Shown: positions 1 through 46,714 of the stretch, in pieces
How the letters are laid out: each line of letters starts with the position of its first letter
Position numbering within the stretch: the stretch's first letter is position 1
Origin: a bacterium
GTDB taxonomy: Bacteria > Sumerlaeota > Sumerlaeia > MVZB01
Length of the DNA stretch: 46,714 nucleotides
Assembly (NCBI GenBank): GCA_021372575.1
Contig: JAJFUE010000135.1
Span: 1-46,714, forward strand
Reading direction: 5' to 3'
Translations under genes and position numbers: made by a program
The notes under the pieces: model-generated
Database searches by the model: none
Told to the model about the DNA's origin: nothing
What the model saw: only the letters and a program-made list of their open reading frames with translations

Positions 1-453
1 TCGCCGCTTCCCCCAGAAGCTGGGCCTGCTGATCTCAAGGATCAGACGTGGAAGAAGTATGATAAGGGTGAAATTAATACGGTTGATGAGGTTAAGGCAT
101 TTTTGAAGGCGAACGGGAGAGATTCCATTAAGCTCAGACAAAAATATCAACTCGCCCAATATCGCACGAATGTCAGTTCATTCTTGAAAAGCGAAGTGCT
201 TACAGAGCTTGAAAGCCAAATCAATTCCGGAAGTATATCGACTTTGGAACAAGCGAGGTCATTTATTCAAAGCAAGGGCGTTGATGTTAATAAGTTGGAT
301 TTGAAAATAATCATTTATTGCACGCCCGGCCTTGAAATCCCGTATTCAGTGAAATCGGATTTATCCGACAAAATCGAAAAGGGGCTACTCAACACGAAAG
401 AGGAACTTCGTAAAGTGCTGAAGGATCAAAATATCAAGGCAACGTTCGAGTAA
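1..453 (+). CDS. Partial protein with a threefold internal repeat, function unknown
   Basis: The reading frame is open from the first base, so the gene is cut at the left edge and only its last 150 residues are visible. I do not recognise the family. The visible part contains three diverged copies of one motif, with glycines near visible residues 23, 77 and 128: a hydrophobic residue, G, then I/L-x-T, two acidic or polar residues, and a helix ending in F/V-L/I-K/Q. The period of 51-54 residues suggests a tandem helical domain. No signal peptide or membrane segment is visible. A GC-rich hairpin follows the stop, and the next gene is convergent. Confidence 0.6.
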   Translation, partial: SPLPPEAGPADLKDQTWKKYDKGEINTVDEVKAFLKANGRDSIKLRQKYQLAQYRTNVSSFLKSEVLTELESQINSGSISTLEQARSFIQSKGVDVNKLDLKIIIYCTPGLEIPYSVKSDLSDKIEKGLLNTKEELRKVLKDQNIKATFE

Positions 454-477
454 TTCCGGGACGAACGAAACGAAAAC

Positions 478-502
478 GAGGGGGGAACTTTGCTCCCCCC
501 TC
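478..502. terminator. Hairpin between convergent genes
   Basis: A perfect 9-bp stem (GAGGGGGGA at 478-486 with TCCCCCCTC at 494-502) closes a 7-nt loop, 24 bases after the stop of the left-edge gene. There is no clear T-run on either strand, so termination is inferred from position and stem strength. Confidence 0.45.
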
Positions 503-586
503 TCAAGAATAATCTTCCATCCCGGTTCACGTCCTCTTTCTATGACAATCCATCTTCTCTTCATCGCTATACCCCGAGACTTTTTA

Positions 587-895
587 TCAATCCCCCCTCT
601 CCTTCCCTTTCTTTTCGGCTCGTCGCGGCGGTTTTCGTTCCCGGACGGGTGCCACCCCTTCATTCATCACATACAGCTTTGCGAACTTAAGTATATCGGT
701 TCCAATCGCCTTACATATCAAGCTCAGTTCGTCAATATCCAGTCGTCTGTCGCCTGACTCATACTTGCTGACGAATGTTTGGCGCACATCCAACTGGGCA
801 GCTACATCTTCTTGGGTCATCTTGGCTCTTTCTCGAATACGCTTGAGTAGCCGTCCATATCTAACATGACCGGAGATTGGTTTTCTTTTCTGCAT
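587..895 (-). CDS. XRE-family helix-turn-helix transcriptional regulator
   Basis: A 102-residue protein with a Cro/CI-type helix-turn-helix at about residues 10-70: an RxRExAxMTQEDVA helix, then the recognition helix in VRQTFVSKYESGDR. The C-terminal 25 residues are very rich in Arg and Lys. The ATG at 895 is preferred over the upstream GTG-type start at 940 because GAGG lies about 8 nt before it and because the longer form would run through the -10 region and operator-like palindrome. It is divergent from the excisionase/rep genes, the layout of a repressor controlling an integrated element. Autoregulation through the palindrome at 929-940 is likely but inferred. Confidence 0.85.
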   Translation of the reverse strand: MQKRKPISGHVRYGRLLKRIRERAKMTQEDVAAQLDVRQTFVSKYESGDRRLDIDELSLICKAIGTDILKFAKLYVMNEGVAPVRERKPPRRAEKKGKERGD

Positions 896-1271
896 ATTCC
901 CATCCTCGTATCCCACAGACGAATATCCGTGTATATACACATTTTAAGACAGCCATGCAAGTGTATAGCGTATATGATTTTCGTGTTGATGCACGAGCCG
1001 GCGTTACCCTGCTCGCCCAAACATAATTTATGATTACATGTGAACATAATCAAGCAAGAAAAGCACATCTCATAAAGCCTTATAAATAAGGCTTTTCTCG
1101 ACTCTGTATGTCCAGCCCACACATCCAGCAAATGACCAACGTGCCTTAACAAAAATTCTTGTCATAAAAACAGGCTAAACGCAGGCCCATTTTCGGGTGA
1201 TATTTGAGCGCGATACACGTGTCGCTCTGAAGACGGAATTTCGTCTTCAAATCATTTCCGGAGGTTCCTTT
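896..1271. promoter_or_regulatory. 376-base divergent control region between repressor and xis/rep genes
   Basis: No convincing gene lies here. Besides the minus-strand promoter it contains a 9-bp hairpin with a 4-nt loop at 1074-1095 followed by TTTT, which could be an attenuator or terminator on the plus strand. A near-palindrome surrounds ACACGTGT at about 1209-1224. A third hairpin, TGAAGACG/CGTCTTCA at 1228-1249, ends about 10 bases before the excisionase ribosome-binding site. Several stacked structures in front of xis/rep suggest control of element replication or excision; I could not identify the plus-strand promoter. Confidence 0.4.
929..960 (-). promoter_or_regulatory. Probable promoter and operator of the XRE gene
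   Basis: Read on the minus strand there is a -35-like TTGCAT (955-960), a 17-nt spacer and a TATATA -10 box (932-937). The -10 lies inside a perfect 12-bp palindrome, GTGTATATACAC (929-940). A related sequence, GTGTATAGCGTATATG, follows at 961-976. A palindrome over the -10 box of an XRE gene is the expected place for autorepression. Confidence 0.5.
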
Positions 1272-1538
1272 ATGGAACAAGTCAGTATTGTTGAGCAATT
1301 CGATTCCAATGTTGCGAAGTTGAGTCATGATGATTACCAGTTGTTTTTCACAGAAGCGGAAGCGGCAAAGTATCTTCGAGTGTCAGTTAAGTTCCTTCAG
1401 ACCTGTCGTTGGAAAGGCGGAGGACCTGTGTTCAGAAAATTCTCACGCCTAGTCCGTTATCACATCGATGATCTTAAAAAATATGCTGATGCTTGTGCAT
1501 ATACCTCGACCGGCAAAGAGAGCAAGAGTCATGAATAA
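1272..1538 (+). CDS. Excisionase/AlpA-like helix-turn-helix DNA-binding protein
   Basis: An 88-residue protein with an HTH_17/MerR-like fold at about residues 24-72: FTEAEAAKYLRVSVKFLQ, then WKGGGPVFRKFSRLVRYHIDDL, where R..YH.DDL is the typical end of this domain. Proteins of this type act as excisionases or as transcription activators in integrative elements. The ATG at 1272 is chosen because GGAGG lies 8 nt upstream; the frame is open 25 codons further without a ribosome-binding site. It overlaps the RepA-like gene by 8 bases, so the two are probably translated together. Confidence 0.8.
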   Translation: MEQVSIVEQFDSNVAKLSHDDYQLFFTEAEAAKYLRVSVKFLQTCRWKGGGPVFRKFSRLVRYHIDDLKKYADACAYTSTGKESKSHE

Positions 1539-2610
1539 AACAGCGGAACAACGTATATGGGAGAAGGAATGTATGATGAGCTTACAAGATTTACGCGAAT
1601 ATAAGCCTGATCCTGATGACAAGATTCTCGGAAATAACCTGATTACTCGTGGTGGTCTGACATTGCTGGTCGGTCCTGCTGATATTGGAAAGACAACTAT
1701 ATATTTCCAACTAGCGCTCGCTATGCTTATGAAAAAGAAAAAGTGGTTAGAAAAAATCGAAATCCATCAAAGGCGCTTTAGGATTCTCGTATTTCAAACA
1801 GAAAACAATGCCGAACGAATGCAGCGAGAGACAAGACGTGGGCTCGGAAAGAAACTATTTTTTTCTAACCGCAAACTCTCACCGGATGTGAAGTTCTACA
1901 ACCCGCGAACAATTCAGGATCGAACAATCGCAGACCCGGAAACTTGTGAACACATGAAAGAATGCGTCAAGAATTTCAATCCAGACTTGGTGATCTTCGA
2001 TCCTTATCGCGATTTTTTCGTGGGCAACAGCGAAAATGCCGCTATTGAGACACGTGACACTGTTTATAAGATCATGGAGATTGCCCAAGCTGCCAACCCA
2101 AAAACAGCCACCCTGATAGTGCATCACTCACTCACCGGACAAGCATCTCGGCAGAAAGCCTATGGGCTGGAAGCGAATGAATATGGCAGAGGGTCGAAGG
2201 TGTTAATGTCGATGGCAAGATGTCAGATCAATTGTGCCCCAAACAGTGATGTGTTGGGGAAGGATATGGTGCTTGTTTGTGCGAAAAACAACGATGGACC
2301 AAAATTTGAGCCATTTGGACTCAAACGTAATCTCAAAACGAAACTTTTTGAGCTTGATGAGACATTCGATCCACATAAGTGGAAAAATTCTCAAAGGAGG
2401 CGAAATCGAACAGCGGTGGAACCCAAGGTTAGCATTGAAATCGTAACCAGTATTCTAAATCAAGCCGGCGGTTCTATGACGAAAAAGAAATTGACAGATG
2501 CCATTCGAGAGAAGACAAAATGCAGTTCGTCGACGGCTTATGATTCCATTAAGCACATGTTGGCTTCTGGTGTATTAAAGCCGAATGAAGGTTCTATTCT
2601 GGCATCATGA
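1531..2610 (+). CDS. RepA-like AAA-family ATPase (replication protein of the element)
   Basis: A 359-residue RecA/RepA-type ATPase (AAA_25-like). Walker A is GPADIGKTT near residue 50. Walker B is the hydrophobic run ending in LVIFDP, and LIVHHS follows as a sensor-like strand. The last 60 residues form a probable winged helix (ILNQAGGSMTKKKLTDAI and the following helix). Such proteins act as hexameric helicases or initiators of plasmid and satellite replication. I chose the ATG at 1531, inside the end of the excisionase gene, over an upstream ATG at 1468 that would overlap it by 71 bases. No primase or origin iterons are visible. Its presence suggests the island can replicate after excision. 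Confidence 0.8.
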   Translation: MNKTAEQRIWEKECMMSLQDLREYKPDPDDKILGNNLITRGGLTLLVGPADIGKTTIYFQLALAMLMKKKKWLEKIEIHQRRFRILVFQTENNAERMQRETRRGLGKKLFFSNRKLSPDVKFYNPRTIQDRTIADPETCEHMKECVKNFNPDLVIFDPYRDFFVGNSENAAIETRDTVYKIMEIAQAANPKTATLIVHHSLTGQASRQKAYGLEANEYGRGSKVLMSMARCQINCAPNSDVLGKDMVLVCAKNNDGPKFEPFGLKRNLKTKLFELDETFDPHKWKNSQRRRNRTAVEPKVSIEIVTSILNQAGGSMTKKKLTDAIREKTKCSSSTAYDSIKHMLASGVLKPNEGSILAS

Positions 2611-2622
2611 TGATTATTCCGA

Positions 2623-2652
2623 TTCCGGCCCTATATATATAGGGGGCCGGAA
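2623..2652. terminator. Hairpin after the RepA-like gene
   Basis: A 9-bp stem TTCCGGCCC/GGGCCGGAA encloses a loop of alternating TA, 12 bases after the rep stop codon and between two convergent genes. There is no T-run, so this is a probable bidirectional terminator on structure alone. Confidence 0.45.
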
Positions 2653-2705
2653 AATTGGAAAATCATGCTCGTTAGATATATGAAAGATGTAGGTAAATAG
2701 TAATT

Positions 2706-2738
2706 AGGTCTCTCCAGGTGTTGTGCCCGGAGAGACCT
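2706..2738. terminator. Second hairpin between convergent rep and res genes
   Basis: A perfect 10-bp stem AGGTCTCTCC/GGAGAGACCT with a 13-nt loop lies 39 bases beyond the stop of the Res-like gene. It lacks a strong T-run. Together with the hairpin at 2623 it probably separates the two convergent transcripts. Confidence 0.45.
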
Positions 2739-2777
2739 TCCAAATAGCTGCCTCAAAACGCCAGAATATTTGATCTC

Positions 2778-5700
2778 TTATCCCGACAATACCTTCGTCA
2801 CTTCAGTCGGGCGTTTCACCATCCTGTAATTCCATTTTCCATACTGCCCGTCATTGTTCACCGCTGCTACCCACCTCAAAGCCGCTTGAGCTTTAACTTC
2901 GGCAAGTGGATCGAACCCTTTCGTTTCGAGAATCAAGTGATTCTTCCCGTTCCCCTTCAGCCGGATAATGAAGTCGGGAATGTAATCATGCGGCTGTCCA
3001 TTGTGAAGATATGGAATTGCGAAACCAAGCCCTTCATTTTTCACGAAAGCTTCAACACTTGGATGAGTATCAATCTGATATGCGGCCGATTGCTCCCACT
3101 GGCGAGTATCCGCGACGATGTAATTCAGATGAGAGTGAACAACCTCTCGCACTTCCTTGCTGGTCCAGAAATCCACATCGCCGGTCGAACCTGGCCCGCG
3201 ATGAGTTTCATAGTAAGGAACCTCCGGCGTTTCGCCTTTGGAGGTGTCAGGAGTGATCGCCGCAACAAGCCGCTCAACCACCCATCCGTAATAAGGCGAC
3301 AGGAACACATCAAGAATGTTGGCCGGTTGAACTGGGACAACCTTCTTGCTCAGGTATTCACGGACAATCTTGACCAACTGCGGGAATAACACATGCGCCG
3401 CCGCCTCACAGCTTGGCTGACTCAGATAGTCGCGTGTCAAATCCCGCGCCATCTCGAATATCAATTCCTGTAACCGATTGCCGGCCCGATACGGATTCAG
3501 ATCAATGCTTTCCAACTTCCCCGGTCCGCTCAGGCTGTAGCGCCCCTGATTGTTGGGTATCCCAGCTTTCACTTGCACTTCGGGCGGGATACTCAATGGA
3601 TCGAGATATAGCGGTGCAATCTCATCCCATTTCACCGTCACGCGGTTTCGGATGGCCTGCCGATAACCATCGACGCGAGGGAACTGGATTTCGTATTGTG
3701 CCTTCTCAGGAATACTTTGAACGTGCTTGCGTTTAGACGGTGGAGGTGCAGGGCCGGTTGGGTTCTGTTTAAACGGAATCACCTCGAACGGAACCCCGAA
3801 TACCTTGGCGACTTCCTCCGGCAGTTTATCTTCAGCATCATAATCCTTGTAATTTGTCCGCCTCAGCCCGCGACCAACAACTTGCTCGCATAACAACTGC
3901 GACATGAATGGCCGAAGCCCGATGATATGAGTAACGGTGTTGCAGTCCCACCCTTCAGTCAGCATCCCGACGCTCACGATACACCGGATGTCCCGCCCTG
4001 GCGGATACACAGGCCGCTTTAACTTTTCAGCCAGTGCTTCAAATCCATCCGGGTAAACCGGCCTACCCTGACGATCCCGTGGCCAATCCATTCTGCCGAC
4101 CGTGTCCAATGTGAACCGCATCCATCTGTGCTCATCATCCTTGGCACCTTCGGTATCGGTTTCATGGACTACTTTAGAATCGACCCGGATCGTGTTGACA
4201 TTGCCATTTGTATTGCGGAATCCATCAATACTAACTCGCGGCACACCTGTTGGCGGGTTATCTTCGCCCAGCCACTCATAAATCACTTTGGCGATTTGCG
4301 TATTCTTGCAGACCAGAATAAACACCGGGGGGCGAGGGTCCTGGCTGTGCGTTTCCCATTCCTTCTGTAGGTCTTGCCAGAGCCCCGCCAGCATCGCAAT
4401 CGGCGTATTGGCCCATTTCAAGATCGCCTCAGGTTTCGGACTTCCACGACGACCGCCCTTTTCCCTCGGCGTCAACTTGTCCAGAATCCAGCGCCATATA
4501 TTGAAGTAACCCGGAACTTCCGCTCCGCTCGTATCCCGAACGACCAGTTGCGGGATTTTGACGAGCCCGGATTCAATTGCGTCGGTGAGCCCGAAATCGC
4601 TCACGACCCAAGGGAAGGTTCTGTTCGTCTCCTGACCGACCCGGCCAAGGAAATACGGTGTGGCGGAAAGATCAAGGCAGAAGTTAATCCCGCGCTGTTT
4701 ATTGACCCGATCCAGTCCCTCGATCCAAACCGTCGCTTCCTTGAAAAATTCCTCTACTTCCTCTACTTCCCCAAGCACCTCTTCTTCTTCATCGTCAGGT
4801 TCCGGCCGGCGGATTCGATACGCGTGATGAGCTTCGTCATTGAACACGAGGATATTCTGTTTCCCGCCAACTTCCCGGCCCAACACCCGATTGACCACCG
4901 ACGTGTCGCTCTCGACATATCGAACCGTTTCCACCATGACGCGCTTAATGTTTCCCTGTTCGTCGTTTTCCTCTTGGATCACATTCAGCATTCCGGCACC
5001 GCGTTGAAGCCGGTAATCCTCTATTGAAAGGTATCGTTTGCCCCGCGCCGTCTGTGTCTTCGCACCGATGTGAATCCATTCCCGGCTTCTCTGAGGGGCT
5101 CCCGCTTTGATTACCCTAGCCCCCACTCCGCCGTGTTGGATGCCCTGCGGCTCAAATACATGCCAATTCGTGACCAGCACGCGGCCTTTCTTGAGGTCTG
5201 GCATGAGATGTTGGGGAACCAGATCACGAGTCCGGTAAAGGCTCGCGTCATCCGTCAAGGGGTCCAGCTCCCCTAACCGGCTCCTGATTGTCACGTTCGG
5301 GCAGACCACCAGCACGACATCTGAAAACCGCCCATCACTCCGGTCATTCACCTTGTTCAGGATACTCCAAGCCGCAAGCATCCCCATGACCGTCGTTTTA
5401 CCCGATCCTGTGGCCATCTTGCAGGCATACCGGCGAAACGCCTTGATCCCCTGCGCCTGTTGATCAGCGCTCGGTTCATCAATTGGAATTTCGACACCCT
5501 GAAGGAAATCGTTTCTCGCTTCGGTCAGGAATATGAGCGTTTCCGCCGCCTCAAGTTGCGCGAAGAAAAGCCGATGCTGACGACCATCCCGCCGCCAGTA
5601 GTTAAGCAACTCAAGCGTCGTCCGGGTCACTCCCGGCCATCCCTGATTGCGCCATTCGGCGACACGCTCCCGAATCAGGTTGACCAATCCCAATTCAACC

Positions 5701-5882
5701 CACTGTCCCCGCGCCCCATGCTCGTTATCGGTCTGGTTCATGCGCGGATCGCGGTAGTAATACCCCGCCGGCCGTCTTCCCTCGCGTTTCTCCGGAGCTT
5801 CCCCCTCGACAATGTGCCAGTGCGCTTGCGGCTCGTTGAACGGCGAATTGAGTATTGGTTCGGGAACCTCGAAATTACTCAT
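2778..5882 (-). CDS. Res-type DEAD/DEAH helicase-endonuclease of a type III-like restriction system
   Basis: A 1034-residue superfamily 2 helicase fused to a nuclease. Motif I is ATGSGKTT near residue 157, motif II is DEAH near 349, motif III is SATPY, and motif VI is in EQVVGRGLRR. The C-terminal part has PDFIIRL followed by LILETKG, a PD-(D/E)XK signature placed as in type III Res subunits. The overall build matches what I recall as the BPTD_3080-type restriction endonucleases. The ATG at 5882 overlaps the stop of the upstream nuclease gene (ATGA), and the gene is third in the operon methyltransferase, nuclease, helicase. Expected role: ATP-dependent cleavage of DNA lacking the partner's methylation. 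Confidence 0.88.
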   Translation of the reverse strand: MSNFEVPEPILNSPFNEPQAHWHIVEGEAPEKREGRRPAGYYYRDPRMNQTDNEHGARGQWVELGLVNLIRERVAEWRNQGWPGVTRTTLELLNYWRRDGRQHRLFFAQLEAAETLIFLTEARNDFLQGVEIPIDEPSADQQAQGIKAFRRYACKMATGSGKTTVMGMLAAWSILNKVNDRSDGRFSDVVLVVCPNVTIRSRLGELDPLTDDASLYRTRDLVPQHLMPDLKKGRVLVTNWHVFEPQGIQHGGVGARVIKAGAPQRSREWIHIGAKTQTARGKRYLSIEDYRLQRGAGMLNVIQEENDEQGNIKRVMVETVRYVESDTSVVNRVLGREVGGKQNILVFNDEAHHAYRIRRPEPDDEEEEVLGEVEEVEEFFKEATVWIEGLDRVNKQRGINFCLDLSATPYFLGRVGQETNRTFPWVVSDFGLTDAIESGLVKIPQLVVRDTSGAEVPGYFNIWRWILDKLTPREKGGRRGSPKPEAILKWANTPIAMLAGLWQDLQKEWETHSQDPRPPVFILVCKNTQIAKVIYEWLGEDNPPTGVPRVSIDGFRNTNGNVNTIRVDSKVVHETDTEGAKDDEHRWMRFTLDTVGRMDWPRDRQGRPVYPDGFEALAEKLKRPVYPPGRDIRCIVSVGMLTEGWDCNTVTHIIGLRPFMSQLLCEQVVGRGLRRTNYKDYDAEDKLPEEVAKVFGVPFEVIPFKQNPTGPAPPPSKRKHVQSIPEKAQYEIQFPRVDGYRQAIRNRVTVKWDEIAPLYLDPLSIPPEVQVKAGIPNNQGRYSLSGPGKLESIDLNPYRAGNRLQELIFEMARDLTRDYLSQPSCEAAAHVLFPQLVKIVREYLSKKVVPVQPANILDVFLSPYYGWVVERLVAAITPDTSKGETPEVPYYETHRGPGSTGDVDFWTSKEVREVVHSHLNYIVADTRQWEQSAAYQIDTHPSVEAFVKNEGLGFAIPYLHNGQPHDYIPDFIIRLKGNGKNHLILETKGFDPLAEVKAQAALRWVAAVNNDGQYGKWNYRMVKRPTEVTKVLSG

Positions 5883-6916
5883 GACTCCACCTCATCAGCA
5901 ACCAATTCGCTGCTTACGATAAAGTCTTTCTTTGGCATGTCATTTTTCAGAGCTTCGTTGAATCCGTCAATCTCATCTGGGCTGGTTAGAAAGAACCGAA
6001 CACTTCGGCCATGATTCACCAAATCGAGAAGAATTCCATTTCCCAGTTTATCGCGCCAGTAATTCACATCATCCTCAAACCGGGCATATTGCCATACATA
6101 TGCTGAATTTCTACTGACTCTCACTTGGAATCGGCGGACACCGCCGATACGAATGTGAAGCAGTCGCTTCGGAAGATGATTCTCACACCCTGCCGCAAGC
6201 ATGGTCTCAAAGAATTTGACGACCGCCGGGTTGCCAACCGACTCTAAAGCATCTTGCCAGTTGCTCCATTGAGTGCTGGTTGTTGCTATCCCGCGACGGC
6301 TCCGCCTAATAGCATGTTGGGCCAACTCGGGGGCGGGGTAAATGCAGGTGCAATTCAGGTATTCCGCGTTCCCATCTGCCGACAGCTCAATCCGATAACA
6401 ACGAATGTCCACCTCATACTGACTATTCAACCACTCCGCGGTCGCCAACACCTCGTAATCATACCCCTCAGCCACAAGGATAATGCGTTGCATCGAATTC
6501 AAACTCTCGGGCGGTTCCTCCATGAACTGTTCCAGCTCTTCTCCCGCTTCCTCTGGTGTTCTACCTGTCAGCTTTGCACGCTCTTCAATAAACCGGCTTA
6601 CTTCCCACTTCGACAGCATAGCCGCATACGAAAGCGCCTGAAGCAGTTGCAGTTTGTTGCTATCCCGTTTCAATTCGATCACGACGGCCGCGCCTTGCAG
6701 GTCCACCGCCAATAGATCGATACGATCCTCAACAAAGTCCGTCGGGCGGGCTTCCTCGCCGACCAGCAGGAGCTTTTCGCCGATCTCCGCAAAGAACGTC
6801 TCCGGGCTGCTACGCATCATCTTTTGAAGGTCATAGCGCTCGGTAATACCCTGTTCAGTCAGTGTGCGTTGCTCAAGCCGAGCCAGTGTCCCGTTCTCGC
6901 GGATAATCTTCAGCAT
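5879..6916 (-). CDS. PD-(D/E)XK nuclease-like protein (NucS/DUF91-related) in the restriction operon
   Basis: A 345-residue protein. Residues about 25-110 match the NucS/DUF91-type nuclease fold: EIGEKLLLVGEE, then the catalytic-looking RIDLLAVD and VVIELKRD, which give the D...ExK pattern. The middle and C-terminal parts (about 150-345) are not recognised. The ATG at 6916 is used because it begins one base after the methyltransferase stop (TAGG-ATG) with GGGAG upstream; an in-frame start at 6961 would overlap the previous gene by 43 bases. It overlaps the helicase gene by 4 bases, so all three are probably translationally coupled. It may be a second nuclease, a specificity factor or a guard. 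The helicase gene already carries its own nuclease domain. Confidence 0.75.
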   Translation of the reverse strand: MLKIIRENGTLARLEQRTLTEQGITERYDLQKMMRSSPETFFAEIGEKLLLVGEEARPTDFVEDRIDLLAVDLQGAAVVIELKRDSNKLQLLQALSYAAMLSKWEVSRFIEERAKLTGRTPEEAGEELEQFMEEPPESLNSMQRIILVAEGYDYEVLATAEWLNSQYEVDIRCYRIELSADGNAEYLNCTCIYPAPELAQHAIRRSRRGIATTSTQWSNWQDALESVGNPAVVKFFETMLAAGCENHLPKRLLHIRIGGVRRFQVRVSRNSAYVWQYARFEDDVNYWRDKLGNGILLDLVNHGRSVRFFLTSPDEIDGFNEALKNDMPKKDFIVSSELVADEVES

Positions 6917-6917
6917 C

Positions 6918-9761
6918 CTACCGTGCTCCCTTCTTCTTTCCATTCTTCTCCACTTCGGCATCTTTCAGGCTTTTGACGATCAGCAACTCATTCCCCCGGT
7001 CATCGATCACCTTGACGGCAATTTGCCCCTCTTCGCCCGCCTCAAACGGATAGCTGACGGTCCCGGCCAGATGATCCCAGACGTTGTCGTCAAACTCCGC
7101 CTTTAACGACCGTTTAAGGCTGTCCCAGGCCGCTGTGCGGGGGAAAAAGACCTGACGGGCATGGAAGCATAGGCCGTTATAGTTCTGGTCCAGCATCCAG
7201 CACGGCACGTCATCCCCCTGCCGGTGGTCGATCTCCATCGTTGCTGGATCGAACACGTCCAGCCCAAGCACCTCGACCTGATATTTCCCGTCCTTATTCC
7301 GCCGCAACTTGATCTCCGGCAACCCGCACACGCTGAATATCTGGCTGGACCGCATATTCTTTAATAGGTCGCCCATCATCAGGTCGGGTGTCGCCTGGAC
7401 ATAGGTGGACGGCACGCCGACTGCCGCCTCGCTATCCTCGACCAGCTTGCGGGCATTCGGCTGGATGGCAAAGCCGATCACGTAAAGATGCTGATACCCC
7501 TTGGCATGTGCCTCACGCGCCGCCTCATAGACCAGCTTCTCGCTGACCGCCCCGTTTTCGGGTCCGAACACGATGGCCACTGTTTTCTGTGAGAACGGAA
7601 GCAGGTTATCGGACTTCTCGACCGCCTCGTTAATGGCATCGTCCAAGGTCACAGTTCCGGCTGCCGTGGCGTCAACAACAGCTTCGGCCGACAGCGAAAG
7701 TGTCTTTGCCGGCAATCGGATATTCCGAAGCGACACCGTCTTTCCGCCGCCAAGGTGTAGAACAGGGCTCTGCCGCAACACTTCCAGCATTCTTTCGAGG
7801 AAAGAAGCATGATCCTCGCCGCCAACCCCGCTGTCCTCTTCCCCGTCACCTTCCCAATCAATCGGGGTCGGTATCGTCGCTTCCACGGAAAAGGGACCCG
7901 TAACACGAACAATGCCGTTTGACATATCAGGCCGATCAAAAAGAATCGCCTCACTAACAGGCTCTCTATTGGCAATGCTTCCTTTGGTGATATATGGGAT
8001 TATGCCGCCTACTTCTTCCCCTCTACGATTTTGTTTTCGACTATATATAAATCCACCGATCGGACCTCTGGTTGGATTTTTTAACTCATAGTAGGAAAAT
8101 GTTGCGGTTAGCAATCGTTGGCGTGTCAAAGCCAAAGGGACGCGGCTCGTATCGATTGCTATCCAACGTCGTCCCCATTGTTCGGCAACATAAGCGGTTG
8201 TTCCACTTCCACAAGTCTGATCCAAAACAAGATCGCCGGGCTCGGTAGTCATTAAAATACATCGTTGTAAGACCTTGTTGCTTGTCTGAACAGCATAGAT
8301 TTTGTCGTTTGGAGCGGAAGTATCACTCCACAAATTCGTTAAAACTGATACCGGAGAATCGCTTAATTTGAGAACGTAACGGATGGTTTCGCCGTCTTCA
8401 TAGGGTTCGATCCTATCCGCCTCAGCGAGACGCTGCATACCTTCTTGATTTGTGAACCAACTATTTCCATCCGGCGGGAAATATGATTTGCCCCTGAATT
8501 TGAACTCGAACAATCCAGATTGGTTCACACCCGCTGGGTATAATGAGATTAGCTGTATTGGTGTTGATCCTGCTGGCAATAGTGAATGGTTCGACATTTC
8601 TTCTTTTGTCATCTTGCGCCGTGAGCCATCAGGCAACTCCACATAATTCCAATGGGAATCACCTTCTACAGACATGAACTCATATAGAGGATTGAATTTT
8701 AGTTTTTCGATGTCTTTTGCATACCAAAGAATGTAATCCGTAACACTTTCTAAGAATTTCGCGCCAAGCGGCATCGTCTTTTTACGGAATGGTATGATTG
8801 AGACAAAGTTTTCGGGTCCAAATATTTCGTCGAGAACTTCTCGCACATGATGCAAATTTTCGTCGCTTATTTGAACGAACATGCTTCCTTTTGGAGTGAG
8901 AAGGTCGCGTGCAACAGAAATATGGTCCCGTAGATAACTCAAGTATGAGTGAATCCCAAGCGACCATGTATCTCTATATGCTTTCACCATTTCGGGTTCA
9001 CGGGTGAAATCTTCATCTTCATTATGCGTCACATCGCGCTTTCGCACGAATGGTTGGAAATTTGAGCCGAACTTGATGCCATACGGCGGGTCCATGTAGA
9101 TCATCTGAACCTGACCGGCGAGCCCCTCATACTCGACCAATGAATTCATCACGACGAGCGAGTCGCCCAGGATCAGCCGATTGACCCAATTGTCCTTGTG
9201 CTCATAAGCCCGGAGGACCTGTTCATGGATCGGGTGCCCCGGATCACCAAACAGATCGAGCATGTCTTCCTGCACGACGCTTTGATGGCTTTTGAAGGTT
9301 TGCAGGATCGCTTGGGTCGATAGCCGCTCATGGACAAACAGAGGAAGCGTGGGGACATCGAAGGAAAGCCGCTCGGCTTTACCCGCCCAGTCCAGGAACG
9401 GTTTGCCCAGCCGCTTCAACTGGCCGACCGCATCACTCAAGCCGGCGACCGTGGCAATAACATGCCCCCTGGCGTCCTTGAAAACGCGCGGCTGATCGAA
9501 TTGATGCGGATCGGGAAGCGCAGCCGCCGCCTCAATGGTCGCCAATAACCACTCGCCAAATTCACGTGCCGGATTCTGGCCATCCCAATCCATCGCCGGC
9601 GACAGGGAGCTGTCATACCGATACGTCTTTGGCGGTTTCTTCTTCCGGAACTGAGCCTGAGTGCCCACCTCCGGCCGCATCAGGTTGGTAGCTTCCGGGT
9701 GCCGATAACTCTTCGCCGCAACCCCGCCCCCATTCCCCGCCCCATTCTTCCGCCTCGCCAT
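6918..9761 (-). CDS. Beta-class site-specific DNA methyltransferase (N6-adenine or N4-cytosine), Mod-like
   Basis: A 947-residue methyltransferase. The catalytic motif IV, DPPYG, is near residue 224 and the SAM-binding motif I, TCGSGTT, is near 516. That order (IV before I) defines the beta class used by type III Mod enzymes. The region between them probably holds target recognition, and residues about 700-947 form an extra domain I do not recognise. The ATG at 9761 has AAGGTGG just upstream. It is first in the operon with the nuclease and the Res-type helicase, and divergent from the OLD gene across 264 bases. Expected role: protective methylation of self DNA. Confidence 0.88.
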   Translation of the reverse strand: MARRKNGAGNGGGVAAKSYRHPEATNLMRPEVGTQAQFRKKKPPKTYRYDSSLSPAMDWDGQNPAREFGEWLLATIEAAAALPDPHQFDQPRVFKDARGHVIATVAGLSDAVGQLKRLGKPFLDWAGKAERLSFDVPTLPLFVHERLSTQAILQTFKSHQSVVQEDMLDLFGDPGHPIHEQVLRAYEHKDNWVNRLILGDSLVVMNSLVEYEGLAGQVQMIYMDPPYGIKFGSNFQPFVRKRDVTHNEDEDFTREPEMVKAYRDTWSLGIHSYLSYLRDHISVARDLLTPKGSMFVQISDENLHHVREVLDEIFGPENFVSIIPFRKKTMPLGAKFLESVTDYILWYAKDIEKLKFNPLYEFMSVEGDSHWNYVELPDGSRRKMTKEEMSNHSLLPAGSTPIQLISLYPAGVNQSGLFEFKFRGKSYFPPDGNSWFTNQEGMQRLAEADRIEPYEDGETIRYVLKLSDSPVSVLTNLWSDTSAPNDKIYAVQTSNKVLQRCILMTTEPGDLVLDQTCGSGTTAYVAEQWGRRWIAIDTSRVPLALTRQRLLTATFSYYELKNPTRGPIGGFIYSRKQNRRGEEVGGIIPYITKGSIANREPVSEAILFDRPDMSNGIVRVTGPFSVEATIPTPIDWEGDGEEDSGVGGEDHASFLERMLEVLRQSPVLHLGGGKTVSLRNIRLPAKTLSLSAEAVVDATAAGTVTLDDAINEAVEKSDNLLPFSQKTVAIVFGPENGAVSEKLVYEAAREAHAKGYQHLYVIGFAIQPNARKLVEDSEAAVGVPSTYVQATPDLMMGDLLKNMRSSQIFSVCGLPEIKLRRNKDGKYQVEVLGLDVFDPATMEIDHRQGDDVPCWMLDQNYNGLCFHARQVFFPRTAAWDSLKRSLKAEFDDNVWDHLAGTVSYPFEAGEEGQIAVKVIDDRGNELLIVKSLKDAEVEKNGKKKGAR

Positions 9762-10025
9762 GTCAGCCCACCTTGATAAAACGATGATTCAATCAACAAT
9801 CGAAGTGCACGCAAATCAACCCTATAGCGAACAGCTCTACGATACATCACCACATCGAAATGTATAGCCCATTCCACAGATCAGCCCAGCCATACCGCAC
9901 GAGACAATTCTTGACAAAGCGGACAGCAAGTGCAAGAAGGATGTCTTTGATTGCGTTGTTTTCCGGATGTTTTTGGTTTGGAAGTGTTTTTTGACGTTGT
10001 TCCAATTTTCTTCCGACGGTGATCT

Positions 10026-12134
10026 ATGAAACTCAAATCGCTCCGTATCGAAAATTTCCGCGCATTCCGCGATCAGGAAATCCAATTCGACGATTACACG
10101 TGCTTTGTGGGTCCAAATGGGGCGGGTAAATCGACAGTGCTTATGGCATTAAATGTTTTTTTTCGCCAAAGTCCCGAACCGAATGTGGATTTAGCAACTC
10201 TTACCCAAGAAGACTTTCATAAAAAAAATACAGACAAGCCCATTAAGATCACCCTTACATTCACGGAATTGACCGGCGAGGAACAAACCGAATTCAAACA
10301 CTACTACCGCCAAGGGCAATTAGTCGTGATGGCGAAGGCCAGTTGGAATTCGTCCACAAATACTGCTCCGGTAACACAACATGGCAGCAGGATGGTAATG
10401 GCAGATTTCGCTGAGTTCTTCGAGGGACTTGAAAACAAAACATCCGTTGCGGATTTAAGGCTAATATTTAATCGCATTCATGGTAATTACCCAACACTTA
10501 CAGCCGCCACTACAAAAGATGCAATGACTGACTCGTTACAGGAGTTTGAAGAAGCACATCCTGATCTATGCGAACTTCGTGATAGTAATGATGAGCTATA
10601 CGGAATAGCAAAGGGAGGAAAGCTCCAGAAGTTTATTCAATGGGTATATATACCCCCTGTCAAGTTCGCCTCTGATGAACAGACCGAAGCGAAGAAAACA
10701 GCTATTGGCCAAATCTTGGAAAAAGTTGTGCGAAGTAAAATTTCTTTTAAAGATGAGATAAATACACTCCGTAGTAAAGTATTTATGGAATATCAGGGGA
10801 TTGTTGACGGAAAGCAGAAGGCTCTTGATGATTTATCAGTGGGGCTATGCAAGAGGCTGCAAACATGGGCTACTCCACAATCGAAGATTGGATTAAAGTG
10901 GTCAAACGATGACAATAACGTCAATATTAAGGACCCCCTAGCACGTGTGCTAGTCGGTGATGATGCTTTCATTGGCAGCTTGACCAGATTAGGACATGGC
11001 TTGCAACGGACATACCTAATTGCAGTTCTTGAAGAACTTGCCAGTCTAACCGCTGAAGGCCAAACTGGTCCTCGATTAATATTGGCGTGTGAAGAACCTG
11101 AACTACATCAGCATCCGCCGCAGCAAAAACATCTCAAGAATGTCTTTGAAGAAATTTCCGAGAAAAACAATCAAGTGATGATTACGACACACAGCCCCTA
11201 TTTTGTTTCGGGGCGAGCATTCGAACACGTAAGAGTAGTTCGTAATCCTGCAAGCACCGGCGAAGCAACAATTGCCAGCACAACTTATGATTTTATTGCA
11301 GCAGAGACAGCCAAGCTGCCGGGAATGACACAGGTTGCAACCACAAAATTTCAAGAAGCTCGGTTGCAGCAGGCATTACAACCAGCTCTCAACGAAATAT
11401 TCTTTTCACCAATAGTCGTCTTGGTTGAAGGATTAGAGGACGTGGCATATTTAACATCATATCTAATAATGAGCGGAAAATGGACTGAGTTTCGCCGACT
11501 TGGGTGCCATATTGTTCCAGTATCCGGCAAAAGCGAACTGCCCCAGGCTATCATTCTGACCAAAGCATTCAAGTTTCCCTGTTTTGTGATTTTCGACTGT
11601 GATTCAAGTTATGTGGAAAAAGCGAATGTTGAGATTCCAGAAACGGAATGCGAGAATTGCAAGAAGTTTTGGTTACAGCGCAAAACCAATGCCGCTGCTA
11701 ATGAAGCTCGGCACAAGCTTGACAATCAAAGGATTTTCAAAGCACTCGGTCATGACGGGGAATCGGCATTTCCGCCAGATACTTTGTGGAAGGATGACCT
11801 CATTGCATGGCGAGACAACATTCATTCTGCCTTGATCGAAGATATTGGGAAATCAGAATTAGAGGGATTTGAGAATCGTGTTCGGGCACAAAGAAGCCTC
11901 CAAGGAGACGGCTCGATTAAGAAGAGCGAGTTGCTAATCGGCTACACGATAGAATTGCTCTACGCCGAAGGAATTCGCTCAACGGTATTGGAAAGAGCTT
12001 GTGATACTATTCTTGCGTTTGCGAAGAAACAAACCGCTATCCCCGATTCAGTTCCCGAATCCGAAATGCCGCCACCGGAATCTGAGGCAACTCAGGCTGT
12101 AGAAGAAGATACGCCCGAACTTAATGCAGTTTAA
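10026..12134 (+). CDS. OLD-family ATPase with TOPRIM nuclease domain
   Basis: A 702-residue protein of the overcoming-lysogenization-defect family. The N-terminal ABC-type ATPase has Walker A GPNGAGKST at residues 29-37, a Walker B region LACEEPELHQHP near 355 and an H-loop TTHSPYFVSG. The TOPRIM domain begins with VVLVEGLED near 463 and has FVIFDCDSS near 522, giving the metal-binding E and DxD residues. The last 40 residues are rich in Pro and Glu. No UvrD/GajB-type helicase follows, so it is a class 1-type OLD rather than a Gabija pair. It starts a plus-strand operon with KTSC and DUF2130 genes. Likely role is nucleic-acid cleavage in phage defence. Confidence 0.88.
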   Translation: MKLKSLRIENFRAFRDQEIQFDDYTCFVGPNGAGKSTVLMALNVFFRQSPEPNVDLATLTQEDFHKKNTDKPIKITLTFTELTGEEQTEFKHYYRQGQLVVMAKASWNSSTNTAPVTQHGSRMVMADFAEFFEGLENKTSVADLRLIFNRIHGNYPTLTAATTKDAMTDSLQEFEEAHPDLCELRDSNDELYGIAKGGKLQKFIQWVYIPPVKFASDEQTEAKKTAIGQILEKVVRSKISFKDEINTLRSKVFMEYQGIVDGKQKALDDLSVGLCKRLQTWATPQSKIGLKWSNDDNNVNIKDPLARVLVGDDAFIGSLTRLGHGLQRTYLIAVLEELASLTAEGQTGPRLILACEEPELHQHPPQQKHLKNVFEEISEKNNQVMITTHSPYFVSGRAFEHVRVVRNPASTGEATIASTTYDFIAAETAKLPGMTQVATTKFQEARLQQALQPALNEIFFSPIVVLVEGLEDVAYLTSYLIMSGKWTEFRRLGCHIVPVSGKSELPQAIILTKAFKFPCFVIFDCDSSYVEKANVEIPETECENCKKFWLQRKTNAAANEARHKLDNQRIFKALGHDGESAFPPDTLWKDDLIAWRDNIHSALIEDIGKSELEGFENRVRAQRSLQGDGSIKKSELLIGYTIELLYAEGIRSTVLERACDTILAFAKKQTAIPDSVPESEMPPPESEATQAVEEDTPELNAV

Positions 12135-12166
12135 TTGTTAGCAATGACTTTCAAAGGAGAAGCGAA

Positions 12167-12379
12167 ATGCTGCGTTCACCCGTTACATCCTCCAACATCC
12201 ATTCGATTGGTTATCACTCAGAATCTGGAACGCTCGAAATTGAATTCCACAGCGGATCGGTTTATGTTTATGCAGGGGTTCCGAAAGGCATATACTTGGA
12301 ACTAATGAGTGCACCATCGCATGGAAAGTATTTCGCTGCGCATATCAAAAATCACTATCCCTATCAAAAAATCAGTTAA
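12167..12379 (+). CDS. KTSC-domain small protein
   Basis: A 70-residue protein made almost entirely of one KTSC domain. It shows the typical pattern V-x-SSNIHSIGY, LEIEFHSGSVYVYAGVP, then YLELMSAPSHGKYF and an ending IKNHYPY. The function of KTSC is not established; the fold is also found at the C terminus of some lysyl-tRNA synthetases. AAAGGAG lies 7 nt before the ATG, and the gene sits 32 bases after OLD and 51 bases before the DUF2130 gene. A role as adaptor or regulator of the OLD protein is inference from position only. Confidence 0.8.
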   Translation: MLRSPVTSSNIHSIGYHSESGTLEIEFHSGSVYVYAGVPKGIYLELMSAPSHGKYFAAHIKNHYPYQKIS

Positions 12380-12430
12380 CTTGAGTATATAGGTTCATTC
12401 TGAAACCAGCTTGAATATGGAGGTTCTCAC

Positions 12431-13948
12431 ATGAATTTGGGTCACGCAATCAAATGCCCAAAGTGTCAGTATGAAATCCCACTATCAGAAGCATTGGGTA
12501 ATCAGATTCAGCAACAAATTCAGGCCGAGCTAAACCAGCGGCTTCAAGATCGTGAAACACAGATTCAGGCAGAACACGATGCTTTGGATGCACGCTCAAA
12601 AGAACTCGATCGCCAACAAGAGCTTGTTGACAAGATGGTGGAAGCGAAGTTAAAGGAAGTAACCAACACGATCAGCAAAGATGCCCGACAAAAAGCCGAA
12701 GAAGAATTCGCACAAAAGCTAGAAGCTGCCAATGACGATTTAAAAGAAAAGAAAGAACGAATCAAGGAATTCCAGAAACGAGAGATCGATTTATCAAAAG
12801 AGCGCGAACGCTTGGCCGAACAACAAGCGGAGCTTGAGTTAGAGATGCAACGGCAACGCGATGCCGTTCGCAAAGAACTCGAATCGGAATACCAGAAAAG
12901 ACAAGATGCTGCTATCACCAAGGCGCGTGAAGATGCTGAGCGAAAAGTTCGTGACGAAGCAAGTCAGCAGATCACGCAAGCCCAAGATGAGCTAAAAGCC
13001 CAAAAGCAACAACTCACTAAGATGAGAGATCAGGAACTGACGCTGCGAAAAGAGAAGCAAGAATTAGAGTCAGCCAAGGAACAGCTTGAATTAGATGTTC
13101 AACGCAGACTTGATGGAGAACGCAAAACCATTGCCGAGAATGCAAAGAAAACAGCAGTTGAGGAACAACGACTAAATTTACGTCAGAAAGAAGACCTAAT
13201 CCAGAAATTACAAGAGCAACTTGGCGAGGCTCAACGACGCATTGAGCAAGGTTCCCAGGAACGTCAGGGGGAAATGTTGGAGGAAGAGTTAATTGATGTT
13301 TTGAGACAGACATTCCCATTCGATCATTTTGAAGAAGTGAAGAGAGGGGCACGGGGCGCTGACGTTATGCAAACCGTGCACAACCTACAGGGAAAAACCT
13401 GTGGGCGAATTCTTTGGGAATCGAAAAATACAAAGTCTTTCGACAAGAATTGGCTGACTAAGCTCAAAAAGGATCAACAGGAAAGCGGCGCTGAAATCTC
13501 CGTGCTGATGACGACGACCATGCCGGCCAACATGGAGCTATTTGGCAATGTTGACGATGTCTGGGTGACTGAATTCAAATCTGCGTTATGCTTATGTTCG
13601 GCTCTTCGGCAAACTTTGATACTGGTCGAGCGTGAGAAGCTGGTCGCCACACACCAGGACGGCCTGAAAGACATCATTTATCAATACATAACCGGGCAAG
13701 AGTTCACTGCGCGTGTGAAAATGATTTACACCGCCTATCAAGGAATGCTGGTTGATCTTGAAACGGAAAAACGTTCGATGCTGCGTATTTGGAAAAGTCG
13801 CGAGAAACGCATAGCTCTCGTGCTTGACAATATCGCCGGAATGCGTGGGGAGTTGGAAGGCATCATGGGCGGTCAACGCGTATTGCCCGAATTTGAACCT
13901 CTGAGCCTTGAAGCGATTGCAGCCGAAACCGCTGATTCGGAGAACTAA
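12431..13948 (+). CDS. DUF2130 coiled-coil protein with zinc-finger-like N terminus
   Basis: A 505-residue protein. It begins with a CPKC pair at residues 9-12, a half zinc ribbon. Residues about 25-280 are a long Glu/Lys/Gln-rich coiled coil. Residues about 290-450 are the DUF2130 domain: GADVMQTV, then RILWESKNTKSFDKNWL and LKKDQ. The Asp followed by the WESKNTK strand looks like a PD-(D/E)XK nuclease core, although activity is not shown. The layout (coiled coil plus nuclease-like core) recalls RmuC-type proteins. GGAGG lies 9 nt before the ATG. Third gene of the OLD/KTSC operon, with no obvious terminator after it. Confidence 0.82.
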   Translation: MNLGHAIKCPKCQYEIPLSEALGNQIQQQIQAELNQRLQDRETQIQAEHDALDARSKELDRQQELVDKMVEAKLKEVTNTISKDARQKAEEEFAQKLEAANDDLKEKKERIKEFQKREIDLSKERERLAEQQAELELEMQRQRDAVRKELESEYQKRQDAAITKAREDAERKVRDEASQQITQAQDELKAQKQQLTKMRDQELTLRKEKQELESAKEQLELDVQRRLDGERKTIAENAKKTAVEEQRLNLRQKEDLIQKLQEQLGEAQRRIEQGSQERQGEMLEEELIDVLRQTFPFDHFEEVKRGARGADVMQTVHNLQGKTCGRILWESKNTKSFDKNWLTKLKKDQQESGAEISVLMTTTMPANMELFGNVDDVWVTEFKSALCLCSALRQTLILVEREKLVATHQDGLKDIIYQYITGQEFTARVKMIYTAYQGMLVDLETEKRSMLRIWKSREKRIALVLDNIAGMRGELEGIMGGQRVLPEFEPLSLEAIAAETADSEN

Positions 13949-14259
13949 AAACAGCGATTTCTCCCCGGATAGCTAACCTTGGGAAAAGAAAGTAATGGAT
14001 AGAAGCTCCAAGAAAAAGCCTAAAAACTGGCCTAAAACGCGGGGCGGATTGGAAGCCGCAAGGCCGCTATGAGATTTTAATCAGGGCCGGGAAAGGGCCT
14101 AGCCGGGCCTGAGAGCCGGGCAAGGGCCGGGGGATCGGGGCAAAGCTCCCCCTCGCCTTAGGATCGCTCCCAAGGGGCGGATTTTCGCCTTGCTTGCCAG
14201 ATGCTTGCCGGGGGATTTTCGGGGAAATTCGGGAGATGGGCTAAGCCCTTTAAAATCAG
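13949..14259. other. Island-chromosome junction, no gene seen
   Basis: These 311 bases between the DUF2130 gene and the tRNA 3' end hold no credible reading frame. The sequence changes here from AT-rich to GC-rich and contains repeated GGGCCGGG-like words and a doubled GCTTGCC. The right attachment site is expected within or next to the tRNA 3' end (14260-14300), but the core cannot be fixed without the left end. Confidence 0.4.
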
Positions 14260-14336
<77 letters not shown>

Positions 14337-14661
14337 TCACGGCCAATACATTTATCGCAATGGGCGGGGTGATGCAAGAGAAAGTTGCGCCGTGATGTGC
14401 GTGCATTTTTCGAGAAGCACCGATTCGCCATTCAAACCCCGATTCGTCGTCCGAATCGGCCCAGCCCGCCATGCCGCGTTTGCCAAATGCGGCATTTCTG
14501 TTTACTCGCGATCGTCATCAAAATTTCGAATCAACATCCGTTTTCGCTCGCATAGGCGCCAATCCCTTTAAATTTCCTTTATATTTCCTCCTCAGGCTGA
14601 TGAAATGGGCAGTCCGGGCGCGTGTTGGCGCACTGGGCGATTCCAACCGAGCGAGCGAATC
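14337..14661. promoter_or_regulatory. Region upstream of leuS with a hairpin, no gene seen
   Basis: These 325 bases carry no credible gene. A hairpin ATGCCGC/GCGGCAT (14471-14495) is followed by TTCTGTTT and could end plus-strand transcription ahead of leuS. I see no T-box features (no specifier stem-loop or antiterminator consensus), so leuS does not look T-box regulated. No promoter could be assigned with confidence. Confidence 0.35.
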
Positions 14662-17187
14662 ATGGCGATCGAGACTTATTACCCGTTCCAGGAAGCCGAG
14701 CCGAAGTGGCAGCAAAAATGGGCCGAGCGCGGGCTGTTCCGCGCCCAAATCGACGGCAAGCGGCCCAAGGCCTACGTCCTCGAGCAGTTCCCCTACCCCA
14801 GCGGCAAGCTGCACATGGGCCACGTCCGCGTCTATACGATCGGCGACGCCATGGCCCGCTTCCGCCGCATGCAGGGCTTCGACGTCCTGCACCCCATGGG
14901 CTTCGACGCCTTCGGCCTGCCCGCCGAGAACGCCGCCATCCAGCGCGGCGTGCGCCCCGCCGACTGGACCGAGCAGTGCATCGACGCCATGCGCGCGCAG
15001 CTCGACCGCCTCGGCATGAGCTACGACTGGGACCGCGAGGTCGTCACCTGCCGCGACGACTACTACCGCTGGAACCAGTGGATCTTCATCAAGATGTGGG
15101 AACAGGGGCTCGTCGAGCGCCGCAAGGCCGCTGTCAACTGGTGCCCCAAGTGCCAGACGGTTTTGGCCAATGAACAAGTGATTAACGGAAGGTGCTGGCG
15201 CCACGAGGACACCGAGGTCGATGTCCGCCAGCTCGACCAGTGGTTCCTCAAGATCACCGATTACGCCGACGAACTCCTGCGCGACCTCGACGACAAGCTC
15301 GCCGCGTGGCCCAACCTCGTCACCGCCCAGCAGCGCAACTGGATCGGCCGCAGCGAAGGCGCGCTCGTCAAGTTCAAGGTCAAGGAAACCGGCGAGGACC
15401 TGCCGATTTTCACCACGCGCCCCGACACGCTCTTCGGCGTCTCGTTCATGGTCATGGCCCCCGAGCACCCCAAGGTCCAGGAGTGGATCACGGGCCGCCC
15501 GAACGAGGCCGAGGTCAAGAACTTCATCAACAAGATCGTCCTCGAGGGCCGCGAGCGGCGCACCGACGAGGCCGCCGAAAAAGAAGGCTGCCCGCTCGGC
15601 ATAACCGCGATCAACCCCGTCAACGGCCGCGAAGTCCCGATCTGGATCGCCAACTTCGTCCTTATGGAATACGGCACCGGCGCGATCATGGCCGTCCCCG
15701 CCCACGACCAGCGCGACTTCGAGTTCGCGAAAAAATTCAACATCCCGATTCACGTCGTCATCGAGCCGGAGGGGCAGAAGCTCGACGCGGCGACAATGAC
15801 CGCGGCTTACACCGAGCCCGGCAAGATGGTCAACTCCGCGCAGTTCGACGGCATGGATTCAGTCCCCGCCAAGCGCGCGATCGTCGAGTGGCTCGCCGGC
15901 CGCAACCAGGGCGAGCCCACCGTGCAATACCGCCTGCGCGACTGGCTCATCTCGCGCCAGCGCTTCTGGGGCACGCCGATCCCGTTCATCTACTGCGAGC
16001 ACTGCGGCCTCGTGCCGGTCTCGGTCGATGAACTCCCCGTCAAGCTGCCGAAGGACGCCAAGTTCGGCGACGGCAGCCCGCTCGCCGGCGTGCCCGAATT
16101 CGTGAACGTCACCTGCTCCAAGTGCGGCGGCAAGGCCCGCCGCGAGACCGACACGATGGACACGTTCTTCGACAGCTCGTGGTATTTCCTGCGCTATTGC
16201 GACGCGAAAAACGCCGAGCTGCCGTTCGGCGGCGAGGCCCAGTCGTGGATGCCGGTCGATCTCTACGTCGGCGGCAAGGAGCACGCCATCCTGCACCTGC
16301 TCTACTCACGGTTCTTCACGAAGGTCCTGCGCGACATGGGCCTCATCAAGCTCGACGAGCCGTTCAGCCGCCTGCTCACGCAGGGCATGGTCCTGGCCGA
16401 GGGCCGCGACCCGCGCACCGGCGATGTCCGCTTCTTCAAGATGTCCAAGTCGATCGGCAACGTCGTCGATCCGAGCGAAATCATCGGGCAATACGGCGCC
16501 GACGCCGCCCGCATGTTCATCCTGTTCGCCGCCCCGCCCGACAAGGACCTCGAGTGGACGACCGCCGGCGTCGAAGGCATCGCGCGTTTCATGAACCGCC
16601 TGTGGCGTTACCTGCAAACGAATCTCGAAGCGCTCAAAAAAGGCTTCTCAGAAAACGGCGACGTCGCGCCCTCCGAGCTCGCGAGCGCCGAAGACCGCGC
16701 GCTCCTGCGCCAGGTGCACGAGACGACCCGCCGCGTGACGCTCGACATGGGAGAGCGCCAGCAGTTCAACACCGCGATCTCGGCGTGCATGGAACTCCTC
16801 AACGCGCTTTACGGTTGGGAGCTTCGCGACGACTCGCTTGCGCGCCGCCTCGCCGCGACTGCCATGTCGCGCCTCGCCCTGCTCATCAGCCCGTTCGCCC
16901 CGCACCTCGCCGAGGAAATCTGGAGCCAGATCGGCGCCGCCGGCCTCGTCGCCGAGCAGCCCTGGCCGGAGTGGAACCAGGATGCGCTGCGCGTCGATGA
17001 AATCGAGATCGCCCTTCAGGTCATGGGCAAGGTCCGCGGCCACATGATGGTCGGCGTCAGCGAGGCCGAGGAAGCGATCAAACAACGCGCCCTCGCCGAC
17101 GAAAAGGTCAAGCAGTTCACCGACGGCAAAACCATCCGCAAGGTGGTCTATGTCAAGAACAAGCTCGTCAACGTCGTCGCGAATTGA
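14662..17187 (+). CDS. leuS: Leucyl-tRNA synthetase
   Basis: An 841-residue class I aminoacyl-tRNA synthetase that charges tRNA-Leu. The HIGH-type motif HMGH is at residues 51-54 and KMSKS at about 593-597. The zinc-binding CPKC in the first connective region, the editing domain (TTRPDTLFGVSFMV) and a second CEHC/CSKC zinc module are all present, and DSSWYFLRY is typical of bacterial LeuRS. The ATG at 14662 begins the conserved MAIETYYPFQEAEPKWQ; the frame is open 19 codons further but that part is not conserved. It is the first chromosomal gene after the tRNA and is followed by about 0.9 kb of repeat-rich DNA. Confidence 0.98.
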   Translation: MAIETYYPFQEAEPKWQQKWAERGLFRAQIDGKRPKAYVLEQFPYPSGKLHMGHVRVYTIGDAMARFRRMQGFDVLHPMGFDAFGLPAENAAIQRGVRPADWTEQCIDAMRAQLDRLGMSYDWDREVVTCRDDYYRWNQWIFIKMWEQGLVERRKAAVNWCPKCQTVLANEQVINGRCWRHEDTEVDVRQLDQWFLKITDYADELLRDLDDKLAAWPNLVTAQQRNWIGRSEGALVKFKVKETGEDLPIFTTRPDTLFGVSFMVMAPEHPKVQEWITGRPNEAEVKNFINKIVLEGRERRTDEAAEKEGCPLGITAINPVNGREVPIWIANFVLMEYGTGAIMAVPAHDQRDFEFAKKFNIPIHVVIEPEGQKLDAATMTAAYTEPGKMVNSAQFDGMDSVPAKRAIVEWLAGRNQGEPTVQYRLRDWLISRQRFWGTPIPFIYCEHCGLVPVSVDELPVKLPKDAKFGDGSPLAGVPEFVNVTCSKCGGKARRETDTMDTFFDSSWYFLRYCDAKNAELPFGGEAQSWMPVDLYVGGKEHAILHLLYSRFFTKVLRDMGLIKLDEPFSRLLTQGMVLAEGRDPRTGDVRFFKMSKSIGNVVDPSEIIGQYGADAARMFILFAAPPDKDLEWTTAGVEGIARFMNRLWRYLQTNLEALKKGFSENGDVAPSELASAEDRALLRQVHETTRRVTLDMGERQQFNTAISACMELLNALYGWELRDDSLARRLAATAMSRLALLISPFAPHLAEEIWSQIGAAGLVAEQPWPEWNQDALRVDEIEIALQVMGKVRGHMMVGVSEAEEAIKQRALADEKVKQFTDGKTIRKVVYVKNKLVNVVAN

Positions 17188-17429
17188 TGCGCCAACGAAT
17201 AAAAGCCTGGGAACGCCACTCTCCCGAGTGGTATGTGTTTAGCGCCATCCAAAAGTGGAATTTGAATTTGACCCTGAAGGGGTCGCCTGGCAGGTTGTTG
17301 AAATAGTCCCGCAGGGACGGCCGCTTTCAGCCCGCCACGGCAGTGGCGGGGAAAAGCCCAATATAATCTCAAGTCCCGGAGGGACGACCGAACACATCAT
17401 TCGGATAGAATACGTTTTTCAACACCTTG

Positions 17430-17615
17430 CTAGTGTCGCGTCAAAATCATGTGTCGGATTTGTTTTTGAACCGCGAAGCGGTTCGATCCCTAAGCCGGGG
17501 GTTGGTTTGGCGAGCTTGCGAGTCAAGCCTACCCCCGGTCGAATCAAGATATTTTTGGACCCGGTTTACCGGTTCGATCATCATACCGGCCACTTGACGC
17601 GTGACATGACACTAG
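17430..17615. mobile_element. MITE-like element with imperfect terminal inverted repeats
   Basis: The left end CTAGTGTCGCGTCAA (17430-17444) is repeated inverted at 17594-17615, where 7 extra bases split the word. Inside lies a long imperfect hairpin around CCGGGGGTTGG and CCTACCCCCGG (about 17495-17540) and the palindrome GAACCGCGAAGCGGTTC. At 186 bases with no coding capacity it fits a miniature inverted-repeat element. The mobilising transposase is not in the window. Confidence 0.45.
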
Positions 17616-17711
17616 TTCAGCAGCCCCGGGTGGAGCGAGGCTGTTGCGAGCGCAACCCTGGGACCAGACGCAAAAAAACATCTCAGAGCCCTGTAGGGGC
17701 GATATAGTGTG

Positions 17712-17739
17712 TTTTTCGTTGACAGGCACAAATGGCGTT
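17712..17739 (+). repeat. Dispersed repeat containing TGACAGGCAC, copy 1
   Basis: The word TTTTTCGTTGACAGGCAC and the following AAATGGCGTT match a second copy at 18353-18382 in the same orientation, about 640 bases away. I recall similar GGTGACAGGCACC words as dispersed intergenic repeats in several GC-rich bacteria. Confidence 0.5.
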
Positions 17740-18103
17740 CCTTGCGCAGGTGGCCGTGCTGGTCGCCGTGCTGCTTGTGCTGGCGGACGTAGCGAACAAA
17801 GGTGGTTTGACGGTCGATCGGATGCGGGCGGCATTGAAGCGGTTGCGACGACTGTGCGGAGTGTATGGTCTGTGACGCCGCAACACGATGAGCGAAAGCC
17901 AAACCCGCAACTTGAAAAAAAAGAAAACCTTTAAACAGCGCTGTAACCCGAAACTCCCACTTCCAATAAGAACTCACGACGCAAACTAAAGTTTGGACTC
18001 CGAACAGGAAATTCCATCTCCGCTTGTCCGGAGTTCTACCCAATGTTAAGCTATGTCATCAACCGGCCAGTGGCTTTCGCTTCAATCGGCCGTGAGGCAT
18101 CTG

Positions 18104-18346
18104 ATGATGTTTCTAAAAATCACACATCTGCTGCTGTCTTTGGTTATGATTTTCCAGGCACTTTGTGTGCTCACCTGTGCAGTCGTCGTGGTCATTTCTT
18201 ATCACACGGGCATTCCTGAGAAAACAGAGTATCTCGAAACGCTTGGCATCAATGCGCTCCTGCTTGCTTTGGTGCTGGCACTCTGGATCATGACGCGAAG
18301 GAAAAAACCGACAAAAAACGAAAACGAGTCGCAATTCGCGGAGTAG
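18104..18346 (+). CDS. Small hypothetical membrane protein with two transmembrane segments
   Basis: An 80-residue frame. Hydrophobic stretches at about residues 5-30 (LLLSLVMIFQALCVLTCAV) and 48-62 (NALLLALVLALWIM) look like two membrane spans, followed by a short charged tail (RRKKPTKNENES). The ATG at 18104 has GAGG about 8 nt upstream; an in-frame ATG at 18053 lacks one. No family is recognised. It lies alone in a repeat-rich region, between two copies of the TGACAGGCAC repeat, so it could be a chance frame. Confidence 0.45.
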   Translation: MMFLKITHLLLSLVMIFQALCVLTCAVVVVISYHTGIPEKTEYLETLGINALLLALVLALWIMTRRKKPTKNENESQFAE

Positions 18347-18352
18347 TAAAAA

Positions 18353-18382
18353 TTTTTTCGGTGACAGGCACCAACGGCTTTT
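18353..18382 (+). repeat. Dispersed repeat containing TGACAGGCAC, copy 2
   Basis: TTTTTTCGGTGACAGGCACC followed by AACGGCTTT matches the copy at 17712-17739. The pair brackets the small membrane-protein frame. Confidence 0.5.
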
Positions 18383-18439
18383 GCCGATCAGGAAATCGGC
18401 GTTCCCACCTCAAATGACCGGCGTTCTCTTCCCGCCTTG

Positions 18440-18620
18440 ATGTTCTTGGCGCTCTTGGCGTCTTGGCGTAAAGAATCTTTTTTTGTCGCAGAGACCCGGA
18501 GAAGCGGAGAAGCAGAGAAAGAAATTTTTTAACGCCAAGACGCCAAGAACGCCAAGATAGGCATCTGAACTCAAAATCTTCTCTGCATCTCCGCGACTGG
18601 CTCTGCTTCTCCGCGACAAG
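18440..18620. repeat. Two interleaved inverted repeats built from short tandem words
   Basis: CTTGGCG-type words at about 18443-18469 are mirrored by CGCCAAG-type words at about 18531-18557. GGAGAAGCGGAG-type words at about 18483-18515 are mirrored by CTCCGCGAC/CTCTGC words at about 18583-18618. The arms are interleaved (A, B, A', B'), so both pairs cannot form simple nested hairpins. No gene lies between 18347 and 18679. Confidence 0.6.
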
Positions 18621-18679
18621 AAACCCCGCTCCGCATTCCGCACTAGGCACGTCCTCCCCGAATCCTTTAACATCCACCC

Positions 18680-21040
18680 ATGACGAACCACCGCCCCTCT
18701 CCGGTTCTGTGGCTCTCGCTGATCCTGGCGGCCCCCTTCCTGCCCGGCTTGTTGCTGCCGGGCGGCCGCGTCTTCGGCGATGCCGCCTGCGACGGTCCGG
18801 CGTTCTTCTATTTCATCGACGAGTTCGCCGGCCGCTGCTGGCGCGAGGGAATCATTCCGCTCTGGAACCCGCACGTGATGATGGGCCTGCCCTTCCTCGG
18901 CGAGGGTCAGGCCGCGCTTTTTCATCCCCTGTCCTGGCTGTTCATCGCCCTGCCGACCGGCCTCGCCACCAACTTGCTCGTGACCCTGTGCTTCGTCTCG
19001 ACCGGCCTGTTTTTTTACGGCTGGCTGCGCGCGCTCAAGCTGGGCAAGCCGGCCTCGTTTTGCTGCGCGCTCGTCTGGTGTTACTCAAGCGTCTTGATCG
19101 GCCGCATTTACGCCGGGCACCTGACCATCCTCCTGCAAATGCCCGAAATCCCGCTCATCCTGATGCTCTGGGAGCGTTACCACCAAGACCGCAAACCGAT
19201 TCGCCTGGCCGGCATCTCCCTGGCCTATGCGCTGATGATCACCGCATCCTTTCCGCAGGGCCTTTACATCTTCTCGCTCTTCTTCATGCTTTACGTGCTG
19301 ATCCATGCGGCCGCCGCCTCCGCTTCGCGCGCGGCGCTCCTGCGCGAAATCCGCGCCGTCCTCATGCTGGCCGTGTTCATCGCGCTGGGGGTGGGCATCG
19401 GCGCGGTCCAGCTTCTGCCCTCGGCCGACTTCGTCGCGCAATCGGCCCGCCAGCGGCCCTCCTACGAATTCAGCAGCACGTTTTCCTTCCCGCCGGAAAA
19501 CCTTCTGACCCTCCTCGTCCCGCGCTTTTTCGGCTGCGAACCCGAGCAGGGCCCCGGCGCCTACTGGGGCTATGGCAATTACTGGGAGATGTCGGTCTAT
19601 ATCGGCCTGCTGCCGCTGGCGCTGGTCGTGCCGGGGCTGATGGCGGCTCCCCGTCGGCGGCGCGTCGCGCTGGCCTCTTGCGCGGCGATTTTCCTCGTCC
19701 TGGCGCTCGGCAGTTACACGCCCCTCTTCCCGTTCATCTACCATTATGTCCCGTTCTTCGACACCTTCCGCGGCGCGTCCAAGAACATGCTCGTGACCGA
19801 ACTGTGCCTCGTGACGCTCGCTTCTTTTGGGCTCGACGGCATCTTGAATGAATGGGGCCGAAGCCGCCGCCTGCTCAAAGTCGCCACGATCGCGGCCGGC
19901 GCGATGCTGCTCGCCATCATTGGCACGAGCCTTTTTTTGATTCCCGGCGCGATCGCGGCCGGCTCACGCTGGCAGGCGTTGCTGCACCGGGGCATCGGCG
20001 CCGCGCAGATGGTCCCGCTCGAGGATATGCGCGACATGCTCGCCTTCTCGACCGCCGAACTGGCGCACGCCGCGATCCTTGCCGCGATGGCCCTCATCGT
20101 GCTGGCCCTCGCCTGGAGGATCCGCACGCCGCGGGCGTTCCTGGCGCTCATCATGCTGGCCGCCATGGCCGATCTGCTCGGCGTCTTCATGCCGATGATG
20201 CGCATGTATCCGGAATCGCTCGTGGCCCTGCCCAAGCCGCTGGTCGAGCCGCTGAGCGTCTCGCCTTATCCCGTCCGCATCCTGGCCCCGGGCCGGTTCG
20301 CCGACATGGTCATGCACCACGGCCTGTGTTCGGCCTCGGGGGTGATGGGCAACACGCTGGCCCGTTACAACAACTTCGCCAACAGGGTCTTGGGCCTGCC
20401 GCTCAAGACCCCGCAAACATGGGATCCGTTCGTGCAGGTTTCCCCGGCGATGAACATCCTGGCCATCGATTGGGTGATCCTGCCCTCGCCCCTCGTCAAG
20501 CCCGCGCAGCAGGCGAGCGTGCGGGCGCGTGCCGAGGACCTTTCCCTGATTCGCATCGCCGAAAGCTGCCCGCGCGCCTGGCTGGCCGCCGCGCCCATCG
20601 CCGTGAGTGACGAGTTCAAGGCGCTCGAGCATGTCATGACCCGCGGCAACGACACGCTGCGGAATCCGGTGATCGAGCATACCGCCGCCGGCATCACCGC
20701 CGCGCCATTGGGCCCGGACGAATACGCGAAAATCGTCGGGTTCTCGGCAAACCGGGTCGAACTCGAAATCAACGCCCGCCAACCCCGCGTCCTGGTGCTG
20801 TCCGAAATGTATGAGAAAAACTGGACGGCGAAGATCGGTGGCAAACAGGCCGCGGTCTTTCCGGCCAACTACCTGCTGCGCGGCGTCGAAGTCCCGGCTG
20901 GCCGCTCCCAAGTCATCTTCGAATACCGCCCGGCCCCGTTCCGCATCGGCGCCGTGATTTCACTCGCCTCGCTCGCGCTGCTGCTCGGCATCGCGGCCTT
21001 CGCATTGCGCCGCCGATCGCCGCAAACACCGCTCTTCTGA
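18680..21040 (+). CDS. YfhO-family polytopic membrane protein
   Basis: A 786-residue protein. The first 480 residues hold about a dozen hydrophobic spans, starting with VLWLSLILAAPFLPGLLLPG. An early luminal loop contains the acidic DAACDGPAFFYFIDEF and WNPHVMMGLPFLGEGQAALFHP, the layout of YfhO/GT-C-type proteins. A soluble domain follows, and a last span ends the protein (ISLASLALLLGIAAFALRRR). YfhO proteins are linked to glycosylation of lipid carriers or teichoic acids in Gram-positives; the substrate here is unknown. No clear ribosome-binding site precedes the ATG. A bidirectional terminator separates it from rsfS. Confidence 0.8.
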   Translation: MTNHRPSPVLWLSLILAAPFLPGLLLPGGRVFGDAACDGPAFFYFIDEFAGRCWREGIIPLWNPHVMMGLPFLGEGQAALFHPLSWLFIALPTGLATNLLVTLCFVSTGLFFYGWLRALKLGKPASFCCALVWCYSSVLIGRIYAGHLTILLQMPEIPLILMLWERYHQDRKPIRLAGISLAYALMITASFPQGLYIFSLFFMLYVLIHAAAASASRAALLREIRAVLMLAVFIALGVGIGAVQLLPSADFVAQSARQRPSYEFSSTFSFPPENLLTLLVPRFFGCEPEQGPGAYWGYGNYWEMSVYIGLLPLALVVPGLMAAPRRRRVALASCAAIFLVLALGSYTPLFPFIYHYVPFFDTFRGASKNMLVTELCLVTLASFGLDGILNEWGRSRRLLKVATIAAGAMLLAIIGTSLFLIPGAIAAGSRWQALLHRGIGAAQMVPLEDMRDMLAFSTAELAHAAILAAMALIVLALAWRIRTPRAFLALIMLAAMADLLGVFMPMMRMYPESLVALPKPLVEPLSVSPYPVRILAPGRFADMVMHHGLCSASGVMGNTLARYNNFANRVLGLPLKTPQTWDPFVQVSPAMNILAIDWVILPSPLVKPAQQASVRARAEDLSLIRIAESCPRAWLAAAPIAVSDEFKALEHVMTRGNDTLRNPVIEHTAAGITAAPLGPDEYAKIVGFSANRVELEINARQPRVLVLSEMYEKNWTAKIGGKQAAVFPANYLLRGVEVPAGRSQVIFEYRPAPFRIGAVISLASLALLLGIAAFALRRRSPQTPLF

Positions 21041-21062
21041 GTGGCGTCTTATAAAAAGAACG

Positions 21063-21099
21063 GCCGGCGAGACGCATGCCCCACGCGCGCCTCGCCGGC
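21063..21099. terminator. Bidirectional terminator between yfhO-like and rsfS genes
   Basis: A 9-bp GC-rich stem GCCGGCGAG/CTCGCCGGC with a 19-nt loop is followed on the plus strand by GATGATATTTTTCTC and on the minus strand by CGTTCTTTTTATAAG. T-runs on both sides between convergent genes fit a shared terminator. Confidence 0.65.
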
Positions 21100-21119
21100 G
21101 ATGATATTTTTCTCAAAAC

Positions 21120-21500
21120 TCAGGACTCAGCACTCAGGACTTGCATTTCCTTGGCGTCGCCCCACAGCGATTCCAGGTCGTAATACGCGCGCGCCTCGGG
21201 GTTCATGATGTGGACGATCACGTTGCCGTAATCGATCAGCGTCCAGCTGACGTCGGCGGGCTCTTCCCCGTTGATTGGCCTGAGCCCCTCGTCGCGCAGC
21301 TTCTCCGTGATGTTGCGCGCGATCGCGTTCATTTGCGTGCGCGAGCGGGCGGTGACGATCACGAACGCGTCCGCGAAATCGCAGATGCCGCGCATGTCGA
21401 GCACGGTGATCTGCTCGCCCTTGATTTCGTCGGCGAGCGCCGCAATGCGGCCGACCCGGCCTTCCAGGTTCTCGAGCCTCGGGCTTAAGGTTTTTGTCAA
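21120..21500 (-). CDS. rsfS: Ribosomal silencing factor RsfS
   Basis: A 126-residue RsfS (DUF143) protein, which binds ribosomal protein L14 and blocks subunit joining when nutrients are short. The family core is clear: DFADAFVIVTARSRTQMNAI, then DVSWTLIDYGNVIVHIM and YYDLESLWGDA. It starts with TTG; AGGAG 8 nt upstream supports this. It lies 15 bases after the YqeK-like gene, the order seen in many bacteria. The final residues QVLSAES and the stop codon are encoded by a short tandem repeat (CTGAGTGCTGAGTCCTGAG), so the C-terminal tail appears to come from the repeat. Confidence 0.93.
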   Translation of the reverse strand: MTKTLSPRLENLEGRVGRIAALADEIKGEQITVLDMRGICDFADAFVIVTARSRTQMNAIARNITEKLRDEGLRPINGEEPADVSWTLIDYGNVIVHIMNPEARAYYDLESLWGDAKEMQVLSAES

Positions 21501-21515
21501 ATTCGCTCTCCTCGC

Positions 21516-22199
21516 TTAGGTGGTCAAAATTTCGGTTTTGCCGTTGGGTTCCAACCCGAATTCGTGCAGCTCATCGGCGGTGAGCCACTCGCGCAGCGCG
21601 CGCACCGACCGCGGATGCAGCTCCGCCTTCTGTTTCTCGATCACGAAGCGCGTCTTATACATCAGGCACTGGCGGTAGCCCTCGTTCAGGTCGCGCCGCG
21701 CGACGTCGAGCAACTCCTCGGCGGCCTTGAACTGGCGGCCGGGCTCGCAGATGTCCGCCACGTAAAGCGCACGCGTGAGCGGCCTGACCCCGGCGTCCGT
21801 CGTCGAGTGCAGCGCCGCCGCCTCGAGCACCGCGTCATCCTTCACGCCCAGTTCGTGCTTCGCCCAGCACGCCGCGTGCAGGCCGTGCCAGATGCGCGGG
21901 TGATCGCGGTCGATGTCCGTGACCGGCTCGCCCATGTGCGCCAGCTCGTGCTCGATTTTCTCGGGCGTCAGTTCCTTGGACTGGTCGTGAATCAGCGCGG
22001 CCAGAACGGAGGCGTCGCGATCGAGGCGATGGAGTTCGGCCAGAACGGCCATGATGTGCGCCGTGCCGAGGACGTGCAACAGACGCCGCTGCGACATCCG
22101 TGTGCGCGCCCGATCAAGCAGCATTTGAACCAGGTGCTCGTGTGATGAAACGTGATGCATCATAACGCGGCCCGAAGCGGGCCGAAACCGTTCCTCCAT
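21516..22199 (-). CDS. yqeK: HD-domain hydrolase, YqeK-like
   Basis: A 227-residue HD-superfamily protein. The signature is H...(H)AALIHDQSKE near the middle, with a His-rich helix DHPRIWHGLHAACWAKHELG and ALHSTTDAG after it. YqeK enzymes cleave diadenosine tetraphosphate, and the gene commonly lies next to rsfS, as here. The nadD gene often seen with them is absent. The ATG at 22199 is chosen; the frame also allows a TTG at 22238 and ATGs near 22163, and none has a well-spaced ribosome-binding site. Confidence in the HD family is high, in the YqeK assignment moderate. Confidence 0.75.
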   Translation of the reverse strand: MEERFRPASGRVMMHHVSSHEHLVQMLLDRARTRMSQRRLLHVLGTAHIMAVLAELHRLDRDASVLAALIHDQSKELTPEKIEHELAHMGEPVTDIDRDHPRIWHGLHAACWAKHELGVKDDAVLEAAALHSTTDAGVRPLTRALYVADICEPGRQFKAAEELLDVARRDLNEGYRQCLMYKTRFVIEKQKAELHPRSVRALREWLTADELHEFGLEPNGKTEILTT

Positions 22200-22256
22200 T
22201 CCCTTATTGAATATACCGGTTAAACGGTCCCGAAACAAGTGGGGATCGCAATCATT

Positions 22257-22297
22257 TCGTGCTCGTGCTCGTGCTCGTAATCGTATTCGTAATCGAA
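22257..22297 (-). repeat. Short tandem repeat family A, copy 1
   Basis: On the minus strand this reads as GATTACGAATACGATTACGA followed by repeated GAGCACG units. It begins about 20 bases after the stop of the metallopeptidase gene and lies upstream of the YqeK-like gene. Confidence 0.75.
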
Positions 22298-22317
22298 CCG
22301 ATCATCGACTCGCCAAA

Positions 22318-23625
22318 TTACATCTTCGAGAACGACCCCTGCACCTCGACCGCGCTGCCGGCCAGGTGAATCGTGACCTTGGCCTTGTCCGTCTGCCCCG
22401 ACCAGTCGCCGCCCTTGCGCTCGAACTTCAACCCCGCCACGCGTTTCTCGAGCGCCTGCGCAACGGCCCCGGCGAATTCTTCGGCGTCCTTCGGCGTGTC
22501 CCAGCGCGTCGCCCATTTGAGCCCATGGCCCGGACCTTCAACCGTCAGTAAAATCCTGTCGCCGTTCCATCCCGCCGCCGCGCGCCGCGCCAGCGGCTTG
22601 TCGATCGACGATTCCAGCAGCGTCCTGATGCCGAACTCGCCGAAGACGTTCTGGCTCGATGCCGTCGAGTCGGTGTCGAACGGCTCGATGCGCGCGGGCA
22701 GCTCGCGTGCGAGGTATTTCTCCGGGTGCATGATCTGCTCGGTCGTCTCGGGCGGGCTCTGGAAGACCTCGCCCCGCCATGCCGCGTCCATGCCGACGAC
22801 CCACCCGCCCGACTTCGGGTGTTGCCGCGTGCGCCCCGCCAACGCCTGGAAGAAATTCATCCCCTCGAGGTACGGGAACAACACCGTCTGCTGGATCGCC
22901 GGCGGCGCCTTCTGGAATTTCGACTGGTCGATCATCAGCATGCCCGGAATCTCGCGGATCATGCTCCACGGCCGGCCGTAATGAAGCAGGTATTCGCTCA
23001 TCAACAAGGTCGCGTCGCCCTCGGCCACGGCCAGCGCCGCCATCGCGCGGTCGTCGTTCTCGTTCTCCTCGATGCCCATCCCGCGCAGGTTGTAATCCTG
23101 GTCCTGCATGGCGTGCGTGATCTCGTGGGCCAGGATCATCTGCCCGAGCGACGTGTTGATCTCGAAGTTGCGGCTGACGTAAAGCTTCTTCGTGCCGGGA
23201 TCGTAAATCCCCGCGGCCTGCTCACCCATCAGTTCCTTTAATTCCGTGGCCATGTCCATCCCGCGCGGCAGCGCGCCCATCAGCGCGTTGAACCACACGT
23301 AAAGGTCCAGCCGCTCGCCGGGATATTGCTGGCGGATCGAATCGTCGATGATCTTGTTGAGGATGGCGCGCGTCAGCTCCGCGTATTCGACCGGCGCGAC
23401 GACCGCGAACGAGCGCAACGCCACGACCTGAAGCTGCGTTTCATACACGACGCGCTTGATCTGTTCCTGCGCCAGTTTCTTCTGCGACCGGTCGAGCTTC
23501 TGCCTGAGGATGCTGATTTCCTGGTCGCGAAGATCATCCGAAGCAAAAGATGAAACAGGAAAGATGAAAGATGAAAAAATCAACAAGGCGACGAAAAATC
23601 GACTAAAGCAAGGGCTCTTGGTCAT
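22318..23625 (-). CDS. Exported zinc metallopeptidase (HExxH), family not identified
   Basis: About 435 residues. An N-terminal signal peptide (FFVALLIFSSFIFPVSSFA) is followed by a short coiled coil rich in Q, K and R. The zinc motif HEITH is near residue 167, in ILAHEITHAMQDQDYNLRG, and a likely third ligand Glu lies in AVAEGDATLLMSEYL about 40 residues later. A helical region and a C-terminal beta-rich part follow. I do not recognise a named family. ATGs at 23634 and 23625 are both possible; the second has AAGG 9 nt upstream. Both the start site and the signal-peptide codons lie in short tandem repeats. The gene is 26 bases downstream of the GT9 gene. Confidence 0.75.
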   Translation of the reverse strand: MTKSPCFSRFFVALLIFSSFIFPVSSFASDDLRDQEISILRQKLDRSQKKLAQEQIKRVVYETQLQVVALRSFAVVAPVEYAELTRAILNKIIDDSIRQQYPGERLDLYVWFNALMGALPRGMDMATELKELMGEQAAGIYDPGTKKLYVSRNFEINTSLGQMILAHEITHAMQDQDYNLRGMGIEENENDDRAMAALAVAEGDATLLMSEYLLHYGRPWSMIREIPGMLMIDQSKFQKAPPAIQQTVLFPYLEGMNFFQALAGRTRQHPKSGGWVVGMDAAWRGEVFQSPPETTEQIMHPEKYLARELPARIEPFDTDSTASSQNVFGEFGIRTLLESSIDKPLARRAAAGWNGDRILLTVEGPGHGLKWATRWDTPKDAEEFAGAVAQALEKRVAGLKFERKGGDWSGQTDKAKVTIHLAGSAVEVQGSFSKM

Positions 23626-23672
23626 TCTTTTCATCCTTCATCTTTCATCTTTCATATTTCATCTTTCATCAT
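23551..23672. repeat. Inverted pair of short tandem repeats (family B) around the peptidase start
   Basis: GATGAAA-type units at 23551-23575 and the reverse TTTCATC-type units at 23630-23672 contain a perfect 16-bp inverted repeat (23560-23575 with 23637-23652) separated by 61 bases. In the peptidase mRNA the 5' arm would include the ribosome-binding site and the 3' arm part of the signal-peptide codons. The right part also encodes the last residues (MMKDEI) and stop codon of the GT9 gene. Confidence 0.7.
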
Positions 23673-24782
23673 TCCAACGATCGCGTCCAGCACCTGCGCC
23701 GCCGGGATCAGCTCCTGGCAGTTGGGCGTCTTGTCGCAGCCGCGGCGGTAGCACGGCGCGCAGCCGATCGGCGTCGTGATCTTCACGCCCCGGCCATACA
23801 TCTCGATTTCCTGCTGGCACGTGGGGCCGAAAATCGCGACGCTGCGCCGACCCGTCGCGAGCGCCAGGTGCATCGCCAGCGTGTCGCCGGACGCGACGAC
23901 CGCGCAGCGCTCAATGAGCGCGGCGAACGTGCCGAGGCTGTAGTGCGAGCCCGGCAATAAAACCTTTGTCTTCGCGGCGGCTTTGATCCGGTTCATAAGG
24001 TCCGCCTCATCCGGCCCGCCCAGCAGCGCGACCGCCAACTCCGGCCGGCGCACGCCGATCTGGTCGATCACCTCGACCCAGCCGTCCTCGCGCCACGCCT
24101 TATGCGCGAACACGTGGCCGGCGCCGGGATTGATCCCGATCAGCTTGCGGCCGGGCTCGAGGCCGGCTTCGGCGAACAGGCCCAACGCGTTCGTCCGGTC
24201 GGCCTCGGTCGGGACAATTTGATAAGCCTGCCCGCGCCACGCCATCCCCAGCGCGTCGTAGATCAGCTCCGGGTAACTCTTCTTGTTGCCGAAAAATTTC
24301 TCGTCATTGTCGAGCCCGAGCCGGAAGTAGTAATGCGCCTCGTCGTTGAGCGGATACACCGTGCCGTAGCGCGACAGCCCGATGCCGAGCTTCTTCCCGG
24401 CCGTCACGCGCATCGCCACCGCGGCCGGCGCCGGCTCCTTGTCCAGGCTGATGATCGTCTCGAAGTTCTCCATTTCGAGGTGCGCCAGCGTCTCGGCGTT
24501 GAACTCGAGCACGCGATCGACCCCCGGCATGCGCTCGACCAGCGGCTTCGCGGCCTTGCTGGTCAGCCAGGTGATGTGCGGCGGGTCGGCCGTCTCGCGC
24601 AAACCCGGCAGCAGGCACGCCGTGCGGACCACGTCGCCGAGCGCGCCAAGCTTGATGATCAGCACGCGCCGGCCCATCGGATCGTAGCTGCTGCACCCCT
24701 CGCACAACCGCAACATCCGGCACGGCCGGTCGCCGCGATACAGCTTGCAATCGAGATGCAGAAATAAGGTTTGTGGCGACAT
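23652..24782 (-). CDS. Glycosyltransferase family 9 (heptosyltransferase-like)
   Basis: About 376 residues with the GT-B fold of lipopolysaccharide heptosyltransferases. RVLIIKLGALGDVVRTACLL opens the first domain, and the second ends with GDTLAMHLALATGRRSVAIFGPT, the nucleotide-sugar binding region. Before the catalytic part lies a Cys-rich segment, DCKLYRGDRPC then CEGC, which looks like a metal-binding or structural knot found in some GT9 relatives. The start is uncertain: ATGs at 24803, 24791 and 24782 all precede the Cys segment, and I use 24782. The frame continues to 24899 but would then overlap the divergent DUF502 gene. First gene of a run with the metallopeptidase, YqeK-like and rsfS genes. 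Confidence 0.82.
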   Translation of the reverse strand: MSPQTLFLHLDCKLYRGDRPCRMLRLCEGCSSYDPMGRRVLIIKLGALGDVVRTACLLPGLRETADPPHITWLTSKAAKPLVERMPGVDRVLEFNAETLAHLEMENFETIISLDKEPAPAAVAMRVTAGKKLGIGLSRYGTVYPLNDEAHYYFRLGLDNDEKFFGNKKSYPELIYDALGMAWRGQAYQIVPTEADRTNALGLFAEAGLEPGRKLIGINPGAGHVFAHKAWREDGWVEVIDQIGVRRPELAVALLGGPDEADLMNRIKAAAKTKVLLPGSHYSLGTFAALIERCAVVASGDTLAMHLALATGRRSVAIFGPTCQQEIEMYGRGVKITTPIGCAPCYRRGCDKTPNCQELIPAAQVLDAIVGMMKDEI

Positions 24783-24870
24783 CGGATCCATATACACTGA
24801 CATAGATGGTGATCCATGAACAGAGCCAAGTAAAGACAAATCAGAGGGCTGAAATGCGGAGGAATTTGTC

Positions 24871-25518
24871 ATGCGCGAGGACTTGAAATCCGGATCCAAA
24901 AGTCTGATTCATCAGGCTCGGAACATCTTTATCAGCGGCCTGGTCGCACTGCTGCCGGTCATCGTCACGATCTTCATCGTGTTCTGGCTGGCCGGCCGCG
25001 TCGATTCGTTGCTGAACCGCATCCTGCCCGAGCGCTACGAAATCCCCGGCGTGGGCCTCCTGATGGCGATCGTGCTGGTGTTCCTCGTCGGCCTGTGGAC
25101 GAAGGTCTGGTTCGGCCGCAAGATGATTGTGCTGACCGAAAGCATTCTCGCGCGGATTCCGCTCGTGCGCGCCATTTACGGCTCGGCGCGCGACATCATG
25201 AACCTGTTCGCGAAGACCCAGGCCCATGACTTCAACCAGGTCGCCATGGTCGAGTTTCCCGGCATGGGTTTCAAGATGCTCGGTTTCGTCACGCGCACCG
25301 ACCTGCACGACCTGCCGCCGGAGGTTGCCGAAGGCGACCGCGTCGCCGTCTATCTTCCGCTTGCCTACCAGATGGGCGGCCTCGTCGTGCTGGTCGAAAA
25401 GGCAAACCTCCGCCCGGTCGATATGTCGCTGCAAAGCGCGATCCGGTTCGTCGTCACCGCCGGCGTCTCGCGCGAGTCGCACATCGCCGGAGAAACAGCA
25501 AGGCCAGATGAAAGATGA
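24871..25518 (+). CDS. DUF502 family membrane protein
   Basis: A 215-residue protein with two N-terminal membrane spans (about residues 20-45, FISGLVALLPVIVTIFIVFW, and 64-82, VGLLMAIVLVFLVGLW) followed by a soluble domain with the family motif IPLVRAIYGSARDI. Its function is unknown. GGAGG lies 8 nt before the ATG. It is divergent from the GT9 gene. Its last codons (PDER) and stop are encoded in a GATGAAAGATGA short tandem repeat. Confidence 0.85.
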   Translation: MREDLKSGSKSLIHQARNIFISGLVALLPVIVTIFIVFWLAGRVDSLLNRILPERYEIPGVGLLMAIVLVFLVGLWTKVWFGRKMIVLTESILARIPLVRAIYGSARDIMNLFAKTQAHDFNQVAMVEFPGMGFKMLGFVTRTDLHDLPPEVAEGDRVAVYLPLAYQMGGLVVLVEKANLRPVDMSLQSAIRFVVTAGVSRESHIAGETARPDER

Positions 25519-25536
25519 ATGATGAGAGATGAATGG
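25505..25536 (+). repeat. Short tandem repeat family B, copy at the DUF502 stop codon
   Basis: AGATGAAAGATGAATGATGA followed by GAGATGAATGG overlaps the last three codons and the stop of the DUF502 gene. It extends into the 126-base gap before the convergent transglutaminase gene. Confidence 0.7.
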
Positions 25537-25644
25537 GTCCATCAGTCCGCTTCGCCATGCCCTCAGGGTGCGGACCGGTATTCCAGGTATGGGCAGGCGA
25601 GATTCACCAAGTATTCCGGTGCATTTCGCGTATTGTTTTACCCG

Positions 25645-27966
25645 TCAATTCAATTTTGCGTTCTGGATTCTTCGGATCGTTTCGCGGACGGCCGCCTCTT
25701 CCTTCGTCGTGAGTTCCTCGCCGGCGAAACGGCACTTGAGGTAGATCTCCACGATCGGGCCGAGCTTGATGGCGCCGGCGGTTTCGGTTTCGACCTGGCG
25801 CGCGAATTCGGCGATCGTCTGGTCGGGGCGCCTGCGCCAGCCCCGGCTTTGCAGGACGGCCAACAGCGAATTCATGAACTCGACCGGCGATCGGTAAATG
25901 CGCGCGAGCTTGCGGCGCGTCCAGAAGCGTTGCGCAACCAGCACGCCGAGCGCGATCAGCGCCATCAAGATCATGACCGGCACGAGTAGCCACAGCGCCA
26001 GCTTCACCCAGTCCGAAACATGGCTGCCGCTGGTCTCGGGGATCGAGATGTGGCTGCTGAGCGTGTCCTTGATCGACCTCAACGCGCGCTCGACGGCGCG
26101 GCCGACGCGGCTGGAGGCCAGGTTGCGCATCAGCGTGAACTGCTCGGCCGTCGAGTAGTCCAGCACGTATTGCCGCCACAACTGGCGCATCACGCCGCTG
26201 AAGCGCGCCCAGATGCTGGCACGCTCGAGGAGCACCGATGAACGCCCGCGGTGGGTGGGGGGCGTCGGATCGACCGTGATCCAGCCGTAGTCGTTCAGCC
26301 ACACCTCGGCCCACGCGTGCGCGTCGCTCTGGCGCACGATGAACGACTTGGAGATCGGGTCGAATTCACTGGTGTAAAACCCGAGCGCGACGCGCGCCGG
26401 AATGCGCTGCGCGCGCAGCAACAACACAAACGCCGAGGCGAAATACTCGCAGTGGCCGCGACGGGTTTGCGTGAGAAACCGCTCGAGCGGCCGGCGCGTG
26501 TCGCCCATGCCCGGCTGAAGCGTGTATTCGAAATTGTCGCGCATCCAATTCAGCAGCAGCAGAATCTTGTCGGCGTCAGTCGAGGCCGTCATGTGTTCAT
26601 GGGAAAGCGCGAACACCACGTCCGTGATGGGATCGGACGGCAGTTGCGTGTTGATGCGGATCTCGGCGTCGCTCAACCGCGGCGAATCGCGCCGGTCGAA
26701 GCGGTGAACAAGGGCCTTGTATTCGTTGGGGGTGAGCCACTTGTTCTCGCTCTGGGGCGCCTTCAAGCCGCGCCGCGACGCCGCCTCCAGGATCTGCGAC
26801 GCGTCCGGCTGCACCTGCGAGACCGCCCGGTATTTGACCTCGACGCGGCGCCGGCGCGCGAAATCCGGATAGCGGCCCAGCTTGAGCCCCCACGTCAGGT
26901 AATTCATCTGGACCGAATAACCGTGCGGCAGATCGTAGAACTGCACCGGCATCGGCACGGCGAACAGACGCTCCACCTGGCCGATATCCTGATGAATTTC
27001 CTGGGCCAGCAGGACGCCCGACGGCTCGGCGAAGTTGACTTCCTCCCACCTGTCGGAGACCCATTCGTTGCCGAGTTGGGCGGCCTGGCTCCAGCGCTCG
27101 CCGTCGAATTGGTTCAGCACCATGCCGCGCACCCACAGCGCGGTCGGCAGCGGCAGGCTCGTCCCCTCGGGGATCCATTTGAGGCGGATGTCGAGGACGC
27201 GGCGCTCGTCGAGATTGATGTTGTTCAGGTTCTTGAGGGTCAGCTCGTCGTCGTAACCCGAGACGGCCTCGGCCGACTCGCGCACGGGCGGCGTGAACGA
27301 CGCCTGCCCGAAGCGGGACTCGAGCGAGTAATGCGGCATCACAAGGAAGATGAAGTAGCCGAGCAGGAGCATGAAGAAACCGTAGGCGACCGCGTCCCAG
27401 ACGAGCCGCAGGCCGACGCCGCGCGGCGCCGGCGCTCCCGGTTTGGCGGGGGCAACGCTCGAGCGCTCGGACTCGCGCGCGATCGTCATGAAGCACAGGT
27501 CCAACGTCGCCAACATCAGGAACAGCGTGACGAAACCCAGGTAGCTGGCCGAATGCGTGATGATCGTGCAGGCCAGGAGCATGAAGAACGCCATGATCAG
27601 GGCCTGCATGTGATCGCCGGGATCGCGCAGCGTGTTGCACTTGTACAGGCCCAGGAACATCAGCAGGTACAGGAGGCTCTCGAACCGGCCGAGCAGGACG
27701 ATGATCGTGATCACCGTGAGCGGAACCCACGTCAGCGGGTAAGCCATCCACGACCGCCACCACCGCGGCGAGCCGCTCGACAGGATGCCGAACAGCCAGC
27801 TTGCAACGAACAGGCCAATGGCGACGGGGTGAATCTCGCCGGTCGTTGCGAGGGCGAAAAACCCGACGAAAACGAGGGCAAACGTGGTCAGGCGCCATGC
27901 CGTGGCGAATCCGGCCGACTCGCCCGGCTTGACCGCAGCCCTGCTCTTTTTTCGCCGGAACATCAT
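25645..27966 (-). CDS. TgpA-like membrane transglutaminase
   Basis: About 773 residues with the TgpA (DUF3488 plus transglutaminase plus DUF4129) layout. Four to six membrane spans lie in the first 220 residues, followed by a large periplasmic region. The transglutaminase core has the catalytic Cys in RRGHCEYFASAFVLLLR, His in DAHAWAEVW and Asp in ITVDPTPP. A further span (LALWLLVPVMILMALIALGVL) precedes a cytoplasmic C-terminal domain. Relatives often sit with MoxR and DUF58 genes; a MoxR-like gene lies 1.5 kb upstream but in another operon. The ATG at 27966 is preferred to a GTG at 28014, though neither has a strong ribosome-binding site. Confidence 0.85.
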   Translation of the reverse strand: MMFRRKKSRAAVKPGESAGFATAWRLTTFALVFVGFFALATTGEIHPVAIGLFVASWLFGILSSGSPRWWRSWMAYPLTWVPLTVITIIVLLGRFESLLYLLMFLGLYKCNTLRDPGDHMQALIMAFFMLLACTIITHSASYLGFVTLFLMLATLDLCFMTIARESERSSVAPAKPGAPAPRGVGLRLVWDAVAYGFFMLLLGYFIFLVMPHYSLESRFGQASFTPPVRESAEAVSGYDDELTLKNLNNINLDERRVLDIRLKWIPEGTSLPLPTALWVRGMVLNQFDGERWSQAAQLGNEWVSDRWEEVNFAEPSGVLLAQEIHQDIGQVERLFAVPMPVQFYDLPHGYSVQMNYLTWGLKLGRYPDFARRRRVEVKYRAVSQVQPDASQILEAASRRGLKAPQSENKWLTPNEYKALVHRFDRRDSPRLSDAEIRINTQLPSDPITDVVFALSHEHMTASTDADKILLLLNWMRDNFEYTLQPGMGDTRRPLERFLTQTRRGHCEYFASAFVLLLRAQRIPARVALGFYTSEFDPISKSFIVRQSDAHAWAEVWLNDYGWITVDPTPPTHRGRSSVLLERASIWARFSGVMRQLWRQYVLDYSTAEQFTLMRNLASSRVGRAVERALRSIKDTLSSHISIPETSGSHVSDWVKLALWLLVPVMILMALIALGVLVAQRFWTRRKLARIYRSPVEFMNSLLAVLQSRGWRRRPDQTIAEFARQVETETAGAIKLGPIVEIYLKCRFAGEELTTKEEAAVRETIRRIQNAKLN

Positions 27967-28024
27967 GACTCTAAAATCGCGGAAAAGGGGTTGGTTTGCA
28001 AGCGATAGGTCCACGCCCCAACAC

Positions 28025-28093
28025 CTGATGGGAAGAATGGGAGAAAGGGGAAGAATGGGAGAAAAGATCGATTACGATTACGAGCACGAGCAC
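28025..28093 (+). repeat. Short tandem repeats: GGGAGAA/GGGAAGAA units then family A copy 2
   Basis: GATGGGAAGAATGGGAGAAA and a second such unit are followed at 28066-28093 by GATCGATTACGATTACGAGC plus GAGCAC units. Family A ends 25 bases from the methyltransferase stop codon. No gene lies between 27967 and 28118. Confidence 0.7.
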
Positions 28094-28118
28094 AAACCGA
28101 TAACCTTGGCCAAGCACT

Positions 28119-28841
28119 CTAATACGGGTTGATGCCGTAGTTGGCCTGGTGGACGGCGATGGGGTCGATCGCGGGGGCGATTTCCTTGACGCGTTTGGCG
28201 CGGACCATGAAGCGGCGCGGGGCGTGCTTGACGTCGTGGCCGATCTCGAAGCCGGCGCTGCGCAGCATGGCAAGCATGCACTTGCGCGTCGGGACCCACC
28301 AGTTGCTCGGGTCGTTGTTGAGCTCGGTGCCGGGGAGGAACTTGAGCGACATCGACCAGCCGGGGCGGATCTCGGTCTCGAACAGGAGCGTGCCGCGGCA
28401 GAGCTGGTTGAGGCAGTGCAGGCCGAGGAGCGGGTATTGCAGGTGATAGAACACGCCCATGGCAAGGACGATGTCGAACGGCTCGCCGGGCTTGAATTCG
28501 TAGATCGTGGACTGCTTGTATTCGACGGGAAGGTTCCAGAGCTTGCTCAGGAACTCGACGTTGCGGAAGCCGGGGCTGAAGACGTCGATGGCGGTGACCT
28601 TCGCGCCGCGGCGCGCCATTTCGAAGGCGAAGATGCCGTCGGCGCAGCCCATGTCGAGCGCGTGCAGGCCGTCCATGCGCTCGGGCAGGCCCATCATGCC
28701 GAACACCCAGTTGGGGTCGGGCTTGTAGTGGCCGCTCGTCCAGAGGCCGGGCGCGATCTCGAACGTGTGAAACCAGTGGCGTCTTTTGACCTCGGCTTCG
28801 AGGGCGGCGCGGTCCATGTTTACAGTAGTCACGTCAGTCAT
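28119..28841 (-). CDS. Class I SAM-dependent methyltransferase, CmoB/DUF1698-like
   Basis: A 240-residue Rossmann-fold methyltransferase. WFHTFEIAPGLWTSGHYKP resembles the N-terminal substrate part of CmoB-type enzymes. Motif I is HALDMGCADGIFAFEMARRG, followed by VTAIDVFSP and the LAMGVFYHLQYP motif IV region. CmoB modifies wobble uridine in tRNA, but this protein is shorter than CmoB and the substrate is unknown. Its ATG overlaps the stop of the ParE-like toxin gene (ATGA), which suggests coupled translation with a toxin-antitoxin pair. Confidence 0.75.
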   Translation of the reverse strand: MTDVTTVNMDRAALEAEVKRRHWFHTFEIAPGLWTSGHYKPDPNWVFGMMGLPERMDGLHALDMGCADGIFAFEMARRGAKVTAIDVFSPGFRNVEFLSKLWNLPVEYKQSTIYEFKPGEPFDIVLAMGVFYHLQYPLLGLHCLNQLCRGTLLFETEIRPGWSMSLKFLPGTELNNDPSNWWVPTRKCMLAMLRSAGFEIGHDVKHAPRRFMVRAKRVKEIAPAIDPIAVHQANYGINPY

Positions 28842-29134
28842 ATTTCACCAAATTCGGATTCGGAAATGTCGCGATAGTCGCTTACCACGCGCAGGATTGT
28901 CAGTGTATTTCCGGACACGCGATAAAATATGAGATAGGAACCAAATGGCCAGCAACGTAATGTGGGATGAGATTCCCACCTGACACGGCCGATATGCGGA
29001 TATTTCCGCAATTTATCGTATTCTTTTCCGAGCCTGTTGACCCAGCCGTCTGCCGCATCGACATTATCGCGGGCGATAAAGTGCCAGGCTTCGACAACTT
29101 CCTCGCGTGCAGTCGGTGCGACGACCAATCTCAT
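28838..29134 (-). CDS. RelE/ParE-superfamily toxin
   Basis: A 98-residue toxin-like protein. It shows the ParE pattern APTAREEVVEAWHFIA, a middle KYPHIGRVR and the C-terminal strand pair YLIFYRVSGNTLTILRVV. ParE-type toxins inhibit gyrase and RelE types cleave mRNA; which applies here cannot be told. Its ATG shares one base with the antitoxin stop (TAATG), and its stop overlaps the methyltransferase start by 4 bases. Confidence 0.82.
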   Translation of the reverse strand: MRLVVAPTAREEVVEAWHFIARDNVDAADGWVNRLGKEYDKLRKYPHIGRVRWESHPTLRCWPFGSYLIFYRVSGNTLTILRVVSDYRDISESEFGEI

Positions 29135-29442
29135 TATTTTCTTCCCTTTTTCGCAGCACGTTTGGCGGCGTTCATTTTGGCCAAACGCTCCCGGCCTCGT
29201 TTTTTGACATCCTCCGCGAACTCTTCGATCGAATTGTAGACAATGCCTTCGCCGCGTTCAATCTCGTCGATGCCGATCTGGACTTCGCGGCGGAGTTCCT
29301 CGAGACGCATCTTGCGGATGACGTCCTGTTCCTGAAGCAGACGCAGGCCATCGCGCACGACCTCGCTGGCCGTGCTGAATTGGCCGGAACTAACCTTGTC
29401 CTGGACGAATTTTTCGAGGGCGGGCGGAAGGGAAATGTTCAT
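29134..29442 (-). CDS. ParD-type antitoxin
   Basis: A 102-residue protein with a ribbon-helix-helix N terminus (MNISLPPALEKFVQDKV, then FSTASEVVRDGLRLLQ), typical of ParD antitoxins that bind DNA and neutralise ParE. The C-terminal part is charged and ends AKRAAKKGRK. GGAGAG lies 8 nt before the ATG. An 8-bp inverted repeat upstream is a likely operator. Gene order antitoxin-toxin is standard. Confidence 0.85.
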   Translation of the reverse strand: MNISLPPALEKFVQDKVSSGQFSTASEVVRDGLRLLQEQDVIRKMRLEELRREVQIGIDEIERGEGIVYNSIEEFAEDVKKRGRERLAKMNAAKRAAKKGRK

Positions 29443-29464
29443 GGATGCACTCTCCGAAACAGGT

Positions 29465-29483
29465 TATGCTAATTTTTAGCATA
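29465..29483 (-). promoter_or_regulatory. Probable operator of the toxin-antitoxin operon
   Basis: A perfect inverted repeat, TATGCTAA-TTT-TTAGCATA, lies 23 bases before the antitoxin ATG in a locally AT-rich stretch (about 29465-29505) that stands out from the GC-rich surroundings. ParD-like antitoxins bind such palindromes to repress their own operon. The exact promoter boxes are not clear. Confidence 0.55.
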
Positions 29484-29506
29484 AAATAGCAAATAATGTA
29501 AAGGCC

Positions 29507-30463
29507 TCAGAACGGGGCGTCGTCGTCGTCTTCGTCATCGTCCTCACCGATGTCGCCGAAGTCGATCCCGGAGTCGTCGTCGATGATGGGGGCGCTGCGC
29601 GCGCCGGAGGGGATGATGCCGTTGCTGAAGTCGATGCCGTCGCGGCCGAGGACGGCCGCGATGCCGTCGTCGAAGAACCGTTGGGGCTCCATGCCGCGGA
29701 CGGCGCCCATCTTCATGCAGTAGCGCAGCAGGTTGATGCCGTCGCGCGGGGTGAACGAGAGGTCGAGCTGGTGCGCCTTCTGCAGGAAGGCGACCGTGAG
29801 CTCGATCAGTTCCTCGCCGGCGAACGGGACGTTGAACTTGAGGATCTTGTGCTCTTCGTCGCGTGTCGGGAACGTGACTTCGATCTGCGGCTGGAGTCGC
29901 GACTGGATGTATTCGGGGACCTCGTAGGTCGAGGCGTCGTCGTTCATCGTGCAGCAGATGCGGAAGTCGGGATGGGCGTGCAGCTTGAGGCCGGCGACGA
30001 TGGACTCGACGTAGCGGCGGCGGTCGAGGAGCGGCGCGAGCGAGGCCCAGCTCTTTTCGCTCATGCGGTTGGCTTCGTCGAGGATGCAGACGGCGCCGCG
30101 CAGCATGGCCGTGACGAGGGGGCTCGCGTGGTAGGCGATGCGGCCCTCGCCGGCGATGACGGGGCTGATGAGCAGGTCCTCGGGGCGCGTGTCCATCGTG
30201 CACTGGAAGATATAGACGGGCTGGTTCATCGAGGCGGCGACGGAGTAGGCCAGGGTGGTCTTGCCGCTGCCGGGGCGGCCGATGAGGCGCGGGTTGAGCG
30301 GGAGGTCGTCGGGGCCGAGGACGGTCCACGCGGCGACGAGCTGATCGCGCAGCGGCTGGCCGCCGATCCAGCGCATGTCGATGCGGTCCTCATGGGCCAG
30401 GAGGAGTTCGACCCCATCGATCGCGACCTTGCGCGCGTCGGCCGGAATGGCGGCGATCTTCAT
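29507..30463 (-). CDS. MoxR/CbbQ-type AAA ATPase with acidic tail
   Basis: A 318-residue AAA+ ATPase. Walker A is GRPGSGKTT near residue 65, Walker B is AVCILDEANRM, sensor 1 is in CTMNDD and an arginine finger is in SRLQP. The last 25 residues are almost all Asp and Glu (GEDDDEDDDDAPF). MoxR-type proteins act as chaperones that activate or remodel partner complexes, often VWA-domain proteins, but no VWA gene is near. The ATG overlaps the stop of the O-antigen-ligase/TPR gene (ATGA), so the membrane protein may be its partner or client; this is inference. Confidence 0.85.
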   Translation of the reverse strand: MKIAAIPADARKVAIDGVELLLAHEDRIDMRWIGGQPLRDQLVAAWTVLGPDDLPLNPRLIGRPGSGKTTLAYSVAASMNQPVYIFQCTMDTRPEDLLISPVIAGEGRIAYHASPLVTAMLRGAVCILDEANRMSEKSWASLAPLLDRRRYVESIVAGLKLHAHPDFRICCTMNDDASTYEVPEYIQSRLQPQIEVTFPTRDEEHKILKFNVPFAGEELIELTVAFLQKAHQLDLSFTPRDGINLLRYCMKMGAVRGMEPQRFFDDGIAAVLGRDGIDFSNGIIPSGARSAPIIDDDSGIDFGDIGEDDDEDDDDAPF

Positions 30464-33120
30464 CGGACGGTCCTGTCGGCGGGCTTGGAGGCCGGGGCGG
30501 CCTCGGCGGGGGTCGTCGGCGAGGTCGGCACGGTTCCGTGGCGCTGGCGGATCTCGCCGGCGAGCAGGTCGGCCTTGGCCGTGTCGCCGAGGTTTTGCGC
30601 GGCGACGTAAGCCATGGTGTAGAACTGCAGGCCCTCGCCGCCGGCGCGGCGATACATGTCGATCAGGCGCAGCTCTTCCTTGGGGTTCTTGACGCGGTTG
30701 GCGAGCTGCATCCTGTATTCGAAAATCCGCGGGTCGGCGGGATTCATTTTTTCCATCTGGTCGAGGGTGCGCGTCAGCACGTCGTCGATCTTGTTCATGA
30801 ACGCGTATTGCAGGAGCGTGTTGAGGACGCCGTCGTCGTTGCGGTTCTGCTTCCAGATGAGTTCCCAGGCCAGGGCGACGCCGCGGCGATCCTTGCTGGC
30901 GTCGGCGGCCTGCAGGTAGCCCTGCGCGGCCTGCTCGTTGGCGGGGTATTTCGCGGCCGCGGCGGCGAAAACCTCGGTGGCTTCCTTGGGCTGGTTGAGC
31001 GTCATATACTGGTTGCCGAGGCCGAGGAACGCCTCGACGGTATCGGACTGCCTGGCGTTTTTCTTCATCTCGTCGAGGCCCTTCTTGACCAGGTCCTCGG
31101 CCTGGGCGACGAGGCTCTGCTGAACGTCCTTGGACGGTTCTTTCCCGGCTTTTTCGAGCAGGTACTGGGCGTAGAAGTTGAAGACAATGCCGAGATTGTA
31201 GTGGATCTGGGCGTAATCGGGGCAAATCGCCTGCAACTGGTCGTAGCGTTCCTTCGCCAGCTGGATGAAATGGTAGGAGCTTTCGATATACTGGGAAGCG
31301 CCGCGCGGGTCCTTCGGGCCGATCTCATCGGCGGTCTGGCGGTAGATGTTGAACAGCGTCGTATAAACCGAGCCGAGCTTGTAATACGACGAGATCATGT
31401 ATTTTTCCTGCTTGATCGATTTTTCGAGCGGCTCGATGCTCTCCTCGAGCAGGCGGCGCACGGTTTCGCGGTTGATGCTGCCGCGGTCGATCGCATCCAT
31501 GGCGGGCTCCATCGACTGCAGGCCATCGGCATAGCTGACCGACGCGACCCAATAGCGGGAGCCGGTTCCGGCGGCGAAATAATACATGATTGCGCCGATG
31601 CCGAGCAGGCAGTAAGTGACCCACTTGAGCTGGTCGGCGTTGAACGGTTCCCAGGGCTTGCCTTCCATCGCGGAGACCGGCTGCTCGACATCGCGCACGC
31701 GCGCCAGCAAAATGATGCCGGTCATGAAACCGAGGACGGTCCAGAGGTTCACGGTTCCGATCACCCACCGCGCGTTGGGGCTGCTCATATTGCTGCCCAT
31801 GAAGCTCATGACGCCGGTGAGGCACGCGATGAGGATGTTGCGCAATCGCGGGTCGGGATGCCTGACCGCCCAGTAGAGGCCGCCGAACCAGACGGCACAC
31901 AGGATCAGCATCAACATGGCGAAGCCGGCGATGCCGGTTTCGGCCAGGGTGTCCATGATCAGGTTGTGCGAATAGGTCGTCACGTGGGAGATTTCATGGC
32001 TGAAGTAATCCGGGCGGCGGAATTCGGGGAAATAGACGCGGAAAGCGCCGGGGCCGACGCCGAGGACAGGATCCTCCTTGAACATCTGCCAGGCGGCGGA
32101 CCACATGATCTCACGCGACTCCCACGAGGTCTTGACGCCCTTGAGCTGGCCGAGGATCGTCGGGGAACGGAACCAGATCTGCGAGGCGATGAGGATCGCC
32201 ATGCCGACGATGAGCGCGACCATGTGGCGGCGCTCGATATCCCGCACCTTGCCGAAGAAGAAGAACATGACGACGAAGAACGCGAGGCCGATGATGGCGA
32301 AGATGTATTCGCCCTTGCTCATGCAGTAGAAAATCGAGAGCAGGTTGAGCATCGTGCCGACGATGCCGATGCCGCGCCACAGGTTGGGGCGGCGGCTCGG
32401 GCCCGGGTCAAGCGTCAGCAGCAGGGGGAACGGCACGTAAAGCAGGCAGATGCCGGCGTAGAAGTCGCGGCTCAGGATGGTCGATTGCATGTCGCTCTGG
32501 GCGTGGCTGAGGGTCATCAGAAGCCGGTACAGGTTCGTCGGCTCGCCGTAGAGTCCGTTGGGGTAGATGAAATCGCACAGCCACTTGACGCCGGACCCGC
32601 CGCCGGTGACGTTGTACATGAACATGCCGACGACATTCACCGTGAGCCAAAGAACGACCATGAAGCGCAGGAAATATTCGGCCGTGCGGCGATAACACGC
32701 GATGGCCATCGCCGAGAGGAAGAACCCGATCATGATCCAGTTGAACTGGATGTAATAGTTGCCGATCCAGTGGTATTTCGAGAGCAGGGCCGAAATGACC
32801 GTGACGGCAAAGTAGCCGACGAGGCCGATGGCGACCGGTTTGGGTGGCAGCGGCACGACGCGGGTCCCGATGAGCACCAGCGCCATGATGGCCAGGGCCG
32901 GCCCGAAGATGAAGTATTGGGAGACCTTGATGTCGTCGAGGTTGTGCGTCATCGCGGTCATGGAGAGAACGATGAAGAACAGCACGACGGCGTGCAGCGC
33001 AAAGCCGCCCCAAATGAGGAATTCCCAGGGGCGTTCGACCTGGGCCGGGGCGGCGCTCCTGCCCGAGCGCGAGGCATTGACGGCCGGTGATGCGGGCCTC
33101 GGACGACGCTTGTCAATCAT
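30460..33120 (-). CDS. O-antigen-ligase-like membrane protein with C-terminal TPR region
   Basis: About 886 residues. A basic N terminus precedes 12 or so membrane spans (residues about 35-500). The Wzy/WaaL-type loop and helix PVLGVGPGAFRVYFPEF and HNLIMDTLAETGIAGF mark the O-antigen ligase domain. Residues about 550-870 are helical repeats of TPR type (for example YDQLQAICPDYAQIHYNLG). Such proteins join or polymerise surface polysaccharides. The ATG at 33120 is used; an in-frame TTG at 33132 would overlap the upstream DUF4911 gene. It is followed by an overlapping MoxR-like gene. Confidence 0.85.
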   Translation of the reverse strand: MIDKRRPRPASPAVNASRSGRSAAPAQVERPWEFLIWGGFALHAVVLFFIVLSMTAMTHNLDDIKVSQYFIFGPALAIMALVLIGTRVVPLPPKPVAIGLVGYFAVTVISALLSKYHWIGNYYIQFNWIMIGFFLSAMAIACYRRTAEYFLRFMVVLWLTVNVVGMFMYNVTGGGSGVKWLCDFIYPNGLYGEPTNLYRLLMTLSHAQSDMQSTILSRDFYAGICLLYVPFPLLLTLDPGPSRRPNLWRGIGIVGTMLNLLSIFYCMSKGEYIFAIIGLAFFVVMFFFFGKVRDIERRHMVALIVGMAILIASQIWFRSPTILGQLKGVKTSWESREIMWSAAWQMFKEDPVLGVGPGAFRVYFPEFRRPDYFSHEISHVTTYSHNLIMDTLAETGIAGFAMLMLILCAVWFGGLYWAVRHPDPRLRNILIACLTGVMSFMGSNMSSPNARWVIGTVNLWTVLGFMTGIILLARVRDVEQPVSAMEGKPWEPFNADQLKWVTYCLLGIGAIMYYFAAGTGSRYWVASVSYADGLQSMEPAMDAIDRGSINRETVRRLLEESIEPLEKSIKQEKYMISSYYKLGSVYTTLFNIYRQTADEIGPKDPRGASQYIESSYHFIQLAKERYDQLQAICPDYAQIHYNLGIVFNFYAQYLLEKAGKEPSKDVQQSLVAQAEDLVKKGLDEMKKNARQSDTVEAFLGLGNQYMTLNQPKEATEVFAAAAAKYPANEQAAQGYLQAADASKDRRGVALAWELIWKQNRNDDGVLNTLLQYAFMNKIDDVLTRTLDQMEKMNPADPRIFEYRMQLANRVKNPKEELRLIDMYRRAGGEGLQFYTMAYVAAQNLGDTAKADLLAGEIRQRHGTVPTSPTTPAEAAPASKPADRTVR

Positions 33121-33124
33121 GTCT

Positions 33125-33388
33125 TTATTCAAACTCCCGGCCCAGCTTCTGGATCGGCCATTGCGCGCCGGCCCATGTCAGCAGGGCATCGAATTCTTGC
33201 TGAAAGTCGGGCATGACCCAACATTCAATGATCCCGCGGCCTTCATCAAGGGTGCGCACGACGCCGATGCCGTCGCTCGCCTCCACGTGGGCGGTCAGGT
33301 ACTGAATCGCCGGCGGAGGCAGTTGAAGGACCATGATCCGTGGCGGCCTGCCGTCGTGGGCAGGCAGGTTTTCGAAGCGCCTTGGCAT
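33125..33388 (-). CDS. DUF4911-like small protein
   Basis: An 87-residue protein. The pattern PPPAIQYLTAHVEASDGIGV, then VRTLDEGRGIIECWVMPDF and a final Leu-rich helix, resembles DUF4911: a strand, a helix with a conserved DG, and a strand. Function is unknown. GGAAGGAG is found 13 nt before the ATG at 33388; an in-frame ATG at 33412 has no ribosome-binding site. It ends 4 bases before the O-antigen-ligase-like gene and starts that operon. Confidence 0.6.
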   Translation of the reverse strand: MPRRFENLPAHDGRPPRIMVLQLPPPAIQYLTAHVEASDGIGVVRTLDEGRGIIECWVMPDFQQEFDALLTWAGAQWPIQKLGREFE

Positions 33389-33521
33389 AACAGTCGCGCC
33401 GCTCCTTCCCATACCCGGTAAGTATTATCCAGACCCGCCGCCACAGGCGCAAGGGTGAAGGTTGAACGGGACGGGGGGATGAGGGGCTTGGGGGAATTAT
33501 GCGAATTATGGGAGGAATGGG

Positions 33522-34055
33522 TTATTCGGGGTTTTGGATGTCGGGCTTGGGGACGTTGAAACGCTGGCGCAAGTACTTCTCGGTCGTGGGCGGGACGAAC
33601 TGGCGGACCTCGCCGCCGAGGACGAGGACTTCCTTGATCAGCGAACTGCTCACGTAAAGGTGCTCGGCGGCGGGGACCATGAACAGGGTCTCGACGCGCG
33701 GGTTGAGGGCGCGGTTCATCATCGCCATCTGAAGCTCGTATTCGAAGTCGGAGACGACGCGGATGCCGCGGATGACGTAGTTGGCGCCCATGCGCTCGGC
33801 GTAGTCCATCGTCAGGCCGAAGAAGGAGTGGATTTCAACATTGGCGAGGTGCGCGGTGGCGTCGCGGAGCATGTCGAGGCGCTCGGCAACGGTGAACATC
33901 GGCGATTTGCCCTGGTTCTGGGCGACCGCGACGAGGAGGCGATCGAACAGGTAGGCACCGCGCTCGATGATGTCAAGATGGCCGTAGGTGAGGCCGTCGA
34001 AGGTGCCGGGATAAAGCGCGATGTTGGGCTTGGTTTTGGGGGTCAGCGGGGTCAT
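33522..34055 (-). CDS. coaD: Phosphopantetheine adenylyltransferase
   Basis: A 177-residue nucleotidyltransferase that makes dephospho-CoA from 4'-phosphopantetheine and ATP. IALYPGTFDGLTYGHLDII holds the TxGH-type motif, NYVIRGIRVVSDFEYELQMA is the family signature, and YVSSSLIKEV is the ISSTxIRE-type motif. Length is normal plus a short N-terminal extension. AAGG lies 9 nt before the ATG. rpe lies upstream with a family A repeat between them. Confidence 0.96.
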   Translation of the reverse strand: MTPLTPKTKPNIALYPGTFDGLTYGHLDIIERGAYLFDRLLVAVAQNQGKSPMFTVAERLDMLRDATAHLANVEIHSFFGLTMDYAERMGANYVIRGIRVVSDFEYELQMAMMNRALNPRVETLFMVPAAEHLYVSSSLIKEVLVLGGEVRQFVPPTTEKYLRQRFNVPKPDIQNPE

Positions 34056-34080
34056 GGGCGTGGCCTTTGGGCGAATGGAG

Positions 34081-34107
34081 ATTCGATTACGATTACGAGC
34101 ACGAACG
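34081..34107 (+). repeat. Short tandem repeat family A, copy 3
   Basis: ATTCGATTACGATTACGAGC plus ACGAACG lies between coaD and rpe. It begins about 11 bases after the rpe stop codon when read along the minus strand. Confidence 0.75.
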
Positions 34108-34117
34108 GGTCACAGCA

Positions 34118-34873
34118 TCACGGCAACGAGAGCGCCTTCTCGGAGGCATCTCTCAGTTTCTTGATATTCTCGGCGATCTGGCCGCCGCTGAAGACGGCGT
34201 TGCCGGCGACGAGGACGTCGGCGCCGGCGGCGACCGCCAGCGGCGCGGTTTGCGCGTTGATGCCGCCATCGACTTCGAGACGGAACGGCAGGCCGCGACG
34301 GCGGCGCGCGAGGTCCAGCTCGCGGACCTTGTTCAGCATGCCCGGGATGAGCTCCTGGCCGCCGAAGCCCGGTTCGACGGTCATCACAAGGACCATGTCG
34401 ATTTCGTCGAGCAGCGGCAGGATGTCGCTGACGGGGGTCCGGGGCTTGATCGTCACGCCGACCTTGACGCCGAGTTTCTTGATGGCGCGCAGGTCGCGGC
34501 GCGGGCGGGAGAGCGTCTCGATGTGCAGCGTCAGCAGGCTCGAGCCGGCCTTGACGAAGGCCTCGGCCAGCTCCATCGGGTTCTCGATCATCAGGTGCGT
34601 GTCATAAAACAGGTCGGGCTCGGCGGCGGTCCACTTGGCGAGGATCGGCGGGCCGAGGGTGAGGTTCGGGACGAAGTGGCCGTCCATCACATCGACGTGG
34701 ATCCACTTGGCCCTGGCGCGGCGGCAGCGGGCCAATTCGGCGGTGATGTGGGCGAAATCGCTGCTGAGAAGCGAGGGGGCAATAACGAGAGGAGCGCGCT
34801 TTCCGGCCTCCGCCGAAAACGGCTCAAAGATCGATCCGCCCGACACACGATTCACTTTGGTGGTTCGCGCCAA
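34118..34873 (-). CDS. rpe: Ribulose-phosphate 3-epimerase
   Basis: A 251-residue TIM-barrel enzyme that interconverts ribulose 5-phosphate and xylulose 5-phosphate. Family motifs are clear: LVIAPSLLSSDFAHI, WIHVDVMDGHFVPN with the metal-binding Asp and His, THLMIENP, MTVEPGFGGQ and LEVDGGI. The start is taken as TTG at 34873, because GAGG lies 7 nt upstream and no ATG lies nearer; this gives about 30 residues before the usual N terminus. A GTG within the extension is an alternative. Confidence 0.93.
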   Translation of the reverse strand: MARTTKVNRVSGGSIFEPFSAEAGKRAPLVIAPSLLSSDFAHITAELARCRRARAKWIHVDVMDGHFVPNLTLGPPILAKWTAAEPDLFYDTHLMIENPMELAEAFVKAGSSLLTLHIETLSRPRRDLRAIKKLGVKVGVTIKPRTPVSDILPLLDEIDMVLVMTVEPGFGGQELIPGMLNKVRELDLARRRRGLPFRLEVDGGINAQTAPLAVAAGADVLVAGNAVFSGGQIAENIKKLRDASEKALSLP

Positions 34874-35004
34874 GTTAGCACCTCGAATGCGTGATTGAAA
34901 TCCGCCGATGCGCAACCCGCGCACCCACTCACCCCGGCGAAAGAATCCATTTAGCCATATGGGGCGCAAATTGCAAGGAATCACTGGGGAATGGGATCGA
35001 TGCG

Positions 35005-35044
35005 TTCGATTACGATTACGAGCACGAACACGAATGAACGAGCA
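35005..35044 (+). repeat. Short tandem repeat family A, copy 4
   Basis: TTCGATTACGATTACGAGCA then CGAACACGAATGAACGAGCA directly abuts the stop codon of the minus-strand DUF2905 gene at 35045. It lies in the 171-base gap before rpe. Confidence 0.75.
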
Positions 35045-35263
35045 CTAACGCCTGAAGAACAGGTTCAGGATGATCGTCAGCAGGATGCTCAGGATGATGC
35101 AGGTCATGAGCGGGATGCTCACGGACCAGCCTTTGCCGTGCAGGTTGATGTCGCCGGGGAGGCGGCCGAGGGGCAGGTTGAATTTCGCGGCGAGATAAAG
35201 CAGCGCGCCGGCGACCAGCAGGATCGCGCCAAAACTCATCAGGGCCATGGCAAGCGGTTTCAT
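35045..35263 (-). CDS. DUF2905 family small membrane protein
   Basis: A 72-residue protein with two membrane spans (about 8-27 and 49-70) separated by the family motif PLGRLPGDINLHGKGWSVSI. Its function is unknown. The ATG overlaps the stop of the upstream deacetylase gene (ATGA), so it is translated with it. Confidence 0.88.
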   Translation of the reverse strand: MKPLAMALMSFGAILLVAGALLYLAAKFNLPLGRLPGDINLHGKGWSVSIPLMTCIILSILLTIILNLFFRR

Positions 35264-36279
35264 GCCGGCACCAGAATCCCCTGCTCGATTCGATCGGCGA
35301 CGAAATCGATGACGCCGGCGGCGGTTCCCGCGGTGTCCTTCACGTCGGTGAACTTCAGCTTCACCTTGCGCCCTGAGGCGCGGCCGACCGCCGCGGCGAT
35401 GATCTCGGAGAGCGAGTCGAGGTGGTAGCCGCCCTCGAGGAAATAGGCCACGCGACCGTCGCACAGTTCGGCGGCGAGCGACTCGATGCGCGCCGCCAGC
35501 TCAACGCAGCCCTGGGACGAGAGCGTCAGGCCGGCAAGCGGATCGAGGTAATGAATATCGGTCCCGAAGGAAACAAGGACGATCGACGGCCGCCAGCGCC
35601 GGAGCGCCGGCTCGACGATCATGCCCATGAAGTTGCGGTAGGTGGCGTCGCCGCTGCCGTATGGAAGCGGAACGTTGATGTTCAGGCCGGCGCCGGTGCC
35701 CATGCCGGTTTCGTCGGTCGTTCCGGTGCCGGGGAAAAGGGGCGACTCGTGCGCGGAGATCACCAGCACGTCGGGGTTGTCGTAAAAAGCCTCCTGCGTA
35801 CCGTTGCCGTGGTGGACATCGACATCGACGATCGCCACGCGGCCGCGCCCGAGCGCCACGTGACGCGCGGCGGCAATGGCGAGGCTGTTTAAATAGCAAA
35901 AACCCATCGCGGAAGCGGCGGTGGCGTGGTGGCCGGGCGGGCGCACGAGGGCCCATGCCGTCTCACGGCCGGTCCATGCGGTTTCGGCGGCGAGGACGCC
36001 CGCGCCGGCCGCGAGGGTCGCGATCTCGAGCGTCTCGGGGCGGACATAGGTGTCGCGGTCCCAGACGCCCTCACCCATGCGGCCGAGCGTCTTGATGTAG
36101 TTGGCGTGGTGAATGCGCAGAATGTCTTCGGCTGCGGCCGGTTGCGGCTCGAGGACGTCGGTCCAGAGCTTTTCGGCCTGGAGGCGGTCACGGATCGCAA
36201 TCAGGCGCTCGGGGCGCTCGGGATGGTCCTCGTCGCGCTGACGATGGCCGAGAAAACGGTCGTGATAGACCAGCTTCAA
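35260..36279 (-). CDS. Histone deacetylase/AcuC-family zinc deacetylase
   Basis: A 339-residue arginase-deacetylase-fold enzyme. The key parts are HPERPERLIAI near the N terminus, RPPGHHATAASAMGFCYLN with the catalytic His pair, VDVDVHHGNGTQ with zinc-binding Asp and His, the second zinc Asp in SFGTDIHYLDPLAG, and LEGGYHLDSL with the Tyr region. Such bacterial enzymes deacetylate acetyl-lysine, polyamines or acetoin-pathway proteins. It starts with TTG; AAGGA 8 nt upstream supports this, and that ribosome-binding site is part of a short tandem repeat. A 4-base overlap couples it to DUF2905. Confidence 0.9.
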   Translation of the reverse strand: MKLVYHDRFLGHRQRDEDHPERPERLIAIRDRLQAEKLWTDVLEPQPAAAEDILRIHHANYIKTLGRMGEGVWDRDTYVRPETLEIATLAAGAGVLAAETAWTGRETAWALVRPPGHHATAASAMGFCYLNSLAIAAARHVALGRGRVAIVDVDVHHGNGTQEAFYDNPDVLVISAHESPLFPGTGTTDETGMGTGAGLNINVPLPYGSGDATYRNFMGMIVEPALRRWRPSIVLVSFGTDIHYLDPLAGLTLSSQGCVELAARIESLAAELCDGRVAYFLEGGYHLDSLSEIIAAAVGRASGRKVKLKFTDVKDTAGTAAGVIDFVADRIEQGILVPA

Positions 36280-36284
36280 ATTTT

Positions 36285-36397
36285 AGTCCTTGGTGCTTAG
36301 CGCTTAGTCCTTAGCCCGGACGGAATGGACATCATTATAAAACCAAATCCGCACGACCCTCAAAGGATCAATGCGGATGATCGAACCGGTAAACCGG
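36285..36397. repeat. Short tandem repeat family C and a dispersed 22-nt palindromic repeat
   Basis: At 36285-36316 lie TAGTCCTTGGTGCTTAGCGC and CTTAGTCCTTAG; on the minus strand they supply the ribosome-binding site of the deacetylase gene. At 36376-36397 lies an inverted exact 22-nt match to 17561-17582, centred on ACCGGTAAACCGGT. No gene is seen between 36280 and 36450. Confidence 0.6.
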
Positions 36398-36450
36398 TTC
36401 CAATATGAACGCGATCCCAGTCCGCATGATGCATGATGGTTGACTTAAGA

Positions 36451-37272
36451 TCAGCCGGCTTTCTTCCGGGTCGTCCGCGCCGGTTTTTTCGACGTGGATT
36501 TGGTTGATTTCGCGGAAGACGTCTTGGCCGACGAGTCGCTGTTTTTTTTCGCAGCCGAGGTCTTTGCCGGCTTGGCGGGCTTCTTCGCGGCCTCGGTCTT
36601 GGGCTTGGCCCTTTCCTCGTCGTTCCAGCCGAAGACGATCTTGGTGGAGATCCAGCCCTCCTGGCCGCCTTCGTGTTTCACGTGCAGCCAGCCGTCCTTT
36701 TCCTCGAGGACCTGAAGATAGACACCGCGTTCGGCGACGAAGGCGACGGGGAACTTCTCGTAATCCTTGCCGCCGCCGGTGCGCAGGTTGCTTTGGGGCG
36801 ATTTGGTGATGACGTAGCGGGGCTTGAACGCAAGGCCCGAGGGGGCGACCCAGCCGCCGTCGCCATCGACGTCGAGGACCAGGACCCAGCCGTTGGGCGC
36901 CACGTCGCGCACGAAGACGGGATACGTTTTGTTGTAGGTCACGACGGCCGTTTCGCGGGGGCCGGGCTTGACGCGCGCGCTGAGGACGTCGCTATCGACG
37001 GTGACGAAGGCGGTGTCGCTGATGAGGCTGGCGACGACCCAGCCTTCCTTGCTTTGGGACGGGTCGATCTTGACGGTCTTGACCTTGGCCCAGTTGTCCC
37101 GCCGCTCGAGGATCTTGACGGGCTGAAAGCGAAGGAGCTGCTCGACGGCCTTGGCCTTGGGCTTGGGCTCGGCGCGAAGGGTCAGGTTTTTTTCGGCCTT
37201 GACGAGGCCGGTCTGGGCGCCCGCCAAGGCGGGGACCACCAAAAAAATAAGGGCAACGATCCAGCGTGGCAT
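36451..37272 (-). CDS. Exported multi-SH3 protein with histone H1-like Lys/Ala-rich tail
   Basis: A 273-residue protein. A signal peptide (PRWIVALIFLVVPALAGAQ) is followed by SH3b-type domains at about 24-90, 95-150 and 155-215, with NLTLRAEPKPKAKAVEQL and NLRTGGGKDYEKFPV as typical SH3b starts and KEGWV and QEGWIS endings. The last 50 residues are a Lys, Ala, Ser and Thr-rich tail (for example KPAKPAKTSAAKKNSD) like histone H1 tails. SH3b domains often bind peptidoglycan; the basic tail could bind anionic surface polymers. The ATG at 37272 has AGGA 7 nt upstream. It follows rpmA by 55 bases and probably shares its transcript. Confidence 0.75.
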   Translation of the reverse strand: MPRWIVALIFLVVPALAGAQTGLVKAEKNLTLRAEPKPKAKAVEQLLRFQPVKILERRDNWAKVKTVKIDPSQSKEGWVVASLISDTAFVTVDSDVLSARVKPGPRETAVVTYNKTYPVFVRDVAPNGWVLVLDVDGDGGWVAPSGLAFKPRYVITKSPQSNLRTGGGKDYEKFPVAFVAERGVYLQVLEEKDGWLHVKHEGGQEGWISTKIVFGWNDEERAKPKTEAAKKPAKPAKTSAAKKNSDSSAKTSSAKSTKSTSKKPARTTRKKAG

Positions 37273-37327
37273 AACATTCCTGCCTGACGCAAAGTTGCCC
37301 ATTATTTATCGGATATGCACGGAACCG

Positions 37328-37585
37328 TCAAGGCTCAATCGGCAGAACCTGGATGATTCGGCGATCGTGGCTCTCGACGTATTCGACTTTGCCCGGAATC
37401 TTGGCGAACAGCGTGAAGTCGCGACCCTGGCCGACGTTGCGGCCGGGCCAGAACTTGTTGCCGCATTGGCGGACGATGATCGAGCCGCCCGTGACGACCT
37501 GGCCGGCGAAGACTTTGCAGCCGCGGTATTGCGGGTTGCTGTCGCGCCCGTTCTTGCTGGAACCGCCACCTTTTTTATGTGCCAT
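37328..37585 (-). CDS. rpmA: 50S ribosomal protein L27
   Basis: An 85-residue L27 with the standard [20 protein letters not shown] start, whose N-terminal arm reaches the peptidyl transferase centre, then [20 protein letters not shown] and a C-terminal beta part. There is no cleaved N-terminal extension of the Firmicutes type. It lies 49 bases downstream of rplU; repeat family D sits in that gap. Confidence 0.98.
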
Positions 37586-37611
37586 TGCTACTCAACTCCC
37601 AAAAAATTGAC

Positions 37612-37633
37612 CAAAAGGACCTAAGGGACCTAA
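37612..37633. repeat. Short tandem repeat family D, copy at the rplU stop
   Basis: AAAAGGACCTAAGGGACCTA with AG lies 1-3 bases after the rplU stop codon (minus strand), in the gap before rpmA. Confidence 0.6.
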
Positions 37634-37634
37634 G

Positions 37635-37937
37635 TTAAATCGAAACTACAAGAATCTCGGTGAAGTCCTGGCGGTGGCCCTGACGCTTCTGGTAGCCCTT
37701 GCGCTTCTTGGACTTCCAGATCTGGACCTTGGGGCCGCGTCCGTGACGCACCACCTTGACCTTGACGGGGCCGGCGGCGTCGTTGCCGAACTTCAGTTCG
37801 CTCCCCTCGCCGCGGGCGAGCACGTCGCCCAACTCAACTTCCTGGCCGACCTCGGCCACGAGTTTTTCAACCCGAAGGCGATCGCCCTGCTTGACCCGAT
37901 ACTGCTTGCCGCCGGTGCGGATGATGGCGTAGGACAT
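37635..37937 (-). CDS. rplU: 50S ribosomal protein L21
   Basis: A 100-residue L21: MSYAIIRTGGKQYRVKQGD, VEKLVAEVGQEVELGDVLA, then the conserved KVQIWKSKKRKGYQKRQGHR that binds 23S rRNA. AGGAG lies 8 nt before the ATG at 37937; the frame is open 9 codons further without support. It is followed by rpmA in the usual order. A promoter with good spacing lies at 37994-38022. Confidence 0.98.
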   Translation of the reverse strand: MSYAIIRTGGKQYRVKQGDRLRVEKLVAEVGQEVELGDVLARGEGSELKFGNDAAGPVKVKVVRHGRGPKVQIWKSKKRKGYQKRQGHRQDFTEILVVSI

Positions 37938-37993
37938 GTTTGCTGGCTCCTGAGCACAAGACAAAAGTCGCCCCTTCAGGGCACAAAACTATT

Positions 37994-38022
37994 CTTATAA
38001 AGTCTTGGCGCGGAACGCGCAA
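37994..38022 (-). promoter_or_regulatory. Probable promoter of the rplU-rpmA operon
   Basis: On the minus strand TTGCGC (38017-38022) and TATAAG (37994-37999) are separated by 17 bases, a sigma-70-like spacing, about 57 bases before the rplU ATG. The leader between them and the gene contains CCCTGAAGGGG, a small hairpin. Confidence 0.5.
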
Positions 38023-38057
38023 GCGAAAAATCGCGCTTTAAATTTCGCAGGGGGAAA

Positions 38058-38151
38058 TGGGGGAGATGGGACTTATGGGTCCTGTGGGTCCTATGGGTCT
38101 TATGGGTCCTATGGGTCCTATGGGATCGATTACGATTACGAGCACGAGCAC
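38058..38151 (+). repeat. Short tandem repeat family D (ATGGGTCCT units) then family A copy 5
   Basis: Six or so units of the form ATGGGTCCT/CTATGGGTC run from 38058 to about 38124 and pass directly into GATCGATTACGATTACGAGC plus ACGAGCAC. They lie in the 378-base divergent gap between rplU and ybaB (37938-38315), which otherwise holds only the rplU promoter and no gene. Confidence 0.75.
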
Positions 38152-38315
38152 AAAGACGAAGACTAGCACTGGCCTTCGCCATGGCCTCGGCCGGCAAGCC
38201 GAGCACGAATAAGGGGATTGGAGAGTTTTCTGTTGTGGCGGAGAATGCGTTGGGTCACACTTGCGGAGGGCCCATGCGAGGGGCCGGGAATTCTTCAGGC
38301 GGAAAGACCGAGGCT

Positions 38316-38633
38316 ATGCTGGATATCAAAAAACTTCAGAAAATGAGCAAGGATCTCCAGTCGGGGATGGAGTCGATGAAGCAGGAACTGGCCGGCAAGA
38401 CGGTCGAGGGACAGTCGGGCGGCGGCGTGGTCAAGGCCGTCGTCAACGGCAACCAGGAACTGGTTTCGATCACGATCTCGAAGGACGCAGTCGATCCGGA
38501 CGACATCGAAATGCTTCAGGACTTGGTATTGGCGGCCGTCAACCAGGGCATCGAGAAATCCAAGGCACTTCAGCAGGAAGGGATTAATCAACTGACGGGC
38601 GGCGTGAAGCTGCCGAACCTGCCGTTCCTGTAG
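38316..38633 (+). CDS. ybaB: YbaB/EbfC family nucleoid-associated protein
   Basis: A 105-residue protein. Family features are the N-terminal helix MLDIKKLQKMSKDLQSGMES, GGGVVKAVVNGNQELVSITI, and the C-terminal helix EMLQDLVLAAVNQGIEKSK. These dimers bind DNA. The ATG at 38316 begins the conserved part and has GAGG close upstream; the frame is open back to 38181 without conservation. The dnaX and recR genes that often accompany it are not present. Confidence 0.92.
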   Translation: MLDIKKLQKMSKDLQSGMESMKQELAGKTVEGQSGGGVVKAVVNGNQELVSITISKDAVDPDDIEMLQDLVLAAVNQGIEKSKALQQEGINQLTGGVKLPNLPFL

Positions 38634-38755
38634 GCCGTGAATCGTGGATCGCGAAAAAAAATTCGCCGCTCGGGAGAGTGGCGTTGCCAGGATGTAATCC
38701 GTCGGATCGGTCCGGCGGATTTTATTTTGGCACACGCAGCCTGCGCTGGTTGCGC

Positions 38756-39427
38756 TTAGCGCTCGCGGAAGGCGCCGAAGAAGCGCCCTGCGATCGCCAA
38801 GTTGCCGAGCAGCACGCCCACACTGAGCGTCAGCATCGACACGAAGATCATCGTGAACGACGCGTATCCGGTCAGGGCCATGACGCCCAGGACCATCGCG
38901 GCCAGGCCGATCACCAGATCGATCCCGGCCGAAGCCCTCACGGCCTGATGGGTGTAGCGTTCGACAGGCTCGCGGGTGCGGTACGAGGCCAGGCGAAGCC
39001 TCCCCAGCAACGATTCGGAACTGCTTTCAATCAACACGCCACTACCCATGATCACCGAGGCCACGGCCAACAAGGTCACCTGATCGAAGCGGGACCAGGC
39101 CATGATGCCCAGGACGATCCCGATGATTCCGACCAGGGACAGGACGGCGTTCTCGCTGCTGATCGCCCAACCGATATCCTCGGAACCGCTGACCAGCTTC
39201 CTGGAGCGGGCAACGACCGAGCCGCCCTCGATCAGCAAAGCCAGCCCGACCAGGATCGTCGCGAGGGATGCATACGCCACCGAGTAGAAACTCATGAGCG
39301 ACGAAATGCAGATCGCCGCGCTGCAGATTCCCAGAAGGACCGCAATCGCCGAGCCGGCGCCGATGAAGTCCCGCGTCATCCTCTCGTCGTGATGAGTCGC
39401 GTTGAATTGTTCACCTGTTGCGGACAT
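38756..39427 (-). CDS. Hypothetical polytopic membrane protein
   Basis: A 223-residue protein with about six membrane spans in pairs, for example IGAGSAIAVLLGICSAAICI, ATILVGLALLIEGG, LVGIIGIVLGIMAW and LVIGLAAMVLGVMAL. The repeated pattern of Gly-rich spans ending in a small loop suggests an internal duplication (HdeD/DUF308-like in style, but I cannot assign a family). AAGGAGG lies 6 nt before the ATG at 39427, a very strong ribosome-binding site. Confidence 0.8.
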   Translation of the reverse strand: MSATGEQFNATHHDERMTRDFIGAGSAIAVLLGICSAAICISSLMSFYSVAYASLATILVGLALLIEGGSVVARSRKLVSGSEDIGWAISSENAVLSLVGIIGIVLGIMAWSRFDQVTLLAVASVIMGSGVLIESSSESLLGRLRLASYRTREPVERYTHQAVRASAGIDLVIGLAAMVLGVMALTGYASFTMIFVSMLTLSVGVLLGNLAIAGRFFGAFRER

Positions 39428-39702
39428 ATTGATCCTCCTTTTAAGACGTCGCGTTCGCAAACAATATATTTTAACATTTCACCTTGATTTTATGGACGGA
39501 TTTTCATGTTTTGGCGTTTTCGCATCAACGGATGCCGGGGTTTGAAAATACGGAATCAAATCGGAATGAACCGATGCTCGGTCAGGATGCAGCGTTTGGC
39601 GAACGTGCATGTGTTGTGCGCCTTCTGTGAAACATGGCGCACGCGGCAGGAAACCGTTTTAACGGTTTTATCGAAGGCGCCAAACACATGCGCAAAGGCG
39701 GC
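39428..39702. terminator. Intergenic region with two hairpins downstream of the GT-C-like gene
   Basis: GTGCGCC/GGCGCAC (39616-39642) and AAACCGTT/AACGGTTT (about 39650-39667) form stems 35-90 bases beyond the stop of the minus-strand GT-C-like gene. The second is followed by T-rich sequence and is a fair terminator candidate. No gene is seen. Confidence 0.35.
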
Positions 39703-41289
39703 CTACATGTCCATAAAGTTCATCTTGGCGCGCAGGAAATAGATGAACACGAATTGCGCGGCGAGGATGAGCGCGAGGTTGATGTAAAAGCGGCGGCGCG
39801 AGTGGAGGGCGAGCCATGCCGCGCCGGCCCACGCGATCGCGGGGGCGAACATCAGGTAGAGGCGCGCGTTCTCGCCGGGCATCAGGCCGGTGAGCGTCAT
39901 GAACGCCACGCCGAACGGGGCGATGAACCACGCGCTCATGAGGCGATTCGGGCTGCGGCGGCCGCGCGGGAGCGAACGGAACGTGAACACCAACGCCAGG
40001 ATGGCAAGGGCGGGACCGGCGACCAGCAGCATGTCCCACGGGCTGAACAGAAGCCAGGCGAAATAGCTGCGCCCGGCCCGGATGCGGAACTGGCGGTTCA
40101 TCTCGAACGCCTCGCGATAGATGGGGACCAGGTCGAGGCCAAGGATGAATCTCAATGCCAGCAGGATGAGGCCGCCGGCAATGACCGCGCCGGCGACAAG
40201 TCGGAACGCGCGCGCGATTTGATGGCGATACGCGGCCGGGTCCCACGAGTTCGCGCGCCGGACACATTCGAGGAAAATCATGAGCATGAAGAGCGGCGCC
40301 CAGACGAGGATCGTGAAGCTCAGCAGCACGCCGGCGACAAAGATGGCGCCCGCGGCCGCGCCCCACAGCGCGATGCGGTTGCCCGAACTGTTCATGCCGC
40401 GCCACAGGCACCACGCGGCGGCGAACGCCATGAACGGATAGACCTCGTCGAACTCGGGGGTGAAGACGATCAGTGCCGGGTAGTGAACCCAAATCAGCGC
40501 GGCGGCCCATGCCGCGCGCCGGCCGACAAGCCCGCCGCCCATGCCGTCACGAACCAGCATAAAAAGCGGAACGGCGGTAAGCATGCCGAAAAGGAGCATC
40601 AGGTTGCCGATCGCGATGAGTGAGGCGGCGCGCGAGGAACTCACGGGAGTCACCAGCTCGGCGGGATTGTAGCCGAACAGGCTCGCCGCGGCGTTGATCG
40701 CCTTCGCCAGAGCCGGGGAGGCAACGCAAATGTCGAGAACGGCCTTGCAAACGGCGACGCCGCCGGGTGGGTGCGTGGAAGGATGCAGCGGCATATATTT
40801 CATCCGGGCGGGATAAAATTCAAGAAGGGAGTGCGGGGTGCGGTCGCTGAGTTCCGCCGCGATGTTGAAATAGCCGGTCGCGACGGGCGACTGCACGGCG
40901 CGGGCAATGTGCGTAATGCCGCTCGGGCTGATCGCAAACAGGCTGGTCCAGCAGACAAGCATGCCCCAGGCGACGAGGGCCGCAAGCCCCAGGGCGGTGC
41001 GCAGGCGGCCTTTCAGGCGGCTGATTCCGAAACCGATGACGGCCATCGCGGCGGCCCAGGGGGCCAGATGGGCGGCGCCGATCAGCAAGCCGGCCCAGAA
41101 CAGACGCATTGCGTAGGGCCAATGCCACTCGCGAATGCCGTTGATATATGGGGCTTGCTGGTCGATCAGGATACCAAGCACGACGGTCGAGAGCAGGCCC
41201 GTGGCGAGCAACGGTTCGCGCTGGAAATACTTTTTGACGCAGTTTTTGACGATTAGACCGATATCGGCGTGGAGAATGGACTTGAGCAT
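39703..41289 (-). CDS. GT-C-type polytopic membrane protein, probable glycosyltransferase
   Basis: A 528-residue protein with about 11-12 membrane spans. An early loop contains YPARMKYMPLHPSTHPPGG and a later one EFDEVYPFMAF, acidic and His-containing loops as in polyprenyl-phosphate sugar transferases of the GT39/GT83 type. The C terminus is rich in spans (FYINLALILAAQFVFIYFL). The substrate is unknown. The ATG at 41289 is chosen with GGTGGA upstream; the frame allows an ATG at 41316. Confidence 0.7.
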   Translation of the reverse strand: MLKSILHADIGLIVKNCVKKYFQREPLLATGLLSTVVLGILIDQQAPYINGIREWHWPYAMRLFWAGLLIGAAHLAPWAAAMAVIGFGISRLKGRLRTALGLAALVAWGMLVCWTSLFAISPSGITHIARAVQSPVATGYFNIAAELSDRTPHSLLEFYPARMKYMPLHPSTHPPGGVAVCKAVLDICVASPALAKAINAAASLFGYNPAELVTPVSSSRAASLIAIGNLMLLFGMLTAVPLFMLVRDGMGGGLVGRRAAWAAALIWVHYPALIVFTPEFDEVYPFMAFAAAWCLWRGMNSSGNRIALWGAAAGAIFVAGVLLSFTILVWAPLFMLMIFLECVRRANSWDPAAYRHQIARAFRLVAGAVIAGGLILLALRFILGLDLVPIYREAFEMNRQFRIRAGRSYFAWLLFSPWDMLLVAGPALAILALVFTFRSLPRGRRSPNRLMSAWFIAPFGVAFMTLTGLMPGENARLYLMFAPAIAWAGAAWLALHSRRRFYINLALILAAQFVFIYFLRAKMNFMDM

Positions 41290-41421
41290 GGATCCACCGG
41301 AATTGACACGGATCAATCAATATTGCGGCCCCCGGTCAGGCGGGTTAAACTCATCTTAGGCATGCCGGTGTTCGATGTCACCCAAATCCCGTGAATAAAT
41401 CCAAAGGGGCAATCAAACGCC

Positions 41422-43563
<2,142 letters not shown>

Positions 43564-43565
43564 GA

Positions 43566-43618
43566 AAGTCCTAAGTCCTTGGTCCTTAGTGCTGAGTGCG
43601 GAGTGCGGAATGCGGAGT
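43566..43618 (+). repeat. Short tandem repeat family C, copy after ppk
   Basis: AAGTCCTAAGTCCTTGGTCC, then TTAGTGCTGAGTGCGGAGTG and further GCGGA units start 3 bases after the ppk stop and reach to about 30 bases before the next gene. Confidence 0.75.
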
Positions 43619-43651
43619 GAAGGTTCAATTAGGATTGCGAGTGGGGAAATC

Positions 43652-44122
43652 ATGGAAGATGTTATTCGGATCAGGCCGCTGCATTTCGTCGATATCCTGT
43701 GCGATTACGGCGCGGGGACAGACGTGTTTGAGCCGCACCCGTTCGGGCACGCGGTTCATACCGTCGCCAACGCGATGATCGCAAACAAGGAGACGATGCT
43801 GGAGATCACGCTCGAGCCGGACGCGGTGTGCATCCCGTGCGTGCATAACGTCAATAATGTTTGCGACAGCCTGCTCGACCGGACGGGCCGGCCGACGGCG
43901 CCCGTGATGATGCGCGACTGGGACCTGGCAATCAACCAGCGCTGGTGCAGGCGGCTGGGGATCGCCGAGGGGGACCGCTTCACCACGCGCGAACTGTGCG
44001 AGCGGCTGCGCGACCGCAAGGGCGACATCAACGATATTTTCCCGGAAATCATCGACAACCGGATCAAGATCAAGGCCGTCAATTTGGACAAGGGAATCGA
44101 AAAGTTTTTGGGGACTGCGTGA
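43652..44122 (+). CDS. DUF1284-like cysteine-containing protein
   Basis: A 156-residue protein. The start VIRIRPLHFVDILCDYGAG resembles the DUF1284 opening (R-x-HH-x-x-C...G-x-G). The middle CIPCVHNVNNVCDSL gives the C-x2-C and third Cys, and RDWDLAINQRWCRRLGIAEG matches its helix pair. Here His-His is LH, so one ligand may be lost. Function is unknown; the cysteines suggest metal or iron-sulfur binding. GGGGA lies 6 nt before the ATG at 43652. Flanked on both sides by family C repeats. Confidence 0.6.
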   Translation: MEDVIRIRPLHFVDILCDYGAGTDVFEPHPFGHAVHTVANAMIANKETMLEITLEPDAVCIPCVHNVNNVCDSLLDRTGRPTAPVMMRDWDLAINQRWCRRLGIAEGDRFTTRELCERLRDRKGDINDIFPEIIDNRIKIKAVNLDKGIEKFLGTA

Positions 44123-44124
44123 AA

Positions 44125-44204
44125 ATGCGGAGTGCGGAGTGCGGAACGCGGAGTGTGAGAGATTCGATTACGAGCACGAGCACGATTGTTATGAGTACGA
44201 ACAC
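44125..44204 (+). repeat. Short tandem repeats: family C then family A copy 6
   Basis: AATGCGGAGTGCGGAGTGCG and further GCGGA units begin 2 bases after the stop of the DUF1284-like gene. They pass into GATTCGATTACGAGCACGAG with a degenerate tail (ATGAGTACGAACAC). They end 25 bases before the acyltransferase ATG. Confidence 0.75.
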
Positions 44205-44228
44205 ATCCCAACACATTCGAAAGTCATC

Positions 44229-44885
44229 ATGAGTCAAGCCTACCCTGTACCGACAAAACCTTTCTTCATCACCACGCTGTGCCGCACGCTTCTGAGGCTG
44301 CTTTATCGCCTCGAGGGGCGCGGGCTGGAAAACCTGCCGTGGGGGCGCGGGGCGATCTTCGCGCCGAATCATTCGTCGTACATCGACCCGGTCGCGGTCA
44401 ACGTGCTGCACAAAAAACCGATGAACTTCATGGCCAAACACGACCTGTTCACGGGGAGATTCGGAAGGGCGATTTTTTCCTACGGCGCGTTCCCGGTCAA
44501 CATGGACAAAAACGATCCGGGGGCATACCGGATGGCGCTGGCGGCGCTCAAGGACGGCAACTGGCTGTGCCTGTTCCCGGAGGGCCAGCGCAGCGACGAC
44601 GGCCAACTGCAGCCGCTTCGCGAGGGGATCGGGCGGCTGGCGATCAAGGCCGGCGTGCCGGTGATCCCGGTGCGCATCGACGGCGCGCACGAGGCGTGGC
44701 CGCGCGGAGGCTGGCCGCGGCTGTCGGGCAAGGTGATCGTGACGTTCTTCCCGGCGATCGAGCCGCCGCAGGAAATCGGGTCGCCGGCCGAACGCGAACA
44801 GGCGGTACAGAATCTGATGGAACAGGTACGGCAGATAATTTCTGTGCCGGCGGACAAATTGCTGCCGGCGCCGGCGAAGAGATAG
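44229..44885 (+). CDS. 1-acyl-sn-glycerol-3-phosphate acyltransferase family (PlsC-like)
   Basis: A 218-residue acyltransferase. The catalytic HxxxxD motif is in FAPNHSSYIDPVAVN, motif II in GRAIFSYGAFPVNMDK, motif III is CLFPEGQRSDDG and motif IV is VPVIPVRIDG. Such enzymes add the second acyl chain in phosphatidic acid synthesis at the inner membrane; related proteins acylate other lipids. The ATG at 44229 is the first after the repeats and has only weak GAAAG upstream; the frame is open back through repeat-encoded sequence to 44139. Confidence 0.88.
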   Translation: MSQAYPVPTKPFFITTLCRTLLRLLYRLEGRGLENLPWGRGAIFAPNHSSYIDPVAVNVLHKKPMNFMAKHDLFTGRFGRAIFSYGAFPVNMDKNDPGAYRMALAALKDGNWLCLFPEGQRSDDGQLQPLREGIGRLAIKAGVPVIPVRIDGAHEAWPRGGWPRLSGKVIVTFFPAIEPPQEIGSPAEREQAVQNLMEQVRQIISVPADKLLPAPAKR

Positions 44886-44948
44886 GAAAAAAGGACCCAA
44901 AGGACCCGAGGGATCGATCACGATTACGATGACGAGCACGAACACGAG
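44886..44948 (+). repeat. Short tandem repeats: family D then family A copy 7
   Basis: GGAAAAAAGGACCCAAAGGA and CCCGAGGG begin directly after the acyltransferase stop codon and pass into GATCGATCACGATTACGATG and GAGCACGAACACGAG. A further GCACGAGCACGA lies at about 44973. The 194-base gap before the lyase gene holds no other feature I can name. Confidence 0.7.
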
Positions 44949-45079
44949 AACCTCAAACATATTTTCGTGGTAGCACGAGCACGATCTCATTAAGCTTGCT
45001 TTCGGACGCCAACCTTGTAAAATTCAACAGTTTGCAGGCGGGGAATAATCGATTCTGCCCGCGGAAACCCAACCGTGAA

Positions 45080-46546
45080 ATGACTATTATGGAACCATCT
45101 CAGACCATCAAATTGTTCAGTGGTGAGTCGATCCCGATCGAGCAACACAAAGTCCGCGTCGTCCAGAAACTGTTTCTCGTGCCGATCGAGGAACGGCTCA
45201 AGGCGATGGAGGAAGCGGGGTTCAACTCGTTCCTTCTGAGCACGCGGCACGTCTTCCTCGACATGCTGACCGACAGCGGCTGCAACGCGATGAGCGACAA
45301 GCAGGTCGCGGCGACGCTGATGAGCGACGACGCCTACGGCGGCTCGCAGAGCTTCGAGCGCATGCAGGAGGCCGTCGCCGACGTGTTCGGCAAAAAGTAC
45401 CTGCTGCCGGTGCACCAGGGTCGCGCGGCCGAGCATATCATCTCGCAGGCATACGTGAAGCCGGGCGACATCGTGCCGATGAACTACCACTTCACGACGA
45501 CGAAGGCGCACATCGAGCTGCCGGGCGGCCAAGTGCTGGAGCTCTACACGCCGGAAGCGGTCAAGGTCAAGAGCTCGTGCCCATTCAAGGGCAACATGGA
45601 CCTGAAGCGGCTGCGCGAGGCGATCGAGCAGAACGGCGTCGAGCACACGCCATTCGTGCGCATGGAGGCCTCGACGAACCTGATCGGCGGGCAGCCGTTC
45701 TCGATGGAGAACCTGCGCGGCGTGCGCGCGATCTGCAAGGAATACGGGATCCCGCTGGTGCTGGACGCAAGCCTGATCGGCGAAAACGCCTACATGATCA
45801 AGCAGCGCGAAGAGGAATACCGCAACGTCCCGATCAAATACATCCTGCTGGAAATGTGCGACCAGGCGGACATCGTTTATTTCTCGAGCCGCAAGGTCAG
45901 CTCGGCGCGCGGCGGCGGCATCGCCACCAACAACCCCGATCATTTCGACCGCATGAAGAACCTCGTGATCCTGTTCGAGGGGTTCCTCACCTACGGCGGC
46001 ATGTCGGTGCGCGAAGTCGAGGCGATCGCGGTCGGCCTGCGCGAGACGCAGGACGAGACTTACATCAGCCAGTCGCCGGAATTCATCAAGTATCTCGTCG
46101 AGACGCTTGACGCGGCCGGCGTGCCGATGATCACGCCTCCGGGCGGCCTCGGGGCCCACGTTTATGCGACCGACTTCATCCCGCACGTGCCGCAGACCGA
46201 ATACCCGGCCGGCGCGCTCGTGGCGGCGTTCTACATCGTCTCGGGCGTCCGCGGCATGGAACGCGGCACGATCTCGAGCGTGCGCAACCCGGACGGCACC
46301 GACCTGCTGGCCGACCTGGAACTGATGCGGCTGGCCGTGCCGCGCCGCGTGTTCACGCTGTCGCAGATCAAGTACGTCGCCGACCGCCTGATCTGGCTGC
46401 ACAAGAATCGCGAGCTGATCGGCGGGCTGCGGTTCAGGGAAGAACCCAAGCTGCTGCGGTTCTTCCTCGGCAAGCTCGAGCCGACATCGGACTGGCCGCA
46501 GAAGCTTGTGGCGCAGTTCCGGAAGGACTTCGGCGACAGCCTGTAA
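45080..46546 (+). CDS. Tryptophanase/tyrosine phenol-lyase family PLP enzyme
   Basis: A 488-residue beta-eliminating lyase of the fold type I PLP family. It follows the family along its length: FLVPIEERLKAMEEAGFN, VFLDMLTDSGCNAMSD, LLPVHQGRAAEHIISQ, NLIGGQPFSMENLRG, LVLDASLIGENAYMIKQRE, and the PLP-lysine region VYFSSRKVSSARGGG. Compared from memory with known enzymes, MERG and LRFF match tyrosine phenol-lyase rather than tryptophanase. However, a conserved Arg near the cofactor (DxxR before ENAY) is Leu, and the Lys-Lys-Asp at the Schiff-base site is Arg-Lys-Val. Substrate is therefore uncertain. Start at 45080 or 45089. No tnaC-like leader is seen. Confidence 0.85.
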   Translation: MTIMEPSQTIKLFSGESIPIEQHKVRVVQKLFLVPIEERLKAMEEAGFNSFLLSTRHVFLDMLTDSGCNAMSDKQVAATLMSDDAYGGSQSFERMQEAVADVFGKKYLLPVHQGRAAEHIISQAYVKPGDIVPMNYHFTTTKAHIELPGGQVLELYTPEAVKVKSSCPFKGNMDLKRLREAIEQNGVEHTPFVRMEASTNLIGGQPFSMENLRGVRAICKEYGIPLVLDASLIGENAYMIKQREEEYRNVPIKYILLEMCDQADIVYFSSRKVSSARGGGIATNNPDHFDRMKNLVILFEGFLTYGGMSVREVEAIAVGLRETQDETYISQSPEFIKYLVETLDAAGVPMITPPGGLGAHVYATDFIPHVPQTEYPAGALVAAFYIVSGVRGMERGTISSVRNPDGTDLLADLELMRLAVPRRVFTLSQIKYVADRLIWLHKNRELIGGLRFREEPKLLRFFLGKLEPTSDWPQKLVAQFRKDFGDSL

Positions 46547-46548
46547 AT

Positions 46549-46576
46549 CAATGATGAATGATGAAAGATGAATGAT
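46549..46576 (+). repeat. Short tandem repeat family B, copy after the lyase gene
   Basis: AATGATGAATGATGAAAGAT plus GAATGAT begins within a few bases of the lyase stop codon and runs up to the 3' boundary of the group II intron. Confidence 0.7.
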
Positions 46577-46647
46577 CGGGTAGGAGGGGGGATTGCTCCC
46601 CCCGTCCTCCCACACCACCGGACGTACGGTTCCGTATCCGGCGGTTC
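46575..46647 (-). ncRNA. Group II intron domains V and VI
   Basis: Domain V (about 46613-46647) folds as GCCGGA/UCCGGU with a two-base CG bulge on the 3' side, then UACG/CGUA closing a GAAC tetraloop; the catalytic triad is CGC. Domain VI (about 46575-46610) is a long G/C hairpin around GGGGGG...CCCCCC with an unpaired A seven bases from the intron end, the expected branch point. Confidence 0.8.
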
Positions 46648-46714
46648 ATGAGCGGCTTTGCAGCCGTTGTCTCTGGTCCAGCAGTGACACGAGCCCACAT
46701 GCATCAAACCAGCG
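46575..46714 (-). mobile_element. Group II intron, 3' end (continues beyond the window)
   Basis: Read on the minus strand, the last 140 bases end with intron domains V and VI and a CCTACCCGAT 3' end at 46575. The rest of the intron, including any reverse transcriptase, would lie to the right of the window. It is inserted 28 bases after the lyase stop codon in the opposite orientation, next to a family B repeat. The domain V sequence has the CGC triad expected of class IIC introns. Confidence 0.8.

Follow-up and report, generated by a model that had tools for sequence, protein, structure and literature searches.

The three genes at positions 10026 to 13948 of contig JAJFUE010000135.1 (assembly GCA_021372575.1), from a bacterium of the Sumerlaeota, probably form a horizontally acquired defence operon centred on an OLD-family nuclease, in which a DUF2130 protein would serve as a second nuclease and a KTSC protein as a small adaptor; this reading is held with moderate confidence. 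The window referred to below is the whole stretch of DNA analysed, 46,714 nucleotides in length. The operon appears to combine known defence parts in a new way, within the modular ATPase-nuclease kind represented by OLD, Gabija and SIR2-HerA, and not to constitute a new category, because KTSC and DUF2130 each recur beside defence ATPases elsewhere.

Organization of the operon and genomic setting

The genes for the OLD-family ABC ATPase-TOPRIM nuclease (702 aa, 10026..12134), the KTSC-domain protein (70 aa, 12167..12379) and the DUF2130 protein (505 aa, 12431..13948) are intact and follow one another on the plus strand as a single unit, separated by 32 and 51 bases. The open reading frames, their lengths and the gaps all agree with those given in an earlier, sequence-only reading of the window. 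That reading had also credited the unit with good ribosome-binding sites, which is correct for KTSC (AAAGGAG) and DUF2130 (ATGGAGG) but not for the OLD gene, whose site is weak. KTSC and DUF2130 are each present in a single copy in the genome. The promoter of the operon is expected in the divergent intergenic region (9762..10025, unstranded) between a minus-strand methyltransferase gene and the plus-strand OLD gene; a consensus scan of this region gave no promoter-like sites above chance.

An integrative element carries the operon at its tRNA-Arg end. The integration target is a tRNA-Arg (ACG) gene (14260..14336, minus strand), and the element is recognized because a copy of the 45-bp 3' end of this gene, an att-like repeat (14260..14304, unstranded), adjoins a tyrosine integrase on another contig (G000:C168, about position 4021). 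The tRNA noted earlier is confirmed, and the repeat and the integrase at its other copy strengthen the proposal of an island. An Rfam search of positions 1-14700 yielded the tRNA as its only match. The neighbouring operon, previously described as restriction-like, is encoded on the minus strand and comprises a BPTD_3080-family restriction endonuclease/helicase (2778..5882; NF046055, 1064.8 bits against a cut-off of 800), a PDC-S11 family protein (5879..6961; PADLOC search) and a type III-like DNA methyltransferase (6918..9761; domain and PADLOC searches).

Encoded proteins

The OLD protein matches Pfam AAA_15 (8e-53, residues 1-394) and, further along the same chain, an OLD-like TOPRIM domain (6e-11, residues 459-526; 11400..11603, plus strand), both above the Pfam cut-offs. 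Its best PDB match is the Thermus OLD (6p74), and tblastn revealed a resemblance to phage P2 Old. Among the PADLOC models AriA scored highest (178 bits), followed by Old (168 bits), while the fused AriAB model reached only 66 bits. Alignment with P2 Old shows that Walker A, Walker B and the H-loop of the ABC ATPase are kept; the Walker A motif GPNGAGKS (residues 29-36; 10110..10133, plus strand) contains G29, N31, G34 and K35, which are invariant in the OLD alignment. K35, E357 and H389, together with E468, D524 and D526, are invariant in comparison with P2 Old and six other sequences; the TOPRIM span holds E468, D472, D524 and D526, and a metal-binding role was reported for such TOPRIM residues (PMC7049728). 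These domains and catalytic residues bear out the earlier assignment as an OLD ATPase/TOPRIM nuclease. Searches of viral contigs with the OLD protein of the window and with a two-sequence OLD alignment detected no relatives.

The KTSC protein matches its Pfam family at 6e-27 (93.6 bits against a cut-off of 25), and the YxY core is present as YVY. Matches in the PDB are 7x8c, 8wiv (residues 628-696 of a HerA) and 4rgi; in solved structures KTSC is the C-terminal domain of a HerA, and the entries concerned also contain a SIR2 chain. KTSC had been regarded, like DUF2130, as a domain of no established role, which does not hold for KTSC in view of these structures and of its published description as part of HerA systems (PMC9503650). 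A KTSC gene stands beside an OLD gene on one Haloferax plasmid. Viral contigs contained 80 KTSC loci, and KTSC also occurs as a solitary phage gene; with the profiles used, none of the 80 loci contained HerA, SIR2 or DUF2130, and none had OLD at a distance of up to three genes from KTSC. The protein is best read as an adaptor that is also used by other ATPase systems, and small KTSC proteins are likely to be parts of ATPase-nuclease immunity, beyond tRNA-synthetase appendages alone.

The DUF2130 protein (Pfam DUF2130, 8e-54) consists of a CxxC half zinc ribbon, a long coiled coil and a predicted PD-(D/E)XK-like domain. The DUF2130 domain spans residues 248-473 (13172..13849, plus strand), with D311 at 13361 and E330-x-K332 at 13418-13426; these residues do not vary among the 54 aligned sequences and occupy the positions required in the PD-(D/E)XK nuclease superfamily. 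The AlphaFold model (pLDDT 88.7) has an order of strands and helices that fits a PD-(D/E)XK core. The top Foldseek matches include DdmD, SPARDA, Holliday junction resolvase, MspJI and McrC, all of them weak (E > 1e-3, best 5.9e-3), and a DUF2130 profile matched mainly coiled-coil proteins in the PDB and no nuclease. The invariant D...ExK and the predicted fold are consistent with the coiled-coil protein with a PD-(D/E)XK-like core that had been read from the sequence.

Recurrence in other genomes

No second OLD-KTSC-DUF2130 trio was detected in any other genome searched. The sequence-only reading had proposed a candidate three-gene defence system and had staked it on the three genes being neighbours elsewhere; no other genome searched showed them so, which counts against a fixed trio, whereas the pairs OLD-DUF2130, KTSC-DUF2130 and KTSC-OLD do recur, and the recurring neighbourhoods speak for defence. 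An OLD gene was found at offset 1-2 from DUF2130 in 10 of 584 genes, compared with 4 of 2153 at an offset of at least 4 (odds ratio 9.4, p 8e-5). Among the intact OLD relatives found, the closest (46% identity, from the Pseudomonadota) belongs to a two-gene DUF2130-OLD module in which the DUF2130 gene, 23 bp away, encodes a protein 36% identical to that of the window; IS and ThiF genes adjoin. Further tight pairs have gaps of 3 (L155), 2 (L145) and 5 (L018) bases. Such tight pairs are co-directional, their genes overlapping or lying only a few bases apart, and are spread over several phyla. Two OLD-DUF2130 pairs are accompanied by UvrD and are Gabija-like (L012, L059); the earlier remark that OLD here lacks UvrD/GajB is true of the locus but not of all loci with OLD and DUF2130. 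Three of 398 Pseudomonadota genomes carry a SIR2-HerA-KTSC operon with DUF2130, where random placement would give approximately 0.02; the gene order is DUF2130-SIR2-HerA-KTSC in two (L159, L174) and SIR2-HerA-KTSC-DUF2130 in the third (L154). OLD genes of two genomes of the same phylum as the window (G005, G007) had no such partner genes in the stretches examined, and a decayed OLD relative with a broken frame and an adjacent IS (G1090) had no DUF2130 in the stretch examined.

DUF2130 is not defence-specific. Many Flavobacterium genomes have it in a single conserved gene order, phage genomes contain it too, and in the phylum of genome G042 none of the 27 copies neighbours OLD, HerA or KTSC. 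Genome contigs searched with the single DUF2130 protein returned nothing; a mixed-set search alignment was too diverse, and the second alignment, which was used, over-represents Flavobacterium and Campylobacterota. OLD-linked and HerA-linked copies are scattered in the DUF2130 tree, which therefore implies no single ancestral system; since the OLD-linked copies do not group, descent from one ancestral system of OLD and DUF2130 was discarded and repeated pairing of the two preferred. In the open literature searched DUF2130 is mentioned, but no paper is, judged by title and abstract, concerned with defence.

Comparison with known systems

Like the class 1 OLD proteins of phage P2 and Thermus scotoductus, the protein described here has an N-terminal ABC ATPase and a C-terminal TOPRIM with E...D and DxD motifs. 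However, class 1 OLDs are defined as single genes (PMC10568477), whereas here two co-directional partners follow at 32 and 51 bp. Gabija (GajA-GajB, class 2 OLD) likewise has an OLD nuclease and another enzyme encoded in one operon, but that partner is a helicase and not a PD-(D/E)XK-like coiled-coil protein. The neighbouring genes scanned contained no UvrD domain and, with regard to retrons and class 3 OLD, no reverse transcriptase. PARIS (AriA-AriB) also joins an OLD-ABC ATPase to TOPRIM, and AriA is the top PADLOC model here, but in the present case TOPRIM lies within the same protein and a separate AriB gene is absent. In SIR2-HerA systems KTSC is a small third gene or a fused C-terminal domain of the ATPase, and the three operons mentioned above contain DUF2130 as well; the ATPase here is OLD-ABC instead of HerA, and among the genes of the window that were scanned, neither SIR2, the NADase of those systems, nor HerA turned up. 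In BREX-related islands OLD-ABC is paired with PD-(D/E)XK, HNH or PIN nucleases (PMC12839542, the main text of which does not name DUF2130). An OLD-ABC gene is coupled to another nuclease in both cases, but there the nuclease replaces TOPRIM, while here TOPRIM is apparently intact and DUF2130 is additional.

Proposed function and alternatives

In the proposed mechanism the ABC ATPase of OLD would sense, in an ATP-gated manner, foreign DNA that invades or replicates, and activation would allow TOPRIM to nick or degrade DNA. DUF2130, kept in the assembly via its coiled coil, may add a second, PD-(D/E)XK cut or process the product. The fusion of KTSC to HerA suggests that KTSC could be a small subunit that binds nucleic acid or serves in docking, and that it would thereby link the ATPase with its partner proteins. 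Phage or plasmid DNA would be destroyed, with or without cell death. Defence activity is expected of the operon, and all three genes would be needed for it.

It is also conceivable, although rather unlikely, that defence is provided by OLD and DUF2130 as a two-gene module, and that KTSC is a dispensable passenger that came from a locus of the SIR2-HerA-KTSC type within the same island. Modules of these two genes without KTSC are known (L164, L155), the closest OLD relative included, and KTSC occurs in many unrelated settings, single phage genes among them. Against this, KTSC lies between both genes with short gaps and a good ribosome-binding site of its own, and it recurs beside OLD in Haloferax and with DUF2130 in the three SIR2-HerA operons. 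Improbable to a greater degree is ordinary clustering in a defence island, whereby a class 1-like stand-alone OLD would have come to lie next to unrelated accessories, and DUF2130 would be a general, RmuC-like nuclease of DNA metabolism gained and lost with islands. Islands gather many genes, the definition of class 1 covers OLDs encoded as single genes (PMC10568477), and DUF2130 is frequent in phages and in the one Flavobacterium setting, most copies having no OLD neighbour; however, the tight co-directional pairs in several phyla, the enrichment of OLD beside DUF2130 relative to other genes close by in these loci, and the same partner next to an orthologous OLD all argue against mere clustering.

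The attachment site of the element is immediately next to the operon, and in phage P2 the OLD gene, carried by the prophage, keeps out another phage (PMC10568477). Both points fit a competition or maintenance module that blocks rival plasmids or phages, or degrades DNA once the element is lost, without serving the host; such a module is very improbable, as no antitoxin-like partner is recognizable among the three genes, and its mechanism is not cleanly separable from defence.

The host-defence operon centred on OLD may, more tentatively, belong to something broader. DUF2130 and KTSC would then be an effector and adaptor kit shared by different defence ATPases (OLD-ABC, HerA-SIR2 and perhaps AAA+), and OLD-KTSC-DUF2130 and SIR2-HerA-KTSC-DUF2130 would be two members of one undescribed modular immune architecture. 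Should a role of KTSC and DUF2130 in such ATPase-nuclease systems prove true, some OLD, Gabija and SIR2-HerA loci would have to be annotated with these genes included. For DUF2130, which is widespread and has no assigned function, the link to OLD, Gabija-like and SIR2-HerA operons offers a directly testable role.

Operon genes and catalytic residues

The OLD gene (10026-12134, 702 aa; Pfam AAA_15 plus an OLD-like TOPRIM), the KTSC gene (12167-12379, 70 aa; Pfam KTSC) and the DUF2130 gene (12431-13948, 505 aa; Pfam DUF2130) lie on the plus strand of the window with gaps of 32 and 51 bases, and all three proteins score far above the Pfam curated cut-offs. The three-gene arrangement described in the sequence-only reading is borne out in ORF positions, gaps, strand and domains. 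The genome contains one copy each of KTSC and DUF2130; among 40 genomes of the same phylum KTSC was found in three and DUF2130 in four. The OLD protein matches the PADLOC models AriA, Old and GajA, and is an OLD nuclease by membership. The KTSC and DUF2130 proteins gave no PADLOC match of weight and matched no NCBIfam model. Alignment with P2 Old and six other OLD proteins revealed that Walker A, the E357 region and H389 are kept, as are the TOPRIM residues E468, D524 and D526. In Thermus OLD the equivalents of these three residues are metal ligands, and mutating them in P2 Old abolishes its in vivo lethality (PMC7049728). In the C-terminal domain of DUF2130, D311, E330 and K332 are invariant in an alignment of 54 diverse sequences. 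The AlphaFold model of residues 240-505 made from this alignment (mean pLDDT 88.7) predicts a helix, strands, an ExK-bearing strand, a helix and a strand, which is the order of PD-(D/E)XK enzymes. DdmD, SPARDA, a Holliday junction resolvase, MspJI and McrC were among the best Foldseek matches of the model in the PDB; since the E-values start at 6e-3 and unrelated helical proteins are interspersed, the PD-(D/E)XK-like fold is described only as likely.

Neighborhoods of DUF2130 in other genomes

The sequence-only reading had taken the three genes together as a candidate defence system. No second complete OLD-KTSC-DUF2130 trio was found in the sampled genomes, which represent a few phyla, and what recurs are the pairs OLD-DUF2130, KTSC-DUF2130 and KTSC-OLD; neighbors were labelled with stringent profiles built here, which weak relatives may escape. 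Among the 34 DUF2130 places in 398 Pseudomonadota genomes, a full-length OLD gene adjoins DUF2130 on the same strand at three loci (L145, L155 and L164). Other arrangements are DUF2130-OLD-UvrD on an Aliarcobacter plasmid (L012), OLD-UvrD-DUF2130 in Allomuricauda (L059), OLD beside DUF2130 on a viral contig (L018), and an AAA_15 protein without detectable TOPRIM near DUF2130 in Maribacter (L101). With pntB flanking L155 and a transposase-type gene flanking L164, both look like stand-alone two-gene modules. Of everything searched, the intact OLD most similar to the window's is that of L164 (46% identity); the two DUF2130 proteins are 36% identical over the aligned part, and the gene order is reversed. 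The gene beside this module (L164:5505-7289) encodes a protein that has a ThiF domain and faintly matches prokaryotic E2. Around all DUF2130 loci, OLD accounts for 10 of 584 genes at offset 1-2, the window's own included, and for 4 of 2153 from offset 4 outwards (Fisher odds ratio 9.4, p 8e-5); the background comes from the same loci, which partly controls for general island clustering, and the loci are not fully independent. In another genome of the phylum (G032), L005:2114-11346 carries DUF2130, an HsdR-like gene, an OLD-like ATPase and an HsdS-like gene, with a tyrosine recombinase-like gene adjoining; here the OLD-like gene sits inside a type I restriction locus.

In the DUF2130 tree, OLD- and HerA-linked members share clades (L145 with L174, L155 with L156, L101 with L069), which favors repeated swapping of the ATPase partner over descent from one old operon. 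A third kind of partner is a conserved AAA+ ATPase, found in Bradyrhizobium and in genome G244 (L011:4867-7975 and L158:8965-11969, 63% identical to each other). The DUF2130 family is not defence-specific, because it occurs in housekeeping-like settings in Flavobacterium and also in phages.

Neighborhoods of KTSC

The 77 KTSC and 34 DUF2130 places in the 398 Pseudomonadota genomes, seven of which have both (nine pairs), include three loci where the two genes share a strand and are no more than about 5 kb apart; if the genes were placed at random, about 0.02 pairs at 5 kb or less would be expected by our calculation. Each of the three is a SIR2-HerA-KTSC operon, which DUF2130 precedes in L159 and L174 and follows in L154; SIR2 is Pfam-confirmed in each and HerA in L174, the other two HerA calls coming from our own profile. 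On one Haloferax plasmid KTSC and OLD are 52 bases apart. HerA makes up 28 of the 136 direct neighbors of KTSC, with SIR2 one gene beyond in 19, in loci chosen partly by similarity, and these counts are not population frequencies. In seven PDB entries, among them 8wiv, KTSC is the segment 628-696 of a HerA protein; four of the seven also contain a SIR2 chain. A review lists HerA alongside an endoDNase and a KTSC protein that binds DNA (PMC9503650). Haloarchaeal plasmids have the order E2-E1-KTSC, and phage KTSC is a lone gene. The HerA neighbors and fusions and the SIR2, E2-E1 and lone phage settings indicate that KTSC is a portable accessory that ATPase systems have recruited repeatedly.

One haloarchaeal plasmid operon (L130:2181-5213) comprises E2/UBC, ThiF E1 and a KTSC that shares 59% identity with the KTSC of the window. 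In several phyla (L133, L135, L179, L181, L182, L184, L198, L200, L203, L213, L214 and L236), SIR2, HerA and KTSC follow one another in a very regular order of three genes; the usual description of SIR2-HerA counts two. In three Pseudomonadota genomes (L197, L221 and L222) genes of 331 aa and 935-965 aa precede KTSC, possibly an unnamed KTSC operon.

Relation to known systems

By analogy, the operon would work most like the ATPase-nuclease systems class 1 OLD, Gabija, retron and SIR2-HerA. It has partner genes, whereas class 1 OLD is a single gene; unlike Gabija it has no UvrD; no reverse transcriptase was found beside it, which sets it apart from retrons, and it is not a member of SIR2-HerA. 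Following the OLD literature, OLD would be the sensor, gated by ATP, and also the nuclease, in line with proposals for P2 Old and GajA. Domain content and neighbors suggest that DUF2130 may contribute a second nuclease carried on a coiled-coil scaffold, and that KTSC may link the ATPase with DUF2130 or nucleic acid. The principle of pairing OLD-ABC genes with other nucleases is already known, since such pairs, PD-(D/E)XK enzymes included, have been described (PMC12839542). Neither DUF2130 as OLD partner nor the link of KTSC to OLD was found in the open-access journal literature searched.

A probable integrative element

The operon is located at the 3' end of tRNA-Arg(ACG). This 3' end (14260-14304) has one other perfect 45-bp copy in the genome, on contig C168, where it lacks a tRNA gene and lies between a tyrosine integrase gene (412 aa, PF00589; C168 about 2547-4040, locus L361) and a glucodextranase-type gene. 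In the window the island extends leftwards from the repeat, and on C168 rightwards, as would be expected if one integrative element had its two ends on different contigs. We infer that both contigs are part of one element, and the operon-bearing element likely has its other end in the integrase region. The leuS region has a GC content of 0.60-0.66, and the island a lower one of 0.42-0.57. At 587-2610 are genes for an XRE-like HTH protein (minus strand), an excisionase-like HTH protein and an AAA_25 (RepA-like) ATPase (both plus strand), which represent replication/excision-type genes of the element. A minus-strand operon at 2778-9761, encoding a BPTD_3080-family restriction endonuclease, a PDC-S11 protein and a type III-like methyltransferase, constitutes a second defence system within the same island.
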